Part shown: positions 1-64,000 of the stretch, one piece after another
Layout of the letters: every line of letters begins with the position of its first letter
How positions within the stretch are numbered: position 1 is the first letter of the stretch
DNA from: Lacrimispora xylanolytica
Lineage (GTDB): Bacteria; Bacillota; Clostridia; Lachnospirales; Lachnospiraceae
Reading direction: 5' to 3'
NCBI RefSeq assembly: GCF_026723765.1
Contig: NZ_CP113524.1
Coordinates: 744,001 to 808,000 of the forward strand
Length of the DNA stretch: 64,000 nucleotides
Program-made: the position numbers and the translations under genes
The notes under the pieces: model-generated
Told to the model about the DNA's origin: nothing
What the model saw: only the letters and a program-made list of their open reading frames with translations
The model's database searches: none

Positions 1-660
1 GAGATGAAAGCCTATGAAGATGACAGGCTCTTGGTGGTGAACGGAAGGTATGTAGATGTTCTTTCTCTTCCCAGAGTCCAGGGGGTACGGCTTGCCAGCC
101 TGCCAAAAGGAGCGCTCATAAAGGTACTGGGTCCTGATTCGGAAAAGAAAGGCTGGGTGAAGGTAGAGCTTTTATCCGGTGAGACTGGATACATAAGAGA
201 TCAGTATTTAAGGGAAAAGGAATTTTCCCAGTCCTATCTGTGGACGGAAATCCTTCCTCAAAGTGAAATTGTGGATGAGATGGATTTTCGAAGGTCAGTG
301 ACGGAAACTGCCATGGAATATATGGGGACCCAATATAGGTGGGGAGGAAGGTCTACCCTTGGGCTGGACTGCTCCGGTCTCACTTCGGAAAGCTATTTGT
401 TAAATGGAATCCTGATTTACCGGGATGCCAGGATAGAAGAAGGGTTTCCGGTTCACGAAATACCAAAGAACGCTATGCTTCCTGGCGATCTTATGTATTT
501 TCCCGGTCATATTGCCATGTATTTAGGAGATTGTGCTTATATCCACGCCACGGCTAAGGTAGGAAACAGTGGTGTTGTGATTAACAGCTTTGACCCGGCT
601 TCCCCGTATTACCGGGCAGATTTGGAAGAAAGCTGGTATGCATCAGGAAGTATATTTTAG
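1..660 (+). CDS. NlpC/P60 cysteine endopeptidase with SH3b domain (5' end outside window)
   Basis: Peptidoglycan-peptide hydrolase of the NlpC/P60 family, of the type that cleaves gamma-D-Glu-diaminopimelate bonds. Counting from the ATG at base 4, residues about 10-70 form an SH3b-like domain (motif GWVKVELLSGETGYI). Residues about 100-200 are NlpC/P60, with catalytic Cys in LDCSG (C123), His in GHIAMYLG (H169) and a third polar residue in YIHAT (H181). The reading frame is still open at base 1. Relatives usually carry one or two more SH3 domains, so I treat the N-terminus as lying upstream. The next gene, a serine hydrolase, starts about 30 bp downstream in the same direction and probably shares the transcript, suggesting a small cell-wall peptide turnover unit. 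Confidence 0.85.
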   Translation, partial: EMKAYEDDRLLVVNGRYVDVLSLPRVQGVRLASLPKGALIKVLGPDSEKKGWVKVELLSGETGYIRDQYLREKEFSQSYLWTEILPQSEIVDEMDFRRSVTETAMEYMGTQYRWGGRSTLGLDCSGLTSESYLLNGILIYRDARIEEGFPVHEIPKNAMLPGDLMYFPGHIAMYLGDCAYIHATAKVGNSGVVINSFDPASPYYRADLEESWYASGSIF

Positions 661-693
661 TATTTACTTTCAGGGATGAAAAGGGAGGGTACT

Positions 694-1551
694 ATGGATG
701 TAAGGCTTACCTTGGAGAAGAGGATTGAAGCAGAGATTAAAAGCTATGATGGAATCATGGGAATCTATCTTGATGATCTCCGTGGGACGGTGATCCAGAT
801 TAAGGCGGATGAGACCTTTGAGACAGCCAGTGCGATTAAAACATGGATACTGGCCTGTTTGTTTTGGGAAGCGGAGAATGGAAGGGCATGTCTGGAGGAT
901 CAGATTGAGTATAAGAAGGAGCACTGGGTGGACGGAAGCGGTGTGCTGGGGGCATTAGAGCCTGGTGCTCTCCTGCGGGTTAAGGATGCTGCCACCTTTA
1001 TGATGATTGTCAGCGATAACATTGCCACCAATATGATGATCGACTACCTGGGATTAGATAGGATTAACCAATGCATCAGGAGACTTGGGTCTATGGATAC
1101 GGTGCTACATAATCCTATTCATTTTGATCAGTATGAGAGACTTGGGACCAGCACCCCAAGGGATTATGCCAGTATCTTTGTTCGGTTGGTGAAAGGAGAG
1201 CTGATAAGTCCGGAAGCTGACAGGCAGATGGTTGAGATATTAAAGAAGCAGCAGTATCAATCCATGATTACAAAGGATTTTCCTCCGTATTTTATGGACA
1301 GCGATAATACAGACGATGTTATAATATCCGTTGCCTCCAAAAGCGGCAGCATGGATGCATGCAGAAATGATGGAGGCATCGTATTCACTCCTTATGGACA
1401 CTACGTTATCGTCATGTTTCATAAAGAGTTTTCCGATGCCATGTATTATCCGGCTCATCCTGCTACCATGTTCGGTGCAAGGGTAAGCCGGTTGATATTA
1501 GATCAGTATCTGGCCCTGGAGGGGAGATTTTACCCTGCCCTAAAGGGATAA
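694..1551 (+). CDS. Class A beta-lactamase-like serine hydrolase
   Basis: Serine hydrolase of the beta-lactamase/transpeptidase-like superfamily, 285 aa, without signal peptide. All three active-site motifs are visible: SAIK (S46-K49, the SxxK nucleophile), SDN (107-109) and KSG (216-218, the KTG equivalent). An in-frame ATG lies at 676, but the run AAGGGAGG just before 694 is a strong Shine-Dalgarno with proper spacing for 694. Lack of a leader peptide argues against a classical secreted resistance enzyme; a role in peptidoglycan-peptide metabolism beside the NlpC/P60 gene is an inference. Its last 12 bases overlap the 3' end of the convergent HAD gene. Confidence 0.85.
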   Translation: MDVRLTLEKRIEAEIKSYDGIMGIYLDDLRGTVIQIKADETFETASAIKTWILACLFWEAENGRACLEDQIEYKKEHWVDGSGVLGALEPGALLRVKDAATFMMIVSDNIATNMMIDYLGLDRINQCIRRLGSMDTVLHNPIHFDQYERLGTSTPRDYASIFVRLVKGELISPEADRQMVEILKKQQYQSMITKDFPPYFMDSDNTDDVIISVASKSGSMDACRNDGGIVFTPYGHYVIVMFHKEFSDAMYYPAHPATMFGARVSRLILDQYLALEGRFYPALKG

Positions 1552-2211
1552 AAGTTCATTTAGGTCTGTAATGGTGTGGGTAGCTTTTTCCGTCTGGCTG
1601 CCTCCTTTTGGTGCGTACAGGCAGGAATCAATGCCGGAGTTTAAAGCGCCCTGAATGTCTGAGGTGAGACTGTCTCCCACCATAATGGTTTTAGAAGGAT
1701 CAAAGTCCCTGATATGTTCAAAACAGTAATCAAAGAAATTTCTATCTGGCTTTTCAAACCCGATTTTTTCTGAAACGAACATGTCTTCAAAGAAATGGTA
1801 TAGGCCTGAGGTCTGTAAACGCTTGACCTGGGTTTCGTATACTCCGTTTGAAGCGGAGTATATTTTTTTGCCGGATTCTTTTAAGCGGACAAGAGTCTCC
1901 TTGGCGTGGGGCATCATCTCTGCTCCGTCGCTTAAGTAGCTTTGAAATCTCATCTCCGCTTCTTCGGCATCAACGGACATTTGTATGGAACCGAAAAATT
2001 CCTTGAAGCGCCCGATGCGGAGCGTATCCTTGTCTACTTTTCCCTGCTCAAGGAGAGACCAGAAGTTTTTGTTGATTTTTTTATATTGAGTAAATAGCTC
2101 CTCCTCATAAGGGATCTCATAGGATCTTAAGAGAGTATGAAAGCTATTTATTTCAGCAGCATCAAAGTCTAGTAACGTGTTGTCTAAATCAAGTAAGTAT
2201 ATCTCATACAT
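1540..2211 (-). CDS. yjjG: HAD-family nucleotidase, YjjG type
   Basis: Haloacid-dehalogenase hydrolase of the YjjG subfamily (noncanonical pyrimidine nucleoside 5'-monophosphate phosphatase, house-cleaning role). Motif I is DLDNT with nucleophile D8 and D10; motif II is in YSASNG; the motif III lysine is in GFEKPDRNFF; motif IV is MVGDSLTSDI. Length 223 aa is typical. The start follows GGAGG with nine-base spacing, and that Shine-Dalgarno lies at the end of the upstream YczE-like gene (4-bp gap), so the two are probably translated from one minus-strand transcript. The 3' end overlaps the convergent serine hydrolase gene. Confidence 0.88.
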   Translation of the reverse strand: MYEIYLLDLDNTLLDFDAAEINSFHTLLRSYEIPYEEELFTQYKKINKNFWSLLEQGKVDKDTLRIGRFKEFFGSIQMSVDAEEAEMRFQSYLSDGAEMMPHAKETLVRLKESGKKIYSASNGVYETQVKRLQTSGLYHFFEDMFVSEKIGFEKPDRNFFDYCFEHIRDFDPSKTIMVGDSLTSDIQGALNSGIDSCLYAPKGGSQTEKATHTITDLNELLSL

Positions 2212-2215
2212 GGGG

Positions 2216-2854
2216 TCATTCCTCCAGGCTGAAAATTTTAGTATAGTAATTATAGCATATTCCTAGTAAAGGAGACAATAATAGAATGCTGATAAGGGTT
2301 CCTTCCCGGATTTCCATAGGAGACTTAGTGAGAAAGGTAATCAGCAGTGTGGCAGCTAAAAATATTACGTCAAAGCCCATGCGGATCTTGCTGAAGTTCC
2401 GATGGTATTTTTCGCTGATGGTAAGGCAGAGGCTTTCCAGTGGAAATTTAATAATTCCAATGGCAAGTACCCCTCCCAGGCTGATGGAAGCAAAAATCAG
2501 TCCTGTAAAATAGAGTATGATTCTTTGATAGTAATGGTTAGGGGTCCAGAAGGCCAAAACCTGATACAGGAAGAAATTGATGATGTATCCGTTTAGTATG
2601 GTGGCTACGATTTGAATAATATCGGACTTATTCAGCTTTGTACGCCTTAGGAGTAGGTAGGTTAAAAAGAACAGGGAGTTTATAACATTTAATATGGTGC
2701 CTACCTTTAAATCTACGCCGTAAGAAAGGGTTACTGCGAGAGCGTTTAGTACGCTTTGGCCGATGGAAGCTTTTAATTGAAGAGATACTCCAAAGCCGAA
2801 AAGGATAAAAAATAAAATGGATATGATTGCTCGTTTGCTGTTTGATTTGTACAT
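2216..2854 (-). CDS. YczE/YitT-like integral membrane protein
   Basis: Predicted membrane protein, 212 aa, with about five hydrophobic helices and little else. It resembles the YczE/YyaS/YitT group, whose substrate is not established. A longer frame reaches 2914, but GAGGTGA lies at good distance before the ATG at 2854, and the longer version would run into the divergent regulator's control region. It is followed at 4 bp by the YjjG gene and is divergent from a Crp/Fnr regulator, a neighbourhood suggesting the regulator controls it. Family assignment is by overall pattern, so moderate confidence. Confidence 0.75.
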   Translation of the reverse strand: MYKSNSKRAIISILFFILFGFGVSLQLKASIGQSVLNALAVTLSYGVDLKVGTILNVINSLFFLTYLLLRRTKLNKSDIIQIVATILNGYIINFFLYQVLAFWTPNHYYQRIILYFTGLIFASISLGGVLAIGIIKFPLESLCLTISEKYHRNFSKIRMGFDVIFLAATLLITFLTKSPMEIREGTLISILLLSPLLGICYNYYTKIFSLEE

Positions 2855-2899
2855 TGTTTTCACCTCGGGATTATGATACCATAGGAGTGTAAGCTTGAA

Positions 2900-2915
2900 T
2901 ATGAGAAATATCACA
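2900..2915. promoter_or_regulatory. Candidate Crp/Fnr-family operator
   Basis: TATGA-N6-TCACA, close to the Crp-type consensus TGTGA-N6-TCACA, sits between the divergent membrane-protein gene and the Crp/Fnr regulator gene, 14 bp before the latter's start codon. The position suits autoregulation or control of both genes. It is a single site with one half-site mismatch, so tentative. Confidence 0.4.
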
Positions 2916-2928
2916 TTGGGGATAATTT

Positions 2929-3552
2929 ATGTTTGGAGATAGTTTTTGCGATTTTCCGGAGCGTTTAAGGGCCTTGGGAGTGGAACGTCATTTTACCAAA
3001 GGGGACCATATTTTTACGGTTGGTGAAGCCATTGGGACATGCTATCTCATTCAAAAAGGTACCGTGAAGATTTACATTGATCATGAAAACGGAAGAAGGT
3101 CCATCCTTGATTTTGCCAGCGGTGGCAGCTGGCTGGGTGAACTGTCTCTGTTTTGCGAAGAGGATTATATTAAGGAAAATCAGGTGGTGGAGGAGACCAT
3201 CTGCCTGGAGTTCCATTTGCGTGAAGTAAGAAGGTTATGTATGGAAGATGCCCTGATTTCCTTTTATTTTGCATCCTATATATCAAAAAAGCTGATGGCA
3301 AGAAGCGGCCGTATGAGTGAGTATTTAAATTATTCCATGGAAAAGAGACTGGCCTCTTTTATCCTGGAGCATCAGCAGGGAGGGAAATATAATCTGTCCC
3401 ATACGGATGTATCGGAATATTTAAATGTCAGCTATCGCCATGTACTGTATGTTATGAAGAAATTTTGCAATGAAGGATTGATTGCGAAGGAGAAGGGGTA
3501 TGTTATCCTCAATGAGAAGCGGTTAAAGGAGATTTCTGACAGCAGCATGTGA
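2929..3552 (+). CDS. Crp/Fnr-family transcriptional regulator, YeiL-like
   Basis: Cyclic-nucleotide-binding-fold regulator, 207 aa. Residues about 15-115 form the cNMP-binding-type beta-roll (TVGEAIGTCYLIQKGTVKIY and GGSWLGELSLF). Residues about 145-200 carry a winged helix, with recognition helix in VSEYLNVSYRHVLYVMKKF. There is no N-terminal Cys cluster as in Fnr; a single Cys occurs at residue 7 and others in the roll, so an Fe-S sensor is not evident. It resembles YeiL by domain order and neighbours. GGGGA six bases before the ATG serves as Shine-Dalgarno. Divergent from the YczE-like gene, its likely target. Confidence 0.8.
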   Translation: MFGDSFCDFPERLRALGVERHFTKGDHIFTVGEAIGTCYLIQKGTVKIYIDHENGRRSILDFASGGSWLGELSLFCEEDYIKENQVVEETICLEFHLREVRRLCMEDALISFYFASYISKKLMARSGRMSEYLNYSMEKRLASFILEHQQGGKYNLSHTDVSEYLNVSYRHVLYVMKKFCNEGLIAKEKGYVILNEKRLKEISDSSM

Positions 3553-3582
3553 GATTGCTGTGTGAGAATTGTTTGATGGGGT

Positions 3583-3617
3583 GTCAGGCGGTGGGCGGAT
3601 AGCTGACCGCTTTTTTT
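3583..3617 (+). terminator. Intrinsic terminator after the Crp/Fnr gene
   Basis: Two alternative stems overlap here: GTCAG/CTGAC and GCGGT/ACCGC. They are followed by seven T. Position just after the stop codon and before the next promoter supports the call. Confidence 0.7.
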
Positions 3618-3643
3618 ATGCAGCATGGGGATACCCGTGAGAT

Positions 3644-3671
3644 TTGACCAGATTAAATATTATGGTATAAT
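3644..3671 (+). promoter_or_regulatory. Sigma-A type promoter of the YgjP gene
   Basis: TTGACC (3644-3649), 16-bp spacer, TATAAT (3666-3671). It lies about 110 bp before the start codon of the metalloprotease gene. Confidence 0.7.
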
Positions 3672-3779
3672 AAGGTGTTTAAAGAGTCTGGGTCCAGCGA
3701 TAGAAGGAATCCAGGGAAAAGCTGATACTGAAAATGGGCGTCATTTTATATAGATAGAGGTCAAGGTGAAATTGAGGTT

Positions 3780-4532
3780 GTGATAAGAAATATGGAAACA
3801 GGAAGTATAACGTTTCAGGACGGAAGTATCTGCAATTATAAAATGATTGCTTCCAAACGGCGGACCATGGCGGTTTCAGTGACGAAAGAGGGAGAAGTGA
3901 TAGTCCGGCTTCCTTTTCATGTTTCAGCGGCAGCAGGCCACCGTCTGGTTGTGGATAACAGGGACTGGATTTATAAGCAATTGTGGAAAATACATACAAA
4001 ACTGGGAGAGAAGAAGGAATTTCACTTTGTTCACGGCGCATCTGTTCTGCTTTTTGGAACCAGTGTACTCCTTCTTGTATCTGAGGACCCGTTAAAAAAG
4101 AAGGATACTGTCCGGGAGACAAAAGAAGGGATTTTGGTCACTGTCACCTTGATAAGTGAGGGACCGGAATATGAAGAAAGAATCAGGGAAGCATTAAAGC
4201 TCTGGTATCGGAAACGGGCAAAAACATATTTGGAAGAAAAGACGGCATGGTGGGCTAATAAGATGAAGGTGGATTACGAAAGAATTGCCATTCGGGATCA
4301 GGCCACCCGTTGGGGAAGCTGCAGCGGAAAGGGAAATCTAAATTTTAACTGGCGGCTTGTCCTTCTTCCGGAGGAGCTTGCGGATTATGTGGTCGTCCAT
4401 GAACTGGCTCACCGCTTCCATATGAACCATTCCAGGCAATTTTGGAGCGTGGTGGATCATGAACTGCCGGATTACATAGAGAGACGAAAGGCGTTAGCAA
4501 ACTGGGGAGAGAAGCTTTTCGGGATTTACTAG
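3780..4532 (+). CDS. YgjP-like metallopeptidase (DUF45, SprT-type fold)
   Basis: Zinc metallopeptidase-like protein of the YgjP/DUF45 family, 250 aa, cytoplasmic. The C-terminal domain has the family signature RWGSCS (178-182) followed by the zinc site HELAH (207-211) and a further His in HMNHS (H217). The N-terminal 100 residues are a small beta domain typical of the family. Biological role is unsettled. Start choice is uncertain: GTG at 3780 has AAGGTG about 11 bp upstream, whereas ATG at 3792 has GAGG about 14 bp upstream. It has its own promoter and lies 83 bp before recJ. Confidence 0.82.
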   Translation: MIRNMETGSITFQDGSICNYKMIASKRRTMAVSVTKEGEVIVRLPFHVSAAAGHRLVVDNRDWIYKQLWKIHTKLGEKKEFHFVHGASVLLFGTSVLLLVSEDPLKKKDTVRETKEGILVTVTLISEGPEYEERIREALKLWYRKRAKTYLEEKTAWWANKMKVDYERIAIRDQATRWGSCSGKGNLNFNWRLVLLPEELADYVVVHELAHRFHMNHSRQFWSVVDHELPDYIERRKALANWGEKLFGIY

Positions 4533-4615
4533 GAATTACTTTAACGAATTTTGCTACAATCACAGAAAGAGAAAGAAATGCCGGAAATTTCCGGCTGACA
4601 GGGAGAATAAGAAAC

Positions 4616-6334
4616 ATGGCAGCAGAAAGATGGATGCTACAGACGAAACGGGCTGATTTTCAGGAGATGGCTAAGTGCCATGGCATATCTCCGGTTACGG
4701 CCAGAATCATACGAAACCGGGACGTGGTAGGAACGGAGTCCGTGGAGAAATATTTAAAAGGCGGATTAAAGGATTTATATAATCCTTATCTGTTAAAGGA
4801 TATGGAATTGACCGTTTCAATTATCAGGGAAAAGGTCCGTGAGGAAAAAAGAATCCGAATTGTAGGGGATTATGACATTGACGGAGTCTGCTCTACCTAT
4901 TTGTTATACCGTGCCCTAACAGAAATTGGGGCTTATGCCGACTACGAGATTCCAGACCGGATCCGGGATGGCTACGGCATCAACGAATCCATAATCCGTC
5001 AGGCAGCTGAGGATGGGATTGATACCATTTTGACCTGTGACAATGGAATCGCTGCAACTGCCCAGATCCGTCTTGCCAAGGAATTAGGACTTACGGTGCT
5101 GATTACGGATCATCATGATATTATGAAGGAGGAGGGAGTGGAAATTCTTCCTCCTGCAGATGCGATTATCAATCCAAAGCAAATGGCCTGTCATTACCCT
5201 TACCCGGAAATCTGCGGCGGGCTGGTGGCTTATAAGCTGGTGCAGGCTCTGTATGAGGCATATTCCATCTCACAGGAGAAATGGCTGGAAATGCTGGAGT
5301 TTGCAGCCATAGCCACGGTGGGAGATGTCATGAAGCTGCAGGATGAGAACCGGATTATCGTAAAGGAAGGCTTAAAGCGGATGGGGCAGACAAAAAGCCT
5401 TGGCCTTAGAAAGCTGATAGAAAAAAACAATCTGGATGAGGACAATATAACAGCCTATCAGATTGGCTTTGTTATCGGCCCATGTCTGAATGCAGGAGGA
5501 CGCCTTCATACGGCAAAGCTTGCTCTGTCCCTTCTTTTAAGCGAGAGTGAAGAGGAAGCGGACCGCATGGCACTGGAATTAAAGGACTTAAATGACCAGA
5601 GAAAGACCATGACAAGGCAGGGGACAGAAGAGGCCGTAGAGCAGGTAGAAGCCTTATACAAGGACCATAAGGTGCTTGTGGTATATTTACCGTCCTGTCA
5701 TGAGTCCCTGGCTGGAATCATAGCAGGGCGGTTGAGAGAGCAGTATCAGAAGCCGGCCTTTGTCCTGACAGACGGAGAGGAAGGGGTAAAGGGGTCCGGA
5801 CGCTCCATTGAGACGTACCATATGTTTGACGCACTGGTAGAGGTAAAGGAGCTCTTGTCAAAGTTTGGAGGTCACCCGATGGCAGCAGGGCTGTCTCTTA
5901 AAAAAGAAAATGTGGATGAGTTCCGCCGCCGCTTAAATGAAAACGCGAAGCTGGGAGAAGAGGATTTTATTAAAAAGATCTGGATTGATGTTCCCATGCC
6001 GCTGGAATACATAAATGAGCCATTGATTGAAGAGCTGGATCTTTTGGAGCCATTTGGACAGGGAAATGAAAAGCCTCTGTTTGCACAGAAGGGATTGTCA
6101 ATAAGAAGTGTAAGGGTGATGGGGAAAAATAGAAATGTGGTGAAATTCTCTCTTGCCTCTGAGAAAGGAATGCCAATGGATGGACTGCTTTTTGCAGACG
6201 GGGATTCCTTTCTTCATGAGTTGTCAGGCAGCCGTAAGATTGATGTGATTTACTATCCGGCAGTCAATGAGTATAATGGGAACAAATCCCTGCAGATCGT
6301 TATAAAAAATTATAAGATTGCCAAGGAATCATAG
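4616..6334 (+). CDS. recJ: Single-stranded-DNA-specific exonuclease RecJ
   Basis: 5'-3' single-strand exonuclease of recombination and mismatch repair, 572 aa. The DHH phosphoesterase core shows VGDYDIDGVCSTYLL (motif I), LTCDNG, TDHHD (motif III, the DHH triad) and a DHHA1 domain with GGHPMAAG near residue 420. The C-terminal 110 residues match the RecJ OB-like domain (LEPFGQGNEKPLF). Shorter than the Bacillus enzyme (about 780 aa) but normal for this family branch. GGGAG ten bases before the ATG is the Shine-Dalgarno. Confidence 0.95.
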   Translation: MAAERWMLQTKRADFQEMAKCHGISPVTARIIRNRDVVGTESVEKYLKGGLKDLYNPYLLKDMELTVSIIREKVREEKRIRIVGDYDIDGVCSTYLLYRALTEIGAYADYEIPDRIRDGYGINESIIRQAAEDGIDTILTCDNGIAATAQIRLAKELGLTVLITDHHDIMKEEGVEILPPADAIINPKQMACHYPYPEICGGLVAYKLVQALYEAYSISQEKWLEMLEFAAIATVGDVMKLQDENRIIVKEGLKRMGQTKSLGLRKLIEKNNLDEDNITAYQIGFVIGPCLNAGGRLHTAKLALSLLLSESEEEADRMALELKDLNDQRKTMTRQGTEEAVEQVEALYKDHKVLVVYLPSCHESLAGIIAGRLREQYQKPAFVLTDGEEGVKGSGRSIETYHMFDALVEVKELLSKFGGHPMAAGLSLKKENVDEFRRRLNENAKLGEEDFIKKIWIDVPMPLEYINEPLIEELDLLEPFGQGNEKPLFAQKGLSIRSVRVMGKNRNVVKFSLASEKGMPMDGLLFADGDSFLHELSGSRKIDVIYYPAVNEYNGNKSLQIVIKNYKIAKES

Positions 6335-6340
6335 AAAGCC

Positions 6341-6369
6341 TTGACATAATTGGCAAGTAGCTATATAAT
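6341..6369 (+). promoter_or_regulatory. Consensus promoter of glyA
   Basis: Perfect TTGACA (6341-6346), 17-bp spacer, perfect TATAAT (6364-6369). It begins seven bases after the recJ stop codon and about 45 bp before the glyA start, so glyA has its own strong transcript. Confidence 0.9.
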
Positions 6370-6419
6370 CGACCAAAATACAAAAGTGGCAGTTTTAAAA
6401 GGAATGTGAGGGAATGGAC

Positions 6420-7670
6420 ATGGTAAATGAAGTAATGAAGTTTATTACCGGCTACGATAAGGAAGTCGGAGAAGCCATTGAAAAAGAGTGCGCGCGTCAG
6501 AGAAGAAATTTAGAACTGATCGCATCGGAAAATATTGTTTCAGAACCGGTCATGATGGCAATGGGCTCCGTACTTACGAATAAATATGCCGAAGGTTATC
6601 CTGGAAAACGTTATTACGGCGGCTGTGAGGAAGTGGATGTGGTTGAGACCATCGCCATAGAGCGTGCCAAAAAGCTGTTTGGATGCGACTATGCCAATGT
6701 TCAGCCTCACTCCGGCGCACAGGCCAATATGGCTGTCTTCCTTGCCATGCTTCAGGCAGGCGATACCGTTATGGGTATGAACTTAAACCACGGCGGTCAT
6801 CTGACTCATGGAAGCCCTGTAAATTTCTCTGGTCTTTATTTCAATATTGTTCCTTATGGAGTCAATGATGATGGCTTTTTAGATTATGATGAGATGGAGC
6901 GGCTTGCCATGGAGCATAAGCCGAAATTAATCGTAGCTGGTGCCAGTGCTTACGGAAGAGTCATTGATTTTAAACGATTCCGTGAGGTTGCAGATAAGGT
7001 TGGCGCTTACTTGATGGTGGATATGGCTCATATTGCCGGACTTGTGGCGGCAGGACTTCATCCTAGCCCAATTCCATATGCAGATGTAGTGACTACCACA
7101 ACGCATAAGACTCTTCGCGGACCGAGAGGCGGACTTATTCTTGCAAATCAGGAGGCTGCGGACAAGTTTAACTTTAACAAAGCTATTTTCCCAGGCATTC
7201 AGGGCGGACCGTTAGAGCACGTGATCGCTGGTAAGGCAGTTTGCTTTGGCGAGGCTTTAAAACCTGAATTTAAAACGTATCAGGAGCAGGTGGTTAAGAA
7301 TGCTAAGGCTCTTGCAGCAGCTCTTATTAAACAGGGATTCCATATTCTTACAGAGGGAACGGACAATCATCTTATGCTTATCGACTTAAGAGGTATGGAA
7401 GTGACCGGTAAAGAGCTTCAGAACCGCTGTGACGAGGTCTATCTGACCTTAAATAAGAACTCTGTACCAAATGATCCAAGAAGCCCGTTTGTCACCTCCG
7501 GTGTGAGAATCGGAACCCCGGCTGTTACTTCCAGAGGCTTAAAGGAAGAGGACATGGAAAAGATTGCAGAATGCATCTGGCTGGTTGCTACAGATTTTGA
7601 AAATAAGGCTGATTATATCAGAAGCGAAGTAACAAAAATCTGTGATAGATATCCTCTTTACGAATCTTAA
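6420..7670 (+). CDS. glyA: Serine hydroxymethyltransferase
   Basis: PLP enzyme interconverting serine and glycine with tetrahydrofolate, the main source of one-carbon units. The protein shows the SHMT signature blocks [30 protein letters not shown] and the PLP-lysine region [14 protein letters not shown]; length about 416 aa is standard. Two in-frame ATGs occur at 6414 and 6420. GAGGG at 6408-6412 leaves only one base before the first but seven before the second, so I prefer 6420. A consensus promoter precedes it and a long hairpin terminator follows. Confidence 0.96.
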
Positions 7671-7680
7671 TTATTAAAAA

Positions 7681-7747
7681 AGGAGTGTTGCAAAAGGACG
7701 TGAAATCTATATGATTTCATACCTGGAGCAATGCTCCTGTTCTTTTT
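7681..7747 (+). terminator. Terminator of glyA with nested hairpin
   Basis: Outer stem of 11 bp (7681-7691 with 7728-7738, two G-U pairs) enclosing a second stem TGAAATC/GATTTCA, then a T-tract at 7741-7747. Unusually long for a simple terminator, which leaves room for a regulatory fold. Confidence 0.8.
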
Positions 7748-7800
7748 TATCTAAAAAGTGATACAAATGTTACATAAAAACGTTCTGCTGGATGGAGGCT

Positions 7801-7823
7801 TGTAACATATGAAAATTGTTACA
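7801..7823. repeat. Inverted repeat TGTAAC-N11-GTTACA
   Basis: The stretch 7748-7864 between two terminators has no convincing gene. It holds an inverted repeat TGTAAC/GTTACA, with a further TGTTACAT near 7769. A frame at 7809-7886 could encode 25 residues behind GGAGG but overlaps the terminator of the opposite gene. Function unknown. Confidence 0.35.
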
Positions 7824-7864
7824 TATGCAGTAGTGTGCAATTCTCTAACCTTAAAAGCAACAAA

Positions 7865-7912
7865 AAGAACGTGCTGCAAACCATGATAAAAATAGTTTTG
7901 CAACACGCTCTT
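7865..7912 (-). terminator. Terminator of the DUF1540 gene
   Basis: Read on the minus strand, about 16 bp of stem forms with two G-U pairs and is followed by five T. On the plus strand the same positions are A-C mismatches, so the hairpin is built for the minus-strand gene that ends at 7935. Confidence 0.8.
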
Positions 7913-7934
7913 AGGAGGAAATTAAATCTGGCTT

Positions 7935-8105
7935 TTATGCCTCGTTCTTAAATGATTCACAATCGGTGCATTCTTTTTTTGTAGGATTTTCTTCATGAGT
8001 ACCTACTTTGATTTTTTCAAGGGTACAGTAATCCTCTCTTTTTGCGTGGTAAGCACAGTTGTCGATGGTACATGCGATACATTCATTCATTCCGTTTACT
8101 AACAT
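7935..8105 (-). CDS. DUF1540 cysteine-rich small protein
   Basis: Protein of 56 aa matching DUF1540, a small clostridial/bacillar domain often annotated only by its cysteines. Pattern: a C-x2-C-x4-C group near the N-terminus (NECIACTIDNCAYH), a single Cys in YCTLEK and C-x2-C near the end (KECTDCESF), suggesting metal binding. The frame can be extended to 8123, but GGAGGG seven bases upstream marks the ATG at 8105. Single-gene transcript with its own terminator. Function unknown. Confidence 0.8.
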   Translation of the reverse strand: MLVNGMNECIACTIDNCAYHAKREDYCTLEKIKVGTHEENPTKKECTDCESFKNEA

Positions 8106-8182
8106 AGATAAACCCTCCTTCATTGTTTGTTACGGTATTTAGTGTAAACCGAATAGAGGGTTTTATTATGCCAAATTTTTCT

Positions 8183-9118
8183 TTAAACAAAGGCATTTTT
8201 TAAGCGATTATATTCTTCCGGAGTGAGAGTCAGCACAGTACCGTGCTTAAAGCCGTAGGGAAAGAAAAAGGATTCATCGCTTCTGATAAAACGGCCGGTT
8301 TTGATGTCATCAGAAACAAATGGAACGTAGCCCTGTTTTTCCTTAATTGTTCCATAAAAATCCAAAAACAGGCACCAGCGGCCATCTTCCCTACGAAATG
8401 CGGTAGGGGCTTCGTACTGGCCCTGTTCCAGCTTTTTCATCTCTTCTAAAAATTCTTTCATAGGAGTGAAGGGACCGGTAATGGACTGGGAATTTAATAA
8501 AATCACGGATTCCGGGTCTGCCTCGCTTTTTACGAAAAGATAATAGCTGCCGTCTTCCTCATACATGGCGGAATCGATAATTCCGATTTCGTTCCTTTCA
8601 TAAAGTACGAACGGAGGCGTGAAATGCTCAAAATCCCTGGTCCTTGTACCATATATTTTCTTAGGGCCATAATTGTTTGAGGCATGGGAAGAAGACCAGT
8701 GGATGATGTATTCCCCTGTTTTAACATCCCTTATAATATCAGGTGCCCATACGCAACCAAAGGGTTCATCCTGAAAGGAAATAAACCTTGGCTCTGACCA
8801 GCGAATCAAATCCGGAGACTGCCAGAGAATCAGCGATCTGCTTCCGTGTCTGCTGACTTCGTCCCAGCTTCCTTTATATTTTGTTTTGAAATTTATGGCT
8901 AGACTTAAATCAGTAGCCAGAATCAGGTATGTTCCGTCTTCCTTTCGTAAAATGGTAAAATCCCTGACGCCCTGTTCCCCAATGGTGCTGGTGAGAATAG
9001 GCTCGCCTTTGTTTAACTCTTCCCAGTGAAAGCCATCACGGCTTAATGTAAAGTATACCTGTTCTCCATCCGGGGTATCCTTTTCTTTAAAATGAACAAA
9101 TAAATATGCCTGATTCAT
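8183..9118 (-). CDS. Glycoside hydrolase family 43-like protein
   Basis: Five-bladed beta-propeller glycosidase of the GH43-type clan, 311 aa, cytoplasmic (no signal peptide). Visible blocks are VRDFTILR near residue 65 (catalytic base region), GCVWAPDI (the WAPD block), IIDSAMYEEDGSYYLF (the pKa-modulating Asp region) and QYEAPTAFR (general acid Glu). The family acts on arabinose- or xylose-containing oligosaccharides, which agrees with the arabinose operon 20 kb away, but the substrate cannot be read from sequence. GAGGA five bases before the ATG at 9118 fixes the start rather than the longer frame to 9130. Confidence 0.8.
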   Translation of the reverse strand: MNQAYLFVHFKEKDTPDGEQVYFTLSRDGFHWEELNKGEPILTSTIGEQGVRDFTILRKEDGTYLILATDLSLAINFKTKYKGSWDEVSRHGSRSLILWQSPDLIRWSEPRFISFQDEPFGCVWAPDIIRDVKTGEYIIHWSSSHASNNYGPKKIYGTRTRDFEHFTPPFVLYERNEIGIIDSAMYEEDGSYYLFVKSEADPESVILLNSQSITGPFTPMKEFLEEMKKLEQGQYEAPTAFRREDGRWCLFLDFYGTIKEKQGYVPFVSDDIKTGRFIRSDESFFFPYGFKHGTVLTLTPEEYNRLKNAFV

Positions 9119-9187
9119 ACATTTCCTCACTTTTATAGTTTCTTTTTATCATAACACTTGTGAGATGGCCAGGCAAGTTGTTGCAAT

Positions 9188-9230
9188 AAAAAGCAGCAGC
9201 CCCGGAGAGTGCCGAGGGCTGCTGCTTTTT
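9188..9230 (-). terminator. Bidirectional-type terminator of the cell-wall-binding gene
   Basis: Perfect 15-bp inverted repeat (AAAAAGCAGCAGCCC and its complement) with a 13-base loop, T-rich on both strands. It lies just beyond the stop codon of the minus-strand cell-wall-binding gene. Confidence 0.9.
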
Positions 9231-9239
9231 GGCTATTAG

Positions 9240-10667
9240 TTATTTAATTTTGTCGTAACTGGACTCTTTGATAGTTCCGTCACTGTTGGTCTTGTAGTAC
9301 TTACCATCGCCATCCTGGATGTTAGTCTTGTTCTTTGCAAGCTTTCCGCTGGTATTTACTAAGTATTCTTTATCATTGAATTGGATGACTTTGTACTTAT
9401 CATCCTTGTCAGCCTTTAAGAGACGACCCTGGATGTAGATGCTGTCATCGTTGATGCCGTTGTAGCCAGCACCCTTGTTGCTTCCGGATTTACGGAAGTT
9501 GTAGGTGTACTTCTCGCCATCAATATCAATTGTGGTCTTGCCGGTAGTCATAGCACCCTCTTTTGGAGAGTTTCCGAAGTAGTAAACTTCGCCTTCATCG
9601 CCAACTGCTGGGAAATCAGCCTCTGTTTCGATTTCATCGTAGGAAGTAATGTTTCTGCTGGAATCGAAGGACAGCTTGTAAAGGCCGTTTAACATTTCAC
9701 CCTTTTCGTTGAATGCATATCTTAAACCGTTGATGGTCTTGATCTGGCTGGTTACTAAGTCTCCGTTGGAGTTAGCAAAGAACCAGTACTCATCGCCGTT
9801 CTCATGTGCTTCTGCATCGATGGTTTCGCTAGGAACTGTTTTGAACCAGCCCTTAGCAAGCCATGACTGCTCTGGAAGGTTGTAATACTGACTTCCGTTG
9901 CTTGCAGATGCAGGAGTTGCCTTCTCATACCACTCAGATTCAGCAGCACCGTACTCGTTGAAGCGGTACTTACGTCCGTTGATGGTCTTGGAAGTATCTT
10001 TCATCTTCTTGCCGTTGGAACCAAAGTAGAACCAGTATTTTCCGTCAAAGTTCTCTTTTGTGTTGTCATCATCGGTAACTTCGATGGACTTCCATGCGTT
10101 GGTTGTTTTTGCACCGTCGTTAGCTGCGCCTAAGAAATAGGTTGCTTCTTTCCATGCATCATCACCAGTCACACGAGTTGCATCTTCATTTACCCAGCCA
10201 AAGAGCATTCTGCCTTCGGAATCGAATGCATAGTCATGAACATCGCCATTAGCAACTTTAACTGACTTGAAGGTTGTCTTACCGGAAGTGGTTGTCTTGT
10301 AAGCTTTACCGTTGCTTCCGAAGTAATACCAATATGTGTCCTGAGCATCATCGCTGTCATCATCTTCAGTAGAAGCAAGCTCACGCCACTCGTTGGTTAC
10401 CATTGCACCTACGGAGTTTACATAGTAGTAATTACCATCAGACTCGATGAGCTCGTTGGTCTTCATCTGACCATCCTCATCAAGGTAGAACCAGCTGTCT
10501 CCAGATTTCTTCCAGCTGTCAGTGGCAAGATCGCCATCATTGTTGTAATAAACCCAAGAATTGTTCTCCTCGGTCCAGCCCTGAGCGGCGAAAGATGTCA
10601 TTGAGGCACCTATGGTAAAAAGCGCAGCCGCGCAAGGTACAATCCATTTCAGTTTCTGTTTTCTCAT
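9240..10667 (-). CDS. Secreted protein with cell-wall-binding (choline-binding-like) repeats
   Basis: Exported protein of 475 aa. The N-terminus MRKQKLKWIVPCAAALF is followed by a hydrophobic stretch and cleavage around SFAAQ, a clear signal peptide. The mature part is almost entirely cell-wall-binding repeats (for example SWVYYNNDGDLATDSWKK, SWFYLDEDGQMKTNE, KYWFYFGSNGKKMKD, EYWFFANSNGDLVTS), roughly eight to ten units of about 20 residues in degenerate form. No catalytic domain is seen, so it is probably a surface-attached structural or adhesive protein. AAAGGAG eight bases before the ATG at 10667 sets the start; the frame extends to 10754 but that overlaps the promoter. Expression is probably governed by the MerR-type promoter upstream. 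Confidence 0.85.
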   Translation of the reverse strand: MRKQKLKWIVPCAAALFTIGASMTSFAAQGWTEENNSWVYYNNDGDLATDSWKKSGDSWFYLDEDGQMKTNELIESDGNYYYVNSVGAMVTNEWRELASTEDDDSDDAQDTYWYYFGSNGKAYKTTTSGKTTFKSVKVANGDVHDYAFDSEGRMLFGWVNEDATRVTGDDAWKEATYFLGAANDGAKTTNAWKSIEVTDDDNTKENFDGKYWFYFGSNGKKMKDTSKTINGRKYRFNEYGAAESEWYEKATPASASNGSQYYNLPEQSWLAKGWFKTVPSETIDAEAHENGDEYWFFANSNGDLVTSQIKTINGLRYAFNEKGEMLNGLYKLSFDSSRNITSYDEIETEADFPAVGDEGEVYYFGNSPKEGAMTTGKTTIDIDGEKYTYNFRKSGSNKGAGYNGINDDSIYIQGRLLKADKDDKYKVIQFNDKEYLVNTSGKLAKNKTNIQDGDGKYYKTNSDGTIKESSYDKIK

Positions 10668-10723
10668 ATTCAATCTCCTTTCATAACTCCTGTTGTTTTC
10701 CAGCGTCGTTCGCTGATGATGTG

Positions 10724-10754
10724 ACTTTAAACCATGGAGTAGGTCCAAGGTCAA
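10724..10754 (-). promoter_or_regulatory. MerR-type promoter with 19-bp spacer and dyad operator
   Basis: On the minus strand: TTGACC (-35, 10754-10749), 19-bp spacer, TAAAGT (-10, 10729-10724). The spacer holds the dyad ACCTTGGA-N5-TCCATGGT (7 of 8 positions symmetric). An over-long spacer with a central dyad is the hallmark of promoters activated by MerR-family regulators. No MerR gene is in the window. It drives the secreted cell-wall-binding gene. Confidence 0.7.
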
Positions 10755-10852
10755 GCCAAGTAAAAAAGGCGTAAGAATGCGTAAGAAATGAGCAAATATT
10801 TAATAATTTTGTAACATTTCCGTTTATTGGTAATAGGGAGATTTTAAGAGTT

Positions 10853-10927
10853 ATGAAGAAATGTCCATTTTACCGTAAAAACTCCTGGTATGGTCATTAT
10901 TGGCTGAAAGAAAGATTGGAAAATTAA
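10853..10927 (+). CDS. Possible 24-residue peptide gene
   Basis: ATG-started frame (peptide begins MKKCPFYRKNSWYG) with GGGAG about 12 bases upstream and a weak TTGTAA-16-TAATAG promoter-like pair before it, followed directly by a hairpin (10934-10955). The peptide is basic and aromatic-rich. Nothing else supports it as a gene. The rest of the 10668-11056 gap contains the MerR-type promoter and the hairpin. Confidence 0.25.
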   Translation: MKKCPFYRKNSWYGHYWLKERLEN

Positions 10928-10933
10928 AGAAAA

Positions 10934-10955
10934 AAAGACAGGAAATCCTGCCTTT
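10934..10955 (-). terminator. Small hairpin with U-tract on the minus strand
   Basis: AAAGACAGG/CCTGCCTTT with a four-base loop. On the minus strand all nine pairs form (one G-U) and seven T follow. On the plus strand there is one mismatch and a poor T-tract. No minus-strand gene is seen upstream of it, so its role is unclear. Confidence 0.45.
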
Positions 10956-11056
10956 CATGTATATATAATACCATAAAAATGACTTTTTTTCAAGACTTGT
11001 AATTATACCGTAGTAAGAGTAAACTTGGGATTTATAAATGAGGAAGGAGATTTATT

Positions 11057-11512
11057 ATGGGCGATGAACAATGGATTTTGGCAATGAACCATACACAGAT
11101 AGCAGCTTTAAAGGCAACAAATGAGTATACGGCAAAATTTGGACTTGTGTTAAGCGACGAAGATACCGCACTTTTATTAAATGAACGAAGTGAGGTGCTT
11201 AAAAAAGAGCGACGGGTAGAATTTGGAGAAGGGATATTGCCGAAACTTGCATTTGCATTTTGTGATTCGCCCTATATCCAGCAAGACAACTACGTGGAAA
11301 CTCTGGCAAGGCTTCAGGAGATCTTCTATTTCTATAAAAATGAATCCCTGGATGAATTTACGGACGATGAACTGGTGGAGGCAATGAAGGAGCTGTTTGA
11401 CGGGTCATGTCAGGGATCCCTTGATTATATGGAGGATACAGGACTTCAAATTCTGGCGAAAAAAGCACGGTTTGGAACCTGTTTTGATGAGGCGGAGGAA
11501 GATGAATATTAA
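11057..11512 (+). CDS. DUF6323 family protein
   Basis: Acidic cytoplasmic protein of 151 aa, recognised as the DUF6323 type that is commonly paired with a DUF6179 gene in Clostridia. It begins GDEQWILAMNHTQIAALKATN and ends in an acidic tail (EAEEDEY). No catalytic motif or membrane segment is visible. AGGAAGGAGA upstream of the ATG is a good Shine-Dalgarno. It overlaps the start of the DUF6179 gene by 11 bases, so the two products are probably translationally coupled and may work together. Function unknown. Confidence 0.75.
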   Translation: MGDEQWILAMNHTQIAALKATNEYTAKFGLVLSDEDTALLLNERSEVLKKERRVEFGEGILPKLAFAFCDSPYIQQDNYVETLARLQEIFYFYKNESLDEFTDDELVEAMKELFDGSCQGSLDYMEDTGLQILAKKARFGTCFDEAEEDEY

Positions 11513-12353
11513 TACGGAAGACATTTTGCCTCTCATGGGGGAGCTTGCAGCAAAATACACATCAAAGGAGAGCACCTCTATTACCTATGAAAAGGCCAGT
11601 CAGCTTATGGAAGCAATCTTATACTGCATTCGTGAATATGAGGATCATCAGCCGGAAGGAGAGGAGATATTAGCCGTTGATCATAATATGGACGTAAAAA
11701 CGGCTTACCAGCTGGGATATGAGCGGGTTCTTAGAAAGGTAAAGGATACCCAAAAGCAATACAATGAGATGATAGAAAATTTTCGTTCCTATGGGAACCG
11801 TTGCTATTATGATACCTTTGTAAAAGGAATCCCAGGCTTCTTTCTCTATTATGATCCTCGTTTTCAGCCTCAGAATCATATTCTCACTCTGGATTATCCG
11901 GTGTTATCTTCTATAGAAGGTTTATGCGGGGCAGATGCAATGAAAGTTTATGTTAACTCCGGTTATTTGGAACAAATATTTCTTAAGTCTATTCCAGAGG
12001 AATACGTAAGACACGTATTAAAGGCATACTCCGGGGATTGCGATGACTTAATCATTAATTTGGCTGCAATTACTGAAAGAAATCTTTTGGGAGGGTGGAT
12101 TGCTGGAAAACAAATAAATACCAGAGGATATACAGAAAAAGAACGGAAGCGGGTGTATGCATTTGTAAATCAAACTTCCAGAGAAACGATAGAGGCAGTA
12201 TGTAAAGAAGGTATTCTAAAACTCATCCATTATTTATCTCCAGGGAATATGGAGCTTGTAAAATATCTGATGCTTGATATTCCTGATTTTAGCTTTGAAC
12301 TGAAGAACGCGGCAGAGCATGGGCACCTTGAGTCTGTGCTGGCTGTTAAATAA
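11502..12353 (+). CDS. DUF6179 domain protein
   Basis: Protein of 283 aa, mostly helical in appearance, without signal peptide or obvious catalytic motif. The N-terminal block (ILPLMGELAAKYTSKESTS, then ITYEKASQLMEAILYCI) is what I associate with DUF6179. The reading frame is open back to 11397, but GGCGGAGGA just before the ATG at 11502 and coupling to the preceding gene make that the likely start. The C-terminal part (GNMELVKYLMLDIPDFSFEL) hints at a helical-repeat fold. Function unknown; partner of the upstream DUF6323 gene by conserved adjacency. Confidence 0.7.
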   Translation: MNINTEDILPLMGELAAKYTSKESTSITYEKASQLMEAILYCIREYEDHQPEGEEILAVDHNMDVKTAYQLGYERVLRKVKDTQKQYNEMIENFRSYGNRCYYDTFVKGIPGFFLYYDPRFQPQNHILTLDYPVLSSIEGLCGADAMKVYVNSGYLEQIFLKSIPEEYVRHVLKAYSGDCDDLIINLAAITERNLLGGWIAGKQINTRGYTEKERKRVYAFVNQTSRETIEAVCKEGILKLIHYLSPGNMELVKYLMLDIPDFSFELKNAAEHGHLESVLAVK

Positions 12354-12392
12354 AAGGCATTCCTCTTCCCAGGGAAAATTTGTTCTTATAAG

Positions 12393-12421
12393 TTGACTTA
12401 TTTTTCTCTTTTTGCTATGCT
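12393..12421 (+). promoter_or_regulatory. Promoter of the drug-exporter leader
   Basis: TTGACT (12393-12398), 17-bp spacer, TATGCT (12416-12421). Predicted transcription start is about 12428, giving a 130-base leader before the exporter gene. Confidence 0.75.
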
Positions 12422-12443
12422 AGGGTACAACGGAGGGTATGCG

Positions 12444-12458
12444 ATGTGTACTGGATAA
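12444..12458 (+). CDS. Candidate four-codon leader peptide (MCTG)
   Basis: ATG-TGT-ACT-GGA-TAA, preceded at six bases by GGAGGG. The stop codon lies inside the 5' arm of the downstream terminator stem, so a ribosome paused on this frame would block hairpin formation. An overlapping ATG at 12439 opens a 21-codon frame running through the hairpin, but its spacing to GGAGGG is only one base. Inferred regulatory leader, not a functional peptide in itself. Confidence 0.45.
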   Translation: MCTG

Positions 12459-12500
12459 GTTACCAATTTTAAGGTTGGTGGCTTATCCTTTTTTTATTTT
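12453..12500 (+). terminator. Attenuator-type terminator in the leader
   Basis: Stem of 14 bp (12453-12466 with 12475-12488, two G-U pairs), eight-base loop and a T-rich tail to 12500. It sits between promoter and gene, so it must be read through for the exporter to be made. Confidence 0.85.
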
Positions 12501-12557
12501 ATAGGAAAGCATATACATACGCCCTCTTTAATCAATTAACAACAGGAGGATTTTATT

Positions 12558-13802
12558 TTGAAACAGGATGTAATACAATCGGGCAAAAAAGCAGTGCTAT
12601 TGGTACCACAAAAATATCTTGGGCTCAAGGGGCTTATTTTCTTTATTACATTAATGGCAATGTTTATACCGCTGTCAATTGATCTGTATCTGCCGGCTAT
12701 GCCTACCATGATGACTTATTTTAATACCACATCGGCTATGGTGAATTTAACGCTGGTCGCCTTTTATTTCTTCTTTGCAGCTGGAATTATTTTGTTTGGA
12801 CCGTTAAGTGATAAGTACGGCAGAAAAATGATACTGATTACATCGTTAAGTCTGTATACAGCTGGCAGTGTGGCCTGTGCCTTATCACCCTCGATTGAGC
12901 AATTGATTTTATTTCGAGTATTTCAGTCCTTAGGTGCAGGTGGTGTCATGGCAATCTCAACAGCATTGGTCAAAGATTGTTTTTCGGGAAAGATTAAAAG
13001 CAAGGTACTTGCGGCTGTTCAGGCCATGGGAGTCCTTGCACCTATGATAGCTCCCATTGCAGGAGCCGCAATTTTGAGGGTTGCCGATTGGAGAGAAGCT
13101 TTTTGGATTTTGGCAATAATCGGTGCTTTAACGTTAAGTGTTACGCTTCTTTTCCAGGAGTCTTTACCAAAGTCAGAACGCTATAAGGGAAGTCTTGGGG
13201 GTTCTTTGGTACGCCTTTTCGTTGTAGGAAAGAATGTGGGATTCAGTACTTTTTTATTTGTAGCAGCAATGATGGCAGCTCCATATATGGCGTATGTGAC
13301 TCTTTCGTCCTATATTTATCAGGAATTTTTTTCTTTGGATGCCCAGACATACAGCTTCTTTTTTGCAGTTAACTCCGGGTTGGCTGTTTTAGGTCCGGTT
13401 ATTTATATTCGCACCATAGGAAAGATATCTCCAAGAAGGTTTACCTGGTGTTGTTTTTTAGTAGCATTGGCGAGCGGAATGGGGGTACTTTTTCTGGGAA
13501 GCCTTTCTCCGTTCCTGTTTCTTTTTACTTATCTGCCTTTTACTTTAGTGGAGGGAGCTATACGTCCCTTCAGCACCAATATTTTACTGGATCAGGTGAG
13601 TGAGGATGTTGGTTCTGCCTCTTCCTTGATCAATGCGGTTCACACAATCTTAGGCAGCGCAGGTATGGCTTTGGGTTCCTTAGCCTGGGGCAATATGATA
13701 CATGGATTGGGATTGATTATGGTTGGAGCAACGTTAACTGTAATTGTTATTTGGGGAGTTTTCTTACAGAGTAAAATAACAATAAAAGGCTTAAAGGAAT
13801 AA
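12558..13802 (+). CDS. Bcr/CflA-family multidrug efflux MFS transporter
   Basis: Major facilitator, 414 aa, about 12 membrane helices, proton-driven drug exporter of the DHA1 group. Recognisable features are the TM1 motif PLSIDLYLPAMPTM and the loop 2-3 motif A GPLSDKYGRKM, both typical of Bcr/CflA members, and motif B-like LILFRVFQSLGAGG. The start is TTG at 12558, with AGGAGG eight bases before it. The gene stands alone behind a leader with promoter, short frame and terminator, pointing to inducible expression, perhaps by a ribosome-targeting drug. Substrate unknown. Confidence 0.88.
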   Translation: MKQDVIQSGKKAVLLVPQKYLGLKGLIFFITLMAMFIPLSIDLYLPAMPTMMTYFNTTSAMVNLTLVAFYFFFAAGIILFGPLSDKYGRKMILITSLSLYTAGSVACALSPSIEQLILFRVFQSLGAGGVMAISTALVKDCFSGKIKSKVLAAVQAMGVLAPMIAPIAGAAILRVADWREAFWILAIIGALTLSVTLLFQESLPKSERYKGSLGGSLVRLFVVGKNVGFSTFLFVAAMMAAPYMAYVTLSSYIYQEFFSLDAQTYSFFFAVNSGLAVLGPVIYIRTIGKISPRRFTWCCFLVALASGMGVLFLGSLSPFLFLFTYLPFTLVEGAIRPFSTNILLDQVSEDVGSASSLINAVHTILGSAGMALGSLAWGNMIHGLGLIMVGATLTVIVIWGVFLQSKITIKGLKE

Positions 13803-13809
13803 AAAATGA

Positions 13810-13855
13810 AAGCGGCAGGCAAAACACGAAACTCACCATGTTTTGCCTGCCGCTT
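13810..13855 (-). terminator. Terminator between MFS gene and the CoA-dehydratase activase
   Basis: Perfect 17-bp inverted repeat (13810-13826, 13839-13855) with 12-base loop. The T-tract is on the minus-strand side, so it chiefly ends the activase transcript, though it may also block the converging exporter transcript. Confidence 0.85.
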
Positions 13856-13874
13856 ACTTATGTCTAAATATGAC

Positions 13875-16800
13875 CTATTGTTCTTTTATAAGATTTTTCT
13901 GAGCAGTAGAAAGCATCAGCTTAATACGGTTCAACTGGTTTACTTCACTTGCACCGGGGTCATAGTCAACGGCTATAATATTGGAATCCGGATACGTTTT
14001 CCGAAGTTCCTTGATTACACCTTTTCCTACAATGTGGTTCGGAAGACAACCGAATGGCTGAGTACATACGATGTTGTTGGTTCCAGTATGAATCAGCTCC
14101 AGCATCTCACCGGTTAAGAACCAGCCTTCTCCCGTCTGGTTGCCGATGGAAACAAAGTCCTTGGCCATATCTGCCAGATTGCCGATATGGGAAGGTGCCG
14201 TGAAATGACGGCTCTTTTCCAGTTCCTTCTTCGCAGTTCTGCGGAAGAATTCCAAGAGAGAGATTCCCATATTAGAGAGAGCAGCGGTAGATTTCTTTCC
14301 GCCCAGGTTCTCAGCTTTGAAGTTATTGTTATAGAAGCAGTATAAAAGGAAATCCATTAAATCAGGCATAACTGCCTCGGCACCCTCTGCCTCCAGAAGC
14401 TCTACGATGTTATTATTGGCAAGAGGAGAAAACTTAACAAGAATCTCTCCAACCACGCCTACCTTCGGTTTCTTTCCAGGGTTTCTCTCCAGCTTATCAA
14501 AGTCACGGATAATTCCCCTGATGTTACGGGAGAAGGTTATCATATCTGCGGACTTCTTTGATAAGGACTGGATACAGCGCTCTTTCCATCTTTCGTGCAG
14601 GGAATTGGCTGAGCCAGGAATCTTCTCATATGGTCTTGTGGCATAAACAACTCTCATGAATACGTCGCCGTACACCACAGCCTGCATGGCCTTGGTCAGC
14701 ATAGGCAGTGAGATCTTAAAGCCTGGATTGGTCTCCATGTTGTTGGCGTTTACCGAAATAACAGGAATCTGTCCCATGCCGGAACGCTCCAAAGCTCTTC
14801 GTATAAATCCAATGTAGTTGGAAGCCCGGCATCCGCCGCCGGTCTGGCTCATGAAAATGGCGGTACGGTTTAAATCGTAATTACCGGATAATAACGCATC
14901 CATAATCTGTCCCACTACAATGAGAGAGGGGTAGCAGGCATCGTTATTCACGTATTTAAGCCCTGTATCAACCGCGGTACGGTTATGATTCTGAAGGACC
15001 TCAATCTTGTAGCCAAAGGCACGAATCGCTGGTTCAATTAAGTCAAAGTGAATGGGTGACATCTGAGGACAAAGTATGGTGTATTCCTCTTTCATTTCCT
15101 TGGTAAACATGACACGGTTATAGGAGCTTGATACCACATTCTGCTCATAATGCTCTTTATCACGTACTTTTAAGGCTGCAATCAGGGATCGGATTCGGAT
15201 TCTTGCTGCACCTAAGTTGTTGACTTCATCGATCTTTAAAATGGTATAGATTTTACCGGACCCAGTAAGGATATCATTGACCTGGTCTGCGGTTACGGCA
15301 TCTAAGCCGCAGCCAAAGGAGGTAAGCTGAATTAAATCCAGATTGCGCTCCCGTTTTACCAGGCTGGCTGCCTTATATAGTCTGGTGTGGTACATCCACT
15401 GGTCAGTAACCATCATAGGCCGTTCGATTTCAGCCAGATGGGAAATGGAATCCTCTGTAAGAACTGCAAAGCCAAAGGAGGTAATGAGTTCAGGAATTCC
15501 GTGATTGATCTCAGGATCCACGTGGTATGGGCGACCGGCCAGAACGATTCCGTGGCGGTCATTTTCCTTTAACCATAAAAGGGTCTCTTCTCCCATTCGC
15601 TCAAGGTCAGCCCGTGAAGCCATAAGCTCATCCCAGGCAGCGTGAGCGGCGTCCTTAATCTCTGACGCAGGGATCTGGAACTCTTTTTTAAATACTTCAA
15701 CCAACCGGGAGGTTAAAATCTCTTCGTTGGTAAATGCCATAAATGGATTTAAGAACCGTATTCCTTCCGTCTGGATTCCCTCTACGTTATTTTTGATGTT
15801 CTCTGCATAGGAGGTGACGATCGGACAGTTAAAATGGTTTCCTGCATCAGGAGTCTCATTTCTCTCATAAGGGATGCAGGGGTAAAAAATGGTCTTAATT
15901 CCTTCCCGGATGAGCCATTCCACGTGACCGTGGGCCAGCTTTGCCGGATAACATTCCGATTCGCTTGGTATGGACTCAATACCCAGTTCATAGATATTTC
16001 TGGTGGACTGAGGGGAGACCACGGTGCGGAACTTAAGTTCCCGGAAGAAAATCGCCCAGAAGGGGTAATTCTCATACAGGTTAAGTACTCTTGGAATACC
16101 GATGGTGCCACGCTCTGCCTGCTCTTCCGTAAGAGGATCATAATCAAACATGCGCTGATTCTTGTATTCAAAGAGGTTTGGAACATCACCGGATGCTTTT
16201 TCTTTTCCAAGACCACGTTCACAGCGGTTACCGGAAATAAACTTACGTCCGCCGTCAAAACGGTTTACGGTGAGGACACAGTTGTTGGTACATTTTCTGC
16301 ATCGTGCCATGGAGGTCTCGTAGTGAAGATTTAAAATCTCATCAAGACTAAGCATGGTTGTTTTCTGGGACTCTTCATAACGCTCTCTTGCAATCAGAGC
16401 CGCGCCAAAGGCACCCATGATTCCTGCAATGTCAGGACGAACTGCCTGGCAGCCGGAAATCTGTTCAAAGCTTCGTAAAACGGCATTGTTATAAAACGTA
16501 CCGCCCTGAACCACCACGTGCTTTCCTAAATCGGAAGGAGAGGTGATTTTAATTACTTTAAATAAAGCATTCTTAATAACGGAATAGGCAAGGCCCGCAG
16601 AAATATCAGAAACCTCAGCCCCTTCTTTTTGGGCCTGCTTTACATTGGAATTCATAAATACGGTACATCTGGTTCCAAGATCCGTAGGATTTTCTGCAAA
16701 AAGTGCCTCTGTGGCAAAATCCTGGACCTTGTAATTTAGGGAGTTGGCAAAGGTCTCAATAAAGGAGCCGCATCCGGCGGAACATGCTTCGTTTAACTGA

Positions 16801-18119
16801 ACGCTGTCCACAGTGCCGTTCTTAATGCGGATACACTTCATATCCTGGCCGCCAATATCTAAAATGCAGTCTACCTCAGGCTCGAAAAAGGCTGCCGCAT
16901 AATAGTGGGAGATGGTCTCTACCTCGCCCTCGTCAAGTAGAAAGGCTGCTTTTATAAGAGCTTCTCCATATCCGGTGGAGCAGGACCATACGATCTCACT
17001 GTCGCTGGTAAGCTGTTCTTTTATTTCCTTTATAGCTTTTACTGCGGTTGCAAGAGGGCTTCCGTTGTTGCTGCTGTAGAAGCTGTATAACAGGGTTCCG
17101 TCTTCACCAACTACGGCTGCTTTGGTAGTAGTTGATCCTGCGTCAATGCCCAGGAAACATTTTCCATGATAGGAGGAAAGCTCTCCTTTCTTCACAGAAT
17201 GACTGTCGTGACGGGCAATAAAGGAATCATATTCCTCTTTGCTGTTAAAGAGAGGTGACATTCTCTTTACTTCAAACTCCATGCGGATGCCTGTGGAGAG
17301 TCTGGATATCATCTCCTCTAAGGAAACCATGGAATCCTTGGTTTCGATTGCATTCATAGCCGCACCGATGGCTGCAAAAAGATGAGAATGATCCGGTGCG
17401 ATGATTTCGTCGTCGGATAAATTCAAGGTGCGGATAAAGGCTTTCTTTAATTCCGGAAGGAAATGCAAAGGGCCTCCCAGGAATGCAACATGGCCTCTGA
17501 TCGGCTTTCCGCAAGCCAGTCCGCTGATGGTCTGGTTTACCACTGCCTGGAAAATAGAAGCTGCTAAATCTTCCCTGGTAGCCCCTTCGTTGATGAGTGG
17601 CTGAATGTCCGTCTTGGCGAATACGCCGCAGCGGGCAGCAATTGGATAGATTGCTTTATAATTTGCTGCATATTCATTGAGTCCAGAAGCATCGGTCTGT
17701 AATAGAGCTGCCATCTGGTCAATGAACGAACCGGTACCGCCTGCGCAGATTCCGTTCATACGCTGGTCAATCCCACCGGAAAAATAGATAATTTTTGCAT
17801 CTTCTCCCCCAAGTTCGATTGCCACGTCTGTATGTGGGGCATAATCCTTAAGAGAGGTAGCGACTGCTACGACCTCCTGAACAAAGGGGACCTTTAAATG
17901 CTTGGATAAAGTCAGACCGCCGGAGCCTGTAATTCCCGGTCGAAGATCCATGGGTCCAAGTTTATCATAGGCCTTCTTTAAGAGTCCGGCCAGTGTTTCC
18001 TGTATATTTGCAAAATGGCGTTCATAATCAGAGAATAAGATCTCATTTTTCTCGTTTAATATTGCGATTTTTACCGTAGTAGAACCGATATCGATTCCTA
18101 GAGTGTTGTATGTAATCAT
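13875..18119 (-). CDS. 2-hydroxyacyl-CoA dehydratase activase, large fused form
   Basis: Fused protein of about 1414 aa. Two ASKHA ATPase domains of the BadF/HgdC type come first: [14 protein letters not shown] near residue 9 with [10 protein letters not shown], then [14 protein letters not shown] near 330 with SAGCGSFIE; the Cys in each is where the activator family holds its 4Fe-4S cluster. A DUF2229 region follows, then a C-terminal HgdB-like part ([20 protein letters not shown]). The family uses ATP-driven electron injection into dehydratases, but the partner of this long form is unknown. AAGGAGG lies 20 bases before the ATG at 18119, with GGGG-TTAA-CCCC between them. The alternative GTG at 18173 has no Shine-Dalgarno. 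A possible promoter is TTGACA-17-GACAAT (18238-18210). Confidence 0.88.
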
Positions 18120-18284
18120 ATGTGCGGGGTTAACCCCTGCCTCCTTTTGTGTAGAAGTAAGTTGCTGGCTCACCGAACATCAGTTTAACATAAAATAAGA
18201 AATAATACAATTGTCAGAACATGCTATTTTAATGTCAAAACTAGTAAAATTTGTTTAAGTTCACAAAATACGGTTTCATTTCGT

Positions 18285-18313
18285 TTGACAAATATCAATC
18301 GGGATTCTATAAT
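18285..18313 (+). promoter_or_regulatory. Consensus promoter of corA
   Basis: Perfect TTGACA (18285-18290), 17-bp spacer, perfect TATAAT (18308-18313). Its presence here excludes a start codon at 18285 for the downstream gene. Confidence 0.9.
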
Positions 18314-18374
18314 GTATAAGTCAAAGTCCGCCATAGGATTCATATTAATTTTTTTAGTGGAAGGGGGAAACGCT

Positions 18375-19316
18375 ATGATACAGATATATAAGACTGAGGA
18401 TGGTCTGATTCAGCAGAAAGACGAGCTTTCTCCAGGTTCCTGGATAGCGCTTACAAACCCCACTGCTACCGAGATTCTGGAAATCGCCAATACGTATAAG
18501 ATCGACCCGGATGATTTAAGAGCCCCTCTTGACGAGGAAGAGCGTTCCCGAATCCAGACAGAGGATCATTACACCTTGATTCTTGTGGACGTTCCTACTA
18601 TTGAGGAACGAAACGACAAAGACTGGTATGTGACCATACCTATGGGTATTATTACGACGGATGATGCGATTATTACGGTGTGTCTGGAAGATACCACGGT
18701 ATTAAATGCGTTTATGGATGGCCGGGTCAGGGATTTCCATACGTATATGAAAACTCGTTTTATTTTGCAGATTCTTTATAAGAACGCATCGCTTTACCTT
18801 CAGTATTTAAGGGTCATCGATAAAAAGAGCGGAGTGATTGAGGAAAAGCTTCACAAATCTACGAAGAACCGGGAGCTCATCGAGCTTTTGGAACTGGAAA
18901 AGAGTCTTGTGTACTTTACCACATCCTTACGTTCCAATGAGATGGTGCTTGAAAAACTCATGCGGAATGAAAAAATCAAAAAGTATCCGGAAGATACGGA
19001 GCTTTTGGAGGACGTCATTGTCGAGAACAAGCAGGCCATCGAGATGGCTAATATCTACAGTGGCATTTTAAGCGGAACCATGGATGCCTTTGCCTCTGTA
19101 ATTTCCAATAACTTAAATATTGTAATGAAATTTTTGGCGACGATTACCATTGTCATGTCCATACCCACCATGGTGGCAAGCTTTTATGGCATGAATGTAA
19201 ATTCCAGTGGAATGCCGTTTGCCAATCACCCCCACGGGTTTGAAATCGTATTAGGATTTACGCTGGTTCTGACTCTGATTGTAGCATGGATTTTTTCAAA
19301 AAAAGATCTCTTTTAG
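18375..19316 (+). CDS. corA: CorA-family magnesium/divalent cation transporter
   Basis: CorA-type channel, 313 aa. The large cytoplasmic N-terminal domain is followed by two C-terminal membrane helices (ATITIVMSIPTMVASF and a final hydrophobic segment) joined by the signature YGMNV and an extracellular loop. Residues about 200-250 form the long charged helix. GGGGG seven bases before the ATG at 18375 and the upstream consensus promoter set the start. It is followed at 24 bp by the rhomboid-like gene and then pyk, all co-directional. Confidence 0.92.
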   Translation: MIQIYKTEDGLIQQKDELSPGSWIALTNPTATEILEIANTYKIDPDDLRAPLDEEERSRIQTEDHYTLILVDVPTIEERNDKDWYVTIPMGIITTDDAIITVCLEDTTVLNAFMDGRVRDFHTYMKTRFILQILYKNASLYLQYLRVIDKKSGVIEEKLHKSTKNRELIELLELEKSLVYFTTSLRSNEMVLEKLMRNEKIKKYPEDTELLEDVIVENKQAIEMANIYSGILSGTMDAFASVISNNLNIVMKFLATITIVMSIPTMVASFYGMNVNSSGMPFANHPHGFEIVLGFTLVLTLIVAWIFSKKDLF

Positions 19317-19340
19317 TTTAATCAAGTAAAGGAAGAAGGC

Positions 19341-20189
19341 ATGAAATTTTTTTACAATTTGGAGCGCAAATTTAGAAAATATGCGATATCCAATCTTATG
19401 TACTATATTATTGGGATGTATGGTGTAGGGCTTTTAATGGAGCTTTTTGCACCTGGATTTTACGTCAATTATCTATCTCTCAATGCACCGAAGATTTTAA
19501 GCGGGCAGGTATGGAGAATTGTAACATTTTTGATTTACCCCCCTGGAGGCACTAATATTTTCTTTAATCTGATCAGCATGTATCTTTACTATATGCTTGG
19601 ACAGAATTTAGAAAGGATCTGGGGCGCATTTCGTTTTAACGTTTATTTCTTTATGGGAGTCATCGGACATGTGGCAGCAGCCCTTGTTGTATATATTTTT
19701 ATGGGGGATACCGTGTTTTTAACAACCGAGTATTTAAACTATTCCCTTTTCTTTGCTTTTGCTGCGACGTTTCCGGATCTGGAATTCCTTTTGTTTTTCG
19801 TGATTCCGATGAAAGCCAAATGGCTGGCAATTTTTAACGGGATATATTTCCTTTATGGGTTTATTACCGGCAATATGGCGACCAGAGTCACAATATTTAT
19901 GTCTTTATTTAACTTTATCCTCTTTTTCGTATTGACACGTAATTTGAACCGGTTCAATCCGAAAGAGATCAAAAGAAAACATAATTTTCAGAAACAGATG
20001 AAAATTATGCCCCAGGGAGGGACACACCATAAGTGTGCCGTCTGCGGACGGACCGAAAAAGATTCCCCCAACCTGGAATTCCGTTATTGTTCAAAATGTG
20101 AGGGCAATTATGAATATTGTTCTGAGCATTTGTATACACACAAACACGTTGAACCGGACCACCCCACAACCGGCAATACGACCCACTAG
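19341..20189 (+). CDS. Rhomboid-like membrane protein with C-terminal zinc-ribbon-like tail
   Basis: Membrane protein of 282 aa with about six helices arranged like a rhomboid (FFNLISMYLYYMLGQNLERIWG resembles the TM2 region). The usual catalytic GxSG is not seen: the matching segment reads NYSLFFAFAA, so protease activity is doubtful. After the last helix come a basic stretch and a cysteine/histidine-rich tail with CAVCG, YCSKCEG, YCSEH and HKHVEPDH, which suggests metal binding. Lies 24 bp after corA and 15 bp before pyk, so probably cotranscribed. Function unknown. Confidence 0.75.
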   Translation: MKFFYNLERKFRKYAISNLMYYIIGMYGVGLLMELFAPGFYVNYLSLNAPKILSGQVWRIVTFLIYPPGGTNIFFNLISMYLYYMLGQNLERIWGAFRFNVYFFMGVIGHVAAALVVYIFMGDTVFLTTEYLNYSLFFAFAATFPDLEFLLFFVIPMKAKWLAIFNGIYFLYGFITGNMATRVTIFMSLFNFILFFVLTRNLNRFNPKEIKRKHNFQKQMKIMPQGGTHHKCAVCGRTEKDSPNLEFRYCSKCEGNYEYCSEHLYTHKHVEPDHPTTGNTTH

Positions 20190-20204
20190 TTACGGAGGAT
20201 AATA

Positions 20205-21641
20205 ATGAAGAAAACAAAGATTATTTGCACAATGGGACCTAATACAAATGACCGCGAATTGATGAAAGCACTGGCATTACATGGTATGGATATTGCCAGA
20301 TTTAACTTTTCTCATGGTGACTATGAAGAGCAGAAGGCACGCCTTGATATGTTAAAGAGCGTTCGTGAAGAATTAGATCTGCCGATCGCAGCCCTTCTTG
20401 ATACAAAAGGACCGGAGATCCGTACCGGCGTCCTGGTAGATGGCAAGAAGGTAACGTTAAAGGAAGGAGATACCTATACTTTAACAACGGAAGATATTGT
20501 CGGCGATGCTGCCAGAGGTCATATTACTTACGATGGACTCGCTAAGGACGTTACAAAAGGAAACCGCATTCTGATTGATGACGGCTTAATTGAGCTTGAA
20601 GTTCTGGAAGTAAAAGGCAAAGAAATCCATTGCACCATTGTGAATGGAGGAGAGCTGGGAGAGAGAAAGGGTGTTAACGTGCCTAACGTTAAGATCAAGC
20701 TTCCTGCACTGACAGAAAAAGATAAACAGGATATTCAGTTTGGTATTGAACAGGGATTTGACTTTATTGCAGCTTCCTTTGTACGTACCGCTGATGCCAT
20801 CAGAGAAATCAAGGATATCCTTGCTTTAAACGGTTCCAACATGGCAGTTATTGCCAAGATTGAGAATGCAGAAGGAATTGAAAACCTGGATGATATCATT
20901 GAAGTAAGTGATGGAATCATGGTTGCCCGTGGAGATATGGGTGTTGAGATTCCTGCTCAGGAAGTACCATTTGTTCAGAAGAGCATCATTGACAAATGTA
21001 ATGTTGCTTGTAAGCCGGTTATTACAGCCACTCAGATGCTGGATTCCATGATCCGTAACCCGCGTCCAACAAGAGCCGAGGTAACTGACGTTGCCAATGC
21101 GGTTTACGATGGTACCGATGCAGTTATGCTATCTGGTGAGACTGCTATGGGTAAATATCCGGTTGAAGCTCTTACTATGATGGCTTCCATCGTAGAAGAG
21201 TCAGAGAAGCATCTGGATTACAATGCATTCCGTCAGCGTAGAGTATCTGCTGCCAACGAGCATAACGTATCCAATGCGGTTTGCTATTCTTCTGTTGCTA
21301 CTGCCCGCGACTTAGATGCAAAGGCGATCGTAGCACCAAGTATCAGCGGTTTTACCACAAGACTGTTATCCAAGTGGAGACCTGAAAGCCAGATCATCGG
21401 TTTATCTCCAAGTTCCTCAGCTCTTCGTCAGATGCAGCTTTACTGGGGTGTTAAGCCATTCCATGCAAAGCGTGCAGAATCTACTGACGTGCTGATCTAC
21501 TCCTCCATGGAGCTTTTAAAGGAGAAGGGAATTGTAAAGGAGAATGACACTGTAGTCGTTACTGCAGGCGTTGTAAATCCGGTGAGAAAGCATGAAGCAG
21601 CAGCTCACACCAACATCATGCGTGTGGTAAATGTAAACTAA
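20205..21641 (+). CDS. pyk: Pyruvate kinase
   Basis: Glycolytic enzyme converting PEP and ADP to pyruvate and ATP, 478 aa. Signature segments are the N-terminal KTKIICTMGPNT, FNFSHGDYEEQ, LDTKGPEIRTG, the active-site IAKIENAEGIENLDDI, GIMVARGDMGVEIP and VANAVYDGTDAVMLSGETA. It lacks the extra PEP-utiliser domain found at the C-terminus of Bacillus-type enzymes. GGAGG precedes the ATG. A terminator follows. Confidence 0.97.
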   Translation: MKKTKIICTMGPNTNDRELMKALALHGMDIARFNFSHGDYEEQKARLDMLKSVREELDLPIAALLDTKGPEIRTGVLVDGKKVTLKEGDTYTLTTEDIVGDAARGHITYDGLAKDVTKGNRILIDDGLIELEVLEVKGKEIHCTIVNGGELGERKGVNVPNVKIKLPALTEKDKQDIQFGIEQGFDFIAASFVRTADAIREIKDILALNGSNMAVIAKIENAEGIENLDDIIEVSDGIMVARGDMGVEIPAQEVPFVQKSIIDKCNVACKPVITATQMLDSMIRNPRPTRAEVTDVANAVYDGTDAVMLSGETAMGKYPVEALTMMASIVEESEKHLDYNAFRQRRVSAANEHNVSNAVCYSSVATARDLDAKAIVAPSISGFTTRLLSKWRPESQIIGLSPSSSALRQMQLYWGVKPFHAKRAESTDVLIYSSMELLKEKGIVKENDTVVVTAGVVNPVRKHEAAAHTNIMRVVNVN

Positions 21642-21683
21642 TTGATTTATATTTTTGAATAAATATACAAAAAAAGTGTGGAC

Positions 21684-21745
21684 AAAAGAGTCTATCCCCG
21701 GTACAATGTAGCTTACTAGCAGGAATGCCGGAGAAGGCTCTTTTT
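21684..21745 (+). terminator. Terminator after pyk
   Basis: AAAAGAGTCT pairs with AGGCTCTTTT (one G-U) across a long apical region that holds a second, weaker stem, followed by a T-tract. It ends 34 bp before the lysA start codon. Confidence 0.65.
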
Positions 21746-21778
21746 GCATAGTTTAACTTACGAGAGGAGAGGAAAGCT

Positions 21779-23056
21779 TTGGAAAAGACACCATTTGTTA
21801 CCAAGGAAAAATTATTAGAAATTGTGAAAGAATATCCAACTCCCTTTCATATTTATGATGAAAAGGGAATCAGGGAGAATGCAGAAAAACTGAAACAGGC
21901 ATTTTCCTGGAATAAAGGTTACCGGGAGTATTTTGCAGTCAAGGCTACTCCGAATCCGTTTATCCTTAACATCTTAAAGGATTATGGCTGCGGGGCTGAC
22001 TGTTCATCCATGACAGAACTTATGATGTCTGATGCCATTGGCTTTTCCGGCTCTGATATCATGTTCTCCTCCAACGATACTCCCGCAGAGGAATTCCAGT
22101 ATGCAGATAAGGTGGGCGGTATCATCAATCTTGACGATATTACCCACATTGATTTTCTGGAAAAAGCCATCGGCCATATTCCGGAGACTATAAGCTGCCG
22201 GTACAATCCAGGCGGAATCTTTAAAATCAGCAATGATATTATGGATAATCCTGGAGATTCCAAATATGGAATGACGACAGAGCAGATATTTGAGGCGTTT
22301 AAGATCTTAAAGAGCAAGGGAGCAAAAGAGTTTGGCATCCATGCATTTTTAGCCAGCAACACGGTGACCAATGAATATTATCCTCTGCTTGCAAAAGTAA
22401 TGTTTGAACTTGCAGTGAAGCTGAAAGAGGAGACGGGTGCCCATATTACCTTTATTAATCTGTCAGGCGGAATCGGTATTCCATACCGTCCGGGACAGGA
22501 GCCTAATGATATTATAGCCATTGGGGAGGGGGTAAGAAAGGTTTACGAAGAAATTCTGGTACCGGAAGGCATGGGAGACGTAGCCATCTATACGGAGCTT
22601 GGACGTTTCATGCTGGGACCTTATGGCGGACTTGTGACCGAAGCCATTCATGAAAAGCATACCCACAAGGAATACATTGGAGTGGATGCCTGCGCAGTCA
22701 ATCTTATGCGTCCGGCTATGTACGGGGCGTACCATCACATTACTGTTATGGGAAAAGAGAAGGAAGCATGCAGCCACAAGTACGATGTAGTTGGTTCCCT
22801 TTGTGAAAATAACGATAAATTTGCCATTGACCGGATGCTTCCGGAGATCTCTATGGGGGATCTGCTATTTATCCATGATACAGGAGCCCACGGTTATGCC
22901 ATGGGTTATAATTACAATGGAAAGCTAAGGTCCGCAGAGCTGCTTTTAAAAGAAAATGGAGAGGTTGACTTGATCCGAAGAGCCGAAACTCCAAAGGATT
23001 ACTTTGCCACATTTGATTTTTGTGATATTTTAAAGGACGTAAAGTACGATTTATAA
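21779..23056 (+). CDS. lysA: Diaminopimelate decarboxylase
   Basis: PLP-dependent fold-type III decarboxylase, last step of lysine synthesis, 425 aa. The PLP-lysine motif is YFAVKATPNPF near residue 50; the phosphate-binding Gly-rich segment is LSGGIGIPYRPG; the dimer-partner cysteine/glutamate region is VGSLCENNDKFA; the C-terminal block is DTGAHGYAMGYNYNG. The start is TTG with AGGAGAGG seven to ten bases upstream. It is a single gene between two terminators. Confidence 0.9.
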   Translation: MEKTPFVTKEKLLEIVKEYPTPFHIYDEKGIRENAEKLKQAFSWNKGYREYFAVKATPNPFILNILKDYGCGADCSSMTELMMSDAIGFSGSDIMFSSNDTPAEEFQYADKVGGIINLDDITHIDFLEKAIGHIPETISCRYNPGGIFKISNDIMDNPGDSKYGMTTEQIFEAFKILKSKGAKEFGIHAFLASNTVTNEYYPLLAKVMFELAVKLKEETGAHITFINLSGGIGIPYRPGQEPNDIIAIGEGVRKVYEEILVPEGMGDVAIYTELGRFMLGPYGGLVTEAIHEKHTHKEYIGVDACAVNLMRPAMYGAYHHITVMGKEKEACSHKYDVVGSLCENNDKFAIDRMLPEISMGDLLFIHDTGAHGYAMGYNYNGKLRSAELLLKENGEVDLIRRAETPKDYFATFDFCDILKDVKYDL

Positions 23057-23073
23057 TAGAAATATAATAGAGG

Positions 23074-23118
23074 AAAGGGGTCCTGTGACATGTAGTTGTC
23101 AATGGGAGCCCCTTTTTT
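23074..23118 (+). terminator. Terminator of lysA
   Basis: AAAGGGG/CCCCTTT with inner pairing TCC/GGA and TGACA/TGTCA, followed by six T. Confidence 0.85.
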
Positions 23119-23134
23119 CTGATTTTAAACAGAA

Positions 23135-23242
23135 AAATCCCTGTGCCTTACGACACAGGGGAGATTTCTTAGGATTTTCGGATTTCAAAAAGGGTAAAAG
23201 GATAATTGCTATACATTGTGCATTTCTTATGTCATTAGTATA
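23135..23242 (-). ncRNA. Possible minus-strand small RNA
   Basis: The 350-base gap between lysA and the subtilase holds, on the minus strand, an extended -10 (TGT-TATACT, 23245-23237) with no good -35 and, about 100 bases further on, a hairpin (CCCTGTG/CACAGGG plus flanking AAATC/GATTT, 23135-23167) followed by five T. Together they could make a short untranslated RNA. Weak evidence; the rest of the gap shows nothing. Confidence 0.3.
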
Positions 23243-23406
23243 ACACACCCCCTCGGTAAAAGTTTGTATATTGTTTGAATAGATTATGAAGATTTTCTTA
23301 ATATCGTCTTATGTAAATTAGCGGGAACGCAAAAATTTACTCCTGAAATGAAACCATGGAAGTCACTGTGGAATATCCTAATAAAAAAGGAATCAGGTAG
23401 TGGACT

Positions 23407-24297
23407 GTGGATCATGTAAGAGATGCAATACATTGTGACATGGCTTACCGCATGGGTCTTACTGGGCGGGGCATAGGTGTTGCAGTGCTTGATACGGGAA
23501 TTTATCTTCATGAGGACTTCGAACATAGAGTAGCAGCTTTCGTGGATATTGTTCACCGCAGGCGGGATGCTTATGACGATAATGGTCATGGTACCCATAT
23601 TGCTGGAATTATTGGAGGAAGCGGAAGCGCTTCCGATGGAAAATATATGGGGATTGCACCAGAGTGTCACATCGTAATGCTTAAGGTTCTTGATAAAAAG
23701 GGGAATGGATATGCTTCAGATGTGCTGGCCGGTTTAAAATGGGTCCGCGATAACCGGGAACGGTATGGAATCCGTATTGTCAACATTTCCGTTGGTTCCT
23801 TTTCAAGAAAAGGTATGACGGAAAATTCAGTCCTGGTGCGGGGAGTCAATGCGGCCTGGGATGACGGCCTTGTGGTCTGTGTAGCAGCAGGCAACATGGG
23901 ACCTGGCTCCAATACCATTACAACTCCTGGTATCAGCAGGAAGGTGATTACGGTAGGGTGTTCCGACGATTATAAGGAAGTTAATGTTATGGGGAACCGG
24001 ATGATTGATTATTCCGGAAGGGGCCCCACCGGTGCCTGTATCTGCAAACCGGAAATAATTGCTCCGGGAGCAGGAATCATGAGCTGCTCCAATGAACCGG
24101 GAGAATATCAAAGTAAGAGCGGTACTTCTATGTCAACGCCTCTGGTTTCAGGGGCAATTGCGCTTTTGCTGCAGAAATATCCTTATATGAACAACAGAGA
24201 TGTGAAGCTGATGCTTCGGGAGAGGGCCGTTGACTTAGGGCTTCCCATCAATCAGCAGGGATGGGGGCTTCTTGATGTGGAGAGGCTTTTGCTGTAA
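23407..24297 (+). CDS. Intracellular subtilisin-like serine protease (S8)
   Basis: Subtilase of 296 aa without signal peptide or propeptide, so probably cytoplasmic, like AprX/Isp-type enzymes. The catalytic triad is complete: Asp29 in AVLDTG, His61 in NGHGTH, Ser241 in SGTSMSTP, with oxyanion Asn163 in AAGNMGPG. The start is GTG; an in-frame TAG at 23398-23400 rules out any longer version. The Shine-Dalgarno is mediocre. It stands alone, followed by a perfect 13-bp inverted repeat. Confidence 0.88.
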   Translation: MDHVRDAIHCDMAYRMGLTGRGIGVAVLDTGIYLHEDFEHRVAAFVDIVHRRRDAYDDNGHGTHIAGIIGGSGSASDGKYMGIAPECHIVMLKVLDKKGNGYASDVLAGLKWVRDNRERYGIRIVNISVGSFSRKGMTENSVLVRGVNAAWDDGLVVCVAAGNMGPGSNTITTPGISRKVITVGCSDDYKEVNVMGNRMIDYSGRGPTGACICKPEIIAPGAGIMSCSNEPGEYQSKSGTSMSTPLVSGAIALLLQKYPYMNNRDVKLMLRERAVDLGLPINQQGWGLLDVERLLL

Positions 24298-24311
24298 GGA
24301 ATGGCATTCAA

Positions 24312-24345
24312 AATCCGGGTCTGTTAAGGATGACAGACCCGGATT
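24312..24345 (+). terminator. Hairpin after the subtilase gene
   Basis: Perfect 13-bp inverted repeat AATCCGGGTCTGT-N8-complement. The T-tract on the plus strand is poor, so termination efficiency is uncertain. Confidence 0.65.
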
Positions 24346-24354
24346 ATAAAAACC

Positions 24355-24383
24355 TTGCAGGAGGGACCAGCCTGTGATATAGT
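24355..24383 (+). promoter_or_regulatory. Promoter of an orphan small RNA
   Basis: TTGCAG (24355-24360), 17-bp spacer, TATAGT (24378-24383). There is no open reading frame of note between it and the terminator at 24449. Confidence 0.6.
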
Positions 24384-24389
24384 TAGCTT

Positions 24390-24449
24390 ACATTCTAAAG
24401 GTATCATGCCTTTTTTAGTACTCATCCGGCAGCTCGCCGGGATTTTTTC
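24390..24449 (+). ncRNA. Candidate small RNA between the subtilase gene and recA
   Basis: About 60 bases from the predicted start to the end of a terminator. It contains a first hairpin (CTAAAGG with CCTTT..TAG) and a second, CCGGC-AGCTC-GCCGG (24426-24440), followed by GATTTTTT. recA has its own promoter further downstream, so this transcript seems independent. I do not recognise a known family. Confidence 0.5.
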
Positions 24450-24519
24450 ACTGTATGAAATTTTAGGCCGGACAGGCAGGGAGTGTGATGCTGATTGGAC
24501 TAATACATGAAATTACTAG

Positions 24520-24548
24520 TTGACATTTGCCGTAAAATATACTATTAT
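24520..24548 (+). promoter_or_regulatory. recA promoter
   Basis: TTGACA (24520-24525), 17-bp spacer, TATTAT (24543-24548), 42 bp before the start codon. A LexA box lies just downstream of the -10. Confidence 0.85.
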
Positions 24549-24561
24549 TATGAGTAGAAGA

Positions 24562-24575
24562 AGAACATTTGTTCG
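24562..24575. promoter_or_regulatory. LexA (SOS) box of recA
   Basis: AGAACATTTGTTCG contains GAAC-N4-GTTC, the core of the Gram-positive LexA/DinR box. It covers the start of transcription of recA, the expected position for SOS repression. Confidence 0.85.
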
Positions 24576-24589
24576 TGTTGGAGGATAAG

Positions 24590-25684
24590 ATGAATAAAGA
24601 TGATAAGCTGAAAGCACTGGATGCCGCCCTTACACAGATAGAGAAAGCATATGGAAAAGGTTCTGTTATGAAGCTGGGTGACAGTGGAACCAATATGAAT
24701 GTAGAAACCATTCCCACAGGAGCCCTGAGTCTTGATATCGCCTTAGGATTAGGCGGAATCCCAAAGGGAAGAGTCGTTGAGATCTACGGACCTGAATCAA
24801 GCGGTAAGACTACGGTGGCACTCCATGTTATTGCAGAAGTTCAAAAGCGTGGCGGAATCGCTGGTTTTATTGATGCGGAGCACGCCCTTGATCCTGTTTA
24901 CGCTAAGAAAATCGGAGTTGATATTGATAACCTTTACATATCCCAGCCAGATAACGGTGAGCAGGCACTTGAGATTACTGAGACCATGGTACGCTCAGGA
25001 GCAGTGGATATCGTAATCGTTGACTCCGTTGCAGCTCTTGTTCCCAAGGCTGAGATCGAGGGAGACATGGGAGATTCCCACGTAGGACTTCAGGCAAGAC
25101 TTATGTCCCAGGCCCTCAGAAAGCTGACAGCAGTCATCAGCAAATCCAATTGTATCGTACTTTTCATCAACCAGCTTCGTGAGAAGGTTGGTGTTATGTT
25201 CGGCAGCCCTGAGACCACCACAGGCGGACGTGCCCTTAAGTTCTATGCCTCTGTTCGTATGGATATCCGTAAGATTGAGACCTTAAAGCAGGGCGGCGAT
25301 ATGGTAGGTAACAGGGCGAGAATCAAGGTAGTTAAGAATAAGATTGCTCCTCCTTTTAAGGAAGCGGAATTTGATATCATGTTCGGCAAGGGGATTTCCA
25401 GAGAAGGCGATGTTTTAGATCTGGCGGTGAAGGAGAATATTGTGGAAAAGAGCGGAGCCTGGTTTGCATATAACAATGCAAAGATTGGTCAGGGCCGTGA
25501 AAACGCTAAGATCTACCTTCAGGATAATCCGGCAATCTGCTTAGAGATCGAGAATAAGGTCCGTATGAATTACGGCCTGCCAATCGAAGGCGGAGTGGAT
25601 GCACCGGCAGCAGATGGTGCAGGTGCCAAGGAAAGCAAACGCATCAAGGCAGAGGAGAATAAGGAAGCTTCCTCAAAGGAATAA
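24590..25684 (+). CDS. recA: Recombinase RecA
   Basis: Strand-exchange ATPase and LexA co-protease, 364 aa. Walker [10 protein letters not shown] at 67-75, Walker B region [15 protein letters not shown]2 loop [23 protein letters not shown] and a charged C-terminal tail ending KEASSKE. A frame extends upstream to 24569, but GGAGG directly before the ATG at 24590 and the LexA box show the true start. recX follows after 53 bp. Confidence 0.98.
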
Positions 25685-25737
25685 GCTTTTGCTCTAAATA
25701 AGCAGTTGTAATATAATAGAAAGAATAAGGGACACTC

Positions 25738-26346
25738 ATGATAGTAATGGAGATTGTACCCGTCGATAAACGCAGGAGTAAAGTCTTTCTTGATGAAGAC
25801 TTTGCTCTTGTTCTTTATAGAGGGGAAATAAATAGATTTGGGATTAAAGAAGGAGAAGAACTTTCCGAAGACACCTACCAGGAGATTCTTAAAGATGTTT
25901 TGTTTAAAAGAGCCAGAGAGCGGGTGCTTTATCTTTTAAAGGCTTCGGATAAGACAGAGCAGGAACTGGTAAGGAAGCTAAAGGATGGGGGTTACCCCAA
26001 AGAAGCCATTGAATATGCCGTTGGTTTTGTTAAGGAGCACCGGTTTATCAATGATGAGGATTATGGAAAACGGTACGTGGAATTTAATTCCAGGCGAAAG
26101 AGTGAGAAGCAGATTCAGTTCGAGCTTCAACGAAAAGGCCTGGACAAAGAGATGATCCGGGATATCTTAAAGGAACAGCCGGTGGATGAGGAAGCCCAGA
26201 TTCAGGCCTATATCCGGAAAAAGCGGATAGATCCACAGGAGCTGGACCGAAAGGAACGTTCCAAAGTGATGGCCTCCCTGGGAAGAAAAGGTTTCTCTTA
26301 CGAAGCGGTAAACCGTGTCTTAGGTGCGAATTTTGACGATATTTGA
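25738..26346 (+). CDS. recX: RecA regulator RecX
   Basis: Modulator of RecA filaments, 202 aa. Consists of three-helix repeats; recognisable segments are RARERVLYLLKASDKTEQEL and the repeat EFVKEHRFINDEDYG-like block FVKEHRFINDEDYGKRYV. No terminator separates it from recA, so cotranscription is likely. The start is ATG with AAGGGA seven bases upstream; a second ATG is at 25747. Confidence 0.9.
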   Translation: MIVMEIVPVDKRRSKVFLDEDFALVLYRGEINRFGIKEGEELSEDTYQEILKDVLFKRARERVLYLLKASDKTEQELVRKLKDGGYPKEAIEYAVGFVKEHRFINDEDYGKRYVEFNSRRKSEKQIQFELQRKGLDKEMIRDILKEQPVDEEAQIQAYIRKKRIDPQELDRKERSKVMASLGRKGFSYEAVNRVLGANFDDI

Positions 26347-26393
26347 CGAGAAGGAAATTGTGTATAAGTATACCGGAAACAAGGGTTAAATAC

Positions 26394-26422
26394 TTGACAT
26401 AATGTATAAAACAGTTTAAAAT
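26394..26422 (+). promoter_or_regulatory. Promoter of rny
   Basis: TTGACA (26394-26399), 17-bp spacer, TAAAAT (26417-26422), 50 bp before the start codon. Confidence 0.75.
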
Positions 26423-26471
26423 TGAAGTGTTGTATTGTTGTACAATGAAAATCTAATAAGGAGGTGCTCCT

Positions 26472-28025
26472 GTGTCAGTATTCACGACTGTATTGGTTGT
26501 AATTTTGGCATCATTAGTCGTCGCTTTTATTACCTGGTTTGCTGCGATTTCATATCGTAAGAATACCTATGAAAGTAAAATAGGTTCAGCAGAAGAAAAA
26601 TCCCGGGAAATAATAGATGAAGCATTAAAGACCGCTGAGACAAAGAAGCGTGAAGCTCTCCTTGAGGCAAAAGAAGAGTCAATAAAGACTAAGAATGAAC
26701 TGGAAAAAGAAACCAGGGAAAGAAGAGCTGAGCTTCAACGTTATGAAAGACGAGTACTAAGCAAGGAAGAAAACTTGGACAAGAAGTCTGAGGCTATGGA
26801 AAAACGAGAAGCAGGTCTTGCTGCTCGAGAGGACGCGCTGAATAAGAAAAATGCCGAAGTTGAATCATTATATGAAAAAGGCATTCAGGAACTGGAAAAA
26901 ATTTCCGGACTTACCTCCGAACAGGCAAAAGAATATCTTTTAAAATCTGTTGAAGATGATGTAAAACATGACACTGCGAAATTAATTAAGGAACTTGACA
27001 ACAAAGCTAAAGAAGAAGCCGATAAAAAGGCAAAGGAATACGTGGTCACAGCCATCCAAAGATGTGCTGCGGATCATGTGGCAGAAACTACAGTTTCTGT
27101 TGTACAGCTTCCTAACGATGAGATGAAAGGCAGGATCATCGGTAGAGAAGGCCGTAATATTCGTACGTTAGAGACCCTTACAGGTGTTGAACTCATTATT
27201 GATGATACCCCTGAGGCAGTTGTATTGTCCGGATTCGATCCGGTTCGTAGAGAAGTGGCCAGAATTGCATTGGAACGACTCATTGTGGATGGACGTATTC
27301 ACCCAGCCAGAATTGAGGAAATGGTAGAGAAGGCACAGAAAGAAGTAGAAACCAATATGCGTGAGGAAGGAGAGGCCGCCGCTCTTGAAGTGGGGATTCA
27401 TGGCCTTCATCCAGAACTCATCAGACTGCTTGGCAAGCTGAAATACAGGACAAGCTACGGACAGAATGCGTTAAAGCATTCCATGGAGGTTGCCCAGTTA
27501 TCCGGTTTATTAGCCGGAGAAATCGGACTTGATATCCGTATGGCCAAGCGTGCCGGTTTATTACATGACATCGGTAAAGCCGTTGACCATGAGATGGAAG
27601 GATCCCATATTCAGCTTGGTGTAGAGCTCTGCAGAAAGTATAAGGAATCTGCAATCGTGCTGAACACGGTAGAATCTCACCATGGCGACGTTGAGCCACA
27701 GAGCCTTATTGCCTGTATTTGCCAGGCAGCGGATACAATTTCTGCGGCAAGACCTGGAGCCAGAAGAGAGACTCTGGAGACATATACAAACAGATTAAAA
27801 CAGTTAGAAGATATTACCAACTCCTTTAAGGGAGTGGACAAGTCCTTCGCCATTCAGGCAGGACGTGAGGTTCGGATTATGGTAGTTCCCGATCAAATCA
27901 ACGATGATGATATGGTACTTTTAGCTCGTGATATTTCTAAGAAGATTGAAGAAGCCTTAGAGTATCCGGGACAGATCAAAGTCAATGTGATCCGGGAGTC
28001 CAGAGTAACAGATTACGCAAAGTAA
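26472..28025 (+). CDS. rny: Ribonuclease Y
   Basis: Membrane-anchored endoribonuclease that starts bulk mRNA decay, 517 aa. Order: N-terminal membrane helix ([17 protein letters not shown]), long coiled coil to about residue 180 rich in K/E, KH RNA-binding domain ([17 protein letters not shown]), HD domain ([18 protein letters not shown], with metal-binding His-Asp), and the conserved C-terminal region. Start is GTG with AGGAGG upstream. Placement next to recA-recX is common in Firmicutes. Confidence 0.96.
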
Positions 28026-28031
28026 AAATAG

Positions 28032-28073
28032 TGCCCTAAAACCGTATAATTTTAGATGTGCGGTTTTAGGGCA
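28032..28073 (+). terminator. Hairpin after rny
   Basis: Perfect 13-bp inverted repeat TGCCCTAAAACCG with a 16-base loop; the T-tract is short (GTTTC). It ends 25 bp before the next gene's start. Confidence 0.7.
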
Positions 28074-28097
28074 TGTTTCATGTCGGAGGACGAATAC

Positions 28098-29537
28098 GTG
28101 AAACAAAGATTGAAAACATTGCTGTGCTGTCTATTGATCAGCCAGCTATTTCTTATAACGGTATACGCAAAGCCGGACTGGCCGTCAGACACTGACATCC
28201 AGGCAGAAGCCGGTATTGTGATCGATGCAGATTCGGGAGCAGTCATATTTGGAAAAAATATGCATGGACAATATCCCCCTGCCAGTATCACGAAAATTTT
28301 GACCGCGTTGGTGGTGCTTGAGCATGCCAAGCCCGATGACATGGTTACCTTTTCCAAGGATTCGGTATTTAATGTGGAAGCAGGGAGCGGTAACAAATTA
28401 AATGTAACAGACGGCGATAAGCTTTCTGTAGAAGATTGTCTTTATTCTCTCATCCTTCATTCCTGCAATCAGGCAGCCAATGCCCTTGCAGAGCACGTGG
28501 CAGGAAGCAGAGAAGATTTTGTGAAGATGATGAATGAGAAGCTGGAGGAGATTGGCTGCGTAGAAAGCCATTTTGACAATCCTTCCGGGCTTAACGGAGA
28601 CACTCAGTATGTATCTGCTTACGATATGGCACTTATTGCAAAGGCAGCATACGGCAACAAAAAGCTGGTGGAGATCAGCTCTGCTTTAAGCCATAAGATT
28701 CCTCCTACCACCAACAATCCGGAGGGACTTACGATTTACAATGAGCACCGTCTGGTGAAAACAAAAGATACTGCCAGCGAGTTTTATTTCCCTTCTGCCG
28801 TAGCCGGAAAGACGGGGTATTTAATCAAAGCAGGCAATACGCTGGTGACATATGCGGAGCAGGATGGAAGAAGACTGATTTCCGTAGTGTTAAAGGGAAG
28901 TCCAAGACAGTATTTTATCGACGGTAAGAATCTATTGCAGTTTGGATACGATCGTTTTCAGAATTTTAAGATAGAAGAGAATGAAACTTCCTATACCAAG
29001 GGAGAGGAAGCGGTTAAAGTAGGGGATAAGAGCTTTCAGCCCTCTGACTTGGAGCTTCAGACAAATCAGTTTATTACTCTTCCAAAGGATGCCAAGTTTT
29101 CCGATGCAGATAAAGCACTGGTTACTGACCTTCCAAAGGATAGTCCAAAGGGAGCCGTTGCACTGATCCAATATACTTATAATGACAGAAAAGTAGGTCA
29201 GGCTTACTTAATATCTAAAACTGGTACCACAGACCCAAGTCAGCCAACGGATGAGGGAACCAAGGAGCCGGCTTCCACTGAAGGAAGCAAGGAGCTGCCA
29301 GCCTCTGGAGTCAAGATGTCAGGCGGAAAGGGCATAGGCCTTTTGGCTGCTGGCCTTTTAGGAATTCTGGCCGTTGTTGGAGCTGGAGCTGGATTCGTTA
29401 TTTATAAAAGAAAAAAGGAATTCAGGGAAAGCGAGCTTCGGAGAGAAGAGCGGAGACGTCGCCTGAGAGCTGATGGTGATACAGAAGCTTTTGAACGCAT
29501 GTTAAAAGAGCGCCGCAATACAAAAGGAAAAAAATAA
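28098..29537 (+). CDS. D-alanyl-D-alanine carboxypeptidase (PBP5/DacF type)
   Basis: Penicillin-binding D,D-carboxypeptidase, 479 aa, acting outside the membrane on peptidoglycan stem peptides. A signal sequence occupies residues 1-24. Catalytic motifs are SITK (63-66), SCN (122-124) and KTG (238-240). A PBP5-type beta domain follows, then a Ser/Thr/Pro-rich linker, a single membrane helix near residue 420 and a basic charged tail of about 50 residues. GTG at 28098 has GGAGG at the right distance; the frame's upstream ATG at 28056 lies inside the rny hairpin. An LPASG stretch precedes the helix. Confidence 0.9.
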   Translation: MKQRLKTLLCCLLISQLFLITVYAKPDWPSDTDIQAEAGIVIDADSGAVIFGKNMHGQYPPASITKILTALVVLEHAKPDDMVTFSKDSVFNVEAGSGNKLNVTDGDKLSVEDCLYSLILHSCNQAANALAEHVAGSREDFVKMMNEKLEEIGCVESHFDNPSGLNGDTQYVSAYDMALIAKAAYGNKKLVEISSALSHKIPPTTNNPEGLTIYNEHRLVKTKDTASEFYFPSAVAGKTGYLIKAGNTLVTYAEQDGRRLISVVLKGSPRQYFIDGKNLLQFGYDRFQNFKIEENETSYTKGEEAVKVGDKSFQPSDLELQTNQFITLPKDAKFSDADKALVTDLPKDSPKGAVALIQYTYNDRKVGQAYLISKTGTTDPSQPTDEGTKEPASTEGSKELPASGVKMSGGKGIGLLAAGLLGILAVVGAGAGFVIYKRKKEFRESELRREERRRRLRADGDTEAFERMLKERRNTKGKK

Positions 29538-29543
29538 ACAATG

Positions 29544-29575
29544 AAAAAGACCAGCTGGGGTAGCTGGTCTTTTTT
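29544..29575 (+). terminator. Terminator of the carboxypeptidase gene
   Basis: AAAAAGACCAGCT-GGGGT-complement with six T, beginning seven bases after the stop codon. Confidence 0.9.
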
Positions 29576-29843
29576 CGGAGAAGGTATTTCGTTTCTTATG
29601 GGGTGTAGCAAAAACTATATAATGTATTGGGGGGGTTACAAATATAATATAACCGAATTGAGAAAAAAAGTGTCAACAAAAATTCATAAATATAAAAAGC
29701 ATAATTGTGTAGTTTGTCTAATGGTCTGTTAAATTGCATAATAATATATAATAAAAAAGGAAACATCACTAGTTTTTGTGATTATTTTGCATGATTCATG
29801 ATAAACAATCTGGTATCTATCAAATTGATAAAAAATTAACCAA

Positions 29844-30027
29844 CTATCTCTCTATTCTATCAGCAATCTGCTGTAAGCCACAAATTGATTCAATGGATTT
29901 TCCCATTTTAACAGCATGTCCTGCATGTCTTAAGTGTTCCCATAATATAGATGATAAAGGAAGTCTGAGCTTCTTGTAATAACTACCAAATGTGATAAAA
30001 TAATGAAAAACAACTTGTGCAATGGTG
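29844..30027 (-). other. Possible gene relic in the gap before the arabinose operon
   Basis: The 29576-30097 gap is AT-rich. On the minus strand about 60 codons stay open, ending in a protein-like stretch (SSILWEHLRHAGHAVKMG, then LQQIADRIER and stop), but with no start codon or Shine-Dalgarno. It may be the tail of a decayed gene. A plus-strand frame at 29791-29979 looks less protein-like. Apart from the operon promoter and operator, nothing else is seen. Confidence 0.2.
29974..30001 (+). promoter_or_regulatory. Promoter of the arabinose operon
   Basis: TTGTAA (29974-29979), 16-bp spacer, TAAAAT (29996-30001). The predicted start near 30008 places the AraR site just downstream of it. Confidence 0.6.
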
Positions 30028-30036
30028 CGTACAAGT
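30021..30036. promoter_or_regulatory. Candidate AraR operator
   Basis: AATGGTGCGTACAAGT matches 12 of 16 positions of the Bacillus-type AraR box ATTTGTACGTACAAAT, including the core GT-CGTACAA. A larger inverted repeat AACTTGT-N12-ACAAGTT (30012-30037) encloses it. The site lies between promoter and first gene of an operon that itself encodes AraR. Confidence 0.65.
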
Positions 30037-30097
30037 TATACATTGATAGTAAGAGGATGTTTGATCCATCTTACGGAAAGAGCAGGAGGTAAAACTT

Positions 30098-32306
<2,209 letters not shown>

Positions 32307-32328
32307 ATAAAAGTAAGGGGGTAATCTT

Positions 32329-33822
32329 ATGGTAAGTAAAGAATATAAATTCTGGTTTGCAACTGGTTCCCAGGATCTCTATGGGGAAGAGTGCCTGAGA
32401 AATGTGGCAGAGCATTCTGCTATTATTACAGAGCGTTTAAACGCCTGCGGTTTTCTGCCATTTCCGGTGGTATTAAAGCCCGTACTCATTGACAACACTT
32501 CCATCCGCACCCTGTTTCATCAGGCCAATGACGATGAGACTTGTGCCGGAGTTATTACCTGGATGCATACCTTTTCTCCAGCGAAATCATGGATCTTAGG
32601 ACTTCAGGAATACAGAAAGCCGCTGCTTCATTTACATACCCAGTTCAACCAGGAGATTCCTTATGACTCCATTGACATGGATTTCATGAATGAGAACCAG
32701 TCTGCCCATGGAGACCGGGAATTCGGACATATGGTAACACGAATGGGAATGGCAAGAAAGGTGATTGCTGGCTTCTGGGATGAGGAAGGTGTCCAGAGAC
32801 GAATCGGTGACTGGATGCGTACCGCAATCGGAGTGATGGAAAGCAGTCATGTCCGGGTGGTCCGGGTGGCAGATAACATGAGAAATGTTGCTGTTACCGA
32901 AGGAGATAAGGTAGAGGCACAGTTAAAGTTTGGCTGGGAGATTGATGCCTATCCGGTCAGTGAGATCACAGACTTTGTAAAGGATGTAAAAGAGGGCGAG
33001 GTATCTTCTCTGGTAGAAGAATATTACAGCCGTTATGAAATCCTGACTGAAGGAAGAAGCCCGGAGGAGTTTAAAGCTCATGTGGCAGCTCAGGCAAGGA
33101 TTGAGCTGGGATTTGAACAGTTCCTGAGGGAAAAGAATTATCAGGCCATTGTCACCCATTTTGGGGATCTTGGAGCATTGCAGCAGCTTCCGGGCCTTGC
33201 CATCCAGCGTCTGATGGAAAAGGGCTATGGCTTTGGAGCGGAAGGTGACTGGAAGACTGCTGCCATGGTACGCTTAATGAAGCTTATGACCTCTGGAATA
33301 AAGGATGCCAAGGGTACCTCCTTTATGGAGGATTATACCTACAACTTAGTTCCTGGTAAGGAAGGAATTCTACAGGCCCATATGCTGGAGGTATGTCCAA
33401 GCATTGCAGACGGCAAGGTTGGAATTCGAGTAAATCCCCTTTCAATGGGCAATAAGGAAGATCCGGCGCGCCTTGTATTTACAGCAAAAGAGGGGAAAGG
33501 AATTGCTACCTCCCTCATTGATCTTGGAAACAGATTCCGTCTTATTATCAATACCGTAAACTGCAAAAAGACAGAAAAGCCGATGCCAAAGCTTCCAGTG
33601 GCAACTGCCTTCTGGACTCCGGAGCCAAATTTAATCACCGGAGCAGAGAGCTGGATTCTGGCTGGAGGTGCTCACCATACGGCATTTTCCTATGACCTGA
33701 AGCCAGAGCAGATGGGAGACTGGGCAGAAGCCATGGGAATTGAAGCTGTTTTCATTGATGAGAATACAACCATACGTGGTTTAAAGAACGAATTGAAATG
33801 GAATTCGGTAGTGTACCGCTAA
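32329..33822 (+). CDS. araA: L-arabinose isomerase
   Basis: Converts L-arabinose to L-ribulose, 497 aa. The family pattern is clear from KFWFATGSQDLYGEE at the N-terminus, WMHTFSPAKSWI, THFGDLGALQQLPG and the C-terminal LAGGAHHTAFSY; metal-binding Glu/His residues lie in these blocks. AGGGGG precedes the ATG. It is 22 bp after abfA and is followed by a GC-rich hairpin before araB. Confidence 0.97.
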   Translation: MVSKEYKFWFATGSQDLYGEECLRNVAEHSAIITERLNACGFLPFPVVLKPVLIDNTSIRTLFHQANDDETCAGVITWMHTFSPAKSWILGLQEYRKPLLHLHTQFNQEIPYDSIDMDFMNENQSAHGDREFGHMVTRMGMARKVIAGFWDEEGVQRRIGDWMRTAIGVMESSHVRVVRVADNMRNVAVTEGDKVEAQLKFGWEIDAYPVSEITDFVKDVKEGEVSSLVEEYYSRYEILTEGRSPEEFKAHVAAQARIELGFEQFLREKNYQAIVTHFGDLGALQQLPGLAIQRLMEKGYGFGAEGDWKTAAMVRLMKLMTSGIKDAKGTSFMEDYTYNLVPGKEGILQAHMLEVCPSIADGKVGIRVNPLSMGNKEDPARLVFTAKEGKGIATSLIDLGNRFRLIINTVNCKKTEKPMPKLPVATAFWTPEPNLITGAESWILAGGAHHTAFSYDLKPEQMGDWAEAMGIEAVFIDENTTIRGLKNELKWNSVVYR

Positions 33823-33833
33823 GAACTTGATGG

Positions 33834-33865
33834 GGTCCGCCTCCTTAAGGGGGCGGGCCTATTTT
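33834..33865 (+). terminator. Intra-operon hairpin between araA and araB
   Basis: Eleven-base-pair stem (two G-U) with TTAA loop, 33834-33859, followed by TATTTT. Strong stem but weak U-tract, so it may reduce readthrough or stabilise the upstream mRNA instead of stopping transcription fully. Confidence 0.6.
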
Positions 33866-33881
33866 AAAGGAGGGGTCCAAA

Positions 33882-35480
33882 ATGAAAGGAAACGATATCC
33901 AAACAGCAATCAGGGAAGGCAAAACAGCACTTGGAATTGAGCTTGGTTCTACCAGAATCAAAGCAGTATTAGTGGATGAAGACCATAACCCCATTGCTTC
34001 TGGCAGTCATGATTGGGAAAATAAGTATGAAAATGGAGTATGGACGTATTCCATACCTGATATCTGGCGTGGAGTACAGGACAGCTACCAGAAGATGGCA
34101 AAGGAAGTAAAGGAAACCTACGGGGAAACCCTCACCACCATTGGCGCGATCTGTTTTTCTGCCATGATGCATGGATATATGGCTTTTGACAAGGAAGGGG
34201 AAATACTGGTTCCTTTCCGTACGTGGAGAAATACCATGACTGGAGAGGCCTCCCAAAAGCTGACTGATATTTTTTCCTATCATATTCCTCAAAGATGGAG
34301 CATTGCCCATCTCTATCAGGCGATTCTAAATAAGGAAGACCACGTTTCAGCCATAGATTATCTCATTACCCTGGAAGGCTACGTTCACTGGAAGCTTACA
34401 GGAAAGCGGGTGCTTGGTATCGGAGACTGTGCGGGTATGTTTCCTGTTGACAGCACCACAAAGGATTATTATGAGCGGATGGTGGAACAGTTTGATTCCC
34501 TCATTGAACCGGAAGGACTTCCCTGGAAGCTTAGAGATATTATGCCAAAGGTCTTAACCGCAGGGGAAGAAGCCGGTACATTGACCGAGGAGGGAGCTAC
34601 CCTTCTTGATGTCAGCGGCAATCTGAAAGCAGGAATCCCTCTTTGTCCGCCGGAAGGAGATGCAGGAACCGGAATGACGGCTACCAACAGTGTCGCCAGA
34701 AGAACGGGAAATGTGTCCGCAGGAACCAGTGTATTTGCCATGGTCGTACTGGAAAAGGAGCTTTCCAAGGTTTATGAGGAAATAGACCTTGTTACTACAC
34801 CGGCAGGAGATTCTGTGGCAATGGTACACTGCAATAACTGTACTTCAGATTTAAATGCCTGGGTTTCTCTGTTTGAGGAGTTTGCTGAGGCTATGGGAAT
34901 GAAGACCGATAAGAATACTTTATTTTCCACTCTTTATCAAAAAGCTTTGGAGGGAGATAAGGATGGAGGCGGTCTCTTATCTTACGGCTATTTATCCGGG
35001 GAGCATATCACCCATTTTGAAGAGGGAAGGCCATTGTTTGTCCGTACACCTAACAGCCGTTTCAATCTGGCTAACTTTATGAGAGTACATCTTTATACTG
35101 CTCTTGGAGCATTAAAGGTAGGCATGGAAATTCTCTATGAGGAAGGTGTTAAGCTTGATGTGCTTCTGGGCCATGGAGGTTTATTTAAGACAAAAGGCGT
35201 AGGGCAGAGCATTATGGCAGCAGCCATGAACGTTCCGGTCTCGGTTATGGAAACAGCAGGAGAAGGCGGTGCCTGGGGAGCAGCTCTTTTGGCTTCCTAC
35301 ATGATCCGAAAGGATGAAGGAGAGACTTTAGATCATTACCTGGCCCAAAAGGTATTCCATGGGGAAACTGGTACGGTGATAAAGCCGGATGCACAGGACG
35401 AAGCCGGATTTAATGTATTCATGGAGAGGTATAAAGCCGGGCTTTCCATCGAGCGGGCAGCCCTGGATTATATGAAATAA
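33882..35480 (+). CDS. araB: Ribulokinase, FGGY family
   Basis: Phosphorylates L-ribulose with ATP, 532 aa, FGGY carbohydrate kinase. The N-terminal phosphate-loop-like [15 protein letters not shown] and the C-terminal [18 protein letters not shown] and [14 protein letters not shown] segments are typical of the ATPase core. It belongs to the clostridial ribulokinase branch rather than close E. coli AraB type; assignment to ribulose is by position between araA and araD. AAAGGAGG precedes the ATG. Confidence 0.9.
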
Positions 35481-35507
35481 TACCACAGACAGAAAGGCGG
35501 AGAGAAT

Positions 35508-36203
35508 ATGCTGGAAGAATTAAAACGTGTTGTGTACGAAGCAAATATGGAGCTGCCACGAAAAGGGCTTATTACATATACCTGGGGAAATGTCAGCGGG
35601 ATTGACCGGGGGAGGGGGCTTTTTGTAATCAAGCCCAGCGGAGTGGATTATGAAAAACTGAAACCGGAAGATATGGTAGTTATGGACCTGTTGGGAAATA
35701 AGGTGGAGGGAGATTTAAATCCCTCCTCTGATACCGCCACTCATTTGGAGCTTTATAAGGCTTTTGAGGCGGTAGGAGGGATTGTTCATACTCATTCTCC
35801 TATGGCAACCTCCTGGGCTCAGGCTGGCCGGGCTCTGCCCTGTTATGGAACTACTCATGCCGATTATTTCTACGGCGAGATTCCATGTGCCAGGAATCTG
35901 ACCGAGGAAGAGATTGAAGAAGGGTATGAGAAAAACACGGGAATGGTAATCATTGAGACCTTCCAGGGGAAAAATCCCATGCACGTACCTGGGGTCCTCT
36001 GTAAAAATCATGGTCCATTTACCTGGGGAACGGATGCAGACAATGCGGTTCATAATGCAGTGGTCTTAGAAGAAATTGCAAAAATGAACCTGATGACAGA
36101 ACTTTTAAATCCCAATATCATTCCTGCACCTCAGTGCATGCAGGATAAGCATTTCATGCGCAAACATGGCCCTAATGCCTATTACGGGCAGAAAAAATCG
36201 TAA
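35508..36203 (+). CDS. araD: L-ribulose-5-phosphate 4-epimerase
   Basis: Zinc class II aldolase-fold epimerase giving D-xylulose 5-phosphate, 231 aa. Active-site and metal residues are visible in [25 protein letters not shown], the [13 protein letters not shown] block (zinc His pair) and [10 protein letters not shown] (third zinc His). AGGCGGAGAG lies before the ATG. The araR start codon follows the stop by 10 bp, so the two are coupled. Confidence 0.96.
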
Positions 36204-36213
36204 GGAGCTTTCT

Positions 36214-37314
36214 ATGGCAGAGGACAGTGGTAAGACAAAATACTATGTATTGATGGAAGAATTAAAGCAGGATATCATATCCGGGAAACGAAAGCCAGGA
36301 GATCGTCTGCCATCTGAAAATGAATTATCTGCCTCCTGTCACGTAAGCCGCCACACGGTGAGAAAAGCACTTTCCATTCTGGAGCAGGAAGGCTTTATTG
36401 AGGCGGAGCATGGCCGGGGCACCTTTGTCTCCAGAAAGGCAGGAGGAAAAAAGGGCTCCGGCAATGTAGCGGTCATTACCACCTATTTGTCGGACTATAT
36501 ATTTCCCAGGCTGATTCAGGGAATTGACAGCGTGCTTACGGCAGGGGGATACAGCATTATCCTTAAGAATACCGGAAACAGCAGGTTAAAAGAAAGCAAA
36601 TGTCTGGAGGAAATACTGGAAAAGGATATTGACGGCCTAATCATTGAACCCAGCAAAAGTGAGATCATGTGCGGTCATAAGGGGCTTTACGACAAGCTGG
36701 ATTTCTATCAGATTCCATACGTGTTCATTCAGGGGTATTACTCCCAGATGAAGCATAAGCCCCATATTCTTATGGACGACTGCATGGGGGGATATCTGGT
36801 GACGAAATACTTAAGAGATCTGGGGCATGAGCATATCCTGGGTATCTTTAAGGCAGATGATATTCAGGGCAGGGACAGGCATAAGGGATATGTAAAGGCC
36901 CTCCAGGAAACAGGGATCTTCTATGATCCTGATATGGTAATCTGGTTTCATACGGAAGACCGGACGGTGAAGCCTTCAGAGGTATTAAAATATTTGCTGG
37001 AAGAAGGAAGAGTGATAGACGGAATCGTCTGCTACAATGACCAGATCGCTCTGGAGATTATTAAGACACTTGAAAAATGCGGATTGTCTGTGCCAAAGGA
37101 CATATCAGTAACTGGCTATGATAATTCCTTTATTGCAGAGAATGGAATGGTAAAGCTGACTACCATCGCCCACCCCCAGGAGCGGCTGGGGGCTATGGCA
37201 GCAGAACTTCTTTTGGAGAAGATTGACGGCATACCAGATGAGGAAAGCCGGGTAGAGAGGATATTAAAGCCGGACCTTGTGATCCGTGAATCCTGCAGGG
37301 AACGAAAGGGTTGA
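36214..37314 (+). CDS. araR: Arabinose-responsive repressor AraR (GntR-LacI type)
   Basis: Repressor of 366 aa. Residues about 10-75 are a GntR-type winged helix (GDRLPSENELSASCHVSRHT, then VRKALSILEQEGFIEAEHGRG). Residues about 90-360 are a LacI/periplasmic-binding-protein effector domain (GNVAVITTYLSDYIFP, VTGYDNSFIAE). This chimera is characteristic of AraR, released from DNA by arabinose. AAGGAG before the ATG at 36214 marks the start; the open frame back to 36166 is the end of araD. Last gene of the operon, so it is autoregulated through the operator near 30028. Its stop codon is one base from the convergent MFS gene. Confidence 0.93.
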   Translation: MAEDSGKTKYYVLMEELKQDIISGKRKPGDRLPSENELSASCHVSRHTVRKALSILEQEGFIEAEHGRGTFVSRKAGGKKGSGNVAVITTYLSDYIFPRLIQGIDSVLTAGGYSIILKNTGNSRLKESKCLEEILEKDIDGLIIEPSKSEIMCGHKGLYDKLDFYQIPYVFIQGYYSQMKHKPHILMDDCMGGYLVTKYLRDLGHEHILGIFKADDIQGRDRHKGYVKALQETGIFYDPDMVIWFHTEDRTVKPSEVLKYLLEEGRVIDGIVCYNDQIALEIIKTLEKCGLSVPKDISVTGYDNSFIAENGMVKLTTIAHPQERLGAMAAELLLEKIDGIPDEESRVERILKPDLVIRESCRERKG

Positions 37315-37315
37315 C

Positions 37316-38560
37316 TCAATGCGTGCGAAGCTTTCCCATGTAAAGGACACATCCTATAATTAAAGTCCCGGATAATAGAAACAGCATCTGCATCCCTCCC
37401 ATGGGAAAGCCAAGTATCTTCATGGAGGGAAGGACTTTTAGAAGAAATGCGCCAATCAGGGTTGCAAGGAATCCGCTGAGTCCGGCATAGGATGAATTGG
37501 CACTGACATAAGGAACCCTTTTCTCTGTGGGAGCATAGTGGTATTGCAGGTGGAACACGGAAATTGCAATTCCTCCCCAGGCGATGCCTGATAGTGCCTG
37601 CAGCGGGGGCTGGAGGACGTAACAGGTTTCCGGCGTCATAAACAGCCAGCTTGCGTGAATCAGTCCTAGAAGGCCCATAGAGGCTCTTGTAACAAATAAC
37701 CAGGAGGTTTTATCCGCCAGCTTTCCCCAAAGGGAAGAGGCGATAATCCGAAGGGTAGAGGAAATCAGTCCCAGGAAGGTGATATAGGTATAATCAAGCT
37801 TTAGTCCTGTCACCATGTAAACGCTGAAAAAGGGGCCTGCTACCTGGAGAGCCACGTTCCAGAACATGTAGGAAAACATGACTTTTCTATATTCTTTATC
37901 TGCCAGGGGGGAAAGTATGGAATCCCTGAGCTTTTGGACGTGGGGCGTACTTTCTGGCTCCTTAATGGAGGAGAGGCACCAAAAGTCCAGGCATGCCAGG
38001 GTGAATACCACGAAGCCTACCACGTAAAATCCCTGCTGTTCCATATCCCCGCTCCGAAACCAGTCCATGACACGGCCCATGATCAGGCTGATGGCTGTGG
38101 ACATACCAAAGGCAAAGGAGTCTTTCTTCCCAAGATATTTTCCCCGAATGGTGGAGGGGACCAGCTGGAGAATCCAGTTACCGATGCCGGTTCCGATAAA
38201 TGCACCGAAAAAATGAGCTGTTCCATAAATTCCAACCAGCGCAAGCAGGCGGAGGCCCGGATTCTCGATAAATAACGGTACAAAGAATACGGAAGACAGC
38301 AATAACCGGTGAATCAGGGAAAAGGCTGTAAGAATGTTTTTTCTCCGGCTCATGCTTTCTAAGAGGACTGCGGAAAACATCTGAAGCAGACAAAGCAGCA
38401 AGGGCAGAGAACCGATGATTCCATTGATGGAGTCGGTGGCTCCCAGTGAGCTTGCATATCCGGACAGAAATGCGCCCGTAGTCAAGGTGACAATGCCGTT
38501 TGCGCAGCATCCTTCTGCAATAAAGTATCTTCTGCCACTTTTATAATCTAAATCCGTCAT
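37316..38560 (-). CDS. MFS transporter of unknown substrate
   Basis: Major facilitator with about 12 helices, 414 aa from the preferred start. It resembles sugar- or small-solute-type facilitators more than drug pumps, but no signature fixes a substrate. GGGAG five bases before the ATG at 38560 favours that start; the frame extends to 38659, where no Shine-Dalgarno is near. Divergent from an AraC-family regulator 260 bp away, which likely controls it, and convergent with araR with a one-base gap and no terminator between them. A sugar taken up in connection with the arabinose genes is a possibility only. Confidence 0.78.
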   Translation of the reverse strand: MTDLDYKSGRRYFIAEGCCANGIVTLTTGAFLSGYASSLGATDSINGIIGSLPLLLCLLQMFSAVLLESMSRRKNILTAFSLIHRLLLSSVFFVPLFIENPGLRLLALVGIYGTAHFFGAFIGTGIGNWILQLVPSTIRGKYLGKKDSFAFGMSTAISLIMGRVMDWFRSGDMEQQGFYVVGFVVFTLACLDFWCLSSIKEPESTPHVQKLRDSILSPLADKEYRKVMFSYMFWNVALQVAGPFFSVYMVTGLKLDYTYITFLGLISSTLRIIASSLWGKLADKTSWLFVTRASMGLLGLIHASWLFMTPETCYVLQPPLQALSGIAWGGIAISVFHLQYHYAPTEKRVPYVSANSSYAGLSGFLATLIGAFLLKVLPSMKILGFPMGGMQMLFLLSGTLIIGCVLYMGKLRTH

Positions 38561-38820
38561 AAGCGCTCCCTGAGAGCGGTTAGGAAACATTTTTTCTTTT
38601 ATCTGTAATACGATGTCCATCATGTTAAGTCGGCAAATCTGCCGCGATCCCCTTTTCATTTTGCTGATTTTCTGCTATGCTTTTATTACATGAAGCAGCG
38701 TAGATTAAGAATGCTGCTGCTTTTTACCTTTCTCTATATTGCCAGTAGAATGAAAAGGATACAAGAGGAAAAAGAAGCGAAAAACTGGAGAATTCCGACT
38801 CGGGGTGACAGGGGGATGTT

Positions 38821-39639
38821 ATGGAACATTATTTACAGCTAAAAGCGGTACTTCCGGTAAAAGCGCTCAATGCAGGATACTTAGTAACAGGGGGAAATGG
38901 CCGTCATGCAGACCGGGTCATGGATTCTTTTGAAATTATCTATGTAAATTCGGGAGTTTTGGGGATTGCCGAAGAAGAAATATCTTACAATGTGGAAGAA
39001 GGGGAGGCACTGATCCTGTTTCCAGGCAGGCACCATTGGGGAACCAGGGAATTTGATGAGGACCTGACCTTTTACTGGCTTCATTTTCATCTGGAAGAGG
39101 AAGCGGTAAGGACAGGGCGGGATGTGATGTCCCTGCCTCAGCTGATACGGGTGAGAAAGCCGGAGCAGTTTGAGGATCTATTTCGCCGTTTTATCAAGCG
39201 GCAGAACGTTTGCAGAGATGATAGGACCATCTTAAATCTGGTGCTTTTGGAGCTTCTTTGTGAACTGAGTGATTCTCTTTCGCCTATGGAAGTCAATGGA
39301 CAGAAGGTGCTCCTGGCCAACCAGGCAGCGCAGTATATCAGAAATCATCTAGAGGAGCCGTTATCTTCCTCTATCCTGGCAGAAAAGCTGGACTGCAGCG
39401 CGGATTATCTGGGCCGTGTTTATAACGCTGTGTATGGGAAGACCCTGACAGAGGGGATTCATGAGGTGAGGTTAAATAAGGCCTGCCGTATGCTGGTAGA
39501 GACAAGTCTGACCGGGAATGAGATTGCTTATCAGTGCGGTTATCAGGATGTGGACTATTTTCGCAGAATCTTTAAAAAGTATATGGGAATTACGCCAAAG
39601 GAATACCGCCAGACCTACAGCCTGGTAGGAAGAAAATAA
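38821..39639 (+). CDS. AraC-family transcriptional regulator
   Basis: Regulator of 272 aa: an N-terminal cupin-type sensing domain (SFEIIYVNSGVLGIAEE, ALILFPGRHHWG) and a C-terminal pair of helix-turn-helix motifs at about 175-270 (SSILAEKLDCSADYLGRVYN and NEIAYQCGYQDVDYFRRIFKK, then YMGITPKEYR). The domain order is that of sugar-responsive activators. Faces away from the MFS gene, whose promoter it probably regulates. No clear Shine-Dalgarno apart from AGGGGGA just before the ATG. Confidence 0.88.
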   Translation: MEHYLQLKAVLPVKALNAGYLVTGGNGRHADRVMDSFEIIYVNSGVLGIAEEEISYNVEEGEALILFPGRHHWGTREFDEDLTFYWLHFHLEEEAVRTGRDVMSLPQLIRVRKPEQFEDLFRRFIKRQNVCRDDRTILNLVLLELLCELSDSLSPMEVNGQKVLLANQAAQYIRNHLEEPLSSSILAEKLDCSADYLGRVYNAVYGKTLTEGIHEVRLNKACRMLVETSLTGNEIAYQCGYQDVDYFRRIFKKYMGITPKEYRQTYSLVGRK

Positions 39640-39642
39640 AGG

Positions 39643-39677
39643 AAGCGGCAGGAGAGGAAACTCATCTTGCCGCTTTT
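39643..39677. terminator. Terminator shared by the two convergent AraC genes
   Basis: AAGCGGCA and TGCCGCTT arms with extra central pairing and TTTT on the plus strand. The 3' arm overlaps the last codons of the minus-strand AraC gene. Confidence 0.75.
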
Positions 39678-40507
39678 CTGTATTCTGCCGGGGAAAGTCC
39701 GGTCTGTTTTTTAAAAATCCGGCTGAAATACAGGGGATTCTCGTATCCGATGATAGTGCCAATCTCACCCACGGTGTAATCCGTGCTTTCTAACAGCTCC
39801 TTTGCCTTGTTGACTCGTATGGAGGTAATATATTTTCCTGGCGGCATTCCAGCGTACTGTTTAAAGCTTCGGATAAACCAGCAGGTACTCATATGAAGTT
39901 TTTTTGCATATTGCTCAACTTGTATGTCTCTGGTAAAGTTTTCGTGGAAATAGTGGATGGCCTGTTCCATCTCTTCTTTGATCTCAGTTTTTTTATAGCC
40001 TCCTTCTTCTTTTAACCGTTTGAGGGTAAGGAAAAGTTGTCTTAAATAAAGAGAGGACAATTCTTCGGAGCAAGGCCGTGGAAGCTGGAGTTCTTTGATC
40101 ATGGATAGAAAAAGGTCCTGATACTTTGCCGAGATTCCGGTATACAGGATATGATCTCCTGAAAATCCCGCTTCTTTTATGAGTGTTTGTGCATCTTCTC
40201 CTGTAAAATGAAGCCAGTATACTTCTGGTTTATCCTCCAGGTAATACGCGTACTGCTGAAGACTGCGGGGGTGATAGATGACCATGTGTCCGGCCGGAAC
40301 CTCCCTGGGTTCTCCGTTTATGTAAAAGGTAGCTTTTCCGGATGAAATGTACAGGATCTGATAGTCCGGCCGGCCCAGAGGGCGTATGGTGGACATGACT
40401 GGGAGGGTAAGAAGGCGATATACTCCGCAGCAGTTGGTCCTTAATGGGATATTGTAATCTTCCAGTTCTTCATCGGTTAAATCCATATAGCCTGTATTTG
40501 CGTACAT
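39662..40507 (-). CDS. Second AraC-family transcriptional regulator
   Basis: Regulator of 281 aa with a cupin-like N-terminal half (DYQILYISSGKATFYINGE, GHMVIYHPRSLQQY) and a C-terminal AraC DNA-binding domain (VEQYAKKLHMSTCWFIRSFK, then GEIGTIIGYENPLYFSRIFK and TGLSPAEYRK). AAGGAG is two bases before the first ATG (40513) but eight before the second, so 40507 is preferred. It lies 33 bp downstream of the phage-type repressor gene with no terminator between, so it may sit on the repressor transcript. Target unknown. Confidence 0.86.
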   Translation of the reverse strand: MYANTGYMDLTDEELEDYNIPLRTNCCGVYRLLTLPVMSTIRPLGRPDYQILYISSGKATFYINGEPREVPAGHMVIYHPRSLQQYAYYLEDKPEVYWLHFTGEDAQTLIKEAGFSGDHILYTGISAKYQDLFLSMIKELQLPRPCSEELSSLYLRQLFLTLKRLKEEGGYKKTEIKEEMEQAIHYFHENFTRDIQVEQYAKKLHMSTCWFIRSFKQYAGMPPGKYITSIRVNKAKELLESTDYTVGEIGTIIGYENPLYFSRIFKKQTGLSPAEYRKAAR

Positions 40508-40539
40508 AGACATGGCTCCTTGGGGTATTATTTCTTTTT

Positions 40540-41007
40540 TTATTCATCAAAGAATGCATCGTCGAATTGTTTCATCTCATCCGTTACTTCTATATCGGTA
40601 CGCTGGTGAGCGGCATTGACCTGTAAGTGGGCGCGGTCCCTTTGCGGGATTGGAGAAATCTTTGATTGTTCTTGTTCACAGCGGTTGTATTCCATTTGAA
40701 GGATAGTATCTACGGTATGTCTTCCTTTGTCATCGATGGAGCGGTATTTCAACAGATGTTCTTCTTCTGATTTTGTCATAAGAATTGGCTGATTCATATT
40801 GGTATCTTCACTCCAGCCCATGAGATATGCCGGGCTGCATTCTAGAATGCTTGCCATGTGAGCGATGACAGAGCGCTTAATGTTTTCCACCCGCCCGTTT
40901 TCGTATTTTGCAATAGCAGATTTTTGAAGTCCAAGTTTTTCGGCTAATTCTTCTTGAGTATATTTCATGATAAGTCTACGTTCTTTTATTCGTTCTGCCA
41001 TTCCCAT
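40540..41007 (-). CDS. XRE/CI-type repressor of the phage-tail element
   Basis: Protein of 155 aa with an N-terminal lambda-repressor-type helix-turn-helix (MKYTQEELAEKLGLQKSAIA, then KYENGRVENIKRSVIAHMAS) and a non-catalytic, polar C-terminal half ending in FDDAFFDE. No LexA-like autoprotease site (Ala-Gly with Ser/Lys dyad) is visible, so induction by RecA-stimulated self-cleavage is not apparent. AGAGG lies before the ATG. Divergent promoters and repeated GTGTCTT operators upstream make it the likely switch repressor of the tail genes. Confidence 0.85.
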   Translation of the reverse strand: MGMAERIKERRLIMKYTQEELAEKLGLQKSAIAKYENGRVENIKRSVIAHMASILECSPAYLMGWSEDTNMNQPILMTKSEEEHLLKYRSIDDKGRHTVDTILQMEYNRCEQEQSKISPIPQRDRAHLQVNAAHQRTDIEVTDEMKQFDDAFFDE

Positions 41008-41035
41008 GACTTTTATACCTCTCTTTTCACTTGTT

Positions 41036-41052
41036 GTGTCTTAATTTTACTA
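41036..41052. promoter_or_regulatory. Operator O1 (GTGTCTT half-site)
   Basis: GTGTCTTAATTTTACTA; the left arm matches the four-copy repeat, the right arm is degenerate. It overlaps the -10 of the repressor's promoter, so suits autorepression. Confidence 0.6.
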
Positions 41053-41072
41053 TATTATTAGAGGATATGCAA
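41044..41072 (-). promoter_or_regulatory. Repressor promoter
   Basis: Minus strand TTGCAT (41072-41067), 17-bp spacer, TAAAAT (41049-41044), giving a start about 30 bp before the repressor's ATG. Confidence 0.65.
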
Positions 41073-41087
41073 GGGATTATGATAAAA

Positions 41088-41104
41088 GTGTCTTAAAATT
41101 CATA
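41088..41104. promoter_or_regulatory. Operator O2
   Basis: GTGTCTTAAAATTCATA; first ten bases match the repeat, right arm degenerate. It lies just upstream of the -35 of the rightward promoter. Confidence 0.55.
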
Positions 41105-41111
41105 TTCGTGA

Positions 41112-41140
41112 TTGACAGAGGAAGAGATACGTGATATATT
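41112..41140 (+). promoter_or_regulatory. Rightward promoter of the phage-tail element
   Basis: TTGACA (41112-41117), 17-bp spacer, TATATT (41135-41140), flanked by operators O2 and O3. Nearly 700 bases of AT-rich leader separate it from the first gene. Confidence 0.7.
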
Positions 41141-41144
41141 TTAA

Positions 41145-41161
41145 GTGTCTTAAAAAGATAC
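41145..41161. promoter_or_regulatory. Operator O3
   Basis: GTGTCTT-AAA-AAGATAC, palindromic at 6 of 7 positions per arm. It covers the predicted start point of the rightward promoter, where a bound repressor would block transcription. Confidence 0.7.
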
Positions 41162-41450
41162 AATAGTTTTGGTTTAAATTATTATATTGTACGATGCGTG
41201 AGGAGGGTATATGGGGATATTGTATTGATAAGCTGATGGTGTGTTTATGGGGGAGGGTATTTTGTTAGATACCTGTTTACTTTGAAAAGTATTAGGATTT
41301 TAAAATCTAAGAATTGAATAATTAAAAATTTTAAGTATCAAATCGTTAGATGAACATATACAAAATCTGATTTTATTAGTGGTGAAATGATTGGCTTTAG
41401 AGTCGAGTGAAATAAGATATAGATTATAAGCAATTTTTTTTACAATAAAT

Positions 41451-41467
41451 GTGTCTTAAAAAGACTC
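41451..41467. promoter_or_regulatory. Operator O4 with possible second promoter
   Basis: GTGTCTT-AAA-AAGACTC, palindromic at 6 of 7 positions. A -10-like TACAAT lies at 41441-41446 directly before it, without a good -35. This suggests a second controlled start about 300 bp downstream of the first. Confidence 0.6.
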
Positions 41468-41528
41468 TAAAATAGCATGAGGTTTATATTCATAGATAGT
41501 AAGTATGAAATGCATTATTCATTTGACT

Positions 41529-41591
41529 GGGAAGGGTTTATATTTCCCGATAAAAGGGAGGAGCCGACAAGATTGGGGGATCCTGTCGGCT
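41529..41591 (+). other. Two hairpins in the long leader of the tail element
   Basis: GGGAA/TTCCC (about 41529-41548) and the perfect 8-bp stem AGCCGACA/TGTCGGCT (41562-41591). Neither is followed by a proper T-tract, so they look like leader structure. The rest of 41162-41828 is AT-rich without a convincing gene. Confidence 0.45.
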
Positions 41592-41828
41592 GAGTATGAA
41601 AAAAAGTTTATTTAAATGCTGTCTCTTTACATTTACTAATATACTGGGAAATTGTGACGGTATTTTGATGAAACTGTGAAGAGTCTGTGAAAGTATTAAG
41701 CAACGTTGAAAATTAAGTATTGGTACTTGGTATTTTATTGTCCAAAGCAGAGTGGCGATACAATTGTTGGTAAATAAATTGAGGTTAATAAGAGCTTTTG
41801 AAAGAGATGTCAGTTGTGGAGGGAAGGG

Positions 41829-41996
41829 ATGGAAAAGGTTAACTTTTGTGATGTTAAAAAGAAATGCATGTATTGTGGGAAATCGTATCCTTCCAATTCA
41901 CTTAAAAAGAATTGCTCGTGTAAGGATCATGGGAGATTATTTGCAGTAGGAAACTATTTTGAAAGAAAAGTAAAAGGAGGAATCAGCAATGAGTAA
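41829..41996 (+). CDS. Small cysteine-rich protein, first gene of the tail element
   Basis: Basic protein of 55 aa with five cysteines: one in NFCDVKKK, then C-x2-C (KKCMYCGKSYP) and C-x-C (NCSCKDH), with a nearby His. This looks like a small zinc finger. GGAGGGAAGGG immediately precedes the ATG at 41829. Its stop overlaps the next gene's start (ATGAGTAA), indicating coupled translation and supporting that it is real. A DNA- or RNA-binding regulatory role is a guess. Confidence 0.6.
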   Translation: MEKVNFCDVKKKCMYCGKSYPSNSLKKNCSCKDHGRLFAVGNYFERKVKGGISNE

Positions 41997-42303
41997 GGAA
42001 GTTAGAAAAATATATACCTTATATGACAATGGCTGCAAGATGGGGCAATACAGTGCATTAGAAGCATCAGCACTTTTAAAAATCCCCTGCGCGTCAATCT
42101 CATCTTATGCAAGCTCAGGGGCAAGGGCATTTGGCAGGTATACGTTTGAACCTATGGAATCTGTGGAGGTGCAGGACCCACTAGCAGTGGAATGGGATAA
42201 GGTTAGAAATGAAATTTTGGCAGCAGGGAGGTGTAAGCATGGATCAGGCAGTGGCAGAACAATTAGTAAAGTCAGCAGCACTGGAAGCGGTTCAGTTGTT
42301 TGA
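41989..42303 (+). CDS. Hypothetical protein with NUMOD1-like motif
   Basis: Protein of 104 aa. The segment YTLYDNGCKMGQYSALEASA, with LKIPCASISSYASSG after it and GRYTFEP, resembles the small DNA-binding NUMOD1-type modules of phage proteins. The last 20 residues are Ser/Gly-rich and are encoded in the 65-base overlap with the next gene, so they may be under constraint from that frame. AAAGGAGG before the ATG supports the start. Function unknown; an early regulator of the tail element by position. Confidence 0.55.
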   Translation: MSKEVRKIYTLYDNGCKMGQYSALEASALLKIPCASISSYASSGARAFGRYTFEPMESVEVQDPLAVEWDKVRNEILAAGRCKHGSGSGRTISKVSSTGSGSVV

Positions 42304-42736
42304 GAAGTCTCAGAAAAAATGCAGCAGGACAAAGGTTTTTCACAATGCCAAGAAACTGATGGAGAATTATAACCGGATACATCAGGGGATGATAGAGGGC
42401 ATCTCTGAACTATCATATTTGGATGACCGCAGCAGTTCTCAGAAATCCTCAGAAGAGGACATTTATATTAACAGTATCCTGAAAAGTAAGCTCCGAAGCA
42501 TCGTAATGATTGCACACCTGGATAAATGTATGAAGCTTTTAAAAGAAGAGCAGATAAGAAAAAATGCGCCGGAAAAGTTTGAGGCCTTTAAATTGTACTA
42601 TCTGGACAATGTGACTCAGGAGGAAATTGCTGAAATTCTACATAGTACAGACAGAACCATACGAAGATGGGTATCCGAAGCAACAGAAATACTGAGCGTT
42701 TACTTATTCGGAGCGGATGCCATTGTTCTTGAGTAG
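42239..42736 (+). CDS. Sigma-like/late-gene activator helix-turn-helix protein
   Basis: Protein of 165 aa. The C-terminal 60 residues (KFEAFKLYYLDNVTQEEIAE, then ILHSTDRTIRRWVSEATEIL) form a sigma-region-4-like helix-turn-helix, as in phage ArpU/RinA-type late activators. The N-terminal part is helical and charged. GGGAGG before the ATG at 42239 is preferred over the longer frame from 42209. It is the last gene before the structural genes, and an inverted repeat with a TATAAT lies directly behind it, which fits an activator turning on the tail operon. Confidence 0.7.
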   Translation: MDQAVAEQLVKSAALEAVQLFEKSQKKCSRTKVFHNAKKLMENYNRIHQGMIEGISELSYLDDRSSSQKSSEEDIYINSILKSKLRSIVMIAHLDKCMKLLKEEQIRKNAPEKFEAFKLYYLDNVTQEEIAEILHSTDRTIRRWVSEATEILSVYLFGADAIVLE

Positions 42737-42747
42737 GACATTTAATG

Positions 42748-42826
42748 CTTATCCAAATCGTGTCCTGTCTAAGACGATATAGCAGATTTATAATTGTATT
42801 ATTCCAGAAAGAAGAATCTGGATAAG
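42748..42826. promoter_or_regulatory. Inverted repeat and possible activator-dependent late promoter
   Basis: CTTATCCAAAT (42748-42758) and ATCTGGATAAG (42816-42826) are complementary at 10 of 11 positions. Between them lies TATAAT (42789-42794) with no recognisable -35. A good -10 without -35 flanked by symmetric sequence is the usual look of a phage late promoter that needs an activator. Confidence 0.45.
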
Positions 42827-42922
42827 TTTACAGAGGAGGACGTGGTGTGTGGATAACAGATATTGTTTACAGAGAATAAGTGATGGTGATTGGAGCTCCA
42901 TAGTAGGAAAGGAGGAGGTTAA

Positions 42923-43372
42923 ATGACATTTACGCTTGATAAATTAATAGAATCCATAGCTGAGGTTTTGAAAGAACATTTTCCCAATACTCAGGTATCT
43001 GTTAATCAGGATCAACAGGAGTCAGAAGCTTCTGAATTCTGTATTTTTTATACAGATGTTGAAATAGAAAGCCGTATTGGTAGTCGTCTTATGAAAAAGA
43101 TTGGCTTTGATGTGGTTTATAAGGCTGAAAAAAACAGTGGAGATACATTTGATCTGCGTCCGTCTGTTGCGGATAAGCTGGATTTCATACTTGAATTTAT
43201 TCCTTATGAAGCTGCTAAATTACGAACCTACAACCGGAGCTTTAAGATTGTAAATGGAGAGCTGCACTATGAGTTTACTGTTAAAGTCACTATGTCTTAT
43301 CAAAACGACACACCAATGATAGAATCCCTGGAATCTTATAGAGGAGGTGTAAATCAGAATGGCTTCAAATAA
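42923..43372 (+). CDS. Phage tail terminator-like protein
   Basis: Protein of 149 aa resembling the tail-terminator/neck family found directly before the sheath gene in PBSX-like tail modules (DUF6838 type). N-terminal LDKLIESIAEVLKEHFPNTQ, central beta-rich core, basic and polar. It would cap the tube and sheath when the tail reaches full length, needed even in headless particles. GGAGGAGG before the ATG. Overlaps the next small gene by 14 bases. Confidence 0.7.
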   Translation: MTFTLDKLIESIAEVLKEHFPNTQVSVNQDQQESEASEFCIFYTDVEIESRIGSRLMKKIGFDVVYKAEKNSGDTFDLRPSVADKLDFILEFIPYEAAKLRTYNRSFKIVNGELHYEFTVKVTMSYQNDTPMIESLESYRGGVNQNGFK

Positions 43373-43538
43373 AAAAGGAACAGTAAAGTATAAAACAGAA
43401 GCTCTCATCAGCAGTAAGGAATTTGATTCATATCAACAGGATTTTGCCAGGGCATTACTGCCTGAAGAGGAGTATACCGTGGAAGAAGCAAAAGAAATTT
43501 TAAATAGATTTTTCAACGATAAGATGGAGGAAAAATAA
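43359..43538 (+). CDS. Small tail-module protein
   Basis: Protein of 59 aa beginning MASNKKGTVKYKTEALIS, with a C-terminal helix EEYTVEEAKEILNRFF. GGAGG precedes the ATG by nine bases, and its stop abuts the sheath ATG (TAA-ATG), so it is tightly coupled on both sides. Small proteins of this type occur just before sheath genes in clostridial contractile tails. Function unknown. Confidence 0.7.
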   Translation: MASNKKGTVKYKTEALISSKEFDSYQQDFARALLPEEEYTVEEAKEILNRFFNDKMEEK

Positions 43539-44876
43539 ATGGCCGGAGGAAATTGGAGCAGTCAGAATAAAAAACAGCCTGGTGTATACATAAATGTTAA
43601 ATCAAATATGGAGCAGGCTGTCAGTGTGGGAAATAGAGGGATTGTAGCAATCTGTGAACCGTTGTCCTGGGGACCAGAGGGTGAGATTATGACCATTCAT
43701 GCGGGGGATGATTTAACGCCGTATATTGGATACGATTCCATTCATAGCAAGGCTCTGTTTTTAAGAGAGATTTTTAAAGGATCAGATCATACCAAGGGAC
43801 CAGTAAAAGTCTTACTTTATCGTCCCAATACGACCGGTGCCACAAAGGCATCTGCAGCTTTAGAGCCGCTTACAATTACAGCAAAATATAGCGGTATTAG
43901 AGGAAATGATATTTCTGTTTCTGTTATTGCTGATCCAGATGATGAAGGTAATTTTACCGTTCAGACGGTTGTTGATGGAATGGTGAAACATTCCCAGACA
44001 GGAAAGGTGGTTGCAGATTTAAAGGGAAATGACTGGGTTGTATTTGCCGGAACTGGTAAATTAGCAGCCAGTGCGGGGAAATATCTTGCAGGAGGTACCG
44101 ATGGAACTGTGAGCAATGCTTCTCATTCTGCTTTTCTTACCGCTTTGGAACCACTTAGTTTTAACATTGTAATTTATGATGGCTCCGATAGCACGGTACA
44201 GGCCGCGTATGTAGCTTTCATAAAACGTATGAGAGACAATCTTGGTAAAAAATGTCAGGCTGTTATGGCAGGTGCAGAAAGCAATACAGATGCCGTTATT
44301 TCAGTAAAGAATGGCGTGATTTTGTCTGATGGAACTATTCTTTCTCCACAGCAGGTAACCTGGTGGGTTGGTGGATCCCAGGCTGGTGCGAATTATAGTG
44401 AATCCCTGGTATATGCACAGTATCCGGATGCAGTAAATGTTTCACCTCGCTTGAGTACACAAGAAATTGATGAAGCTCTTAACAAAGGGCAGATTGTATT
44501 TTTTGAAGAGTTTGGCAGTGTAAAGGTGATGTCAGACATAAATACTTTGACCACATTCACTTCAGACAAGGGAGAGGCATTTTGTCTGAATCAGGTTATC
44601 CGAACACTGGATACCGTATCAAACGATATTTACAAGAATTTCTCACAGAATTACATTGGTAAAATTCAGAATAATGCTTCAGGCAGAGACCTTCTTAAGG
44701 CATGGATCGTAGGATATTTAAATGAGATTCAGGCAAATGGAGGAATTCAGAACTTTGTTGCAGATGATGTGGTTGTAGGGGCAGGCGAGGCAATCAATGC
44801 CGTTGTAATTACACTTGCAATTCAACCGGTGGCAGCTGTTGAAAAAATTTATATCACAGCAACCCTTACAGATTAA
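43539..44876 (+). CDS. Contractile tail sheath protein (XkdK-like)
   Basis: Sheath subunit, 445 aa, the contractile outer tube. The N-terminal KQPGVYINVKSN block and C-terminal handshake region (LAIQPVAAVEKIYITATLTD) are diagnostic of PBSX XkdK/phage sheath proteins; IPxVTWWVGG-like segment VTWWVGGSQAG and FTSDKGEAFCLNQVIRTLD also fit. The presence of sheath shows a contractile (myovirus/R-type) rather than flexible particle. GGAGG lies at the end of the preceding small gene. Confidence 0.93.
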   Translation: MAGGNWSSQNKKQPGVYINVKSNMEQAVSVGNRGIVAICEPLSWGPEGEIMTIHAGDDLTPYIGYDSIHSKALFLREIFKGSDHTKGPVKVLLYRPNTTGATKASAALEPLTITAKYSGIRGNDISVSVIADPDDEGNFTVQTVVDGMVKHSQTGKVVADLKGNDWVVFAGTGKLAASAGKYLAGGTDGTVSNASHSAFLTALEPLSFNIVIYDGSDSTVQAAYVAFIKRMRDNLGKKCQAVMAGAESNTDAVISVKNGVILSDGTILSPQQVTWWVGGSQAGANYSESLVYAQYPDAVNVSPRLSTQEIDEALNKGQIVFFEEFGSVKVMSDINTLTTFTSDKGEAFCLNQVIRTLDTVSNDIYKNFSQNYIGKIQNNASGRDLLKAWIVGYLNEIQANGGIQNFVADDVVVGAGEAINAVVITLAIQPVAAVEKIYITATLTD

Positions 44877-44889
44877 AAGGAGGTAGAGT

Positions 44890-45360
44890 ATGTCATTTTT
44901 ATTAGAGCGTGATGCGTTAAACGGAAAGGCTGGTCGTGCTTTTGCCGTGATTGATGGCCGTAACGTAGAAATGTTTGGCTTAAAGAAATTCCAGGCGGAT
45001 GCAGAATTTCAGGAATCAGATTTTAAGGTGGTAGGTACCAATCTTGTACAGAAAAAAACTTCTGGTGTGTCCCTTACCGGATCAGCAACTGTTTATTACG
45101 GAACACCGGAATTCTTAAATATGTTAAAGACTTATTTAAAGACAGGAAAGCTTCCGTACTTCACATTCCAGATCACAAATGAAGACGAAGGAAGCACCAT
45201 TGGGTCTCAGACAGTAGCTTTATATAACGTGAAGCTGCAGAAGCTTCCAATTGCTATTCTGGACGCGGATACAGAATTTTTAACCATGGATATTACATTT
45301 AGTTTCACAAATGTTGAAATCCTTAACGCATTTACAGCCCCGACTCAGTTGGGAGAATAG
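44890..45360 (+). CDS. Tail tube protein (XkdM-like)
   Basis: Inner tube subunit of 156 aa, matching the XkdM family: SFLLERDALNGKAGRAFAVI at the start, YYGTPEFLNMLKTYLKTGKL in the middle, and a beta-barrel pattern throughout. Always found directly after the sheath gene, as here (13-bp gap with AAGGAGG). Confidence 0.92.
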   Translation: MSFLLERDALNGKAGRAFAVIDGRNVEMFGLKKFQADAEFQESDFKVVGTNLVQKKTSGVSLTGSATVYYGTPEFLNMLKTYLKTGKLPYFTFQITNEDEGSTIGSQTVALYNVKLQKLPIAILDADTEFLTMDITFSFTNVEILNAFTAPTQLGE

Positions 45361-45368
45361 GAGAGATT

Positions 45369-45785
45369 ATGAGTGCATTAAAAGCATTTTTACAGCCAGT
45401 CATGGCAGGTGTAACCAAGGAAGTCGTTGTATCCAATCGTTTTAAAGATGAGGAAGGAAACGCAGTTCCATTTGTGATTAAAGCAATTACTCAGAAAGAA
45501 AATGAGAAACTGGCACGTATGAGCAGAAAAACAGTTAATGTCAATGGTTCACCTGTTGAGAAGCTGGATAACCTGCTGTATACAAAGAGACTCGTTCTTG
45601 CATGTGTTCAGGAACCAGATTTCAGCGCACAGGAAATGTGCAACTATTATGGAACAGAAGATCCTTTGGATGTGCCATCTCAGATGCTGAGTATCGGAGA
45701 GTATAATCGTCTGTCAGAAGCGATTCTGGAATTAAACGGAATGAAGGATGCGGAAGATAAGCTGGAAGAAGCAAAAAACTCTTAA
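45369..45785 (+). CDS. Tail assembly chaperone (XkdN-like), zero-frame product
   Basis: Protein of 138 aa of the XkdN group. It acts as a chaperone for the tape measure protein and is not part of the final tail. Location between tube and tape measure genes is diagnostic. The zero-frame form ends GAA-GCA-AAA-AAC-TCT-TAA; a slippery A-AAA-AAC just before the stop allows a longer frameshifted form that continues into the next small frame. Confidence 0.9.
   Translation: MSALKAFLQPVMAGVTKEVVVSNRFKDEEGNAVPFVIKAITQKENEKLARMSRKTVNVNGSPVEKLDNLLYTKRLVLACVQEPDFSAQEMCNYYGTEDPLDVPSQMLSIGEYNRLSEAILELNGMKDAEDKLEEAKNS
45773..45779 (+). promoter_or_regulatory. Programmed -1 frameshift site
   Basis: A-AAA-AAC heptamer in the exact phase X-XXY-YYZ, two codons before the chaperone stop. 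A -1 slip continues CTC-TTA-AAC-GGG-GGA-GAC-ATG, in phase with the small gene at 45797, and would give a protein of about 188 aa. This is the G/GT arrangement conserved in long-tailed phages. Confidence 0.8.
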
Positions 45786-45796
45786 ACGGGGGAGAC

Positions 45797-45934
45797 ATGG
45801 ACGTGCAGCTTGCTTACTATATGTTAGTTAACCACGGCCGCTTCCCCGGGGAGATTGCGGATCTTCCAGAAAAAGAAAAGATACTTATGTATCAGATGGC
45901 AGTCAAAGAAATTAAAAGTCGGCCCCAAAAGTAA
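45797..45934 (+). CDS. Frameshift extension of the tail chaperone (45 aa by its own start)
   Basis: Open frame of 45 residues beginning MDVQLAYYMLVNHGRFPGEI, between chaperone and tape measure genes. It may be made alone from ATG 45797 (GGGGGAG five bases upstream) and, more likely by analogy to lambda gpGT, as the C-terminal extension of the chaperone via the -1 frameshift. The T-like part usually binds the tail tube. Confidence 0.75.
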   Translation: MDVQLAYYMLVNHGRFPGEIADLPEKEKILMYQMAVKEIKSRPQK

Positions 45935-45943
45935 GGAGGAACC

Positions 45944-48184
45944 ATGGGAGAGATAAAAGAAAGCTTAGCAGTAAGTGATCAATTCAGCGAGTCTTTTTCC
46001 AAGTTCCTTGAGCTTGGGAATGCCGCTGTTAATCAGATGAAGCGTGTTGATCATGCAGTTGTGAAAACAGAGATGACCATGCGTCGGTCCATTGGAGGAG
46101 CGACTGGTGCTGTTATTGCAAATATAAGACAAATTGGAGAAACGTCCAACAAGTTCCTTGATCTTGGTAACTCTGCGGTAAAGCAGATGAAACGGATTGA
46201 TCAAACCATGACCAAAACGGATATGACCATGCGCAAATCGATTGGAGGAGCGACTGGTGCAGTCATTGGAAATATGAGAGAAATTGGACAAGCCTCTAAC
46301 AAAATCTCATCTTCTGGGTTTGATCGTATGGAAGCGCAGCTGATTAAAATTGCAGACAATACCTCAAAAGCAGCAACTGCCCAGGACAAACATAATAATA
46401 AGGTGAAAGAAACCAGTAAATCAGCAGTAGGCCTCTTTTCAACCTTGAAAAAAGTGGTGTCTGTAGCTTCTAACTTTAAGATGGGAAAAGAATTATTTAG
46501 CTTATCCGATCAAATGACACGTTCCACCGCCCGATTAAGTGTTATGAATCAAGGGTTTAATCCCCCCTCGATTGATGCAGGTGGTCAAGGAAATGATAAT
46601 ACAAATAGCAGTTTACAGGAAACAGAGCAGCTACAGGAAAAAATCTACCGGTCTGCACAAAGATCCAGAACCAGCTATCTTGATACGGCTGATGTTGTAG
46701 CCAAGCTGGGCCAAACTGCGGGAAACGCTTTTTCAGGAAGTGACGAGGTGGTTGCCGTTGCAGAAAACATAAGTAAACAGTTTAAGATGGCAGGAGCCAG
46801 TCAGGAGGAAATTGGTTCCGCTACCGAACAGCTTGGCCAGGCTATGGCAAAAGGCGTCATAAGTGGAGAAGAATTAAACACTGTTTTTAAAGGTGCTCCT
46901 AATGCGATACAGGCAATTGCAGATTATCTTGGTAAGCCGGTAGAAGAAATCAGTGGATTGGCGGATAAAGGTGTTATCACAGCTGACGTTGTAAAAAATG
47001 CCTTGTTAAGTGCTACGGATCAGATTAATGACCAGTTTAAAAACATGCCTATGACTTGGTCGGATTCCTGGAATCTGATTAAGAATGCTGGCATTCACTC
47101 TTTAGACGGTGTCCTGGATAAAATGAGTGAGTTCTTAAACAGTGATACCGGTAAGACGGTGATAGAGGGAATTATAGGTGCTGTTGAAATTCTTGGTGAT
47201 GTTGCTTCCGGCGCTGTTGATGTATTGGTTGCTGGAGCCAATGCGATTGTTGAAAATTGGGACTATATATATCCGATCTTATTAGGGGTCGGCTTGGCTT
47301 TGGCTGCAGCAGGGACGATCGGATTAGTGTCTGGCTTATTAACTGCATCAGGTTGGCTTGCGGCAGCAATGCCATTTATCCTCGTAGGACTGCTGATAGG
47401 AGCAGCAATTATGGGAATATTGCAAGCTGGTGTCACATTTGAGCAGATAGGAGAAAAAATTGGCTATGTGTTCGGCTTCATCTATGCCGTTGGATATAAC
47501 ATGGTTGCAGACTTGTGGAATTTAATCGCAATCTTTGCAGAATTTTTTGCCAATGTAATGAATGATCCGGCTTCCGCCATTGCTCATCTTTTATTTGGAT
47601 TATTTGATTCTATATTAAGTCAGATAGAAACCGTAGCAGATGCCATTGATGCTGTGTTTAAAACAAACATGGCTGATGGTGTAAAAGGCTTTAGGGAGAA
47701 GTTAAGTGAATGGGTCGATGACAAGTTTGGGGAACAAGCTATAACGATAGAACGCATGACTAAATTGGATACTGGGGATACCGCAGATGAATGGAGCAAA
47801 TATGGTGCTTCTCTTGGAAACAAAATAGATAACACAAACTTTAGTCTTGATAGCCTAATGGATAAAATGCCTTCTGCTGGCGCTGGCGGTCTGCTTGGAG
47901 GAGCTGGTGCTATAACGGGTGATATTGGCAATGTTGGCAAAGTTGGTAAGGTAGATAAGATTGAGCAGGATGTCAATATTTCTGATGAAAATATTAAACT
48001 CCTTAGAGATTTATCAGAACGCCAATACGTGGCTTTGGTAAACCTGACGGTTCCACAGACCAATGCGACTGTAAATCAAAACAATTACGGTGGAGGCGGC
48101 TCTGATATTGATGCTATGGTTAATGTGTTAAATAATGTGTTGGGAGTCCAGCACGCATCAAGCAGTAATGTTGTTACAGGATAG
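45944..48184 (+). CDS. Tail tape measure protein
   Basis: Length-determining protein, 746 aa. The tape measure domain spans about 200-370 (GVISGEELNTVFKGAPNAIQ and ITADVVKNALLSATDQINDQ), followed by several hydrophobic helices (about 440-500) expected to insert in the target membrane, and a Gly-rich C-terminus. The N-terminus holds two 50-residue tandem repeats. By the usual ruler rule the tail would be short to medium. AAGGAGG precedes the ATG. Confidence 0.92.
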   Translation: MGEIKESLAVSDQFSESFSKFLELGNAAVNQMKRVDHAVVKTEMTMRRSIGGATGAVIANIRQIGETSNKFLDLGNSAVKQMKRIDQTMTKTDMTMRKSIGGATGAVIGNMREIGQASNKISSSGFDRMEAQLIKIADNTSKAATAQDKHNNKVKETSKSAVGLFSTLKKVVSVASNFKMGKELFSLSDQMTRSTARLSVMNQGFNPPSIDAGGQGNDNTNSSLQETEQLQEKIYRSAQRSRTSYLDTADVVAKLGQTAGNAFSGSDEVVAVAENISKQFKMAGASQEEIGSATEQLGQAMAKGVISGEELNTVFKGAPNAIQAIADYLGKPVEEISGLADKGVITADVVKNALLSATDQINDQFKNMPMTWSDSWNLIKNAGIHSLDGVLDKMSEFLNSDTGKTVIEGIIGAVEILGDVASGAVDVLVAGANAIVENWDYIYPILLGVGLALAAAGTIGLVSGLLTASGWLAAAMPFILVGLLIGAAIMGILQAGVTFEQIGEKIGYVFGFIYAVGYNMVADLWNLIAIFAEFFANVMNDPASAIAHLLFGLFDSILSQIETVADAIDAVFKTNMADGVKGFREKLSEWVDDKFGEQAITIERMTKLDTGDTADEWSKYGASLGNKIDNTNFSLDSLMDKMPSAGAGGLLGGAGAITGDIGNVGKVGKVDKIEQDVNISDENIKLLRDLSERQYVALVNLTVPQTNATVNQNNYGGGGSDIDAMVNVLNNVLGVQHASSSNVVTG
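46004..46303 (+). repeat. Two tandem 150-bp repeats in the tape measure gene
   Basis: Units 46004-46153 and 46154-46303, each coding 50 residues: FLELGNAAVNQMKRVD... and FLDLGNSAVKQMKRID..., sharing SIGGATGAVI. The DNA match is also high, so this is a recent in-frame duplication; unit number would change tail length. Confidence 0.85.
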
Positions 48185-48192
48185 GAGGTATC

Positions 48193-48918
48193 ATGCGAAA
48201 TAAGTATAAATTTTTTGCAGATATCGGTGGCGATACAATTGAATTTCCAGTTAACCCGAAAGAATATACAATTTCTTATCCAGCGGATCATAAGACGTAC
48301 GATATTTTAGATATTGGGGAAATTGTTGTTCCCAGGCTGCCCTCCTTAATGGAGGTGTCCTGGGAATCCTATTTCCCTGGTGATAGCGATGATCCACTTA
48401 TGTGCGGGCACGACTGGACCGAACCAGGTGATCTCGTGGAGGCAATACTGGATGCCCGGGATAACAAGGAAGTATGTGATATTGTAATCAGCCGGTACGA
48501 TGCAAGGGGAAGCCGCATGTATGATACAAACATCAGTGCGGTAATTGACAGCTTTGAGACAACAGAAAAAGGTGGGGAAGCTGGAGATATCTATTATAAA
48601 ATCAAGTTTAAAGAATATCGGAACTACGCGCCAATCAGGATAACACTTCCTCCGGCAGAACAACCGGCAAATGGTACTACTCAACCAGAAGATCAGGAAC
48701 GTTCTACATCTGCTGTTCCAGAACTTAGAGTAGGTGCTTCCGTTATTGCAAATGGTACATATTTTAGCAGCAGTTATGGAGATAAACCAACTGGAACCGC
48801 CAACAATTTGGCGACTACCGTTTCGAGAATCGTTCCTGATGCTTCCAGGGCCTATCCCATATTAATAGGCGGCAGTCGTGGCTGGGTGAAAGCAGATCAA
48901 TTGCAGGTGACAGGATGA
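48193..48918 (+). CDS. Baseplate adaptor, LysM/XkdP-like
   Basis: Protein of 241 aa matching the PBSX XkdP position and N-terminal pattern (GDTIEFPVNPKEYTISYPAD, WESYFPGD). The family contains a LysM domain; here the C-terminal 60 residues look more like an SH3-type domain (SVIANGTYFSSSYGDKPTGT, SRGWVKADQLQV). It probably connects tube and central hub. AGGAGG precedes the ATG, and the stop overlaps the hub gene's ATG. Confidence 0.85.
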   Translation: MRNKYKFFADIGGDTIEFPVNPKEYTISYPADHKTYDILDIGEIVVPRLPSLMEVSWESYFPGDSDDPLMCGHDWTEPGDLVEAILDARDNKEVCDIVISRYDARGSRMYDTNISAVIDSFETTEKGGEAGDIYYKIKFKEYRNYAPIRITLPPAEQPANGTTQPEDQERSTSAVPELRVGASVIANGTYFSSSYGDKPTGTANNLATTVSRIVPDASRAYPILIGGSRGWVKADQLQVTG

Positions 48919-49910
48919 GCTACAAACTTTTAATTTATAATGACGAGTCATATTCCTTGTACGATTATGCCCCCATTACACAGAAGGTAACTTATACCAC
49001 AAACAGAGGTGGAAGTGCAGGCAAGCTTACATTTACGTTTCTTCAGGATAAGCCAATTAATCTGACAGAGGGTGCTAAAGTACTATTTTATGTTGATGGA
49101 AAAGAAATTTTTCTGGGATTCGTTTTTATTATAGAACAGAGTCGCTCTGGCGAGGTTTCAGTCACCGCCTATGACCAGCTCCGTTATTTAAAAGCGAAAT
49201 CCAGTTATAGTTTCAACAATAAAAAGCTGGGAGAAATAATAAGTCAGATTGCAGGCGATATGCAGCTTCAAGTAGGAGAAATAGAAGATACCGGACAAGG
49301 GATCCCCTATCTGACAAAGGAAAATACAGAGTGCCTGGATATTATTGAATACGCTCTCATGGTAACTCAGAACAGTACTGGCAAAACATTTGTCTTTTAT
49401 GATGATTTTGGTAAGCTGTCTCTAAAAGAGGCTAAGAATATGATGTCTGATGTATTAATTGGCAATGGCAGCATCATTACAGACTATTCTTATAAGTCTG
49501 ATATAGATTCAGACACTTATAATCAGGTAAAGCTGGTCCGGTCCAATAAAGAGACGGGCCAGGGAGATACCTATATATTCAATGACCATTCAACAATTAA
49601 AAAATGGGGACTCCTGCAGAAGTATGACAAAGTAGATGATAATCTTAACGAAGCACAAATCAATGAGCAGGGAAATATGATGATGGCGTATTATGACCGA
49701 GTGCTAAAAACGTTATCCGTGAGTGGTTTAGGGGGAGTACCAGGGCTCAGAGCAGGAGCAATGGCAAAGTTTAAAATAAAGGAAATACCAGAACTCTCCA
49801 ATGGATATTATTTGCTTCTGGATAAAGTGAATCATACTTTTTCAGACGGAGAGCATACCATGAGCGTCGATGCAAAAATCATCAATAAGGAGGGCCAATG
49901 GAACTCATAG
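48915..49910 (+). CDS. Tail hub protein (XkdQ/gpD-like)
   Basis: Protein of 331 aa, homologue of PBSX XkdQ and the phage late-control gene D family, forming the central hub under the tube. Segments YAPITQKVTYTTNRGGSAGKL and TENTECLDIIEYALMVTQN fit the family. No lysozyme domain is fused. ATGA overlap with the upstream gene and a 13-base overlap with the next. Confidence 0.85.
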   Translation: MSYKLLIYNDESYSLYDYAPITQKVTYTTNRGGSAGKLTFTFLQDKPINLTEGAKVLFYVDGKEIFLGFVFIIEQSRSGEVSVTAYDQLRYLKAKSSYSFNNKKLGEIISQIAGDMQLQVGEIEDTGQGIPYLTKENTECLDIIEYALMVTQNSTGKTFVFYDDFGKLSLKEAKNMMSDVLIGNGSIITDYSYKSDIDSDTYNQVKLVRSNKETGQGDTYIFNDHSTIKKWGLLQKYDKVDDNLNEAQINEQGNMMMAYYDRVLKTLSVSGLGGVPGLRAGAMAKFKIKEIPELSNGYYLLLDKVNHTFSDGEHTMSVDAKIINKEGQWNS

Positions 49911-50191
49911 AGCGACTTAAGTATATTATTAGTGATACTGTAAAAGCCATGGATCTTTTGGATACTGGTTACGCTACAGTCGTATCAGCAGCTCCATTAA
50001 CATTAAAAATTCAGGCGACTCAATTGATAGTGACGGAGCCAGTGGCTGTTCTAACCGATAATTTAAAATACAGAGATATCAATATACAGGGAGAGAAGAT
50101 TGTGTTAAACCCAGGCGTTAAACCAGGAGACAAGGTTCTGGTATTGAAAGCCAATGCCGGACAGAATTATATCGTAATGTCGAAAGTGTAG
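49898..50191 (+). CDS. Baseplate protein, DUF2577 (XkdR-like)
   Basis: Small protein of 97 aa with OB-like beta pattern (LDTGYATVVSAAPLTLKIQA), in the invariant order hub, DUF2577, DUF2634, baseplate J. Likely the spike-proximal part. Overlaps the hub gene; GGAGG before the ATG. Confidence 0.85.
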   Translation: MELIERLKYIISDTVKAMDLLDTGYATVVSAAPLTLKIQATQLIVTEPVAVLTDNLKYRDINIQGEKIVLNPGVKPGDKVLVLKANAGQNYIVMSKV

Positions 50192-50199
50192 GTGATACG

Positions 50200-50604
50200 A
50201 TGGCAACATTACCAAAATCAGCTAGTGCAGTTATTTATGAAAATGAGAACAGGGAGTACCCTACCGAAACTTATCTGGTGGATAAAAGTACCGGTACAAT
50301 TAAAAAAGTAGGCGGTGGATTGGAAGCCATGAAACAGGCTATAGAAATCATTCTAGCTACGGAAAGATATCAAAACCAGATCTATACGTCGAATTTTGGC
50401 AGGGAATTAAAAAGGCTAATTGGTAAGCCCCCGGAATATGTAGCAAGTATGATAAAAAGACGTATTCAAGAGGCTTTTTCTTCTGATAAACGAATTCTTT
50501 CAGTGAACGATTTTTTATTTGATACCTCAGACCAAGGGACATTAAAATGCACATTTGAGGTTAAAACCGTATATGGAAATATCCCCGGGGAGGTGGAAAT
50601 TTGA
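50200..50604 (+). CDS. Baseplate wedge, DUF2634/gp25-like (XkdS-like)
   Basis: Protein of 134 aa of the gp25-type wedge family: KQAIEIILATERYQNQIYTS carries the conserved helix and the EILATERY block typical of XkdS/DUF2634. Overlaps the next gene by four bases. Part of the baseplate that triggers sheath contraction. Confidence 0.88.
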   Translation: MATLPKSASAVIYENENREYPTETYLVDKSTGTIKKVGGGLEAMKQAIEIILATERYQNQIYTSNFGRELKRLIGKPPEYVASMIKRRIQEAFSSDKRILSVNDFLFDTSDQGTLKCTFEVKTVYGNIPGEVEI

Positions 50605-51749
50605 TTGATTTTAGTAACAAAACATACGCGAATATATTGGCATCACAGTTAAAAAGGGTACCAGATACCATTGATAAAAGGGAAGGCTCCATGATCCAGA
50701 CGGCGCTTGGACCGGAAAGCTGGCATCTGGAAGGGTTATATCTTGACTTGGATTCTGTGCAGAAAAATGCTTATGCGGAAACGGCTGGAGGCAATTGGCT
50801 TAATATGCTGGTAGCAGAGCGTGGAATAGAAAGAAAAGCAGCTACTAAGGCAGTTAAAAAAGGTTATTTTAATATAGATGTGCCAATTGGCTCCCGATTT
50901 TCAGCTCTTACAGGGAGTGGATATTTAACATATAAGGTGTCGGATTTTATTGACCATTCTGAGAATGGATATAGTTATCGAATGGAATGCGAATCTCCAG
51001 GTGAGATTGGTAATAATTATTCTGGTCAGTTGGTTGCCATTGATTATGTGACTGGTCTTACATCTGCACAGCTTACAGAGCTTCTTTCAGCCGGAACAGA
51101 GGAAGAAGGAGATTCTTCCCTGAGAGAGCGGTATTTAGCTACCTTTGACGTTGCCACGTTTGGAGGAAACATTGCTTCCTACCGAAATGCAATTCTTGCG
51201 ATTGATGGAGTTGGAGCCGTTCAAATCTACCCGGCCTGGCAGGGAGGAGGAACTGTGTTGTGCAGTATTCTTGACGGAAATTATAAGCCGGCGGGGAATA
51301 CTCTTATTACTAAGGTACAAAATGCGATTTGCCCTCTGGAAGGAGATGATTTAGAACCATCCCCCAATGGTTATGGAATGGCCCCTATTGGAGCAGCCGT
51401 TACCATTGGAACTGGTAAAGAACTGAAGCTTGATTTTTCTCTCACCGTTCAATTTTTATCCAGTATTCAAAACGGAGAGACAGCCTATAAAAACCAGATT
51501 ATGGACAAGATAGAAGAATACTTAGAATCTGTTCGGCAATCCTGGGGTACCGTGCTGAAAAGTCAAAAGCTAGAGTATGCAGTGATAGTCTATGTGTCCA
51601 GGGTGATATACGCAATTCTAACTATTCCTGAAGTTGTCAATGTGACGGATGTAACTATTAATGGAATCGCATCTGATGTAGTGTGCGTAGAGACTTCTAC
51701 TGAGCAGCAGGTGCCAGTTTTGGGGGCGGTGACAATCAATGGCGGTTGA
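50601..51749 (+). CDS. Baseplate J-like protein (XkdT-like)
   Basis: Wedge protein of 382 aa, gpJ/gp6 family. The conserved central block GTEEEGDSSLRERYLATFDV and GGNIASYRNAILAIDGVGAV is diagnostic. Start is TTG at 50601, overlapping the preceding stop, with GGGGAGGTGG just upstream. Confidence 0.92.
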   Translation: MIDFSNKTYANILASQLKRVPDTIDKREGSMIQTALGPESWHLEGLYLDLDSVQKNAYAETAGGNWLNMLVAERGIERKAATKAVKKGYFNIDVPIGSRFSALTGSGYLTYKVSDFIDHSENGYSYRMECESPGEIGNNYSGQLVAIDYVTGLTSAQLTELLSAGTEEEGDSSLRERYLATFDVATFGGNIASYRNAILAIDGVGAVQIYPAWQGGGTVLCSILDGNYKPAGNTLITKVQNAICPLEGDDLEPSPNGYGMAPIGAAVTIGTGKELKLDFSLTVQFLSSIQNGETAYKNQIMDKIEEYLESVRQSWGTVLKSQKLEYAVIVYVSRVIYAILTIPEVVNVTDVTINGIASDVVCVETSTEQQVPVLGAVTINGG

Positions 51750-52260
51750 TCTAAAAATGCTGCTACCGGAGTGGTTTAAAAATATTCTGGAATTCAACCA
51801 GCTCTTGGATACAGAAGAGGTGGAGCTGGAAGCAGTGGAAGACAGTATTCGGTCTGTTCGAGATAATTGCTTTATACAGACGGCTGATGAGAATACGATT
51901 CTTCTTTACGAGAAGCGCTTTGGAATTTCTTATCAGGGAGAAACGTTAGAATACAGAAGAAGTAGAATCCTGCAAAGATATAATACGGTAGTTCCATTTA
52001 CAATCGGATTTCTTAAAAATCGTTTGTCAGAACTTTTTGGAGCAGATGGGTATGTTTTGTCAGTGAATAGCAAAACTTATTTGCTGACAATTAAGGTTAC
52101 ATCTGATCGGTACGGTGCATTGAATCTCCTTTATGACCTGCTGTGGGATATAATTCCGGCCCATATTAAGATCCTGGCAAGCCAGGAAGTGAAAAAGGAT
52201 ATGAAAGGCGGTTATTACATAGGGACTACGGTGAGCAGCACGAAAATAACAACAATTTAA
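51739..52260 (+). CDS. Baseplate/tail protein, YmfQ/DUF2313 (XkdU-like)
   Basis: Protein of 173 aa; LEYRRSRILQRYNTVVPFTI is the family landmark of the gpI-like DUF2313 group that links baseplate and fibres. Overlaps the J gene by 11 bases. Standard length. Confidence 0.87.
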   Translation: MAVDLKMLLPEWFKNILEFNQLLDTEEVELEAVEDSIRSVRDNCFIQTADENTILLYEKRFGISYQGETLEYRRSRILQRYNTVVPFTIGFLKNRLSELFGADGYVLSVNSKTYLLTIKVTSDRYGALNLLYDLLWDIIPAHIKILASQEVKKDMKGGYYIGTTVSSTKITTI

Positions 52261-52269
52261 GGAGGTAAA

Positions 52270-53877
52270 ATGGGACAGTATAACAAAGCGATTATAACGG
52301 CAGCAGGAGAAAATTTGATTGCCAGAGCGGTTGCAGGAGAACTGAAATTAAACATAACCAAAGCAAAAATTTCGAATCATAGGTATCCAGATGGGACTGA
52401 CTATAAAGCGCTAACTGATATGGATGGGGTTAAGCAGATTTTAGAATATCCTGAAACGAAAGTATTAGATAATAATATGATTCAGACGAGAGTGCTTTTT
52501 AGCAATGAAGAAATTCAGGTTGCTTATTACATACAAAATATTGGTCTATATGCTAAAGATGGTGAAGAAGAGATTCTATTTTGTATTGTAACTGCAGTGA
52601 TACCGGATGAAATGCCTAAGTATAATGGTGTGGCTTCTACTTCGTATATCTATAATATTCAGAATGTAGTACAGGATGCGGCTGAAATTAATATTGAAGT
52701 TGTCCCTTCTGGGACGGCTACGATTCAGGATGTGATGGAAAGGGTGGATGCCACGGGTGGAGATATTTCAGAGACTGTGATTGAAACACTGGAGATGATT
52801 GATGCAAAGTATCCGGTTCCGGAGGTTGGGGATTCAACAAAGGTTTTTATGGGGAAAGTTAAAAAGTATATTAAGGATACGAAGCCACTTAATAATGATA
52901 TGTTTGTGTACGTAGATAATAATGGTTCTGATATCACTGGTGATGGTACAAGCTCTAATCCTTATAAGACGATAAAAAGCGCGTTAAATAATATTCCAAA
53001 GGATTTAGGCGGTCATAGTGCAACTGTCAGGATAGCCGATGGTACCTATAATGAGGCTGTTAATATATCTAATTTTCATAGTGGAATGCTTCATATTACA
53101 CGCGCTAATAATTGGGAATCTTTAAATATCTCGTGTAATATAGATACTATTACCTGTATAAGTTCAACTGCTAGAATAATAATAGCAGGAATCAATTTTA
53201 CACAAACAAGTAATCATTCTTTCATAGGAATTGATTGTTCCAATCTAGTATTATGGTATTGCCAAGCATTAGGTGACAGTCAGTATGCTGGCTTTCATTT
53301 TGAATCTTGTAATGCTAGAATAGATGCCTGCAGGGTAAATAATAAAAAGTGGGGTGTAATTGCAAGTTACTTTTGTAGAATACACTCTGCAAGTTGGTAT
53401 ATTGGGTCAGCTGCTACAGATAATGGAATTGCATCACTCAGTGGTTCTACTGTTACCCTAATGGGAAATCAGCCTACCGGGGCATGGCAATTTTATTCAG
53501 AATATGGTGGGGTGTTTTTACAGCAAAATGGCACTCAAATATCTAATCTAACTATTTCTGGTTTATATTGTCCATGGGGAAATATTAATAGTGGGTATTA
53601 TAGAAATGGAAATATTAATGGACCCTCCCAAATTAATATTCAGACAAATATTACAACTACAGTAACTTTGAATGCAAATAAACCATATTTAATTGCCGGT
53701 TACCCACTGAGGCGAGATCAATTTGATACGGTAGTCCACACTGCCATACCGTCCAGAACACTTTTATGTTTTCTTAGAAATACTAGCACATATAGTGAGA
53801 TTTACTTCACGTCGTTAGTTGATTTACCTGCAGGCTCAAATTTACTATTTAGTGGAACATACACAACAAATTCATGA
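52270..53877 (+). CDS. Tail fibre / receptor-binding protein with beta-helix domain
   Basis: Protein of 535 aa. The N-terminal 150 residues (GQYNKAIITAAGENLIARAV, VAYYIQNIGLYAKDG) are the phage tail-collar-fibre domain that attaches to the baseplate. From about residue 215 the sequence turns into a pectate-lyase-like repeat pattern (VYVDNNGSDITGDGTSSNPY, KTIKSALNNIP, GGHSATVRIADGTYNEAV), typical of parallel beta-helix receptor-binding or depolymerase domains. The 3' half is visibly more AT-rich than the upstream genes. No fibre chaperone or holin follows; a terminator does. Confidence 0.85.
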   Translation: MGQYNKAIITAAGENLIARAVAGELKLNITKAKISNHRYPDGTDYKALTDMDGVKQILEYPETKVLDNNMIQTRVLFSNEEIQVAYYIQNIGLYAKDGEEEILFCIVTAVIPDEMPKYNGVASTSYIYNIQNVVQDAAEINIEVVPSGTATIQDVMERVDATGGDISETVIETLEMIDAKYPVPEVGDSTKVFMGKVKKYIKDTKPLNNDMFVYVDNNGSDITGDGTSSNPYKTIKSALNNIPKDLGGHSATVRIADGTYNEAVNISNFHSGMLHITRANNWESLNISCNIDTITCISSTARIIIAGINFTQTSNHSFIGIDCSNLVLWYCQALGDSQYAGFHFESCNARIDACRVNNKKWGVIASYFCRIHSASWYIGSAATDNGIASLSGSTVTLMGNQPTGAWQFYSEYGGVFLQQNGTQISNLTISGLYCPWGNINSGYYRNGNINGPSQINIQTNITTTVTLNANKPYLIAGYPLRRDQFDTVVHTAIPSRTLLCFLRNTSTYSEIYFTSLVDLPAGSNLLFSGTYTTNS

Positions 53878-53911
53878 GATAAATTTTAGTAAAATTAAAA
53901 TATAATAAATA

Positions 53912-53951
53912 AAAGACCGACTATTGTCTGTTTCAAATAGTGGGTCTTTTA
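53912..53951 (+). terminator. Terminator of the tail operon
   Basis: AAAAGACC-g-ACTATT pairs with AATAGT-g-GGTCTTTT (one internal G-G mismatch), T-rich on both sides. It marks the right end of the tail element and can also serve the convergent csbD gene. Confidence 0.8.
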
Positions 53952-53989
53952 ATATATTAATAGTTATTTTTCATAAATGGTATCAAACA

Positions 53990-54232
53990 TTACTGTTTAT
54001 CTTTCTTGACCGAATCAATCAAGTCATTCGCCTTCTCAGCAATACTTTCCTTAATATCTTCACCGATTCTGGCAGCTTTTTTCTTAGTTTCTTCCGCCTT
54101 CTCCCTGGCCTCGCCAGCAAGTTTCTGCAGTTTTCCATCCAATTCCAGCTGTTCAGATTCTATGGATTTACCGATATTTTCCTTCACGCTGCCCACTGCT
54201 TTATCTATTTTACCTTTTACTGAATTGTTCAT
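53990..54232 (-). CDS. CsbD-family stress protein
   Basis: Hydrophilic helical protein of 80 aa of the CsbD family (MNNSVKGKIDKAVGSVKENI with Lys/Glu-rich amphipathic repeats). Members are stress-induced, of unknown biochemical role. The frame extends to 54316, but AAGGAGGCG six bases before the ATG at 54232 sets the start. Lies downstream of glsB and may share its promoter. Confidence 0.85.
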   Translation of the reverse strand: MNNSVKGKIDKAVGSVKENIGKSIESEQLELDGKLQKLAGEAREKAEETKKKAARIGEDIKESIAEKANDLIDSVKKDKQ

Positions 54233-54295
54233 AAATAACGCCTCCTTATTTATAAATTTATTCTCAAGTTTACAAACATATATTTTTAAACTTAG

Positions 54296-54316
54296 ATGTC
54301 TTACCAATAAAGACAC
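54296..54316. repeat. Inverted repeat carrying GTGTCTT-like arms
   Basis: ATGTCTT-N7-AAGACAC lies between csbD and glsB. The arms match the half-site of the tail-element operators, but the spacer is seven bases instead of three. Could be a decayed or unrelated site. Confidence 0.3.
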
Positions 54317-54357
54317 CCAGTCATTTTTCCTTTAAAGACTTTTACCAGCTATTGTTT

Positions 54358-54606
54358 TTATTTTCGGATTTTATTAACAATAAACAATAAAACACAAGAA
54401 CCTATAAAGGCTACTAAAAGACTCCAAAGATTAAATCCGGTAACGCCAGCTCCTCCTAGCAGATTCATAATAAATCCACCCAGAAAGCCACCGATGATAC
54501 CGACGCATATATTTGCGAATGCGCCCATCTTTTTATCATTTCCTGTCACCATGCTTGCAAGCCAGCCTGCTAAAGCACCTATAATAATCCAGCCGATAAT
54601 TCCCAT
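54358..54606 (-). CDS. GlsB/YeaQ/YmgE-family membrane stress protein
   Basis: Protein of 82 aa with about three hydrophobic segments and the family pattern GIIGWIIIGALAGWLASMVT plus Gly-rich VGIIGGFLGGFIMNLLGG. The old name transglycosylase-associated protein has no proven activity behind it. GAGGTGA precedes the ATG. Often paired with CsbD-like proteins in stress regulons. Confidence 0.88.
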   Translation of the reverse strand: MGIIGWIIIGALAGWLASMVTGNDKKMGAFANICVGIIGGFLGGFIMNLLGGAGVTGFNLWSLLVAFIGSCVLLFIVNKIRK

Positions 54607-54642
54607 TGAATCACCTCGTTTCTTAATTGATTAATTAACTAA

Positions 54643-54672
54643 TTTATAGCATGATTTGGTAAAAAGTGTCAA
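54643..54672 (-). promoter_or_regulatory. Promoter of glsB (and probably csbD)
   Basis: Minus strand TTGACA (54672-54667), 18-bp spacer, TATAAA (54648-54643) with extended -10 (TGC before it). Confidence 0.7.
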
Positions 54673-58067
<3,395 letters not shown>

Positions 58068-58078
58068 GTTGAAATATA

Positions 58079-58123
58079 AAATATAGCAATGAGTGCTGAT
58101 AAGTCAGAACCATTGCTATATTT
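58079..58123 (+). terminator. Terminator of lacZ
   Basis: Perfect 13-bp stem AAATATAGCAATG with a 19-base loop and a T-tract, 11 bases after the stop codon. Confidence 0.85.
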
Positions 58124-58181
58124 TTATATTTGAGTATGATAGGATGTTCGTAAACTTCTAAAGTCATGAAAAGGTGATGCG

Positions 58182-58520
58182 ATGAAAATACGTAAGGAAT
58201 ATACATGTCCATTGGAATTGACCCATGATATTATAAGGGGAAAATGGAAGCCGATTATTTTATGGACGCTTGGGAAAGAGCCGTTATCCTTAGCCCGTCT
58301 TCAGCGAGAGATAAATGGAATTACTCAGAAAATGCTTTTAGAACAGATCAGTGAACTGCTTCCTTTTGGATTAATTACAAAAGAGACTTTTGAAGGTTAT
58401 CCATTAAAAGTTCAGTATTCTCTCACCGACCGGGGAAGGAAGCTGCTTGAGGCGATTACAATTATGCAGGCAATTGGGTCCGATCTTTTAACGGAAGAAG
58501 ACATGGGAAATATTCCATAG
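58182..58520 (+). CDS. HxlR-family transcriptional regulator
   Basis: MarR-like winged-helix regulator of 112 aa. Signature: conserved N-terminal Cys (C9, in YTCPLELTHDIIRGKWKPII), then LARLQREINGITQKMLLEQI as the DNA-recognition region. Members of the family often sense electrophiles or disulphide stress through the N-terminal Cys. AAAGGTGATG precedes the ATG. Faces the flavin-binding protein gene 98 bp downstream, with a palindrome between them. Confidence 0.88.
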   Translation: MKIRKEYTCPLELTHDIIRGKWKPIILWTLGKEPLSLARLQREINGITQKMLLEQISELLPFGLITKETFEGYPLKVQYSLTDRGRKLLEAITIMQAIGSDLLTEEDMGNIP

Positions 58521-58543
58521 GAAGAGGTTTACAGAGCTTTCGA

Positions 58544-58563
58544 TACCCACAAAAAAGTGGGTA
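58544..58563. promoter_or_regulatory. Palindromic operator candidate for the HxlR regulator
   Basis: TACCCAC-N6-GTGGGTA, a perfect 7-bp dyad with an all-A spacer, 55 bp before the flavin-binding protein gene. Resembles the symmetric sites HxlR-type regulators bind. Confidence 0.5.
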
Positions 58564-58617
58564 ATTTACAAATTTCTATTCCAGTTTTATCATTGATGAT
58601 ATAAGGAGGACAGGAAT

Positions 58618-59034
58618 ATGAGAGATGTTGAAAAAACCATTGGAAACTTCATTGAAAAGCGCAATGTTTCATTTATCAGTTCTATAGATGAACAAGGATT
58701 TCCTAACACAAAGGCAATGCTTCCACCCAGAAAGATGGAAGGAATCAAAACATTTTATTTTACTACCAATACCTCGTCTATGCGGGTATCCCAATACAGA
58801 GAATGTCCAAATGCCTGCATCTACTTCTGTGATACCAGATTTTACCGTGGAGTGATGTTAAGAGGTACTGTAGAGGTATTAGAGGATGAGGAAAGCAAGA
58901 AGATGATCTGGAAAGATGGGGATACCATGTATTATCCTCAGGGCGTGACAGACCCGGATTATTGTGTCCTTAAATTTACTGCAAAAGATGGCAGATATTA
59001 TAGCAACTTTCATTCAGAGTCTTTTGAAGTGTAA
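58618..59034 (+). CDS. Pyridoxamine 5'-phosphate oxidase-like flavin-binding protein
   Basis: Split-barrel flavoprotein of 138 aa. Pattern RNVSFISSIDEQGFPNTKAM near the N-terminus, then FYFTTNTSSMRVSQYRECPN, then YRGVMLRGTVEVLEDEE, typical of the general-stress/PNPOx-like group that binds FMN or F420. Enzyme substrate unknown. AGGAGG precedes the ATG. Pairing with the HxlR regulator suggests redox- or xenobiotic-induced expression. Confidence 0.85.
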   Translation: MRDVEKTIGNFIEKRNVSFISSIDEQGFPNTKAMLPPRKMEGIKTFYFTTNTSSMRVSQYRECPNACIYFCDTRFYRGVMLRGTVEVLEDEESKKMIWKDGDTMYYPQGVTDPDYCVLKFTAKDGRYYSNFHSESFEV

Positions 59035-59045
59035 TGGCGGTAGAT

Positions 59046-59090
59046 AAAAACAGCAAGGAATCTAAATAAACCAGATTTCTTGCTGTTTTT
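59046..59090. terminator. Bidirectional terminator between PNPOx-like gene and thiamine operon
   Basis: AAAAACAGCAAG-g-AATCT and its near-complement (59073-59090), T-rich both ways. Serves the PNPOx-like gene on the plus strand and the thiD end of the minus-strand operon. Confidence 0.85.
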
Positions 59091-59134
59091 CATTTTGTTT
59101 CATGATGGTGTAAGGGATATCCGTTAAGGCTGCC

Positions 59135-59935
59135 TTAAGTATCCTTAAACCCATGCCAGATAGGGCCGTTGCCATTACCAAGCTCCAGCCCAGCCATTAA
59201 AGCCCCGGTTAAATATTCCTTGGCAAGTAATATACTTTCTTCCAGACCTTTTTTCATAGCAAGACCGCAGGCAATGGCAGAAGATAAGGTGCACCCGGTT
59301 CCATGGGTGTTTGAAGTCTCTATCCGTTTTCCATGAAACCAGGTAATGATTCCATTCTGGCACAGCACATCATTGGCCTCCATACTGCTGTGACCCCCTT
59401 TTAATAGAAAGGCAGTTTTGTATTTTTTACATAATTCCATTGCAGCCTCTTCCATGTCGTTTTTGGATAGGAGAGGCTTTTTTGTGGATAAGAGTACCTG
59501 CGCTTCCGGAATATTGGGGGTAACCAAAGCAGCAAGGGGAAAGAGTTTATCTGTTAAATCCTTAAGGCCATTCTGTTCAAACAAAGTTCCTCCGCTGGTC
59601 GATACCATAACTGGATCTAAGACAACAGGAATCATAGGAAACTTCGATAGCTTTTCCGTTATCACTTTAATAGAAGCAGAGGAGCCAGCCATACCGATTT
59701 TAATTGCCTGAGGAGTTATGTCAGACAGAACTGCTTCCAACTGATCGGTGAGCATGAGTATACTCACGTCTTCTACCTGATAGACTCTGGTTGTATTCTG
59801 TGCGGTCAGTGCAGTGATAACACTGGAGCCGTAAAGACCCAGGGCAGCAATGGTTTTTAAGTCAGCCTGGATTCCAGCGCCTCCGCTGGGATCAGAGCCG
59901 GCGATGGTTAAAACTGAGGGAAGGGTAAAACTCAT
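59135..59935 (-). CDS. thiD: Hydroxymethylpyrimidine/phosphomethylpyrimidine kinase
   Basis: Ribokinase-fold kinase that phosphorylates HMP and HMP-P, 266 aa. Visible: TIAGSDPSGGAGIQADLKTI (substrate/Gly-rich loop), VVLDPVMVSTSGG and the anion-hole/catalytic Asp region NTHGTGCTLSSAIACGLA. Its ATG overlaps the thiE stop (ATGA), so it is the last gene of the thiC-W-M-E-D operon. Confidence 0.95.
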   Translation of the reverse strand: MSFTLPSVLTIAGSDPSGGAGIQADLKTIAALGLYGSSVITALTAQNTTRVYQVEDVSILMLTDQLEAVLSDITPQAIKIGMAGSSASIKVITEKLSKFPMIPVVLDPVMVSTSGGTLFEQNGLKDLTDKLFPLAALVTPNIPEAQVLLSTKKPLLSKNDMEEAAMELCKKYKTAFLLKGGHSSMEANDVLCQNGIITWFHGKRIETSNTHGTGCTLSSAIACGLAMKKGLEESILLAKEYLTGALMAGLELGNGNGPIWHGFKDT

Positions 59936-60573
59936 AATGCCACCACCTTCCGGGCTTCTTCCTTTAAAGAACGGACTGTATCAGAAATATTTGCTTGCCC
60001 AAAGATGCCAGAGACCACAGAGATTCCGGCAATCCCAGTTCCCTGTAATTTGGTTACGTTTTTAAGGGTGATACCACCTATGGCAGTAACCGGAAGTGGG
60101 GTGGCGGAGCAGATGGCAGAAAGCTGTTCCCTAGTCATAGGAAGGGCATCTGCTTTTGTGGGACTTGGAAATACGGCCCCTGCCCCGATATAGTCCGCCC
60201 CGTCTTCATAGGCCTTTCTGGCCTGCTCTGGTGTTTTTGCAGTCACTCCCAGAATTTTATTGGGACCGATCCTTTTTCGGACTTCACTGGCAGACATATC
60301 GTCCTGCCCTACATGTACTCCGTCGGCTTCGCAAGCAAGAGCAATATCCATATCGTCGTTTATAAGTAAGGGAATGCCATAGTGACGGGTCAGGGCTCGA
60401 ACTGCTTTTGCTTCCTTTAAAAACTCCTCTTTGTCCATATCCTTTTCCCGAAGCTGGAGCAGAGTGATACCAGAACTTAAAGCCTCCTCAACTTGCTCCA
60501 GTAAAGTTTTCTCCCCCCGATAGGCCTGATCGGTGACGGCATATAGAAGTAGCATATCTTTATGGAAGTTCAA
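59932..60573 (-). CDS. thiE: Thiamine-phosphate synthase
   Basis: TIM-barrel enzyme joining HMP-PP and thiazole phosphate, 213 aa. Landmarks are LLQLREKDM, LLINDDMDIALACEADGVHV with GQDDM, and VTAIGGI. The start is TTG, preceded by AAGGAGG at eight bases; it overlaps the thiM 3' end by 14 bases. Middle of the thiamine operon. Confidence 0.95.
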   Translation of the reverse strand: MNFHKDMLLLYAVTDQAYRGEKTLLEQVEEALSSGITLLQLREKDMDKEEFLKEAKAVRALTRHYGIPLLINDDMDIALACEADGVHVGQDDMSASEVRKRIGPNKILGVTAKTPEQARKAYEDGADYIGAGAVFPSPTKADALPMTREQLSAICSATPLPVTAIGGITLKNVTKLQGTGIAGISVVSGIFGQANISDTVRSLKEEARKVVAL

Positions 60574-61438
60574 TTCTAAGTCCTCCTTTTTTTAGAGAAT
60601 GGGAGGATAGATTGATTTCATCCATAAAATAACGGTGAAAGCTTCCGCTACCTCCTCCACACTCCTTTGTTTTTTTGTCAGCGTTTTCTCCGCATAAGCC
60701 GTAGATTGCTGTGGCGATAGTCATTGCCTCAAAAACTTTAGCGGAAGAAGCGGCATAAGCAGCAAGAAAACCATCCAGCATACAGCCACTCCCTGTGATT
60801 TGGGACATCTCCGGGCAGCCATTTTTCACCAGCCGGATCTGATCGTGATATGCGATAATATCCGTGGCTCCTGTCATGACGACTACAGCTGATGTAATAT
60901 GGCTTAAGAGATTGGCTGCTTCTATAAAGGAAGATACATTATCTTCTGTGATCTGATCTTCCCCTGAGGCGTCCACCCCCCTGGGGAGGTGAGAAGTATT
61001 ATTTGAAGATTCATTTATAAGCTGCCTTGTTACACTGGATAAAAGGGTCTTGATTTCAGAAGCATTCCCACGGACTACGGTTGGTACCACCTTCTTTACC
61101 AGCTCCTGAATCAGTTCTGTTCGAAAGGGAGTGCTTCCAATGCCAACCGGGTCAAGAATCACGGGAATACCCAAACGATTTGCTTCCATACCAGCCGCTA
61201 TCATGACGTCCAGAGTAGATTCTCTAGGAGTTCCGATATTTAAAAGAAGGCAGTCAGAGAGCCTGGTCATTTCCTTAACCTCTGCCGGGTGATCTGCCAT
61301 AATGGGAGAGCCGCCGCAGGCTAGAACAACATTGGCTACGTCCTTGGCTGTGACATAGTTTGTAATGCAATGGATCAAAGGGTGTTTTTCCCGTACTGTC
61401 TGAGGCAGAGCAGTATAGTCTTCCAGATTCATTTTCAT
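60560..61438 (-). CDS. thiM: Hydroxyethylthiazole kinase
   Basis: Salvages thiazole (THZ) by phosphorylation, 292 aa, ribokinase fold. PLIHCITNYVTAKDVANVVL with ACGGSPIMADHPAEV is the family N-terminus; ITGSGCMLDGFLAAYAA holds the catalytic Cys/Asp-type loop. GAGG before the ATG. With ThiW and ThiC it gives salvage of thiazole and de novo pyrimidine; no thiazole synthesis genes (thiG/H/S) are in the window. Confidence 0.94.
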   Translation of the reverse strand: MKMNLEDYTALPQTVREKHPLIHCITNYVTAKDVANVVLACGGSPIMADHPAEVKEMTRLSDCLLLNIGTPRESTLDVMIAAGMEANRLGIPVILDPVGIGSTPFRTELIQELVKKVVPTVVRGNASEIKTLLSSVTRQLINESSNNTSHLPRGVDASGEDQITEDNVSSFIEAANLLSHITSAVVVMTGATDIIAYHDQIRLVKNGCPEMSQITGSGCMLDGFLAAYAASSAKVFEAMTIATAIYGLCGENADKKTKECGGGSGSFHRYFMDEINLSSHSLKKGGLRIELP

Positions 61439-61457
61439 TTTAATATCCTCTTCCTTT

Positions 61458-62012
61458 CTATTCCTTGATCAGCCGGTTAAGATGAGAAACCAGGCCAAGA
61501 CGGCGGAAAATTTCGAATAAGGCAGCTGCCATCAGCGTCCCGCACACCGTGCTCAATAAAAATGGAACGACAAAAAAGAAGACAGCTATATCCTTACCCA
61601 TAAAAAAGACAGCCAGGGGATAGGAAACCAGTGCGCCAATGATGCCCGTTCCTCCAATTTCGCCAAGACAGGAAAAGAGAAGCTTGCCTGTTTTTTGAAA
61701 CAGGAGAGCGGAAAGAAAAGCACCTATCATACTGCCTGGGAATGCCAGCAGGCTTCCGGTACCAATTAAATTGCGAATCAGGGAAGTGCAAAACGCGGTC
61801 AAAACCCCATAAAATGGGCCAAGGAATATTCCGGCCATAACATTGACCAGATGTTGAATGGGAAAGCATCTGGAGGCACCGATGGGGATAGAAAAGCCGG
61901 AGAGCGCCACGGTAACAGCAGCCAGCATACCACTTAGTGCCAATTTTTTTATTCTGGACCTTTGGTTTATGTAAGAGCCTTTTCGTATCACTGCTTTTGT
62001 ATTTTGATTCAT
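61458..62012 (-). CDS. thiW: ThiW, substrate-binding (S) subunit of an ECF transporter
   Basis: Membrane protein of 184 aa with about five to six helices, of the ThiW family, predicted thiazole-precursor uptake S component that works with a shared energy-coupling-factor module elsewhere. Landmarks: ALSGFSIPIGASRCFPIQHL, GTGSLLAFPGSMIGAFLSAL. Placed between thiC and thiM and under the TPP riboswitch, matching a thiazole-salvage role. Confidence 0.9.
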   Translation of the reverse strand: MNQNTKAVIRKGSYINQRSRIKKLALSGMLAAVTVALSGFSIPIGASRCFPIQHLVNVMAGIFLGPFYGVLTAFCTSLIRNLIGTGSLLAFPGSMIGAFLSALLFQKTGKLLFSCLGEIGGTGIIGALVSYPLAVFFMGKDIAVFFFVVPFLLSTVCGTLMAAALFEIFRRLGLVSHLNRLIKE

Positions 62013-62049
62013 GATAATTCCTCCATTTCCGATTGTTTAGAAAAAACCA

Positions 62050-63357
62050 TCATTCATCAAAGATCGTAATTTTTTCCCCTTCCAGAATTCGGTTCATGTT
62101 TTTCATGGCGCAGAAATTTCCGCACATGGAGCAGGTATCCTCTTTTTCGGGTTTTGATGTTTCCCGGTAACGTCTTGCTTTTTCCGGATCAATGGCTAGC
62201 TTAAACATGGTTTCCCAGTCAAGACGCTTTCTGGCATCGCTCATCTGACGGTCCCATTCCTTTGCTCCCTTTATTCCCTTTGCAATATCAGCCGCATGGG
62301 CCGCGATCCTAGCAGAGATGATTCCTTCCTTCACATCATCCCCGTCAGGCAGCCTTAAATGCTCCGCTGGGGTGACATAGCATAAAAAGGCAGCTCCTGC
62401 GGCAGCGGCTATGGCTCCTCCGATGGCAGAAGTAATGTGGTCATATCCAGGGGCAATATCAGTGACCAGAGGACCAAGAACATAAAAAGGGGCTCCCTTG
62501 CAGATCGTCTCCTGAATCTTCATATTGGCAGCAATCTGATCCAGAGGCATATGTCCCGGCCCTTCAATGATAACCTGTACATCTTTCTCCCAGGCTCTCC
62601 GGGTCAGCTCTCCAAGTGTAACAAGCTCTTCAATCTGAGAAATATCAGACGCGTCTTCAATACAGCCCGGACGACAGGCATCTCCAAGGCTTAAGGTGAC
62701 ATCATGCTCCTGACAAATTTCTAAAATACGATCATAATGCTCGTAAAATGGATTTTCTTCCCCGGTCATTTCCATCCAGGCAAAGATTATGGAGCCGCCT
62801 CTGGATACGATGTTGGTCAGCCGCTGGGCATCCTTAAACCTGCGGGCGGTCTGCTTGTTGATGCCGACATGAATGGTCATAAAATCCACTCCGTCCTTTG
62901 CATGCATTTCTACAATATCAATCCACTCCTTGGCAGTAATCTCACCAAGGGCCTTGTGGTAATAAACAACCGCGTCGTAGATGGGAACGGTGCCAATGAT
63001 GGCGGGACATTCCTCGGTCAGTTTTCTGCGGAATTTTCTGGTGTCCCCGAAAGAACTTAAATCCATAATGGATTCTGCTCCCATGGAAACGGCGTCCTGA
63101 ACCTTTTTAAGCTCCAGGTTCAAATCATTTAAATCCCTGGAGGTGCCAAGGTTTACGTTGATCTTTGTCTTTAACATGGACCCGATTCCATTGGGGTTTA
63201 AGCAGGTGTGATGCTTATTAGCCGGTATGGCAACCTTGCCTTCTGCCACCAGGGGAAGAAGCTTTTCTGGCTCCCATTGCTCTTTTTCTGCGACCGCCAT
63301 TAATTCCTTTGTCCGAATGCCTTTTCTGGCAGCATCCATCTGTGTGGTGTAATTCAT
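62050..63357 (-). CDS. thiC: Phosphomethylpyrimidine synthase
   Basis: Radical SAM enzyme converting aminoimidazole ribotide to HMP-P, 435 aa, the short bacterial form. The cluster motif is C-x2-C-x4-C near the C-terminus ([12 protein letters not shown]). Other landmarks: [47 protein letters not shown]. First gene of the operon behind the TPP riboswitch; AAAAGGAGG precedes the ATG. Confidence 0.96.
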
Positions 63358-63409
63358 TTGTGATCCTCCTTTTATTTTGCCGGAGGGACTGACGAGAACA
63401 TGTGCAAAT

Positions 63410-63440
63410 AAAAAGAGCCCATACCAACAGGCACAGGCTC
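63410..63440 (-). terminator. Riboswitch terminator before thiC
   Basis: Minus strand: 11-bp stem (three G-U) with TGTT loop and five U at 63414-63410. Expression platform of the TPP riboswitch, 50 bp before the thiC start. Confidence 0.88.
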
Positions 63441-63465
63441 AGAGAATAGATTCGTCTCGTATAAA

Positions 63466-63548
63466 TCCCTACGTTGGCATTACCCAAATCAGGTTATAAA
63501 GGTCGAAGTTTGATTACTTCCTCTCAGCCCGCTTACGAGCTCCCTCTT
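63466..63548 (-). ncRNA. TPP riboswitch (THI element)
   Basis: Minus strand holds the conserved THI-box parts in order: GAGGGAGC, GCTGAGAGGAAG, AACCTGATTTGGGTAATGCC and CGTAGGGA. TPP binding is expected to favour the downstream terminator and switch off thiCWMED. The placement directly before thiC is classical. Confidence 0.97.
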
Positions 63549-63556
63549 GTGGCATT

Positions 63557-63585
63557 AGTGTAACACCGGGGCAAATCATTGTCAA
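63557..63585 (-). promoter_or_regulatory. Promoter of the thiamine operon
   Basis: Minus strand TTGACA (63585-63580), 17-bp spacer, TACACT (63562-63557). It directly abuts the riboswitch and follows trpA by 15 bp. Confidence 0.8.
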
Positions 63586-63599
63586 GATGAAAAAGGGGA

Positions 63600-64000
63600 T
63601 TATGATATGGCAGCTTTCATTTCTCTCACATAGGAGCAGATTGGCTCGATGCAGTCAGCACCGTATCTGGCAGCCAGTTTAACAATGGCACTGCCAACGA
63701 TCACCCCATCTGCATACCGGCTCATTTCCGCTGCCTGCTCCGTGGTGGATATCCCAAATCCGATGGCGCAGGGAATGTTCTTAGTCTCCTTTACCAGAGA
63801 AATCATATCTCCAAGATTCGTGGTGATTTCTTTTCTTACTCCGGTAACGCCCATGGAGGAGACGCAGTAGACAAAGGCTTCTGCCTCAGCCGCGATGGTC
63901 TTTATTCTCTCCTTAGAGGTAGGTGCGATCAGGGAAATGAGATCGATGCCGTACTGATTGCAGTAGGGTTTTAATTCCTCTTTTTCCTCAAATGGCATAT
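63600..64000 (-). CDS. trpA: Tryptophan synthase alpha chain, C-terminal part (cut by window edge)
   Basis: C-terminal 130 or so residues of TrpA, which splits indole-3-glycerol phosphate. Diagnostic is LPFEEKEEL-like start PFEEKEELKP, then DLISLIAPTSKERI, VYCVSSMGVTGVR (loop with phosphate-binding residues) and GFGISTTEQA. The frame is still open at the window edge, so the N-terminal half lies beyond 64000. No obvious terminator between its stop codon and the thiamine promoter. Confidence 0.93.
   Translation of the reverse strand, partial: MPFEEKEELKPYCNQYGIDLISLIAPTSKERIKTIAAEAEAFVYCVSSMGVTGVRKEITTNLGDMISLVKETKNIPCAIGFGISTTEQAAEMSRYADGVIVGSAIVKLAARYGADCIEPICSYVREMKAAIS

Follow-up and report, generated by a model that had tools for sequence, protein, structure and literature searches.

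The cluster of contractile phage-tail genes at positions 40540-53951 of the window, a 64,000-nucleotide stretch of the Lacrimispora xylanolytica chromosome, has no head, integration or lysis genes, and this cluster (A) probably escapes from the cell because its switch also fires a second, lysis-competent phage-tail cluster. The latter, TC2, is also headless, lies at chromosome positions 997586-1012856, about 200 kb from A, and encodes an ImmA-type protease (PF06114), a repressor, tail proteins, a holin (PF05105) and an amidase (PF01510). A co-resident prophage on the same chromosome carries a holin and an endolysin. We consider it moderately probable that A is a tail element of prophage origin whose lysis genes were lost because induction and lysis would both be provided in trans by the resident protease-plus-lysis locus. 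Release of the particle, described as unexplained in the original prediction, thus has candidate agents in the lysis genes of TC2 and of the prophage, both of which we infer to be co-regulated with A.

Gene content of cluster A

The features of A are as follows, in positions of the window.

40540..41007, minus strand: Xre/HTH_3 repressor, 155 aa, no protease domain found (PF01381, E 3.4e-11)
40540..40614, minus strand: codons of the shared C-terminal tail (C-tail), AAHQRTDIEVTDEMKQFDDAFFDE, plus stop; proposed ImmA recognition or cleavage region (by-eye likeness to the MpaR region, PMC6872733)
41036..41467, plus strand: operator region, with GTGTCTT at 41036, 41088, 41145 and 41451 and dyads at 41145-41161 and 41451-41467
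41829..41996, plus strand: small Cys-rich protein, zinc-ribbon-like by eye, 55 aa (weak phrog_23499, E 0.0017)
41989..42303, plus strand: 104-aa phage protein (phrog_25231, E 2.3e-16)
42242..42736, plus strand: sigma-70 region 4-like regulator (best match phrog_1558, E 1e-41)
42923..43372, plus strand: tail terminator (PF20765, E 2.9e-13)
43359..43538, plus strand: 59-aa protein (phrog_966)
43539..44876, plus strand: tail sheath (PF04984, E 3.9e-32; phrog_279, E 4e-124)
44890..45360, plus strand: tail tube (PF09393, E 7.2e-31)
45369..45785, plus strand: XkdN-like tail assembly chaperone (PF08890, E 2.6e-30)
45944..48184, plus strand: tape measure protein (PF20155, E 7.9e-42; phrog_1068)
48193..48918, plus strand: tail protein, which we take to be XkdP-like (phrog_380; without a Pfam match)
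48915..49910, plus strand: hub, YqbQ-like (PF24032, E 3.1e-104)
49898..50191, plus strand: DUF2577 protein (PF10844, E 1.7e-09)
50200..50604, plus strand: sheath initiator (PF10934, E 1.2e-23)
50601..51749, plus strand: baseplate J (PF04865, E 8.2e-48)
51739..52260, plus strand: Mu gp48-like baseplate protein (PF10076, E 2.7e-21)
52270..53877, plus strand: tail fibre (phrog_7037, E 4e-31)
53878..53951, plus strand: terminator-like stretch (by eye)

The extent and content originally proposed for the cluster, a contractile tail without head, lysis or integrase genes, held in searches against PHROGs (17 of 17 assigned genes) and Pfam (16 of 17, the 59-aa gene excluded); these searches took in neither the mechanically called ORFs that overlap those genes nor a 45-aa ORF following the chaperone. 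Portal, capsid, integrase and holin gave zero matches among the genes so covered, and a search of the whole chromosome for Phage_holin_4_1 (PF05105) recovered four holins, none of them inside the window. The sigma-like regulator has a weak match over its HTH to a terminase small subunit family (phrog_1889, E 0.0037). The family phrog_380 carries the label 'endolysin', and the protein at 48193..48918 was rejected as a lysis gene because it has no Pfam match. Cluster A is not an artefact, since another genome of the same species has it at the identical site, with genes 97-100% identical.

The contractile tail gene set of an R-type tailocin is complete in A, and capsid, portal and terminase are absent; the own lysis cassette that is usual, not universal, in such tailocins is missing, as are the integrase, packaging and head genes of a prophage. 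An AAA+ ATPase in the cluster is the defining feature of the eCIS (Afp/PVC-like) systems, and none was found in A (Pfam, 16 genes). A particle acting intracellularly or from a membrane position, with lysis outside its life, would recall some eCIS loci that have no lysis cassettes (PMC10598620), but the gene content of A is phage-like, the Pfam matches of its 16 searched genes include neither an ATPase nor a membrane component, and relatives at the same site have a holin or its remains, all of which leaves this explanation very improbable.

Lysis erosion and selection at sites A and B

The comparison with relatives, to which the original prediction had pointed, uncovered same-site orthologues, stepwise loss of the lysis genes and purifying selection on the tail. 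At site A, the lysis states among relatives comprise a holin without endolysin, a frameshifted holin, a holin ghost and nothing, and at the position of A's terminator-like stretch relatives have a post-fibre gene along with either a holin or its ghost. The genus has a second lysis-less site of tail elements with C-tail repressors, site B, whose type is without a tail terminator. Holin ghosts were found in 3 of the 12 site-A or site-B sequences examined (three of the 12 being empty sites), and their chance origin was rejected, as the best single-HSP scores were 35.4, 38.9 and 47.4 bits, whereas 300 shuffles of these three regions, themselves picked for having matches, gave 26.6 at most. The ghost search gave nothing in the window, G041, G021, G003, G016 and G023.

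The tail ORFs found in A-site sequences (six) and distinct B-site sequences (four) span 90% or more of their homologues, bar the 59-aa gene and the fibre, both of them diverged; the fibre of A is one of the most diverged genes across relatives. Seven A-site pairs gave a tail dN/dS of 0.098-0.126, indicative of purifying selection. L121 and L125 are both without endolysin, with holins broken differently, and between them the tail dN/dS is 0.113, at a tail dS of 0.203 close to the flank dS of 0.200 (a flank of 80 codons only). In two B-site pairs the tail values (0.196 and 0.207) are above those of the flanking genes (0.122 and 0.143). Since frameshifts affect host genes of G023 as well, this genome was kept out of the selection counts; L135 was not counted separately since it is identical to G016, and L122 is identical to G007. 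Tail and flank dS are often unequal, their ratio running from 0.37 to 1.83, so an import of the tail genes from phages is conceivable, and some of the low dN/dS may have arisen there.

These data bear on the reading of A as an ordinary decaying prophage remnant, in which lysis was lost first, with the tail genes to follow, and from which nothing would be made or released. Two of the five repressor-bearing A-site genomes (G021 and G011) keep the repressor and regulators alone, lysis remnants are rotting at both sites, and the post-fibre gene of G007 has a premature stop, as decay would have it; but the near-complete tail ORFs, the tail dN/dS near 0.1 at site A, and the L121/L125 pair, in which selection persists at flank-equal dS with lysis broken in both, make this reading unlikely. 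The tail is dispensable, because those two genomes have lost its genes, and their retained repressors suggest that the C-tail may serve some other purpose. Cluster A is a deletion derivative with unbroken tail genes: the original prediction had set against itself a deletion remnant with broken ones, and of that alternative the deletion stood and the breakage did not.

In G022 and G005 this tail module has capsid genes upstream of it. In a tree of six tail genes (20 rows, one of them without sheath; ultrafast bootstrap, recombination ignored), A grouped with the prophages G022 and L126 and B stood apart, which favours two origins for A and B under a weak rooting (outgroup branch longer than 3, one split at 66).

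Repressor tails, operators and the single detected protease

The window has 11 copies of GTGTCTT/AAGACAC, four of them (41036, 41088, 41145 and 41451) between the repressor and the regulators, and the dyad GTGTCTTNNNAAGACAC with at most one mismatch occurs at three places in the genome, namely 41145, 41451 and, within an ORF, a stray copy at 4435269 (reversed-pattern control, one place). GTGTCTT is absent from the control region of TC2, with two half-sites only inside its hub and amidase genes, and the genome-wide search placed no dyad at the lysis cassettes of TC2 and the prophage. A shared operator was therefore rejected as the link; the operators of A and TC2 differ, which speaks against co-regulation.

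The repressors of A, TC2 and the prophage carry the identical type of C-terminal motif (3 of 3 elements). Between A and TC2 the 24-residue C-tail (AAHxRTDIxVTxEM...DDAFFDE) is 75% identical and the bodies 33%, a likeness noticed before the search pattern was made. Ten representative repressors compared in pairs have a mean identity of 80% over the last 24 residues, six positions being alike by construction since repressors were gathered by their last six residues, against 36% for the bodies, and the tail exceeds the body in all 45 pairs; 380 of 861 codon comparisons at identical residues show synonymous differences. The pattern occurs at 37 places, in 24 of the 25 Lacrimispora genus genomes, and its reversed form at one. 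This control led to rejection of a chance origin, as did the conservation, without exception across 21 distinct tails, of H, R, D, V, T, M and D upstream of the searched six.

An ImmA protease adjoins 24 of the 37 places (22 from the neighbourhood survey, 2 from protease searches), and a holin lies within 20 kb at all 24 and at none of the other 13, which include all nine at sites A and B. The pattern is absent in G015, a genome also without a protease-linked repressor of the C-tail kind. PF06114 alone gives an incomplete protease census; the TC2 protease as query added G002, G015, G013 and G011 and broken pieces in G001. The genome of A yields a single protease match by either route, that of TC2, and three C-tail repressors. 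In G016 (site B) no protease match was found by either route, which argues against the preferred reading, though the tailocin contig of this genome starts downstream of the expected gene position. The 24 loci are not all called tailocins, because tail genes were inspected in few (own genome, G002, G003, G006 and G009) and G008 and G020 C92 have repressor, protease and holin with zero tail genes between repressor and holin.

The C-tail might instead be a general degron or dimer element (ClpXP, for example), uninformative on ImmA. Its place at the extreme C-terminus and the 13 carriers without adjoining ImmA suit such a role; against it, the ImmA beside the 24 is one subfamily (at least 73% identity to that of TC2), and the tails differ in repressors that are paired with other proteases. 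In five cases a repressor that has its own TC2-like protease (about 50-57% identical) ends in AAH...EEMEEIM..V.FVKSRRKK instead, by eye close to the Listeria region TIAAHIDxxxxEExxxxILAYIE (PMC6872733), and no displayed ORF around 16 of 21 other PF06114 matches ends in DAFFDE. Beyond the genus, the pattern was found in 3 of 292 genomes, never as the C-terminus of an ORF at least 40 aa long, so that no wider spread of the C-tail was seen. A general degron or dimer element is thus decidedly unlikely.

As for the ImmR/ImmA arrangement, the protease adjoins the repressor at TC2 and not at A, which has no ImmA, and the motif is common to the repressor of A and the protease-linked one; A would be a dependant, like the Listeria prophages that have no mpaR. 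Common induction of A, TC2 and the prophage is likely, judging from the motif shared by their repressors and the one detected ImmA-kind protease of the genome. Of the lysis cassette elsewhere that the original prediction had named as refuting it, under the same GTGTCTT operator or in the same regulon, the operator part failed and the regulon part is likely. Self-induction of A, with release by host autolysins or chance death and no part for TC2, would suit its own operator, not common with TC2, and the lack of protease and lysis genes in cis; it would leave the shared repressor tail, and likewise its absence in G015, unexplained, and is quite improbable.

Under the preferred reading, the contractile tail module would come from a prophage of the kind persisting in relatives, the head block being lost and the lysis cassette lost stepwise, with purifying selection maintained on the tail genes. 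A signal such as DNA damage would lead the ImmA/IrrE-type protease of TC2, the chromosome's one, to cut in trans all repressors with the C-tail, including that of A, each element having its own operator and a common repressor tail. Both clusters would then be induced together, and the TC2 holin and amidase, or the lysis genes of the prophage, would burst the cell and free two kinds of assembled tail particles with different fibres and, presumably, killing ability. By eye, the C-tail resembles the region in which MpaR cuts its Listeria substrates; its AAH occupies residues 132-134 of 155 in the A repressor, and a cut so near the C-terminus need not inactivate the repressor, which argues against the preferred reading. 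For the genus as a whole, chances seem about even that the ImmA of one locus reads a C-terminal repressor tag of unlinked elements and that this locus lyses for them, that dependants arose at least twice (A and B) without holin or endolysin and with the weapon kept, that one switch and lysis fire two tail types, and that the hub shed its own tail in two genomes, keeping protease and holin.

Comparison with known systems

PBSX- and skin-named Pfam and PHROG families match along the tail of A, in line with the PBSX-type contractile tails of Firmicutes. PBSX has head and lysis genes in its layout, whereas A has neither. The original prediction held an own lysis cassette to be normal in PBSX and diffocin alike, and the second part is doubtful: the Clostridioides difficile diffocin is, like A, a headless R-type tail cluster of a clostridium (PMC4453579, PMC6088184), and a figure legend suggests that its cluster has no lysis cassette (PMC4453579). 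Lysis cassettes are known to be absent from some phage-tail loci, the regulation of which has been called unclear (PMC10598620).

There is a close likeness to the Listeria monocin, whose MpaR, an ImmA-like protease encoded by the tailocin, relieves the repression of co-resident prophages (PMC6872733). In both genera there is a resident locus with repressor, protease and lysis genes, the repressors of protease-less elements share a motif that includes AAH, several elements answer to one protease (in Lacrimispora, as proposed), and reduced loci keep the protease (G008 and G020 C92 in Lacrimispora). However, in Listeria the dependants are full prophages, their lysis modules are redundant and the tailocin is F-type, whereas A is a headless contractile tail without lysis genes; and cleavage, demonstrated in Listeria at residue 74/75, behind the HTH and between A and H of the above region, is only predicted in Lacrimispora. 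Argov et al. noted that a single lysis module could otherwise be shared by two co-regulated elements whose modules are redundant (PMC6872733). In Pseudomonas chlororaphis two different tailocins share one lysis cassette and lie in a single cluster, according to a review (PMC12090994). One lysis cassette for two tails is also proposed for A and TC2, which lie about 200 kb apart with different operators. Coordination of the MpaR kind and tailocins served by one lysis cassette are therefore already known in kind, and no paper among the matches listed describes a lysis-less Lacrimispora tail element or in-trans lysis for an unlinked tailocin. In Lacrimispora the shared-lysis state seems to have evolved, with intermediate losses of lysis genes still visible at one chromosomal site.

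Gene content and flanks of element A

The L. xylanolytica genome is a single contig of 4.52 Mb, of which the window covers bases 744001-808000. In element A, at window 40540-53951, an HTH repressor lies divergent to three small regulators and to a set of contractile tail genes running from tail terminator to fibre. The original prediction that it has no lysis, capsid or integration genes was borne out: among the 17 assigned genes no convincing match to head, packaging, integration or catalytic lysis families was found, and a PF05105 holin search of the genome gave four hits, none of them in the window. It is almost certain that A is, as described, a headless, lysis-less contractile tail. Two exceptions are nominal: a weak match to a terminase small subunit, which fell on the HTH of the sigma-like regulator (E 0.0037), and the "endolysin" label of phrog_380.

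Host genes lie on both sides: to the left an AraC regulator, to the right genes for CsbD-like and Transgly_assoc proteins and then a large ORF that is beta-galactosidase-like by eye. At window 54298-54316, upstream of the csbD-like gene, lies the inverted repeat TGTCTTACCAATAAAGACA, which resembles the GTGTCTT operator with a longer spacer.

Lysis-gene loss and selection on the tail genes

In a comparison of the locus in relatives, as suggested in the original prediction, site-A copies show a holin without endolysin, a frameshifted holin, a holin ghost, or nothing. In G041 (Clostridium sp. 12(A), same species; G numbers denote genus genomes, G000 being our own, and L numbers fetched loci) element A occupies the same place, with genes 97-100% identical. 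G007 (L. algidixylanolytica) carries a different allele (repressor 39%, tube 99%, baseplate J 84% identical). In G021 and G011 the tail genes are gone and the repressor and late regulator remain (L056, L057). In G001, G015 and G008 the stretch from the AraC gene to the galactosidase-like gene contains nothing tail-like, and in G014 it contains no tail gene. Site A of G014 holds pieces of a phage amidase (L064, about 6073-7261, reversed strand), which could derive from an A-like element or from another source.

Steps of lysis loss are displayed by IMG/VR contigs, assigned to site A by the same right flank, the left flank not being seen. L119 encodes a holin of 123 aa (PF05105 E 6.9e-20), about 19 N-terminal residues short of its nearest relative, with no endolysin ahead of csbD; in L125 the holin is frameshifted; and in L120 and L121 a C-terminal holin piece adjoins a Mutator-family transposase (PF00872), which sits between this fragment and the csbD-like gene (9639-10892 and 14218-15471, respectively). 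A C-terminal holin ghost remains in G007, and a holin ghost is kept in G011 despite tail loss; none was found in the window or in G041. A is very probably a prophage derivative with eroded lysis.

A related headless, lysis-less element, type B, occupies another chromosomal place (site B) in G003 and G023 (both L. xylanisolvens), G018 (L. defluvii) and G016 (MAG SIG286), and this site is empty in G004, G017, G019 and G005. In G018, holin fragments lie behind the fibre of the type B element. The same tail module stands behind capsid genes in G022 and G005, with a holin and an endolysin-like gene downstream, and the G019 contig, which begins within the module, shows the lysis genes. A tail-gene tree of 20 rows and six genes, weakly rooted (outgroup branch above 3, one split at 66) and with the sheath missing from one row, favours separate origins for A and B.

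Pairwise dN/dS over 12 tail genes was computed between same-site copies. At site A it was 0.106 (G000-G041), 0.098 (G000-G007), 0.108, 0.114 and 0.112 (G007 against L119, L121 and L125), 0.113 (L121-L125) and 0.126 (L119-L125); at site B it was 0.106 (G003-G018), 0.196 (G003-G016), 0.207 (G018-G016) and 0.131 (G003-L133). Flanking genes gave 0.026-0.225 at A (80-162 codons; the G000-G041 flank is without any difference) and 0.122-0.163 at B, the tail value exceeding that of the flank in the two highest B pairs. Tail dS ranged from 0.37 to 1.83 times flank dS, and therefore the tail genes of some pairs were likely imported by recombination; tail and flank dS are equal for L121-L125, at 0.203 and 0.200. 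The most diverged genes between G000 and G007 are the fibre, repressor, tail terminator and two small genes, and in the B pairs the fibre. Type B elements (L035, L036, L038) gave no tail terminator match, yet purifying selection acts on the rest of their tail genes.

Lysis loci elsewhere in the genome and genus

The search for unlinked lysis genes returned the holin and amidase of TC2, a second headless tail cluster about 200 kb from A, and the holin and endolysin families of the resident prophage.

Tail, prophage and holin loci of the L. xylanolytica chromosome
997586-1012856: TC2, with protease, repressor, tail genes, holin and amidase
TC2 protease: ImmA-type, PF06114 E 4.1e-08
TC2 repressor: 160 aa
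TC2 tail genes: BLAST matches to A's genes, baseplate J 37%
TC2 holin: PF05105 E 1.2e-34
TC2 amidase: PF01510 E 8.2e-28
From about 84.7 kb to 123 kb or beyond: prophage with integrase, terminase, portal, capsid, holin and endolysin families
About 128620-129950 (L061 13621-14951): second holin behind the prophage; the amidase-like gene after it falls into two ORFs of 77 and 198 aa and looks broken
1087751-1088809 (L062 7752-8810): sigma-like ORF (by eye) of 179 aa, no Pfam match, then a holin (PF05105 E 4.1e-27); outside any tail cluster, neighbours agr-like by eye

Across the genus, where several genomes are drafts or MAGs, a TC2-kind repressor linked to a protease, with a holin at most 20 kb away, was found in 23 of the 25 genomes. 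G015 has no protease-linked repressor of this kind, and in G016 the tailocin contig starts downstream of the expected protease and repressor genes, with holin and amidase visible. Tail genes were present in all five of the 23 genomes inspected for them (our own, G002, G003, G006 and G009, the repressor of G009 falling outside the inspected stretch). In G008 (L069) and G020 C92 (L067) the holin follows about 1.3 kb or less behind the protease-linked repressor, with no tail gene between, and by gene order these loci appear to be a hub that shed its tail. G003:C4 460000-485000 (L101, L102) corresponds to TC2's place in the chromosome, as judged by eye from the adjoining S20-like gene common to both; its tail module is mostly without BLAST similarity to that of TC2, the protease and amidase being 75% and 82% identical. 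Tail modules have apparently been exchanged here within a fixed control and lysis frame.

A shared repressor C-tail and a possible lysis route in trans

The original prediction had considered a lysis cassette elsewhere under A's GTGTCTT operator; TC2 does not supply one, as the operators of the two elements differ. Common to both is the repressor C-tail, the C-terminal stretch ending DAFFDE, which is 75% identical over 24 residues where the repressor bodies agree at 33%. Over ten representative repressors, mean identity is 80% for the last 24 residues and 36% for the bodies, and the tail exceeds the body in all 45 pairs. As these repressors were gathered by their final six residues, agreement there is built in; further upstream, H, R, D, V, T, M and D do not vary in 21 distinct tails. 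A DNA pattern for the last six residues plus stop, searched in the 25 genus genomes, occurs at 37 places in 24 of them (reversed pattern, one), and a repressor ORF was read at 35 of the 37. ImmA adjoins 24 places: 22 were counted by a short metal-binding motif within 3 kb stretches, a count supported by the positions of the protease matches, which supply the other two. Of the remaining 13, five belong to site A and four to site B; the last four are the resident prophage, G010 C25 and G020 C137 (both prophage-like by eye) and G016 C55. A holin lies within 20 kb of exactly the 24 ImmA-linked places and of none of the 13. In G014:C1, repressor, protease and holin occur at each end of one 5.3 Mb contig (2270 and 5283188); these two places among the 24 may be one locus, the repeated ends reflecting either an untrimmed circular overlap or a duplication. 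Around the 16 fetched of 21 other PF06114 matches, no displayed ORF ended in DAFFDE; five repressors beside TC2-like proteases (about 50-57% identity) end AAH...EEMEEIM..V.FVKSRRKK.

Taken as a whole, the simplest account, which we favour modestly on sequence grounds, sees A as a tail weapon that depends on the TC2 locus. This locus would induce and release A's tail, and A's own lysis genes would have turned redundant and then decayed. Of the component claims, co-regulation of A and TC2 through the protease seems fairly likely, and lysis of A in trans is about equally so. The particle's release, unexplained in the original prediction, thereby gains the TC2 locus as a predicted candidate route. 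Sharing of one lysis module is named as possible by Argov et al. (PMC6872733). In the same article Listeria prophages without a protease are described as depending on MpaR, whose cleavage site in a prophage repressor falls between A74 and H75, within TIAAHIDxxxxEExxxxILAYIE. By eye, this cleavage region and the Lacrimispora repressor C-tail are alike.
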